In this document: in pieces, positions 1 through 22,776 of the stretch | How the letters are laid out: every line of letters begins with the position of its first letter | How positions within the stretch are numbered: the stretch's first letter is position 1 | Source of the DNA: a virus | Virus record (IMG/VR): IMGVR_UViG_3300031625_000537 | Span: 1 to 22,776 of that record | Direction: 5' to 3' (one strand) | Length of the DNA stretch: 22,776 nucleotides | Notes under the pieces: generated by a model | What the model was told of the DNA's origin: nothing | The model's input: only the letters and a program-made list of their open reading frames with translations | Databases searched by the model: none | Translations under genes and position numbers: made by a program

Positions 1-225
1 TCCATTAGGATGAATCCCAGCGCATATAGCAGGAGCACCATCCCACTTCACTGTAACGTTAACAGCTTCTTTATTATGGCCTGCTAACATATTTCGTAAA
101 GATCTTAGAAAATCAATTGCTCCTCTTGTACCATTAACTCCACCATTTAACACCTCATCCTCAAGATGTTCCATATGAAGATTTTTTCCAGAAGCTTCTA
201 CGAGAAATTGTTTATATTGTTTCAC
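1..225 (-). CDS. DUF6267-like protein with KxDG motif, N-terminal part (cut by window edge)
   Basis: This is the first 75 codons of a gene that runs off the left edge. It starts at a GTG that overlaps the TGA of the upstream gene in a GTGA arrangement, implying translational coupling. The N-terminus KQYKQFLVEAS resembles the capsid-targeting peptide of T4 internal head proteins (MKTYQEFIAEA), including a FLVE/A site of the kind cut by the gp21 prohead protease. Residues 57-65 read VTVKWDGAP. KxDG is the nucleotide-attachment motif of ATP-dependent DNA/RNA ligases and related nucleotidyltransferases. From memory, the region HMEHLEDEVLNGGVNGTR matches a family of T4-like marine phage proteins called DUF6267; this could not be searched. 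The family assignment is fairly likely. Enzymatic activity and packaging are inference, because the rest of the domain is outside the window. Confidence 0.75.
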   Translation of the reverse strand, partial: MKQYKQFLVEASGKNLHMEHLEDEVLNGGVNGTRGAIDFLRSLRNMLAGHNKEAVNVTVKWDGAPAICAGIHPNG

Positions 226-1727
226 CTAATCCCCAATTTTTGTTTCATAGCAGAAAAACTTTGACCGATTTCTCTGTCGGCTTTATCTCTACCAAATCCA
301 AGTTTAGATTTTGCTTTAAAATAATCCGATATTTTAGTGCCGATATCTTTGGTTAACTGTTTAAAATCTTTCGGGTCATTATTTTGAGTTACATCTTTTT
401 GTGGTCCTTTTAAGCTGCTAGCAGAAGTAAAAGCATCTTTAATCTTCTTGGTCATTTTACCTTGTTTTAATTGGCCAAAAGTATGCATTAATATTGATTT
501 TATGTCGTCTTTTGCTTTCAACTTTTCTTCAAAATCTGTTTGTCCTGGATCAAAAGTTCCTTCGTTTTTAAAAGTGCCGGCATAAACGCGAGTGGACGCA
601 CCAGTTCCTCCGAAGCCGCCGCCACCTACCCATCTTAACATCCATTCAGATCCAACATTCCATTGTTTTGACTTATATAAATCTTGTGCTGTTTTAAATG
701 AAATTGTATCGCCTGATTCAGAATTAAATAGAGTTAGATAATCCCAGCCATGTTTCTTATAATCGTGTAGGGCATTAGAATTCCATTGCCTTATAAATTC
801 ATTAGGATCTGTTAATCCATTTTTTACTGTTTTATTAAATGAATACGGAATCGCACCATTATTAGGACAAGCTATTGAACAAATATTATTATATAATGTT
901 TCACAAGCTTTATCGGCTATTCTTTGACTAGCACCTTTATTGTCCATATACAATGATGTATACTCTTTACTTCCTATTGATAAAGATTTTGCTATACCAC
1001 CACCTTTATTTGATTCACCATAATATTTTGTGCCGCCTAACATCATCCTATCTGCATCATCAGCAGAAATATCTCTTCCTAAATCTTTAAAAGCATTAAT
1101 CCATGCTAACTTAGCATCTGCAAAATTTGTTGGTTTTGAAAACGTTCCACCATCTTTCTTTAATTCAACATTAACTCCCGCACCTAACCAACAATCACCT
1201 TTATTGTCTTCATCGCCTTTTTTACCGCCCGGAGTTGACATAATATAAAGAATTTCTCCAGGGCCTATATTTTGATTATCAATTTTTACATCTAATGCAA
1301 TTAATTTGTCTCTAACCTTGGACCATACTGGATTTTTTGTAGTAACATACGAATCTAATTTAACAACTTTATTTAAACTATCTTTAACCATTTTAACACA
1401 ATCAATCACATCACCTTTAATTAATTCTTGACAAAAATTAACTTGGTCTTCGGCACTAGCGCCGGACTTATTAATCAAAGATATCATAGCATCTATGAAT
1501 AAATCTTGATTCATAGTAATTTTGGCGTCAATAGCTTTCTCTCTTATCATGTTAGCCATCACATCTTTTTGAATGGCCTCTAATACATTTTTTAACACTA
1601 CATCATTATCAACGAGTTCTATTTGATCTAGAACTTGTTTTTTGAGCTCAGGTGTTACTCGTTCTAAGAGGGTTCGAATCTCATTCCTAGTATAACCTGG
1701 CGCCATAAAAGTTGAATAAGTTTTCAT
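222..1727 (-). CDS. hypothetical protein, 501 aa, possible head-packaged protein
   Basis: I do not recognise this protein's fold. It starts MKTYSTFMAPG, and the first four residues and overall shape match the T4 internal-protein targeting peptide (MKTYQEFIAEA). However, the Glu-Ala/Gly cleavage site is not intact (MAPG). The first ~125 residues are predicted mostly helical from their pattern. Residues 150-400 are rich in Gly, Trp and aromatics, with a glycine run (GGGGFGGTG) near residue 370 and several Cys. The C-terminal ~100 residues are Lys-rich and hydrophilic. It lies between two other genes with the same kind of N-terminus and is coupled by GTGA overlap to the next gene. The ribosome-binding site is weak. 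It may be a structural or internal protein; a fused enzyme cannot be excluded. Reality of the gene is near certain, function unknown. Confidence 0.85.
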   Translation of the reverse strand: MKTYSTFMAPGYTRNEIRTLLERVTPELKKQVLDQIELVDNDVVLKNVLEAIQKDVMANMIREKAIDAKITMNQDLFIDAMISLINKSGASAEDQVNFCQELIKGDVIDCVKMVKDSLNKVVKLDSYVTTKNPVWSKVRDKLIALDVKIDNQNIGPGEILYIMSTPGGKKGDEDNKGDCWLGAGVNVELKKDGGTFSKPTNFADAKLAWINAFKDLGRDISADDADRMMLGGTKYYGESNKGGGIAKSLSIGSKEYTSLYMDNKGASQRIADKACETLYNNICSIACPNNGAIPYSFNKTVKNGLTDPNEFIRQWNSNALHDYKKHGWDYLTLFNSESGDTISFKTAQDLYKSKQWNVGSEWMLRWVGGGGFGGTGASTRVYAGTFKNEGTFDPGQTDFEEKLKAKDDIKSILMHTFGQLKQGKMTKKIKDAFTSASSLKGPQKDVTQNNDPKDFKQLTKDIGTKISDYFKAKSKLGFGRDKADREIGQSFSAMKQKLGIR

Positions 1728-1748
1728 AGATTTCTTTGTTTACTTACC

Positions 1749-2108
1749 TTACTTTGAGTACTGTTTACACCAATCTTCAATTTCTTTAGCTGTCTTTTTA
1801 TCAGGTGCGCGCAATTTCCCATCTCGAGTTTCAAAATGTATTTTGCCGTCTATATAAACTATAAAATCCGGTTCCCATTTTTTTATTGCTTCTGTTTTGT
1901 CCTTTCCAGAACGGTCCTTAACAACTACGTGAAAATCTGAAGCTTTGTGATCAGCCTTCACTGGAGTGACTGTATAATCGCCACATTTTATTGCTTTACC
2001 TCCACCGGATTTAAAGCTTCTTTCAAGATCTTTAACGAGACCTTCTCTTATAATTTCTCGTTCATCAGATGCAGTTTCAGCCATAAATTTTTTATATGTT
2101 TTTTGCAT
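1749..2108 (-). CDS. hypothetical protein, 119 aa, with capsid-targeting-like N-terminus
   Basis: This small, charged protein of unknown function is rich in Lys, Asp and Glu. The N-terminus MQKTYKKFMAETAS aligns with the T4 internal-protein leader MKTYQEFIAEA and has an xAE/T position where the gp21 protease would cut (usual rule: hydrophobic-x-Glu, then Ala, Gly or Ser). The remainder alternates beta-like segments (YTVTPV, DFHVVVKDR, DFIVYIDGKIHFETRDGK) and suggests a small alpha/beta domain of about 100 residues; no catalytic motif is visible. It sits 21 bases upstream of the 501-residue gene and about 40 bases downstream of the HExxH gene. A short AGG lies before the ATG. If the leader is real, the protein would be packaged in the head and possibly injected. 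That is inference from the N-terminus alone. Confidence 0.8.
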   Translation of the reverse strand: MQKTYKKFMAETASDEREIIREGLVKDLERSFKSGGGKAIKCGDYTVTPVKADHKASDFHVVVKDRSGKDKTEAIKKWEPDFIVYIDGKIHFETRDGKLRAPDKKTAKEIEDWCKQYSK

Positions 2109-2149
2109 ACATAACCTATTACAATTAATTATTAAATTAGTTTACTTAA

Positions 2150-2755
2150 CTATTTAGTCTTTTTAAGATACTGATATTTCTCTTTTGCCATGGTTCTCAT
2201 TTTATTAGAAACCTTAGTATCTATTTTAGCATACCTCATATAGGCATCGCAAGCTTTTTCTTTCTTTTTATAGAGAAACATATCAAAAGCAAGCTCAGAA
2301 CTATAAGCATCTATCTCAAATGGGCTCGAAAAATAATCGTTAAATTTTTCTTTTTGGTCATCAAATTGTAACGAATGTGTTAACTCATGAACAAATGTAA
2401 GAACAAATTGTTGTTCATATTTCTCCCATTGTTCTTCTGGTATGATTAATTGGCGGGTATATAATTCTGGAGATAAATTTATTGTGATTTCTATCTCAGA
2501 TTCAGAATAGTGTTCTTGTGGCACATTTGCTGCGCCGTCATAATTCAATTCATATAATGCATATGATTTATCTTTTCTAATACTAATATAACAAGAAAAT
2601 CCTATTTGCTCTTCAATATATGCACCCATACTGTGAGCGCATTTGCACCAAGCTTTTGGATGTTTAGTCGTTGATTCATTATATTCATTTTCAAACCATT
2701 TAAAAACTTTTTTGGGAACGTCCAAATGTTCTTTAATATGATCTAGTTCATTCAT
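2150..2755 (-). CDS. putative HExxH zinc metallopeptidase-like protein, 201 aa
   Basis: Residues 123-127 are HELTH, a zinc-binding and catalytic HExxH motif placed in a hydrophobic helix (FVLTFVHELTHSLQF). About 20 residues later, SPFEIDAYSSELA supplies a Glu in the position of the third zinc ligand of gluzincin-type peptidases. The protein has no signal peptide or membrane segment, so it would act in the cytoplasm or in the virion. The N-terminal part has a Cys/His group (WCKCAHSMG, residues 37-44) of unknown meaning. The ATG overlaps the helicase stop codon as ATGA, so it is translationally coupled to gp41. Similar small HExxH proteins occur in T4-like marine phages as hypothetical proteins. 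The peptidase reading rests on motif spacing only; substrate unknown. Confidence 0.8.
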   Translation of the reverse strand: MNELDHIKEHLDVPKKVFKWFENEYNESTTKHPKAWCKCAHSMGAYIEEQIGFSCYISIRKDKSYALYELNYDGAANVPQEHYSESEIEITINLSPELYTRQLIIPEEQWEKYEQQFVLTFVHELTHSLQFDDQKEKFNDYFSSPFEIDAYSSELAFDMFLYKKKEKACDAYMRYAKIDTKVSNKMRTMAKEKYQYLKKTK

Positions 2756-4155
2756 TGGAAAGCCGTAAAGTCCGCTTTATTGCGCATTCTATTGCCAGTG
2801 GAAGTATCAAATAATGGTTCATCAGATTGCCCACTATCTGCAATATCTTCTTGTGCTTTTTGTTCTACATCATATAATCTCATTTTAGATCGGTCTATAC
2901 CAATAATAAACTTTTTATAAGATGTAAGATCATTATATCTATTTTTTAATTGTTTTACAAGTAATTGATTTAACTCTTCCATTTCATCCGAAGATATTAT
3001 AGCAAACATAAAATCTGCTGTTGCTGGTAAACCAAAACTTTCAGATGTATCTTCTAATCCTATATCTGTACTTGTAAATCCAGATCTTGTTGTCTGTGTT
3101 GCAGAAAGAATTGGAACATTAAATTCTACTGCTAATCCTCTCAATTCTTCTGCAATTGATTTAATATAAGTATATGAATTTACATTTGATCCTGCTTTAA
3201 TTCTCGCGCTAGCACATATATTCAAATAATCTATGAATATAATATCCGGAGTAAAATTACGTTTCAACTTTAATTCTGCTAAAAGATTTTTAAAGTGCGT
3301 TGCGCTGGCGGCCGCTGTAGGATATTCCTTAATAATAATTTTACCTTTTGTCTTTGCATTTATCTTATCAATTTTATTTTGATACATTTCTCTTGAAAGT
3401 TCTTCTAATTGACTAATAGGAACATCTAAAAGATTTGCATCTATTCTTTCAGCGATCCTTTCTTCAGCCATTTCCAAGGTTATATAAAGAACATTCTTAT
3501 TAATAGAAAGACAACTTGCTGCATGATGACACATAAACAAGGACTTACCTACACCAGTTCCGGCAAGACATATATTAAGAGTCTTATTCGGTAATCCTCC
3601 TTTAGTGATTTTATTAAACATATCTAAATCAAATTCAATCTTTTCTTCAACCCTGTGATAAAAATCAAATCTTTCATCTGCATCCTCAATAAAATCATGA
3701 CCTACATGTGGATCAAATGATACTGCTAAAGCATCAGATAATATACTTGGGATTGCACCTTTAGATAAATGAGTTTGTTTTTCATTACCTTCTAAAATAG
3801 CAATTGCATCGACAACTGCATTATAAATTGCTTTGTCTTGACAAAATGTTTCTGAAGCTTCGGTAAGCCAAGCTGTTATATCTTTTTCTTCTGGCTTCTC
3901 TAACTTATTAATTATATCTGTGGCTTGTTGGAATTCTGTTTCATGCAAACCATCTATCTGATCTAAATCAATTAAAAGACTTTGCTTTGTGGGTAAGCTA
4001 TTATGTTTGAGAATATAATCTTGTATTTGTTTGAAGATAATTTTTTCTGAATTATCATCAAAATATTCTGCTTTTATATAGGGGGAGACTTTACGAGAAA
4101 ACAGTTCATTGTGTATCAAATGTGATAGTATTAGGTGCTCTATCCTCTGATTCAT
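2752..4155 (-). CDS. 41: replicative DNA helicase, T4 gp41-like (DnaB family)
   Basis: This is a hexameric 5'-3' replicative helicase that unwinds the fork ahead of the phage polymerase and works with a primase. At 467 residues it is close to T4 gp41 (475). An N-terminal helical domain (residues 1-130, beginning [15 protein letters not shown]) precedes a RecA-like ATPase core with Walker A GTGVGKS near residue 200. It has the DnaB-type YITLEMAEERIAERI segment after it, Walker B IIFIDYLNI, and the ATQTTRSG sensor region. A good ribosome-binding site (GGAGGACA) precedes the ATG, and the start overlaps the upstream acidic protein by 50 bases. The order uvsX, small acidic protein, 41 matches marine T4-like phages. 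The C-terminus is polar and probably contacts the primase or loader. Identification is secure. Confidence 0.96.
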   Translation of the reverse strand: MNQRIEHLILSHLIHNELFSRKVSPYIKAEYFDDNSEKIIFKQIQDYILKHNSLPTKQSLLIDLDQIDGLHETEFQQATDIINKLEKPEEKDITAWLTEASETFCQDKAIYNAVVDAIAILEGNEKQTHLSKGAIPSILSDALAVSFDPHVGHDFIEDADERFDFYHRVEEKIEFDLDMFNKITKGGLPNKTLNICLAGTGVGKSLFMCHHAASCLSINKNVLYITLEMAEERIAERIDANLLDVPISQLEELSREMYQNKIDKINAKTKGKIIIKEYPTAAASATHFKNLLAELKLKRNFTPDIIFIDYLNICASARIKAGSNVNSYTYIKSIAEELRGLAVEFNVPILSATQTTRSGFTSTDIGLEDTSESFGLPATADFMFAIISSDEMEELNQLLVKQLKNRYNDLTSYKKFIIGIDRSKMRLYDVEQKAQEDIADSGQSDEPLFDTSTGNRMRNKADFTAFQ

Positions 4156-4525
4156 TGTCCTCCACGAAAGTTACTGGGTTTGTTGTTTCTGATTTTTCTG
4201 TTTCTTGATATCTGTCCCATATCATTTTTACTAATATTTCACCAATCATAAATTCAAATTCTTCACCTTCTTCATCAGTGTGTTCAACACCTTCTAATTC
4301 GGGTGGTACCATTATAATATCATATTCATACTTAGCAGTACTTTCATCTTCCGTATCTGGTGGTGATACTTGGAATTTGCCATACTTATATACTACACCT
4401 TTAAACGGTCCTGTCAGCATCTCTATACATTGTTGTGTAATGTCTTCGGGATGTTTGGGATGTAATACCAGTCTATAATAACTGTCTATTCTATCATAAT
4501 CTTCTTTTGTTAAGTCATTGCTCAT
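4106..4525 (-). CDS. conserved-type acidic hypothetical protein between uvsX and gp41
   Basis: This 139-residue, strongly acidic protein overlaps the end of uvsX by 11 bases and the start of gp41 by 50 bases, which ties its translation to both. No catalytic motif or known domain is visible. The middle part ([26 protein letters not shown]) looks beta-rich, followed by an acidic helix ([21 protein letters not shown], read as separate short pieces) and a disordered Glu/Thr-rich tail. An equivalent small ORF lies at this place in marine T4-like phages as far as I recall. Its position suggests a role in recombination-dependent replication, for example as a partner of UvsX or gp41, but nothing in the sequence shows that. 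It has no strong ribosome-binding site. Gene real, function unknown. Confidence 0.82.
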
Positions 4526-5591
4526 TTTTAACTTTTTCGATATTTTCTTTTTCTACAGCTAATTCTTCTTCCATTTCCATTTCTCCATATAAAAATTCTT
4601 TCCCTGCTGCTACATCTAACTTGTCTAAAATTTCTTTAGTAAAATACTTGGTAGGATTTTTCAGCATGGTTTTTAGAAAAACCTTTTCTCCATCAGGCAT
4701 TTCTAATCTAGTAGAAACTTTTTTAAAGATTCCATACTTCTCTGCTAATTCTGCTAATCCATAATATCTATTCAATCCTTCTTTAAAGGTAAGAAGAACA
4801 TCTACCATTTTATGTTCTTTTGTGAGTCTTGATTTATAAGTCCTGCAATGAACTATATTACCAATTACTTCGGTACCATCCTTTTCTTTCTTTTTAGATA
4901 GGAATACGATGCTAGATGCAGCATAATGTAAGCCGGTTCCACCACCCATAATTTTTTGAGGAAATAATGTTCCTATTTGATCGTATGTGTGATTAGTAAC
5001 AACAAGAGGCACTTTAGCTTTACCACCTAATAAAGTTAAAACTCTAAAAGTGCCTTTAACCATTTGAGCTCTGGTCATATCTCTGGTCCCCTTACCGTCA
5101 CTAACATCTTCCATTTCTTTAGTAGTAGAAAGATTGCCTAATGAATCTAAACATATCATCATTGGTGGACGAGACTTGCTGGATTCTTCTAAATGTTTTT
5201 CTAAAATTTTAGTCGCTTGTGTTCTAAATTCTTGGACTGTGGCAACAGGTAGGATAATCATTCGTTTAGAATCAATTCCTCTTGATTCTATCATATCTCT
5301 GGTTATGGCAGATTCGCTTTCAAAATATATAACCCCGCCAGTAGGATTATCTGTGAGAAATTGCCGGACACAACCCAAAACAAAAAAAGTTTTTCCGGTT
5401 GAACTTTCTCCAGCAAATGCTGTAATTTTATTAGATGGTAATCCTCCATAGATACTCCCAGATAATTGTGCGTTTAAAATATACGAACCAGTATCAATAA
5501 AACTTTCTACATCACCTGCTTCAACACCGTCACTTACTACTGCGCCATATTCATTATTGGCTACTTTTAACATTTCCCCAAAATAACTCAT
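4515..5591 (-). CDS. uvsX: UvsX, RecA-like recombinase
   Basis: This is a strand-exchange ATPase that forms filaments on single-stranded DNA and drives homologous recombination, repair and recombination-dependent replication in T4-like phages. It has 358 residues (T4 UvsX 391). An N-terminal segment is followed by the RecA core: Walker A GESSTGKT at residues 61-68, a conserved Glu-rich strand after it ([12 protein letters not shown]), Walker [12 protein letters not shown] near residue 147, and a RecA-type [11 protein letters not shown] segment preceding a Gly-rich DNA-binding loop ([14 protein letters not shown]). The C-terminus is acidic and Lys/Glu-rich, as usual. It has its own sigma70-type promoter at 5619-5647 and a good ribosome-binding site (AAAGGAATAA), so it is a transcription start for the helicase block. 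Identification is secure. Confidence 0.96.
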
Positions 5592-5618
5592 TTATTCCTT
5601 TCACTTAAACAATAATAT

Positions 5619-5647
5619 ATTATACTACACATTTAAAAAAATATCAA
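5619..5647 (-). promoter_or_regulatory. sigma70-type promoter of uvsX
   Basis: On the minus strand TTGATA (5642-5647) and TATAAT (5619-5624) are separated by exactly 17 bases. The -35 differs from consensus at one position. The predicted start is about 20 bases before the uvsX ribosome-binding site. It overlaps the very end of the upstream 101-residue gene. This points to early transcription by the host RNA polymerase. Confidence 0.8.
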
Positions 5648-5949
5648 GACTTTTCTACATCAACTGAACCAGTAGTAGGATCATATGAAATTTTAAATGT
5701 TACTTCAATTGGTTTAAGGGTTCCATCTGCTTTAATTATAGGTAACTTACCTTCAACAGCGCCCATCAATGCATCTTTAGCATTTGTGAATTGGTGTGCA
5801 GGGTCAGCCTTTATAGCTTTGTCTAATTCTTTTTTTGCACCTTCTGGAAGTAAATCATCTATCATACTTTCCACGTGCTCTATTGCTAAATCTGTTGCTT
5901 TGTCTACGACAAGACTAGAAATAACATTAAATAATAATAATGGTAACAT
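5644..5949 (-). CDS. hypothetical protein, 101 aa, hydrophobic N-terminus
   Basis: This small protein of unknown function starts MLPLLLFNVISSLVV, a short hydrophobic segment that could be an amphipathic or membrane-inserting helix. It is followed by a charged helical stretch (residues 16-50, with Glu, Asp and Lys) and a C-terminal beta-like part (LPIIKADGTLKPIEVTFKIS, residues 69-88). A ribosome-binding site AAAGAGAATATT precedes the ATG. It lies 35 bases after the oxygenase gene and just before the uvsX promoter, so it may be the last gene of the accessory cassette transcript or a separate unit. Low-complexity helix plus hydrophobic start resembles some virion-associated or membrane-acting small phage proteins, but I cannot assign a family. 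Confidence 0.75.
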   Translation of the reverse strand: MLPLLLFNVISSLVVDKATDLAIEHVESMIDDLLPEGAKKELDKAIKADPAHQFTNAKDALMGAVEGKLPIIKADGTLKPIEVTFKISYDPTTGSVDVEKS

Positions 5950-5984
5950 AATATTCTCTTTCTAAGTATTTAGTTAAATGTTCA

Positions 5985-6881
5985 TTAATTAATCTGTTGT
6001 TCCCAACTTCTTTCAACATTGTGTAGGGCTAGTGTCTGTTTAAAATATTCATCGGTAGAAATTGGTAAATGTTTATCTGGTTCATCTGTGAAATTCTTAA
6101 TTAATACATCTCTACCGGGATCTACAAAATACGGCATTGAATAGCTAGAGTTTGTATGAACTGTATTAACAACTCTATGATTAGTTGATTTTAACGTATC
6201 ATTAGACCATCTTTGAAACATATCTCCAATGTTTAATACTATTGAATTTTTCACTACAGGAGCATCAATCCATTCATCTGTTTTTCTATCCTGTACTTGT
6301 AAACCTCCAACATCATCGAAACGAAAGAGTAAAGTGATAGAACCATAATCAGTATGTTCTCCTCCGAACCCGTGATCCTCTTGCTTCTCGTGCGCTGGAT
6401 AATGAAGCATCCGCATATTAACATAACTATTCGTATGCTTATCTATTAAATATCCTTTTTTATGTTTGAATATACTTTCAAACTTATTGAAAAATTGATA
6501 AGAAAGACGTTGAGAGATCTGAAGGATAGATTGAGCTAATGGTTTAAACTCTGGAATTTCTGTAGGCCAATATTGTTCTTGCATTCTTGCTGGTTCAATC
6601 CAATTATATGATTCTTTCGAATCACCATCTCGACTCTGAATATATCCCATCTCTCCCCATCCTGCGCGACATGTTGAGGAACCCTTTACTCCATTATATA
6701 CATATTTCTTTTTCACATCTAATGGTAGCTGGAAGAACTCGTCCATGAGTTGCTTCCAGTCTTGAAATTCTGATAGCCACTCATCATAAACATTAGTGAA
6801 TACTGCGAATCCCACAGTTGTATAAGCGTCATACATCTGCTCTTCGCAAGTATCACTTTTCAAATCAATTATCGGAATCAT
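5985..6881 (-). CDS. Fe(II)/2-oxoglutarate-type oxygenase, isopenicillin N synthase-like
   Basis: This 298-residue non-heme iron oxygenase has the two-domain IPNS layout: an N-terminal DIOX_N-like part (IIDLKSD, GFAVFTNVYDEW) and a C-terminal jelly-roll. The iron ligands are visible as H176 and D178 in GEHTDYGSITLLF and H235 in STNHRVVN, with the family's typical LNIGDMFQRWSND before it. In this family the cosubstrate carboxylate is bound by an Arg-x-Ser pair, usually RYS; here it is S246-Y-S248, so the Arg is replaced by Ser. The gene overlaps the phosphoribosyltransferase by 17 bases and belongs to the uptake cassette. IPNS-like enzymes include thymine 7-hydroxylase, so oxidation of a nucleobase is a reasonable guess, but the substrate cannot be read from the sequence and an altered cosubstrate is possible. 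Family secure, reaction unknown. Confidence 0.88.
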   Translation of the reverse strand: MIPIIDLKSDTCEEQMYDAYTTVGFAVFTNVYDEWLSEFQDWKQLMDEFFQLPLDVKKKYVYNGVKGSSTCRAGWGEMGYIQSRDGDSKESYNWIEPARMQEQYWPTEIPEFKPLAQSILQISQRLSYQFFNKFESIFKHKKGYLIDKHTNSYVNMRMLHYPAHEKQEDHGFGGEHTDYGSITLLFRFDDVGGLQVQDRKTDEWIDAPVVKNSIVLNIGDMFQRWSNDTLKSTNHRVVNTVHTNSSYSMPYFVDPGRDVLIKNFTDEPDKHLPISTDEYFKQTLALHNVERSWEQQIN

Positions 6882-7455
6882 CTGGTTTAAAAATTGGGAG
6901 TTTTTCTAAATAAAGTATATCACCTTTATCATATCCAGCCTCTTCCAATAAGATTGCAGCTTTACATACAATTTCACAATCAATTTTTTCTAACATTGCT
7001 TGAAGTCCTATTAGAGATCCGCCTGTGGACACTACATCATCTATAATACAAACTTTTTTTTCTTTTATTTTTTCAACATCACAACCATCTAAAACAAGTG
7101 TTTGCGCGCCGATTGTAGTAATAGATTGAACTTTTTCTATCATAGGATTATCCATGTATCCCTTGATAGATTTTCTTGCAACAATATAATCTTTTCCCAA
7201 CCTTCTTGCAATGGTGTGTACTAAGGGTATTGCCTTTGCTTCGGGGGAAATTAAAATATCAATTTCATCTTTCTTTGGAAAATCATTCAGAAGAATAATT
7301 GCTTCAGCACACTCTTCTATTAATTCTGTATCACCCAATATGACAAAGCTCGCTATCGCGAGCTCGTCATTGATTTTAACTTTGGGCAACTTGCGTGTGA
7401 GTCCTGCAACTTTTAATTCATAGAACTCATTTGTAAAAGTTTCTCCCCAAGCCAT
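6865..7455 (-). CDS. phosphoribosyltransferase, adenine/xanthine-type (COG0503-like)
   Basis: This is a 196-residue type I phosphoribosyltransferase, joining a free purine (or related) base to PRPP to make the nucleotide in the cytoplasm. The PRPP-binding loop is VCIIDDVVSTGGS at residues 135-147, with the paired acidic residues D139-D140. The Apt-like core shows LISPEAKAIPLVHTIARRLG (residues 68-87) and YIVARKS after it. The flexible hood residues before the loop do not reveal the base preference; adenine, xanthine or guanine are all possible. It starts 1 base after the permease stop and overlaps the oxygenase start by 17 bases, so it is in a tight operon with a binding protein and a permease. 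Import followed by phosphoribosylation would trap the base inside the cell. The base preference is unproven. Confidence 0.88.
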   Translation of the reverse strand: MAWGETFTNEFYELKVAGLTRKLPKVKINDELAIASFVILGDTELIEECAEAIILLNDFPKKDEIDILISPEAKAIPLVHTIARRLGKDYIVARKSIKGYMDNPMIEKVQSITTIGAQTLVLDGCDVEKIKEKKVCIIDDVVSTGGSLIGLQAMLEKIDCEIVCKAAILLEEAGYDKGDILYLEKLPIFKPDDSDN

Positions 7456-7456
7456 A

Positions 7457-8590
7457 TTAAGCGCCCATCATGATTAAGCTTGTTGCAAATCCGGCAAGCA
7501 AACCATAAAAGGGATTAAATTTTGCAGTTACAAATGCCGCGGCTCCGATTACCATTCCTGCTGGTCCAAATCCATATGGTCCTGCAAAAGTTCCACCAAT
7601 GCCAATAGCACCGGCAATATTTGTAGCAAAGGTAACAAATACACCTAATACAAAAAGAAAACCTGCAATAGATGCTCTATGTACATACTGCCCAATTAAA
7701 GGCAATGCTTTGCTTAATAGAATGACTGCCATAATTCCCATCATAATACAAGATGCAACTATTGGCATAGGTGCGGCCGCAGTTCCAGAAATTATCGCTT
7801 CAACCGGACCGCCACCAAAGAATGCTGAGCCCATATCTGCAAGACTAGAATAAATTGCAAGATGATCTATATTTGTATTAGTCCCTGCAATACTTCCAGT
7901 AATTTTACCAAATGAAATATTGGCACCAATGTTTAAACATGCTAATGATAAAGCACCAATAACAATGTTTCTATTAGTCCAAAACTTCCACTCAATGTTA
8001 CCCGTTGTAAACTTTTCGCGTGAGTTGTCTACTACAATTTCTTCTAGTACGACACCCAACTTTTCGCGCAATGGAGCATAAAACTTTAATGCAACATAAA
8101 AAAGTGTGGATAAACTTACGGACCATATAATTGTTTGTGCTAAGTCTTTGGTCCAAAACCAAGCAAGTAAAGCACTAATTAAAGATACTCCTCCTGTCCA
8201 TTTTTCAGACTTAAACAAATCTATAGAAACATTCGCTAACATAATACCCACTCCAGCCATCATTGATGTGACAACTAGGGGACCAATAAAATTAACCAAT
8301 GCTTCATTCATTCCAAGCAAAGAAGGAATCAACAATAAAACGGCACCCCAAAATATAAGAGAAAGTCTCTCTTTTATATTTTTACCTAGAGTACCGGCTA
8401 ATGTGATTGTTTCTGCTTGGAAGGATATAGTTGCGACAGACATAAAGAATGCCGAACCAATAATACCAATTACAAATGCTATCGCAGTTGGAAATGCAGC
8501 AAACCCAAAACTCAGAGCTAAAATGCCCTGTGGTATGCCATTAATAACAACCGCTATTGCGGTCAGAATGCTTTCTAATAAGCCTTCCAT
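7457..8590 (-). CDS. NCS2/xanthine-uracil permease-like membrane protein
   Basis: This 377-residue integral inner-membrane protein has roughly 10-12 hydrophobic helices. It begins with hydrophobic segments near residues 5-60. A conserved-looking polar segment, SFQAETITLAGTLG (about residues 56-69), sits in the helix-rich N-terminal half. The C-terminal half has FFGGGPVEAIISGTAAAPMP (about residues 258-277), reminiscent of the substrate-binding half-helix region of NCS2 nucleobase/cation symporters. The length is a little below the usual 420-480. A clear ribosome-binding site (AAAGGTAAAT) precedes the ATG. It lies 22 bases after a BMP-family binding protein and 1 base before a phosphoribosyltransferase. 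Nucleobase or purine import is the most likely role, from family resemblance plus neighbours. No ABC ATPase is present, and the family call is from memory of the fold. Confidence 0.75.
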   Translation of the reverse strand: MEGLLESILTAIAVVINGIPQGILALSFGFAAFPTAIAFVIGIIGSAFFMSVATISFQAETITLAGTLGKNIKERLSLIFWGAVLLLIPSLLGMNEALVNFIGPLVVTSMMAGVGIMLANVSIDLFKSEKWTGGVSLISALLAWFWTKDLAQTIIWSVSLSTLFYVALKFYAPLREKLGVVLEEIVVDNSREKFTTGNIEWKFWTNRNIVIGALSLACLNIGANISFGKITGSIAGTNTNIDHLAIYSSLADMGSAFFGGGPVEAIISGTAAAPMPIVASCIMMGIMAVILLSKALPLIGQYVHRASIAGFLFVLGVFVTFATNIAGAIGIGGTFAGPYGFGPAGMVIGAAAFVTAKFNPFYGLLAGFATSLIMMGA

Positions 8591-8612
8591 ATTTACCTTT
8601 CATTATATTATT

Positions 8613-9698
8613 TTACTGTAGTTTACCGTTCACACCTTCGACATAAAAATTCATAGTATCGAGAGCATGTCTTTTGATTTTACCAGCAGGAATTTTTGTT
8701 CCGTCCTGTTTAGTAATACCAGCACTAAACGGAAACCATTTATCCATCTTATCATTTACCCAATTCATCTTAATTGTCTCAACTTGATTGACAACTGAAC
8801 CAGGCACATTGACACCCCACGGTGATAGACCTACACAATTTTCCTGTAGTCCCCAATTCAATTTTTGATTTGGTTTCCACGTTCCATTTGATACGGAATC
8901 AGCTATGGTTTTGTACATAAGATTCCAATTGAACATCATACCTGTTACATAACGTTCAGGGCCGTTGTGTCCCATAGGTGCATCATTACCCATACTCCAA
9001 ACTTCTTTACCATCACGTTTCCACGCTTGTTGTGCAATAGTAACTACACTAGGTGAATCAGTTGTTGTATAAAGAATATCATTACCAGACTCTAGAAGTG
9101 CTTTGGCCGCATCCATATCTTTAGGTGGATCAAACCAGCTGTTAATCCATACAACATTAACTATTGCATCTGGATTAACTGACCTTGCGCCAAGTGCAAT
9201 TGCATTGATGTTACGAACAATCTCTGGAATTTGATGTGAACCAACCACCCCAATTTTATTAGTCTTAGTCATCAATCCTGCGGCAATACCTGTGAGATAT
9301 CGTGCTTGATAACTCATACAACCATAGTTGTCAAAGTTAGTATCGTTACCTTTGTAACCTGTGGCATGTAAGAAAATTGTATCTGGAGATTTCTTTGCCG
9401 CTTTGGCAATTCCATCCATATAACCGAATGAGGTTGCAAATACAATATCGTGTTTTCGTGCAAGTTTGAGGAATATTTTTGTTGACTCTGCTTCTGGTAC
9501 CATTTCTACCATGCCAACTTTATATCCATGCTTCTTCAACGATTGGAAGCCTTGATGATGTCTCATTGACCATCCACCATCGGTGTGTGGTCCCACTAGA
9601 ACATATCCAATTGAAGGTAATTTCTTACCAACGGTACTTATACCAAATAAGGTTGCACTTGCAACCAAAATTATAAAAATTGAAATTAATTTTTTCAT
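8613..9698 (-). CDS. BMP-family periplasmic nucleoside/purine-binding protein
   Basis: This 361-residue secreted solute-binding protein of the Bmp/PnrA family (class B, PF02608-like) has members that bind nucleosides or purines. Residues 1-20 (KKL, then the hydrophobic run ISIFIILVASATLFGIS) form a Sec signal peptide without a lipobox Cys, so the mature protein would be soluble in the periplasm. Family features include IGYVLVGPHTDGGWSMRHHQG at the start of the mature domain (read as short pieces), IVFATSFGYMDG, GIAAGLMTKTNKIGVVG and SMGNDAPMG. A strong ribosome-binding site (GGAAGGAGA) precedes the ATG. It is the first gene of a four-gene cassette. Binding proteins of this type normally serve ABC importers, but none is encoded here, so it may feed a host importer or the adjacent permease. 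A periplasmic binding protein is unusual phage cargo. Family call is secure; the ligand is inferred. Confidence 0.9.
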   Translation of the reverse strand: MKKLISIFIILVASATLFGISTVGKKLPSIGYVLVGPHTDGGWSMRHHQGFQSLKKHGYKVGMVEMVPEAESTKIFLKLARKHDIVFATSFGYMDGIAKAAKKSPDTIFLHATGYKGNDTNFDNYGCMSYQARYLTGIAAGLMTKTNKIGVVGSHQIPEIVRNINAIALGARSVNPDAIVNVVWINSWFDPPKDMDAAKALLESGNDILYTTTDSPSVVTIAQQAWKRDGKEVWSMGNDAPMGHNGPERYVTGMMFNWNLMYKTIADSVSNGTWKPNQKLNWGLQENCVGLSPWGVNVPGSVVNQVETIKMNWVNDKMDKWFPFSAGITKQDGTKIPAGKIKRHALDTMNFYVEGVNGKLQ

Positions 9699-9783
9699 TT
9701 TCTCCTTCCAAGAAAAGTGTTTGTTAATTTCTCTCGCTCATTATTTACGGGTCTTCCAACCCCTTCACCGCTCTCGCGTATAA
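9699..9783 (-). promoter_or_regulatory. leader of the uptake cassette, possible weak late-type promoter
   Basis: This is the 85-base gap between the terminator and the BMP gene, noticeably more GC-rich than other gaps. On the minus strand it contains CCGTAAATAATG, a six-of-eight match to the T4 late element TATAAATA, a short GGGTTGGAAGACCC hairpin-like segment, GCGAGAG twice, and the BMP ribosome-binding site. No good sigma70 -35/-10 pair is visible. A structured leader or riboswitch is possible, but I recognise no known class. Confidence 0.35.
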
Positions 9784-9805
9784 AAAGGCCCCCGAAGGAG
9801 CCTTT
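9782..9805 (-). terminator. intrinsic terminator with UUCG tetraloop
   Basis: On the minus strand AAAGGCTCC (9797-9805), loop TTCG (9793-9796) and GGGGCCTTT (9784-9792) form a 9-base-pair stem with one G-U pair. The stem continues into a run of five T. It lies 16 bases after the stop of the 72-residue membrane protein and ends the polymerase transcript, separating it from the uptake cassette. Confidence 0.9.
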
Positions 9806-9821
9806 ACTTTTTGTTGTCTTA

Positions 9822-10040
9822 CTACTTGGAGTAAATTCCCCAGAGCACCCATATTGCAACTAAGCCGATTAAACCTTCGCTTCCTAATTGTTTTACGAGT
9901 GATACAACAGACCCTACGACATCTATTCCGAGAAATGGGACAGCTGCACCGAAAATTATCTGAAGAACTACACCGAGTGCAATAATTGCAAGACCGAGTT
10001 CGGTTATCTGTCTAATCCAACCGAGTGCCTTATCTAACAT
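9822..10040 (-). CDS. small two-helix membrane protein, 72 aa
   Basis: This protein has two hydrophobic segments, approximately residues 15-37 (LGLAIIALGVVLQIIFGAAV and onward) and 52-70 (SEGLIGLVAIWVLWGIY). They are joined by a short loop, with an N-terminal amphipathic stretch containing Lys and Arg. A good ribosome-binding site (AGAGGTAAAAT) precedes the ATG. It follows the phosphoribosyltransferase by 19 bases and precedes a strong terminator, so it is the last gene of its transcript. The two-helix topology and size are compatible with a class II holin, and an endolysin-like peptidase lies upstream in the same block; but a small membrane structural protein is equally possible. Gene likely real, role unproven. 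Confidence 0.78.
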   Translation of the reverse strand: MLDKALGWIRQITELGLAIIALGVVLQIIFGAAVPFLGIDVVGSVVSLVKQLGSEGLIGLVAIWVLWGIYSK

Positions 10041-10059
10041 ATTTTACCTCTTTAAATGG

Positions 10060-10542
10060 TTAATTAAAAGTCAGAGGTGCAGACCACCATGATTCCCACG
10101 GAAAATGTATCCATAGATTCTCAGTGTCCTTTGCGACCTCCCTTACGTAATAATGAGGTTCAAAATTAACCTCGTTATTCCACCAGAGGGATGCAAATCT
10201 TACATCACAACTGATTTCTAAGGGCTGTTCCTTTTTTGGGCCCTTAATAAAAGATGATATACGTTCAAAAGTTTCACCACTATCACATATGTCATCTACT
10301 ATTAAAACCCTCTCATCTGTTCTCCTTGGGAGATATTCTTCCCATTCTGGAAAATCTCTGAGAGAGCTTTTCACGGGCTTAAAAGGCTTCTTTAACCAAT
10401 GAGACATCATAACGCCAGGCGTTAGACCTCCTCTGCTTAAACCCACTATCACGTCTGGTTCAAAATGGTCTAATGTAATCTCTCTACAGAGTTGATTTAC
10501 ATCTAAACACATTTCCTGCCAAGTGTACCATACTTTATTCAT
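10060..10542 (-). CDS. phosphoribosyltransferase, hypoxanthine/xanthine-guanine type
   Basis: This 160-residue type I phosphoribosyltransferase resembles Gpt/Hpt enzymes, which salvage hypoxanthine, xanthine or guanine with PRPP. The PRPP loop is VLIVDDICDSGET at residues 79-91. The SRGG segment (residues 36-39) after PDVIVGL is the pyrophosphate-binding loop, and the Trp/Phe-rich end (LWIHFPWESWW) supplies the usual base-stacking aromatics. The gene follows gp43 by 24 bases. A late-type element GATAAATA lies at 10561-10568 and a GGAG ribosome-binding site lies before the ATG. It is distinct from the second phosphoribosyltransferase at 6865, which is Apt-like, so the phage has two salvage activities of different type. 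Base preference is inferred from resemblance only. Confidence 0.88.
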   Translation of the reverse strand: MNKVWYTWQEMCLDVNQLCREITLDHFEPDVIVGLSRGGLTPGVMMSHWLKKPFKPVKSSLRDFPEWEEYLPRRTDERVLIVDDICDSGETFERISSFIKGPKKEQPLEISCDVRFASLWWNNEVNFEPHYYVREVAKDTENLWIHFPWESWWSAPLTFN

Positions 10543-10560
10543 AACAAATTCTCCATACTA

Positions 10561-10568
10561 TATTTATC
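10561..10568 (-). promoter_or_regulatory. candidate T4-type late promoter element GATAAATA
   Basis: The minus strand reads TTGATAAATATAG, seven of eight to the T4 late consensus TATAAATA. It overlaps the gp43 stop codon and lies 19 bases before the phosphoribosyltransferase ATG, so the leader would be very short. The same octamer occurs at 13756-13763 and 18782-18789, also between genes. Confidence 0.4.
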
Positions 10569-13071
10569 AAATAAAAAACGCTTCTAAGGTACTTCTTTTT
10601 TCAGAAGACCAGCCGATTACCTTCAGAATTTCATTTAAAGGACCACCAAAAGATTTCTCAAATTGCTTCTCATAATCAATATAATCATGTAATCCGAACT
10701 CTTCAGGTAAGCCTTCCATCATAGCTATAACTCCATCTCTAATAGGATTAGGTTGTTTCAAATATACAAACTTAATTTTTTCCCCCTCTTGAATAAGTGG
10801 ATATTTATTTTGTAACTTCTTTTGTTTCAAAAAATGATTATATAGGCGTGTTGCTTTTACATGTACGGGGGTTCCTTTAGCATATAAATCTACTCCGCCA
10901 TTATACTTTTCAATTCCTCTAACAGATCTAGGAAAAGCAATGTTCTCAATAGGTTCTTTCTCAAACTGCACCCTAAAATCTAAAATGAATTTTTGTATAG
11001 CCTCTTCATCTTGATTAATAATAATGTCAAAAGACTTTTTCAATTTATCTCTACAAGATGTGGGAGTTGATGATTTAACAGATTCAATCCCCATAACCTT
11101 AATTCGTGGATTTGTATATCTGACACCTTCATTATCATGGACATTAAGAATATAATGTTTCTTTCCTGTCCAAATACCTTTATCAGCAAGGATCTCTCTT
11201 TTCATAAACATCTTTTGATCATAAGCATTCATATAATTTGCCAGATCTGTATATCCACTATCAATTATTCCTTGAAGCTTTGTCTCACATACTTTATCTA
11301 AGAAATCAATAACTTTTGATGATTCTGGATCTTCAGGAAATACTTTTTGAACTAATGCATCTAATGTAATATAGAGGGAATCGGTGTCCGATGCCAATAC
11401 ATAATCAACCTCTTCCGTTTCCAAAATTTTGTTGAGATATTTATTAACTGCAATTTCTGCCCAACGGATGCTGAGTTGACCTCCTAATGTAATAGCTTCT
11501 GAAATTCTTAAATCATAAAATCTAAAATAAGGGTTTCCGAAAGCACCATAAACACTATTAAGCATTAATTTCATAGCAGTTTGTTTATTGCCAAATGAAT
11601 CTGCTTCTCTTTTTAATTTTTCTATCACAACCGGGTCAGTTTCTTTTTCTATTTTTTTCTTAGCTGCGATTTCCTTCTTTTTAAAGATAACTCTATTATT
11701 ATATTTTTCCTGCATTATCCTTGGTAAAAATCCTTGTTCATCTTTTCTGAAGGCCTGACCACTGGCGGCGATAGTAATATCTTTATCATAGAATTTACTT
11801 AAATCGATTCTCTTCTCCAATAAATTTTCTACACCGCATTGTTGTGTAACGCCTGTTAAAATAGTTTCAGGACTTACATTGTATTGCATAATTAAATGAG
11901 GATATAGACTATTTAAATCAAAGCTGACAACCCATTTATGCATGCCTGTCTGCACTTCTTTTACATACGCGCCAGTATATGCCTTATTCTTTGTATTATC
12001 TTTCTTTGGTGGGACTACAATATTTCTATTCATTAAGTCATTTGCGAGGATCACTTCCCACATCATAACCATTCCAAATGTATCTTGATAATTTACTTTT
12101 GCTTCGTATGCAAGAGCGACAACCATTTCAATTAACTTTTTCTTTTCTTCTAATCGCTCAACTAGTTGTACGTCTTTAATATTATATTCAATAAACTTTT
12201 GGAAATTTTCTTTGTATAATGTAAAAAGGTTACCATACTCTTCAAACGATAATTTTCTTTCTCCTAATTCAATTGAAGCAATATAATCTAACCTATAACT
12301 TTCCGCTGGAGGAGCATTCCTTCTATAAACATCAATGTAATCGATAACGGCAATTCCGATGAGATCATGAAAGATAACTTCCTTTCCACGAAAATTGGTA
12401 ACCCTTTCATGAATCCTGTTCCATGGAGATAACCTGCGTGCTTCTTTAACACTGTATAATCTAACTATTCTATTATACAAATAAGGAATATCAAATCCTT
12501 GTATATTCCAGCCTGTAATAATATCTGGTGATAGTCTTTCCCAGAATGAAATAAATTCTTGAATTAAATGATTTTCATCTGAACATTGAAAATATTCTAC
12601 ATTCTCATCATTACTATTAAACTCGCCACAACCAAAAACAGAATATTTTCCACCAGTCCCAATGGTAATCGCTTGTACTTCTTCAATCGCAGATGTAGGA
12701 TCTGGAAATCCATGTGAGGAGCCAACTTCGATATCAATAGTTGCAATTGTTAATAAGGAAAAATCATAATCAATTCCCTTATCCTTTGGAAAGTTATCAT
12801 ATATCCAACTATACCTATAAGCATTCATTCCGTGTATTTGAAAGTTTTCAACTCCGTCATACTTACGAATAAAATCTCTGGTTTCCTTTATTGTTCCTGG
12901 TTTAATAGGAGCTAAAGGTTTTCCATCAATAGTTTTATATTTGGATTTTTCTCTGGAAGGTATAAAGATAGTAGGATGGTATTCAACGCGATCATCAAAC
13001 TTCTGACCATTCTCATATCCTCTTACTAATATATGATCACCAATCTGATGTACATTGGTATAAAATTTCAT
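10567..13071 (-). CDS. 43: DNA polymerase, T4 gp43-like (family B)
   Basis: This is the replicative family B polymerase with a proofreading 3'-5' exonuclease. At 834 residues it is slightly shorter than T4 gp43 (898). The exonuclease carries Exo I TIDIEVG (D113, E115), Exo II NIQGFDIPYL (D194) and Exo III YNIKDV (Y296, D300). Polymerase motif A is SFDLNSLYPHLIMQYN (D385 and SLYP), motif B is KLMLNSVYGAFGN near residue 505, and motif C is ASDTDSLY (D562, D564). All catalytic residues are intact and there is no intein, frameshift or split, which some T4-like polymerases show. The ATG overlaps the stop of a 52-residue ORF as ATGA, so translation is coupled to it. It should work with gp45, gp44/62 and gp41 encoded nearby. 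Identification is secure. Confidence 0.98.
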   Translation of the reverse strand: MKFYTNVHQIGDHILVRGYENGQKFDDRVEYHPTIFIPSREKSKYKTIDGKPLAPIKPGTIKETRDFIRKYDGVENFQIHGMNAYRYSWIYDNFPKDKGIDYDFSLLTIATIDIEVGSSHGFPDPTSAIEEVQAITIGTGGKYSVFGCGEFNSNDENVEYFQCSDENHLIQEFISFWERLSPDIITGWNIQGFDIPYLYNRIVRLYSVKEARRLSPWNRIHERVTNFRGKEVIFHDLIGIAVIDYIDVYRRNAPPAESYRLDYIASIELGERKLSFEEYGNLFTLYKENFQKFIEYNIKDVQLVERLEEKKKLIEMVVALAYEAKVNYQDTFGMVMMWEVILANDLMNRNIVVPPKKDNTKNKAYTGAYVKEVQTGMHKWVVSFDLNSLYPHLIMQYNVSPETILTGVTQQCGVENLLEKRIDLSKFYDKDITIAASGQAFRKDEQGFLPRIMQEKYNNRVIFKKKEIAAKKKIEKETDPVVIEKLKREADSFGNKQTAMKLMLNSVYGAFGNPYFRFYDLRISEAITLGGQLSIRWAEIAVNKYLNKILETEEVDYVLASDTDSLYITLDALVQKVFPEDPESSKVIDFLDKVCETKLQGIIDSGYTDLANYMNAYDQKMFMKREILADKGIWTGKKHYILNVHDNEGVRYTNPRIKVMGIESVKSSTPTSCRDKLKKSFDIIINQDEEAIQKFILDFRVQFEKEPIENIAFPRSVRGIEKYNGGVDLYAKGTPVHVKATRLYNHFLKQKKLQNKYPLIQEGEKIKFVYLKQPNPIRDGVIAMMEGLPEEFGLHDYIDYEKQFEKSFGGPLNEILKVIGWSSEKRSTLEAFFI

Positions 13072-13226
13072 TTAGTATTTTTGTTATAGTATCGTTCTAC
13101 TTTGTGTCCGCAAGCTTCTAACTTACTATAACACCATAATATTTGGTCATCAATCCAACATCTTCGATCTCTAAAGGCACCAACTGTATAGAGAATTTGG
13201 AGATAACATAGTATGAGATATTTCAT
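13068..13226 (-). CDS. small Cys-containing protein, 52 aa, coupled to gp43
   Basis: This short ORF fills the gap between the M15 peptidase gene and gp43. It begins at ATG (13224-13226), eight bases after TGAGGA, and ends with TGA overlapping the gp43 start as ATGA. The protein begins MKYLILCYLQILYTVGAF, a short hydrophobic helix or signal-like segment. A hydrophilic part follows with Cys24, Cys32 and Cys39 (RRCWIDDQILWCYSKLEACG, residues 21-40), suggesting a small exported protein with disulfides or metal binding. Ribosome-binding site, exact fit and overlap argue that it is translated. No family recognised. A regulatory upstream ORF for gp43 is an alternative reading. Confidence 0.65.
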   Translation of the reverse strand: MKYLILCYLQILYTVGAFRDRRCWIDDQILWCYSKLEACGHKVERYYNKNTK

Positions 13227-13235
13227 TTAAAATCC

Positions 13236-13721
13236 TCATTTGATTAATCCTGTCTTGTAAGAGGTCTTACCGTTGACCCTCAAAGCTGTCATAACCTTTC
13301 CACGATTATTGCCATCTGTTTTATAAGAACAATGCACCCATCCACTTGATGGTTTGCCTGGCTGATAAAATTCTAAAATTAATTGATCAAATTCTAAGTT
13401 ATCTTTGACCCATTCTGCTAATTCGTTATTGCCAACTTTGGAACATTCAAAATCTGCCGCTTCACCGTTACAGTGTTGACTAGTTTTTGATCCACCCACG
13501 GCCTTATTTAAATCAGGACCTCTGTAACCACTATTTACACGAATCGGACCAAACTTATCTCGGACCGGTTGTAAAATATGATTCGCTACGTTAGTAAGAT
13601 TAACTAATACTTGATCTGTAGCAGGTTCATTACTAATACCCATTCTGTCTGCTGTTGAACTTTTAATTAATTCAGGTAAAGTAAAGTTCTGTGCGACTCT
13701 AATATCTTCAGCTTCGTTCAC
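13236..13721 (-). CDS. M15-type peptidoglycan peptidase (endolysin-like)
   Basis: This is a small zinc D-Ala-D-Ala/L-Ala-D-Glu type peptidase of the M15 family (VanY/peptidase M15_3-like). It is likely to cut peptidoglycan cross-links or stem peptides as a lysis enzyme. Visible motifs are VNSGYRGPDLN, SQHCNGEAADF (zinc ligands His and Asp) and WVHCSY (third His ligand). No signal peptide, so it would need a holin or other release. Two in-frame GTG codons compete; the first (13725-13727) overlaps the AGGAG ribosome-binding site, whereas the second (13719-13721) sits five bases after it, so I use the second, giving 161 residues. A candidate late promoter in an inverted repeat precedes it. Endolysin role is inferred from family. 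Confidence 0.9.
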   Translation of the reverse strand: MNEAEDIRVAQNFTLPELIKSSTADRMGISNEPATDQVLVNLTNVANHILQPVRDKFGPIRVNSGYRGPDLNKAVGGSKTSQHCNGEAADFECSKVGNNELAEWVKDNLEFDQLILEFYQPGKPSSGWVHCSYKTDGNNRGKVMTALRVNGKTSYKTGLIK

Positions 13722-13738
13722 TTTCACTCCTATTATGA

Positions 13739-13772
13739 GGTCGTTGGTTTGATAGTATTTATCCCAACGACC
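13739..13772. repeat. 9-bp perfect inverted repeat framing a late-type promoter element
   Basis: GGTCGTTGG (13739-13747) and CCAACGACC (13764-13772) are perfect complements with a 16-base loop. The minus-strand loop starts with GATAAATA, so the element sits against one arm. No T run follows on the minus strand, so it is not a standard terminator. It may be an operator or an mRNA hairpin in the peptidase leader. Confidence 0.75.
13756..13763 (-). promoter_or_regulatory. candidate T4-type late promoter of the M15 peptidase
   Basis: The minus strand reads GGGATAAATACT, seven of eight to the T4 late element TATAAATA, about 30 bases before the gene start and with no competing sigma70 pair. Lysis genes are usually late, which fits. 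A predicted start just downstream would leave a leader of about 25 bases with the AGGAG site. Confidence 0.55.
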
Positions 13773-13781
13773 CCGTCGAAT

Positions 13782-14255
13782 TTATTCCTGATTTGTAACA
13801 ATCGGAATTTGTCTAATCATTTGTTCCTCCGGAATAATCTTTTCCATTGAAACTGTTAGCATACCATTATTAAGAGCTGCTCCCTTAATAACAATATCAT
13901 CGGAAAGAGTCCAAGAACGTTTGAAATTTCGTCTTGCAATTCCTTGATGAAGAAATTCATTTTCTGACTCTTTAGCTAAAGAATTCGTACCTGTTGACTC
14001 GACGGTTAAAACGCCGGCTTCCACGTTCACTTTAATATCTTTTTCACTGAGTCCAGCAACTGCTAACTCTATTATATAATGTTCTCCTTCTTTTTTCAAG
14101 TTATAAGGTGGGTAACCTGAAGAATTTTGTTGGTGAAAATTAGATAAGTCCCCAAATAATCTGTCAAACATGTGTTCAAACCCTAATGAGGTTTGTAACA
14201 TGGTTTCAAAATGTTTGGGATTATTGAACAGTGAAATTGCGTTTGTATGTAACAT
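13782..14255 (-). CDS. hsp20: small heat-shock protein Hsp20 (alpha-crystallin family)
   Basis: This is a 157-residue ATP-independent holdase chaperone that forms oligomers and binds unfolding proteins. A Phe/His-rich N-terminal arm (residues 1-50) precedes the alpha-crystallin domain. That domain includes ELAVAGLSEKDIKVNVEAG (short pieces near residues 68-86), the strand LTVES, FKRSWTLSDDI, and the signature GAALNNGMLTVSM (A-x-x-x-N-G-x-L). The C-terminal RQIPIV provides the I-x-I/V oligomer contact. Hsp20 is a hallmark gene of marine T4-like phages and may help fold or assemble virion proteins. A strong ribosome-binding site (AAAGGAGATAA) precedes the ATG. It is the last gene of the clamp-loader/dUTPase run, and a late promoter precedes the next gene. 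Identification is secure. Confidence 0.95.
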   Translation of the reverse strand: MLHTNAISLFNNPKHFETMLQTSLGFEHMFDRLFGDLSNFHQQNSSGYPPYNLKKEGEHYIIELAVAGLSEKDIKVNVEAGVLTVESTGTNSLAKESENEFLHQGIARRNFKRSWTLSDDIVIKGAALNNGMLTVSMEKIIPEEQMIRQIPIVTNQE

Positions 14256-14282
14256 ATTATCTCCTTTAATTAAGCAAGATTA

Positions 14283-14525
14283 TCAGTCTCTCCATCCCTC
14301 GCCAGCGAGCAGATGTTCAAACCGATGTTTAAGAATAATCCATATTAACTCTAATATGGAATCGGCAGTATACTCACCGACCTCGTCGATTGTATACTTA
14401 CCTGTTTCAGGATCTGTTATAACTCTATCATAAACTAGAAAATCATAACTATGTCCTGCTATGCCATGAGGTCTTTCCATGCGTTCTTTCCAGCCCCATT
14501 TTGCATCATCAACAAAATTTGTCAT
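14283..14525 (-). CDS. hypothetical protein, 80 aa
   Basis: This small acidic protein is not recognised. It has an N-terminal WGWKERMERPHG stretch, then a probable beta segment (SYDFLVYDRVITDPETGKYT in short pieces), and an amphipathic C-terminal helix with Trp and Ile (ILELIWIILKHRFEHLLAG, residues 57-75). The ATG overlaps the dUTPase stop as ATGA, so translation is coupled, and Hsp20 follows after a 27-base gap. Small ORFs of this kind often accompany dUTPase in T4-like phages, but I cannot name a family or activity. The coupling and lack of any other ORF support it as a real gene. Confidence 0.8.
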   Translation of the reverse strand: MTNFVDDAKWGWKERMERPHGIAGHSYDFLVYDRVITDPETGKYTIDEVGEYTADSILELIWIILKHRFEHLLAGEGWRD

Positions 14526-15028
14526 TTACCAGTGCTCCCAAAACCACCATCGCGATCGGTTTTTTGTGGAGGTTTAGTAGATGTTTCATCAATATCATAA
14601 TGAATCATTTCGACAAGTTCGCCCTGAGCGATCCTATCACCATTATTTATAATGATTGTTTGAACTTCTGATAAATTTACGCAAGCAATAAATAATGGTT
14701 CCACATAATCATAATCAATTACTCCTTCACAATTAATTAAGCTCAAACCTTGTTTAATTGCTGTTCCAGATCTTGGGTGTATCCTTACTGAATGGTTCGG
14801 CGGAATATCTAAGATCATTCCGGTTGGAATTAATACCCTTTGAAATGGATGTATTGTGATGGAAGAATCTTTTCTGTCAATAAACTTCTTCCTATCATCG
14901 TTCCAAACTTTATATCCTAATTCAGGTTTATAATATGCATGTATATCAAAACATGCGGATCCTATTGTAGAAAAGCTTGGAAGGGTAACATCATCATATA
15001 TTTTATGTATTTTCAACTTTAACATCAT
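14522..15028 (-). CDS. dut: dUTPase (trimeric, Dut family)
   Basis: This deoxyuridine triphosphatase hydrolyses dUTP to dUMP and pyrophosphate, keeping uracil out of DNA and supplying dUMP for thymidylate synthesis. All five motifs are present: I, GSACFDIHAY; II, PRSGTAIKQG; III, GVIDYDYVEP with the catalytic Asp; IV, NNGDRIAQGELVEM; V, DRDGGFGSTGK. An insertion after motif I (KVWNDDRKKFIDRKD) lengthens it relative to the ~150-residue bacterial enzyme. A longer reading exists from a TTG at 15044-15046, but ATG codons at 15026-15028 and 15023-15025 start in front of the conserved strand MLKLKIHKI, so I use the first ATG. Its start lies inside the end of regA. Overlap with both neighbours indicates one operon. 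Secure. Confidence 0.95.
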   Translation of the reverse strand: MMLKLKIHKIYDDVTLPSFSTIGSACFDIHAYYKPELGYKVWNDDRKKFIDRKDSSITIHPFQRVLIPTGMILDIPPNHSVRIHPRSGTAIKQGLSLINCEGVIDYDYVEPLFIACVNLSEVQTIIINNGDRIAQGELVEMIHYDIDETSTKPPQKTDRDGGFGSTGK

Positions 15029-15428
15029 CGTTTTTTTTATTTCCAATATTATATTTGGCTACTAAGTTCCATTCATCTTTTTCTTTAAAAGATATAATTT
15101 TTAACTGATTAATTGGAACTATATTATCTTTAACCTTGTCATTATCAACAATTTGTGCTAAATCCCATTCTGATAATAAATTAACTATTGTATTACGTCT
15201 CGCTGCATCATTATCAGAAAAATTAGATGGTTTTCCATCTAACATAAACAACTCTTTAAAATGAACAATATAATATCGACTTTGCTTATGTAAAATATGA
15301 CAACTCTGATATAACGTCTTATCTTTCTTAGACGCTACACCAATCCTTGTTAAAGTCTCTTTTACTTTTAAAAAATCATCGGGTTGTTTTAATTTGATTT
15401 CAACGAGTGCTTCGACCTCTATACTCAT
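15003..15428 (-). CDS. regA: RegA translational repressor
   Basis: This is an RNA-binding protein that represses translation of T4 early mRNAs by occupying the initiation region, including its own. It is strikingly conserved: KETLTRIGVASKKDKTLYQS and CHILHKQSRYYIVHFKELFM (quoted as separate stretches) track T4 RegA closely. The C-terminal IISFKEKDEWNLVAKYNIGN also matches. The protein is slightly longer than T4 RegA (122). An AAGGAG ribosome-binding site lies one base before the first ATG (15429-15431) and four before the second; I choose the second. It overlaps gp62 by about 29 bases and the downstream dUTPase. The gene order 45-44-62-regA is the T4 order. Identification is secure; target mRNAs in this phage are inferred. 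Confidence 0.96.
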   Translation of the reverse strand: MSIEVEALVEIKLKQPDDFLKVKETLTRIGVASKKDKTLYQSCHILHKQSRYYIVHFKELFMLDGKPSNFSDNDAARRNTIVNLLSEWDLAQIVDNDKVKDNIVPINQLKIISFKEKDEWNLVAKYNIGNKKNDDVKVENT

Positions 15429-15819
15429 CATGCTCCTTCAATCCACCTGTAAATAATTTTTGCTTGAGCGTACTTAAATCTTCATCTGTGAATATATCAA
15501 TGACCTCTCTTGCTTTTTGAAAGGAATATCCATAATATTCAACGATAAGATCTATAGCTTCGTACTTCTCAGCCTTTAACCATCGACCAAATCTGTTCTT
15601 GGGTCTGATGATATTTAGCAAATAATGGTATTGAAGTTTATTATCTAGAAATGGGCGTATGTTCATTTCATTAGCATAAAGGGCCGTATCGGAGGTAAAA
15701 CTTAATGTTCTATTAATTAAAAATGGCTTGTATTCACGTTCGAATTGTCCATCAGGATCATCTTTCAGTAAATCCTTCTTCTTATAGTTTATATCTTTTA
15801 CAAAATCAAATGGATTCAT
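15400..15819 (-). CDS. 62: clamp loader small subunit, T4 gp62-like
   Basis: This is the small subunit of the clamp loader, which with gp44 opens and places the gp45 ring on DNA. It has 139 residues from the ATG MNPFDFVKDI, shorter than T4 gp62 (187). The identification rests on position between gp44 and RegA and on the N-terminal PFDFVKDINYKKKDLL motif, which resembles T4 gp62. A longer reading from a TTG at 15823-15825 adds two residues, but the ATG at 15817-15819 overlaps the gp44 TGA in an ATGA, as is typical of coupled 44-62 translation, and is preferred. No ATPase motif, as expected for this subunit. Predicted mostly helical. Confident from context plus sequence. Confidence 0.92.
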   Translation of the reverse strand: MNPFDFVKDINYKKKDLLKDDPDGQFEREYKPFLINRTLSFTSDTALYANEMNIRPFLDNKLQYHYLLNIIRPKNRFGRWLKAEKYEAIDLIVEYYGYSFQKAREVIDIFTDEDLSTLKQKLFTGGLKEHDEYRGRSTR

Positions 15820-16754
15820 TGCCAATTCCCTTCAACCATTATCTCAATCAAACATGCTGTTAAATTAATTTGTTGGTCGGCGGCAAATGCAGATTTATAT
15901 TGATAATCTGCTAACAATAAAATAATTGGTGGTAACGTATTAGATGTTAAATGTTCATGTAAATTATCGTATAACTGTCTATATATATTCCTTGGATCTG
16001 TATGACTTGAATCATTTACCCATTTTCGAACATTGGTAAAATTCTTTTCTTTTAATGCATTAATAAGAGCAAGGAAGTTAGTATCACCCAATTGACTGAG
16101 AACCCCACTATCAATGCCTCCTGTACTACTGTATCGCTGTAATTCATTTAATGTCCTCCTAAAATCTGGATAATACCTCATTATCAATTCAACAAGAACC
16201 TTCTCATTATAATTGACATTGCTTTCATCAAGAATTTCTTTTGCCCTATCTAACATTTGAGATGCTATTTTAGGGGCATCCTTTTTATCTATTTTAAACT
16301 CAATAACTGAGGTCCGAGAATGAATAGGATCAATAATCCTATGTATATAATTGCAGGTAAAAATGAAACTACAATTCTCCGAGAATCTTTCAATAAACCC
16401 CCTTAATGCAGGTTGGGTTGATTGGGGATTTAAATAATCCGCCTCATCAATAATTACAACTTTTCTACCACCTAATAACGAAACACTACTACAATAATTT
16501 TCTAATTTAACTCTCAATAAATCTATCCCTGATTCTTGTGAGCCATTCACAACAAGATAATCTAAACCGATTTCTTTACACATTGCTTTAGCAATTGTTG
16601 TCTTCCCTACACCTGGTCCTCCACTCAATAATAGATTAGGAATATTGCCTTTATCTACAAATGCTTGAAATGGTTCTTTCAAATGACTAGGGAGAATACA
16701 GTCTGATACCCTTTGAGGTCTATACGCCTCAACCCATAATATATTATCTGACAT
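15816..16754 (-). CDS. 44: clamp loader large subunit, T4 gp44-like AAA+ ATPase
   Basis: This is the ATPase subunit of the sliding clamp loader, four copies of which form the ring with one gp62. At 312 residues it is close to T4 gp44 (319). Motifs in order are WVEAYRPQRVSDCI at the start, Walker A GGPGVGKT (residues 45-52), Walker B VVIIDEAD (DEAD 103-106), sensor 1 FIFTCNY, and the arginine finger SRTS (R147) in the SRC-type position. A C-terminal helical collar domain follows (residues 230-312). The TAAGGATT ribosome-binding site overlaps the gp45 stop; the 3' end overlaps gp62. It is a core replisome gene, probably RegA-regulated as in T4. Secure. Confidence 0.97.
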   Translation of the reverse strand: MSDNILWVEAYRPQRVSDCILPSHLKEPFQAFVDKGNIPNLLLSGGPGVGKTTIAKAMCKEIGLDYLVVNGSQESGIDLLRVKLENYCSSVSLLGGRKVVIIDEADYLNPQSTQPALRGFIERFSENCSFIFTCNYIHRIIDPIHSRTSVIEFKIDKKDAPKIASQMLDRAKEILDESNVNYNEKVLVELIMRYYPDFRRTLNELQRYSSTGGIDSGVLSQLGDTNFLALINALKEKNFTNVRKWVNDSSHTDPRNIYRQLYDNLHEHLTSNTLPPIILLLADYQYKSAFAADQQINLTACLIEIMVEGNWQ

Positions 16755-16759
16755 AATCC

Positions 16760-17446
16760 TTATGTTGTTTGTTCAGTTGCAATCCAATACTCTAATTCTT
16801 TATCTGTATTTTTAAAATGTCCGAGACCTTTATTTGATATTCTCACATCATAAGTGCCTCTCATAAGTTTAAGGTTCTCTATCTTAAAAATCATTTTAAA
16901 GTTAGAATTAGAATTTCCTAAATCAACCGCGAAACTATCAACGGATGTTTTGGAATCGATTGCTTGCATTTTGAGTTTGCCGTCGCTCGCTATAACAGCA
17001 ATCTCGGGGAGACTCATAACTGATGCTGCTCTCATAATAGCAATAAAATACTTCTCTTCAAGCTTGAATGAAGCATCTTCGGAAGGTAACTCAATATCTT
17101 TTTCAAGAATCTTTTTTTCGTTTTCAAACAAAGACATATTTGCAAATTGATATTCAGCAATTGAATCACCAGCTGTATAATTATTTGCATCAACACTTGA
17201 TTGAATCTTTACAGATTTTTCACTAAATTCAAATTGTGGTTCTGTAAACAAAGAAAGAACGCCCAAGAATTTATTGAGATCATAGATCGCAAAATCTTGT
17301 GCGAAGCTCTGACTAAGTTTCGCTTTCGCCAACACATTTGTTTGTTCACTAACTGTCTTAATAACATCGCCGGTATTAATAACCAAACTTTGATTAATCT
17401 CGGCAAAGTTCTTTAATGTCTCAACAGTCTCATTATGTATAATCAT
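16760..17446 (-). CDS. 45: sliding clamp, T4 gp45-like
   Basis: This is the trimeric processivity clamp that tethers gp43 to DNA and, in T4, also activates late transcription together with gp33 and gp55. The length is 228 residues, the same as T4 gp45. The N-terminus IIHNETVETLKNFAEINQSL and the internal YDLNKFLGVLSLF and FIAIMRAASVMSLPEIAVI (quoted in part) are in gp45-like positions. The initiation region is A/T-rich with no clear Shine-Dalgarno sequence (AAAAAATATGATTA), six bases after the glycosyltransferase stop. This resembles sites regulated by RegA in T4, so repression by the RegA encoded downstream is a reasonable inference. If gp45 acts in late transcription here too, the GATAAATA elements would be its targets. 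Confidence 0.95.
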   Translation of the reverse strand: MIIHNETVETLKNFAEINQSLVINTGDVIKTVSEQTNVLAKAKLSQSFAQDFAIYDLNKFLGVLSLFTEPQFEFSEKSVKIQSSVDANNYTAGDSIAEYQFANMSLFENEKKILEKDIELPSEDASFKLEEKYFIAIMRAASVMSLPEIAVIASDGKLKMQAIDSKTSVDSFAVDLGNSNSNFKMIFKIENLKLMRGTYDVRISNKGLGHFKNTDKELEYWIATEQTT

Positions 17447-17451
17447 ATTTT

Positions 17452-18447
17452 TTATAAATGGTTAGGGCTTTTGGTATAACCGGGCTTCCCGGGCTTTTTC
17501 TCTTTGCGTTTACTGGCAGCGAGTTTTCTACGTTCCTTTCTATTCTTGCCTTGAGAAGATAACTTCTTTTTTCTATCTTCTAAGAAAGGTCTATTCTCGG
17601 TATCATATCCATGTGCCGCATATTCTAATGCACCCATATCTGGCAAGTTACCAGAAAACACATATGTTCCAACATGCGATAATTTCATCCATGGACATAA
17701 CCAAGTTTTAATGCCAATCTTTTGTGCTAATTGGCAAAACATATAATCTTCAGATAGATAACGATCTGAGTTTTCAGATTTACCTTCACCCATCCATTGA
17801 TCATTATCAATAATTGTATCAAAAAATGCATGAATATATCTGGAACCATCGAAATGTTCTGAGCGATTATGATCGGGTTTATATCGAAACTTAGGATATT
17901 CTTTTGCAAATTTTTCTAATACCTCACGTTGTATCATCATAAACCCAGTTCCAATTTCCAAAGCTTGTACGGGTTCTGATAAAGAAATTGTTTGTTCTCC
18001 CCCTACTGGATTAAAAACAAAATCCCCAGTGTATCTCTCTAACAACATCGGGTCATCATCACCCAATCCTTTATCTACTGCATTACGAACCTTCTCCCAA
18101 GCAATACATTTCTTAGGATATATTCCACCAATAATTGGATGTTCGTCATCACATAATGCTGCTAATGTAAGAACATATTGAGGATCGAAATTAATATCAG
18201 CATCGATGAACATGAGATGTGTATAATCAGATCTCAAGAACTCATCTGTACAATAATTTCGTGCTCTTGTAATTAGGGATTCGTTAAAAAGATAAAAGAA
18301 TTTTAAATCTATTTGATATTTGGTGGCGGTCGTTGCTAAGTCACAACAAGCTTTCGTATACATTCCACTACACATACCGCCATACATTGGTGTAGCAACA
18401 AATATACGTTTCTTTCTTAAATCTGCTATGGGTACTTCAATCTGCAT
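17452..18447 (-). CDS. phage glycosyltransferase (GT-A fold, family 2-like)
   Basis: This 331-residue predicted nucleotide-sugar glycosyltransferase has an N-terminal RIFVATPMYGGM strand and loop, a DxD metal/nucleotide-sugar motif in HLMFIDADINF (D82, D84), and GIYPKK. LEIGTGFMMIQREVLEKF is in the acceptor side, and LSEDYMFCQLAQKIG in the usual catalytic-acidic position of GT-A enzymes. The C-terminal 35 residues are extremely Lys/Arg-rich and probably disordered or nucleic-acid binding. A strong ribosome-binding site (AAAGGAGTGA) precedes the ATG. It stands between the cold-shock gene and gp45, unusual company for a glycosyltransferase. Substrates could be modified DNA bases, host surface sugars or virion proteins; the sequence does not tell. 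The fold is fairly confident, the acceptor unknown. Confidence 0.85.
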   Translation of the reverse strand: MQIEVPIADLRKKRIFVATPMYGGMCSGMYTKACCDLATTATKYQIDLKFFYLFNESLITRARNYCTDEFLRSDYTHLMFIDADINFDPQYVLTLAALCDDEHPIIGGIYPKKCIAWEKVRNAVDKGLGDDDPMLLERYTGDFVFNPVGGEQTISLSEPVQALEIGTGFMMIQREVLEKFAKEYPKFRYKPDHNRSEHFDGSRYIHAFFDTIIDNDQWMGEGKSENSDRYLSEDYMFCQLAQKIGIKTWLCPWMKLSHVGTYVFSGNLPDMGALEYAAHGYDTENRPFLEDRKKKLSSQGKNRKERRKLAASKRKEKKPGKPGYTKSPNHL

Positions 18448-18525
18448 TCACTCCTTTCATAATGATAAAAACAGAAAAATACTTAATAAAACTCTATCTT
18501 AAATTACTAATATATAGGGGGATGA

Positions 18526-18720
18526 TTAGAGCAGCCTAATATTTTTAGCTGAGAGGCCTTTTTCCGCATTAACTATATCAAATTCTACTTTATCGTTTTC
18601 ATTAATATAAACACCATTGAGTTCATTTGAATGAACGAAAACATCTTTACTTTCATCGTCTTGATTGATGAAGCCAAAACCCTTACTAGGGTTAAACCAT
18701 TTTACTGTACCTGTTGCCAT
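18526..18720 (-). CDS. csp: cold-shock-domain protein (CspA family)
   Basis: This 64-residue single cold-shock domain binds single-stranded RNA or DNA and melts mRNA secondary structure. The signature is complete: GTVKWFNPSKGFGFI with RNP1 (KGFGFI, residues 14-19) and RNP2 DVFVHSNEL (residues 27-35), followed by KVEFDIVNAEKGLSAKNI, typical of bacterial Csp. It is transcribed from a consensus sigma70 promoter and is the first gene of the replication block, so it should be made early and abundantly. A weak AAGTAAG precedes the ATG. It may act as an RNA chaperone for phage or host transcripts during takeover, or protect single-stranded DNA; both are inference. Probably acquired from a bacterium, as the sequence is close to bacterial Csp. 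Confidence 0.95.
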   Translation of the reverse strand: MATGTVKWFNPSKGFGFINQDDESKDVFVHSNELNGVYINENDKVEFDIVNAEKGLSAKNIRLL

Positions 18721-18770
18721 CTTACTTCTTACTTTCTTATTTTTAAATTTAAATGAATTGAAATTATTTT

Positions 18771-18809
18771 ACGTTATCATTTATTTATCTATATTATAAA
18801 TGATAACGT
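18771..18809. repeat. 14-bp perfect inverted repeat across the csp promoter
   Basis: ACGTTATCATTTAT (18771-18784) and ATAAATGATAACGT (18796-18809) are exact complements around an 11-base loop. The right arm overlaps the promoter spacer and -10 region, and the left arm covers the early transcript. It could be a repressor operator. A second ATAAATG follows the right arm at 18811-18817. There is no terminator-like T run on the minus strand. Confidence 0.85.
18782..18789 (-). promoter_or_regulatory. candidate late element GATAAATA inside the csp operator
   Basis: The minus strand reads ATAGATAAATAAATG just downstream of TATAAT and spanning the inverted-repeat loop. It is seven of eight to the T4 late element. 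The same octamer sits in the loop of the inverted repeat at 13739-13772. AT-rich DNA makes chance matches easy. Confidence 0.35.
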
Positions 18810-18821
18810 TATAAATGTCAA
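18793..18821 (-). promoter_or_regulatory. consensus sigma70 promoter of csp and the replication block
   Basis: TTGACA (18816-18821) and TATAAT (18793-18798) on the minus strand are both perfect matches, separated by 17 bases. The start point would be near 18786, giving a leader of about 65 bases to the csp ATG. It is strong, and is expected to be recognised by the host holoenzyme early in infection. Confidence 0.9.
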
Positions 18822-18833
18822 GGATTATTTTGT

Positions 18834-20009
18834 TTATTTTTCTTCAGAAATTTTCACGCCGGCGTACAAATCATCTTCGTCTAATTCAGGTGTAGCTGAA
18901 GGGTCTACTTTCGTCCAAAGATCCATAAATCCTTTTTTAGTATCTTCATCAAAACGATTGATCGAATATTCGATCGCTTTAGACTTGTCCTTGAAAACCA
19001 TATATGAATTAACAATATTAACTAAACGGCGTGTTGAGATAATTTCATCAATTCCTCCATCATCAAATGTTCGACGAATCACATCTGTCCATTGAACCAA
19101 ATGTTCAACAAACTCAGGATCTTCAACTTGATAGTTTCCAAGAACCTTAGTAATGATCTTTTTCTCTGTTAAAGCATTTGGGTAATCATGTTCGAATGTA
19201 ATTGGAAAACGATCAAGGAAAGCCTCATTGAGAATGTTAGTTCCGATGAATCGTCCATCATCAGATCCTTTACCTTTGGTATTCGCAGTTGCGATAATGT
19301 TGAATCCAGGAACTGGTTTAACCAGACGATTAATTTTTTTCAAGAAGATATTTCCACCCTCAAGAACTGGCTGTAAACACATGATCTTATTTGATGCGAG
19401 GTCAACCTCATCAAGAAGAAGGACTGCGCCTCTTTCCATTGCAACAATTATTGGTCCGTCCTCCCAAATTGTTTCTCCATTTTTGAGAGTATAGTGACCG
19501 AGTAAATCATCTTCGTCGGTCTCAATTGTAATATTAACACGAATTAATTCCCGTTTTGTTTTTGCTGCCGCCTCGAAAACTTCTTTAGTCTTGCCCATTC
19601 CAGAAAGGCCTGTAATGAATGTTGGAATGAACATTCCTGAATTCATGATTTTAACTAGTTCAGCAAAATACCCCGCCTTAACATAATTAGGATCAGGTGA
19701 AGGTATAAATGAAACTGCTTCATCAACCTTTTTGATTGCGGTCTCATGTTGGACTACGCGGGCATCTTCAACAATTTTTGGTTTGCGATAACGATCGCCC
19801 CATTTCGCTTGTGGCATAATTTGTAATGCTTGTCCATAATTGGCAATCGAAAATTGATTTCGGCCAACTCTAAGTTTACTTAAAAAATTCTGATTTGGTT
19901 CTTTAAGTCCAGCATCGCCGGCGATTTTATTTACCTCGGCTCTATCAAGTACTTTTGAATCTCCAAATGCTTGCTTCCAGGCTTCTACTAATTGGTCTCG
20001 GTGGTTCAT
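18834..20009 (-). CDS. cobS: CobS/MoxR-like AAA+ ATPase
   Basis: This AAA+ ATPase is related to CobS, the cobaltochelatase ATPase, and to MoxR chaperones that act with VWA proteins. In the longest-reading numbering, Walker A is GLSGMGKT (residues 144-151), Walker B is LLLDEVD (207-213), sensor 1 is IATANT, and LDRF (275-278) carries the arginine finger. The N-terminal ~120 residues are a helical domain with SKLRVGRNQFSIANYG. A start at 20039 is possible but lies only eight bases after the TATAAT box without a ribosome-binding site. The ATG at 20007-20009 follows AGAGAGAGA and is preferred, giving 391 residues. It works most likely with the VWA protein encoded upstream. CobS-like genes are common in marine T4-like phages; the biochemical role there is unproven. 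Confidence 0.9.
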   Translation of the reverse strand: MNHRDQLVEAWKQAFGDSKVLDRAEVNKIAGDAGLKEPNQNFLSKLRVGRNQFSIANYGQALQIMPQAKWGDRYRKPKIVEDARVVQHETAIKKVDEAVSFIPSPDPNYVKAGYFAELVKIMNSGMFIPTFITGLSGMGKTKEVFEAAAKTKRELIRVNITIETDEDDLLGHYTLKNGETIWEDGPIIVAMERGAVLLLDEVDLASNKIMCLQPVLEGGNIFLKKINRLVKPVPGFNIIATANTKGKGSDDGRFIGTNILNEAFLDRFPITFEHDYPNALTEKKIITKVLGNYQVEDPEFVEHLVQWTDVIRRTFDDGGIDEIISTRRLVNIVNSYMVFKDKSKAIEYSINRFDEDTKKGFMDLWTKVDPSATPELDEDDLYAGVKISEEK

Positions 20010-20047
20010 AATATTATCTCTCTCTAGTTTATTATTCATTATGTTAT

Positions 20048-20076
20048 ATTATACGCTATTTTAGCAAAAATAGCAA
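20048..20076 (-). promoter_or_regulatory. sigma70-type promoter of cobS
   Basis: TTGCTA (20071-20076) and TATAAT (20048-20053) on the minus strand are 17 bases apart. The -35 matches four of six, the -10 is perfect. The spacer and -35 carry the palindrome GCTATTTT-N4-AAAATAGC (20055-20074), which could be an operator. Confidence 0.8.
20055..20074. repeat. 8-bp perfect inverted repeat in the cobS promoter spacer
   Basis: GCTATTTT (20055-20062) and AAAATAGC (20067-20074) with a four-base loop cover the spacer and most of the -35. No downstream T run, so a terminator is unlikely; a repressor binding site is plausible. Confidence 0.6.
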
Positions 20077-20087
20077 CTGTTTTGTTT

Positions 20088-20097
20088 ATCAATGATT
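20088..20097 (-). promoter_or_regulatory. shared upstream promoter element (cobS copy)
   Basis: AATCATTGAT on the minus strand ends 11 bases before the -35. The identical decamer ends 11 bases before the -35 of the VWA gene at 22733-22742. The flanking TGRAATCATTGAT also matches. This is a candidate activator or UP-type site. Confidence 0.6.
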
Positions 20098-20125
20098 TCA
20101 ATGAGCTTCCTATAACTCGTTGAAA
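20096..20125. repeat. imperfect 10-bp inverted repeat between the VWA and cobS genes
   Basis: TTTCAATGAG (20096-20105) and CTCGTTGAAA (20116-20125) pair at nine of ten positions around a 10-base loop. On the minus strand no T run follows. It overlaps the shared upstream element. It may be a weak terminator or a binding site. Confidence 0.45.
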
Positions 20126-20146
20126 TTGTTGTGAAACAAAAGTGCA

Positions 20147-22663
20147 TTACGATACCATTTCTGTAAATCGATTAAGAAGAACACGCTTTTCAAGTTTTCC
20201 TTTTTGGAACTTTTTAAAGGCACGCGCCATTTGCGATGTACTCTGTTTTTTATCAGTATCGATATTAATCTCATCTTCAGTATCAACTTTCTTGTTCGCT
20301 TTAATCACATATAATTCTGAATATCCACTGTCGGTATTCACAACGAATCCGTTCTTATTATATTCAGATCTGATTTTCATGAAATCTTCTCCATACCTAT
20401 CATGAGTACAAATCTCTGCTGCTGTATCAGAACTGGTACAAAGAAAAAAACCACAAACATTCGATGATGTCTTATATTTGTAGTATTCAAGAAAGTTCTT
20501 AGTCTCCTGTCTTCCGGTGTTGCGGTGCCAATCAAATACTTTTTTCGTATCGCGATCAACTAATTTATTGCGCACTTCCTTCCTCTCAATCGGTACTGCT
20601 GAAACCATGGTTGGGTTTCCATCATCATCTTTAAATTGTTTAAAATACCTATAAGAACCATTTGATTCCCCATCAGTCAAAATAACAGTATTAACAATAT
20701 CTAACTTATTATCTTTTTTAAATTGATTACAATATGGAATGCTGTACATGATCGCATCATTCAGCGGTGTTCCACAAAGTCTTGACAATGGAAAGTTATG
20801 CTTTGCCGCAATTGATTGCCATTCCCATGTAGCCATTGTACCATATTTTTCAGCTAACTTGTTGAAAATACCCTCTTGCTTTGTTTCTTTAATCAGACGA
20901 ACTTTTTTACCATACGCTTGTGCTTTATATTCATTATTACGTCTTCTTCCACCGAGATAAGGAGCTTCATGAAAATCACGATCACATCGGAGTAAAGTTA
21001 AGATCATAAACTCTCTCATGTCTCGAAAATCCCTTGCTGACATCTTATCTGAAAATATCTGTATTAGTTGCAAATGCCGGTCGCCCATTGCAAGTGAATT
21101 TACATCTGACTCACACACTGCATTGTCTTTTATTCCTTCTATTTGGTTGCCTTGTTCATCAAAGGAATAATCAACAAATGCATACACTTCATGTTTAATA
21201 CTGCATTTCCTACAGAAGTCCATAAGTTGTAACAACTGAATAAATGTTGGCATCATCTTATCGTGCATCGATCCGGACCAATCTATGAGCATATATAATC
21301 CATGATTTTTTCCTTCTGGGACAATCGTAACCTTCTTAAAAATATTATCTGAATATTTGTACTTATGAATATCTGACAACGATATCATTCCTGAATTAGA
21401 GGTCATTGATCTTTTATACTCAGATGCCCTCTTTTTCATTTCAAATTCCTTTGCGAGATAATTAACAACTGGCTTATTATCCTTATCAATCAACTTTAAA
21501 AATTCTTTAGCATAATCAAACAAATGTGTATTATCTATATCTCTTTTACCTTTGCCCGCCATGATTTTACGATATTCCTTTATTAAACTTTTATAATCAA
21601 AAATCAATCCGTTATCTTTGAGATTCATCTTTGGTGAATTATAATATTTAATATCAATTGCATCTTCATGAACCAACTCTGCTTCATGTGATCTATATTC
21701 TTCATCAGTGATTGATTTAGGATTCCATGTCCACGGATCATCATCATACCAAGCATCTTCACCGCCGGCTGATGTTCGTCCCGATTGTTGTGAACTCGTC
21801 TTATCTTCTTCTTTCTTTTCACCAGCTGATTTCTCTGCATTTACATTTTGTTCTAATTTAGCTTCTTCACTTTCTTCACGTTTTTCTTTTGAATCATCAC
21901 ATATATCAACGGGCTGTTCGCAATCTTTTTTTTCTGCTTGTTCTTCACTTTCTGGATTTTCTTCCGATGATGTTTCTTCTGGATACTCATAATCATACTC
22001 TTCAGAATCCTCTTCGTCTTCATCTTCATCTTCATCATACTCTTCAAATGAAGTCATTTGCTCATCGTAATCCTCAAGTTGTTGTTCTTCGCCCTTACAA
22101 TACTCGTAGAGTTCTTCTGTCAATTGTTCTACATCATCCCATGTCTCAAGTTTTTCCATCTCTTGAACGAAATACATCTCTTCTTCAGTAAATCTGACAC
22201 CTTCACGTGGTCCACCTTTAAAATGAATATTGAGTTTATCAATCAGTGATGTTTCATTGATATCAAGACCAAGTTTATTAATTCCGAAGAAATCCCGATC
22301 ATGCATCAAAATCTGATATCCCTTGTGCATTGATTTTGCTGCACCATGATATTTGTTCTTGACAAGTTTCTCGATTCGTGCATCTTCGACAATATTTAAA
22401 AATCCTTTGTAGTTTGGGCCTTCCTCGCAAAGTGCTCGGTGCCAACCATCTGCTGGAGTATATAATGCATGTCCGATCTCATGGCACACAAACAAGTCAT
22501 ATACTTCTCCTTCCATTTCCTTAAGGATTGGAAGAAGTAATGTTCTCGATTTTGGATCAAATCCTGCGGTGGGGATTTTAGCATGACGAACCGTTATATT
22601 CTCGGTTGCCATTAACTTAGCTAGGATTGATTTTTGTTCTCGTAATTCGTTCATCTCTCTCAT
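20147..22663 (-). CDS. CobT-like VWA-domain protein with N-terminal HEIGH metallopeptidase-like motif
   Basis: This 838-residue three-part protein has an N-terminal domain (1-190) with FVCHEIGHALYTP, an HExxH zinc motif at residues 61-65, and NIVEDARIEKL about 30 residues on, which could give the third ligand. Residues ~200-300 are low-complexity, very acidic (EEYDEDEDEDEEDSEEYDYE) and probably disordered, as in CobT. The C-terminal part holds a VWA domain: MIDAS DWSGSMH (D461-x-S-x-S), a Thr in CGTPLNDAIMY and VILTDGES. Large VWA proteins of this form pair with MoxR/CobS AAA+ ATPases, and one is encoded next. Two starts are possible, 22663 or 22654 (MNELREQ); neither has a clear Shine-Dalgarno sequence. 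It has its own sigma70 promoter. Function is inferred: a metal-chelatase-like or substrate-remodelling machine. Confidence 0.88.
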   Translation of the reverse strand: MREMNELREQKSILAKLMATENITVRHAKIPTAGFDPKSRTLLLPILKEMEGEVYDLFVCHEIGHALYTPADGWHRALCEEGPNYKGFLNIVEDARIEKLVKNKYHGAAKSMHKGYQILMHDRDFFGINKLGLDINETSLIDKLNIHFKGGPREGVRFTEEEMYFVQEMEKLETWDDVEQLTEELYEYCKGEEQQLEDYDEQMTSFEEYDEDEDEDEEDSEEYDYEYPEETSSEENPESEEQAEKKDCEQPVDICDDSKEKREESEEAKLEQNVNAEKSAGEKKEEDKTSSQQSGRTSAGGEDAWYDDDPWTWNPKSITDEEYRSHEAELVHEDAIDIKYYNSPKMNLKDNGLIFDYKSLIKEYRKIMAGKGKRDIDNTHLFDYAKEFLKLIDKDNKPVVNYLAKEFEMKKRASEYKRSMTSNSGMISLSDIHKYKYSDNIFKKVTIVPEGKNHGLYMLIDWSGSMHDKMMPTFIQLLQLMDFCRKCSIKHEVYAFVDYSFDEQGNQIEGIKDNAVCESDVNSLAMGDRHLQLIQIFSDKMSARDFRDMREFMILTLLRCDRDFHEAPYLGGRRRNNEYKAQAYGKKVRLIKETKQEGIFNKLAEKYGTMATWEWQSIAAKHNFPLSRLCGTPLNDAIMYSIPYCNQFKKDNKLDIVNTVILTDGESNGSYRYFKQFKDDDGNPTMVSAVPIERKEVRNKLVDRDTKKVFDWHRNTGRQETKNFLEYYKYKTSSNVCGFFLCTSSDTAAEICTHDRYGEDFMKIRSEYNKNGFVVNTDSGYSELYVIKANKKVDTEDEINIDTDKKQSTSQMARAFKKFQKGKLEKRVLLNRFTEMVS

Positions 22664-22692
22664 CTCACGATATTGTTTTATTCTCTACTTAT

Positions 22693-22721
22693 ATTATACT
22701 ATAAATTACCCAAAATGTCAA
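22693..22721 (-). promoter_or_regulatory. consensus sigma70 promoter of the VWA gene
   Basis: Perfect TTGACA (22716-22721) and TATAAT (22693-22698) on the minus strand with a 17-base spacer. Predicted start near 22686, leader of 23-32 bases. Early host-polymerase transcription is expected. Confidence 0.9.
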
Positions 22722-22732
22722 CAGAAATGATC

Positions 22733-22742
22733 ATCAATGATT
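22733..22742 (-). promoter_or_regulatory. shared upstream promoter element (VWA copy)
   Basis: AATCATTGAT on the minus strand ends 11 bases before the perfect -35, identical in sequence and spacing to 20088-20097. An adjacent palindrome ATGATCAT and an ATCAA-ACGCG-TTGAT inverted repeat (22755-22769) lie nearby, so this may be a composite site. Confidence 0.6.
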
Positions 22743-22776
22743 CCATAGGGTTACATCAAACGCGTTGATATCATTG

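Follow-up and report, generated by a model that had tools for sequence, protein, structure and literature searches.

The DNA analysed here (the window) is a 22.8-kb virus record (22,776 nucleotides) of a T4-like phage, and all genes treated below lie on its minus strand. The gene order matches that of Pelagibacter phage HTVC008M (peptidase, cobS, accessory genes, clamp, clamp loader and RegA); a DNA match to a near-identical phage was not found in GenBank. An accessory cluster at 5985-9698 encodes a PnrA/Bmp-like nucleoside-binding protein, a membrane protein of permease-like appearance without a Pfam match, a phosphoribosyltransferase and a 2OG-Fe(II) oxygenase; together with a second phosphoribosyltransferase at 10060-10542, these genes suggest purine or nucleoside salvage. 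A promoter and a hairpin occupy the gap that separates the cobS stop at 18834 from the csp start at 18720 (Table 1).

Table 1. Features around the cobS-csp gap
Feature	Position	Strand	Remarks
cobS	18834..20039	minus	Upstream gene; read-through RNA would carry both arms
-35 hexamer TTGACA	18816..18821	minus	Direct reading and promoter scan
-10 hexamer TATAAT	18793..18798	minus	17-nt spacer to -35; direct reading and promoter scan
Hairpin 5' arm ACGTTATCATTTAT	18796..18809	minus	In promoter spacer; TAT common to -10
Hairpin loop	18785..18795	minus	11 nt in the window
Hairpin 3' arm ATAAATGATAACGT	18771..18784	minus	3' of -10
Late-type motif GATAAATA	18782..18789	minus	Loop and start of 3' arm
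csp	18526..18720	minus	Cold-shock domain protein, 64 aa; Pfam CSD, 1.1e-22
Displaced U-rich tract TATTTTTCTGTTTTTAT	18461..18477 (approximate)	minus	From alignment; beyond csp, just ahead of glycosyltransferase-like gene
Glycosyltransferase-like gene	17452..18447	minus	PHROG 1574 (function unknown); directly 3' of the element in csp-less relatives
Replication genes	15003..17446	minus	gp45 clamp, gp44 and gp62 clamp loader, RegA

The first-pass annotation had described a perfect TTGACA-17-TATAAT promoter overlapping one arm of a 14-bp inverted repeat before csp, and direct reading of the minus strand confirmed this arrangement. The promoter matches the sigma-70 consensus (spacer of 16-18 nt) at 12 of 12 positions. 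One other 12/12 match was found when positions 3000-22776 were scanned; it lies at 22721-22693, ahead of an 838-aa peptidase-like gene in the cobT position, and has no obvious hairpin. The inverted repeat formed by ACGTTATCATTTAT and ATAAATGATAACGT is perfect over 14 bp, with an 11-nt loop. Since the 5' arm ends in the TAT of TATAAT, the inner stem pairs partly reflect overlap with the promoter. In 60 dinucleotide shuffles of the window, inverted repeats of at least 14 bp with a loop of 3-20 nt did not occur (maximum, 12 bp), and the RNA fold of the hairpin had a z-score of -5.0. An Rfam search of the window gave no match at gathering score.

The late-like GATAAATA had been placed in the loop. 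The motif is indeed present, but its final three bases (ATA) also open the 3' arm, so that it straddles loop and arm. It lies ahead of a gene, like a T4-type late promoter, and its motif class is enriched in relatives: upstream of genes in two long relatives, the enrichment was 7-11 times for TATAAATA and about 5 times for GATAAATA. TTGACA-16/18-TATAAT was enriched 12-15 times there, and what this supports of the strong early transcription proposed earlier is a putative strong sigma-70-type promoter. From these motifs we infer promoter activity and its timing. Start sites of sigma-70 and T4 late promoters follow from hexamer spacing. By this measure the predicted starts are at about 18786 (sigma-70) and about 18776 (late-type), both at or inside the 3' arm.

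Conservation of the hairpin and the position of csp

A search with CobS yielded 30 loci with 74-100% CobS identity (L004-L033), and the hairpin was present at the same position in all 30. A DNA pattern scan in which the 3' arm was not required recovered the same family and a few extra contigs, along with four unrelated promoters without a real hairpin. Only 4 of the 30 loci contain csp; in the other 26, the hairpin lies directly ahead of the glycosyltransferase-like gene (gp45 operon), which speaks against a csp-specific switch. An anti-termination loop of Csp on its own hairpin was likewise dismissed as the chief explanation, since the hairpin is kept in csp-less relatives. The sigma-70 hexamers are kept in the relatives except in L014 and its near-twin L107 (TTGCCA/TATACT), and both of these keep the hairpin despite their weaker hexamers. 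The late-type NATAAATA, given in PMC2984593 as the S-PM2 late consensus, occurs at this site only in a sub-clade marked by ACGTTA. The ACATTA sub-clade (L015-L030 and L033) has TTAAATA or a similar sequence instead, which is hardly enriched (1.1-1.6 times), and yet keeps the hairpin. Thus, the late control envisaged earlier may apply to one sub-clade, in which NATAAATA overlaps the region, but it does not appear to be conserved. Because csp and the late motif vary while the hairpin stays, the hairpin is the most constant part of the element and independent of both.

The stems are A-T rich and 14-18 bp long, and the loops in relatives measure 7, 8, 9, 11 or 14 nt; L015 and L019 have longer stems with matching outer pairs. 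In an alignment of 14 elements, 98.0% of the cells were paired compared with 90.9 ± 1.2 in shuffles, and the covariation score was 0.252 compared with 0.120 ± 0.017, with none of 500 shuffles as high, although kinship of the aligned sequences inflates the comparison with shuffles. When the register was slid, at most 50.3% were paired. Three pairs show double changes (pair 3, G-C to A-U; pair 10, U-A to G-U; pair 11, C-G to U-A and to A-U), about four events when counted by eye. Such pairs were no more numerous than in shuffles (264/500), and those at positions 3 and 10 of the stem changed along one split between two sub-clades. The outer 11 pairs, which lie outside both -10 motifs, covary. Departures from pairing comprised G-U at several positions, two C-A cells and two U-U cells; as a contrast of G-U with A-C, they are too few to prove pairing at the RNA level by themselves. 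Loss of arm symmetry with both hexamers kept, which the first-pass annotation would have counted against its proposal, is found in part in L005 (98% CobS identity), where two changes in the 5' arm (one to G-U, one to C-A) leave the hexamers intact, but this case is outweighed by the clade-wide covariation. L008 and L012 each have one stem mismatch.

The arm pair is single: in eight records searched it was found only at the present site, and a hairpin model matched once in each of the two longest, which measure 167 and 177 kb. The model had no match in the fetched regions of HTVC008M, Mosig, S-SM1 and Sf-FP1, though much of the gene order is common to them. Outside the present junction, nested hairpins were found at 2 of about 200 promoter-like sites compared with 8 of 215 control positions, and a general trait of early promoters in these phages was therefore rejected.

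By alignment, the csp cassette is placed exactly between GATAACG(T) and TTTTTCTG, that is, between stem and U-tract, and the U-tract therefore now lies beyond csp. Judged from this alignment, csp is a recent insertion between hairpin and U-tract. Between the window and L006, csp DNA is 99.0% identical, the glycosyltransferase-like gene 94% and cobS 85%; the csp value of 99.0%, with cobS at about 85%, also holds for L007. Because csp is so much more similar than cobS, the csp segment has probably undergone recent spread or exchange, and the identical arms in the window and L006 may go back to one recent exchange. The arm changes of L005, a member of the csp lineage, are as expected if selection on the stem is relaxed there, though L008 and L012 also carry mismatches. 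A clear cellular donor of csp was not found, the best matches being only about 57-58% identical and mostly from actinobacteria; all phage csp matches were below 60%, and a literature search for a cold-shock gene in marine T4-like phages found no report.

Other hairpins in the window and its relatives

Upstream of the endolysin gene (PHROG 894; 13727-13236), the hairpin GGGGTCGTTGG/CCAACGACCTC at 13774-13737 on the minus strand (z-score, -5.8) has GATAAATA in its loop and lies a few nucleotides before AGGAG, a Shine-Dalgarno sequence. Most relatives keep a late motif inside a hairpin there, and in the other sub-clade the stem is quite different (GAGGGT/ACCCTC and similar). In arrangement, this leader resembles the early-translation lock of T4 lysozyme (gene e) and is closer to the T4 prototype than the cobS-csp hairpin. 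In the endolysin leaders of L237 and L239, an inverted repeat, TTATAGTTGA/TCAACTATAA, separates the late-motif region from the endolysin gene; a consensus TTGACA-17-TATAAT lies within it, and its arms include portions of both hexamers. The cobT-cobS gap (20130-20048, minus strand) contains an inverted repeat ATTTCAA...TTGAAAT ahead of the cobS promoter, which most relatives keep without a U-tract; the cobS promoter itself has TTGCTA in the window compared with TTGACA in most relatives, and its spacer region holds GCTATTTT/AAAATAGC in the window. Inside a dUTPase-like gene, at 14699-14639, two arms 37 nt apart form a perfect inverted repeat of 12 bp, and one of them contains most of a TATAAATA. 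L071 has a promoter-like TTGACA...TATATT with the inverted repeat TTTCATATT/AATATGAAA, the 3' arm of which appears to hold the start codon of the next gene.

Possible roles of the stem-loop

In csp-less relatives, T makes up 8-10 of the 12 nt that follow the stem. Terminator scores exceeded 0 in L018 and L027, were borderline in L014 and fell below 0 in the others, and an A-T-rich stem is atypical of a terminator. In the window, the stem is followed by AAAATAATTTC instead of an immediate U-tract, and the terminator score was -80. Since csp now stands between stem and U-tract, intrinsic termination is probably weakened or lost in the window. An ordinary intrinsic terminator is predicted before the glycosyltransferase-like gene in 10 of 35 relatives that are more distant.

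With a little more belief than doubt, we regard the stem-loop as a terminator-like or insulating RNA element that ends the cobT-cobS unit and has the promoters of the next operon nested inside it. Such an element would mark the 3' boundary of the cobT-cobS unit, and the nested promoters would serve the glycosyltransferase-like gene, clamp, clamp loader and RegA, and in the window also csp. Because both predicted starts lie at or inside the 3' arm, only RNA reading through from cobS, which holds both arms, should be able to fold; RNA begun at the sigma-70 or the late-type start would lack the 5' arm and form no hairpin. We infer that the hairpin would stop, slow or mark the read-through RNA, and the replication operon would then be driven by its own early promoter, possibly by a late one too in one sub-clade, rather than by read-through. 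More tentatively, we propose a conserved leader element at the core replication operon in which the stem of the read-through hairpin incorporates an early promoter, joined by a late one in some members, such that the fold would record where an RNA originated: read-through RNA would be stopped or marked and self-started RNA exempt. We favour the insulating or terminator-like role, place RNA processing next and consider an operator or a translational lock less likely.

Processing seems unlikely, although it ranks next after the insulating role: a double-strand RNase would cut the cobS read-through RNA, or the stem would protect the 3' end of cobS mRNA, without termination. The long (14-18 bp), A-T-rich stem with its larger loop and the failure of most relatives to reach a terminator score would fit such a site, as would the persistence of the stem in the csp lineage without its U-tract and the further U-tract-less hairpin in the cobT-cobS gap. 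However, every csp-less relative has a U-rich tail after the stem, a feature superfluous at a site that serves processing alone.

That a repressor dimer binds both arms as a DNA operator and shuts the early promoter after early infection, as the first-pass annotation proposed, is improbable. The perfect dyad over spacer, -10 and start region is in a classic position for repression, and dyad symmetry is conserved. But since the loop varies from 7 to 14 nt, the spacing of the half-sites varies by 7 bp and would take them off a common helix face, a variation that an RNA stem-loop would tolerate. Moreover, the sub-clades differ in both arm sequences, which have changed together. Dispersed operator copies were rejected on the single arm pair in the eight records searched, and the 167- and 177-kb relatives likewise have only one. 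Nor is T4 early shut-off known to use operators, its mechanism being unknown according to PMC2988021. An RNA stem-loop is thus favoured over a dimeric operator because the arms covary, the loop varies and the arm pair is single.

Slightly more doubtful still is a translational lock like that of T4 gene e, in which folding of the read-through RNA would block translation of the next gene and self-started RNA would be translated. The logic of the nesting is that of T4 e, soc and I-TevI, and a closer case is present at the endolysin of the same phage. However, 50 nt separate the stem from the csp start (ATG at 18720), and in csp-less relatives about 28-35 nt lie between it and the start of the next gene, which leaves the ribosome-binding site free. 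Because T4-type hairpins cover that site and the present one does not, an insulating or terminator-like role is favoured. Very improbable, finally, is pairing without a function of its own, arising incidentally where two A-T-rich promoter motifs overlap in sequences of common descent: TATAAT and NATAAATA explain the inner pairs (TAT/ATA) and kinship inflates the covariation, but the outer 11 pairs beyond both -10 motifs covary, no shuffle reached 14 bp, and the stem outlives the loss of either promoter motif.

Nesting the start signal of the replication genes in such a hairpin appears to be an economical means of keeping adjacent gene blocks apart. Control of replication-gene timing in marine T4-like phages that lack MotA/AsiA is described as unclear in PMC2984593. 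If our reading is true, the element would insulate the clamp/clamp-loader operon from upstream transcription and supply its own promoter, and would thus be a concrete piece of replication-gene control; an accessory gene such as csp, inserted between hairpin and U-tract, could rewire the operon in one step.

Comparison with known systems

Predicted intrinsic terminators in more distant marine T4-like contigs also lie ahead of the glycosyltransferase-like gene and consist of a hairpin and a U-tract, and 2 of 10 overlap an ATAAATA motif. In contrast to the present element, they have shorter stems, mostly of higher G-C content, and no consensus sigma-70 promoter is woven in. For RB49 and S-PM2, replication genes with dual early/late promoters are on record (PMC2984593). 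The middle genes of RB49, S-PM2 and Syn9, phages without MotA/AsiA, have overlapping early and late promoters, and both motifs ahead of replication genes are a feature shared with the present group of marine T4-like viruses. The difference is that the available text of PMC2984593 mentions no conserved hairpin joining early and late motifs; in the present group, moreover, the late motif is found in part of the members only.

The seg43 hairpin of Aeromonas phage 25 (PMC2988022) is similar in that a stable hairpin lies upstream of, not over, the ribosome-binding site. There, however, that site is immediately next to the stem, whereas the present stem lies about 28-50 nt from the start codon, and the early promoter inside the stem is a feature of the present element.

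In T4, late promoters are nested in the hairpins of gene e, soc, 49 and I-TevI, and these hairpins form only in RNA from upstream promoters, the RNA of the nested promoter lacking the 5' arm (PMC3014915, PMC2988022). The present element shares with them a nested promoter whose predicted transcript, with starts placed by spacing, lacks the 5' arm. It differs in that its usual nested promoter is of the sigma-70 (early) type instead of late, that its stem does not cover the ribosome-binding site or start codon as the e, soc and I-TevI hairpins cover theirs, and that the operon served is one for replication rather than lysis or homing. The present element is a variation on a hairpin trick already known from T4.
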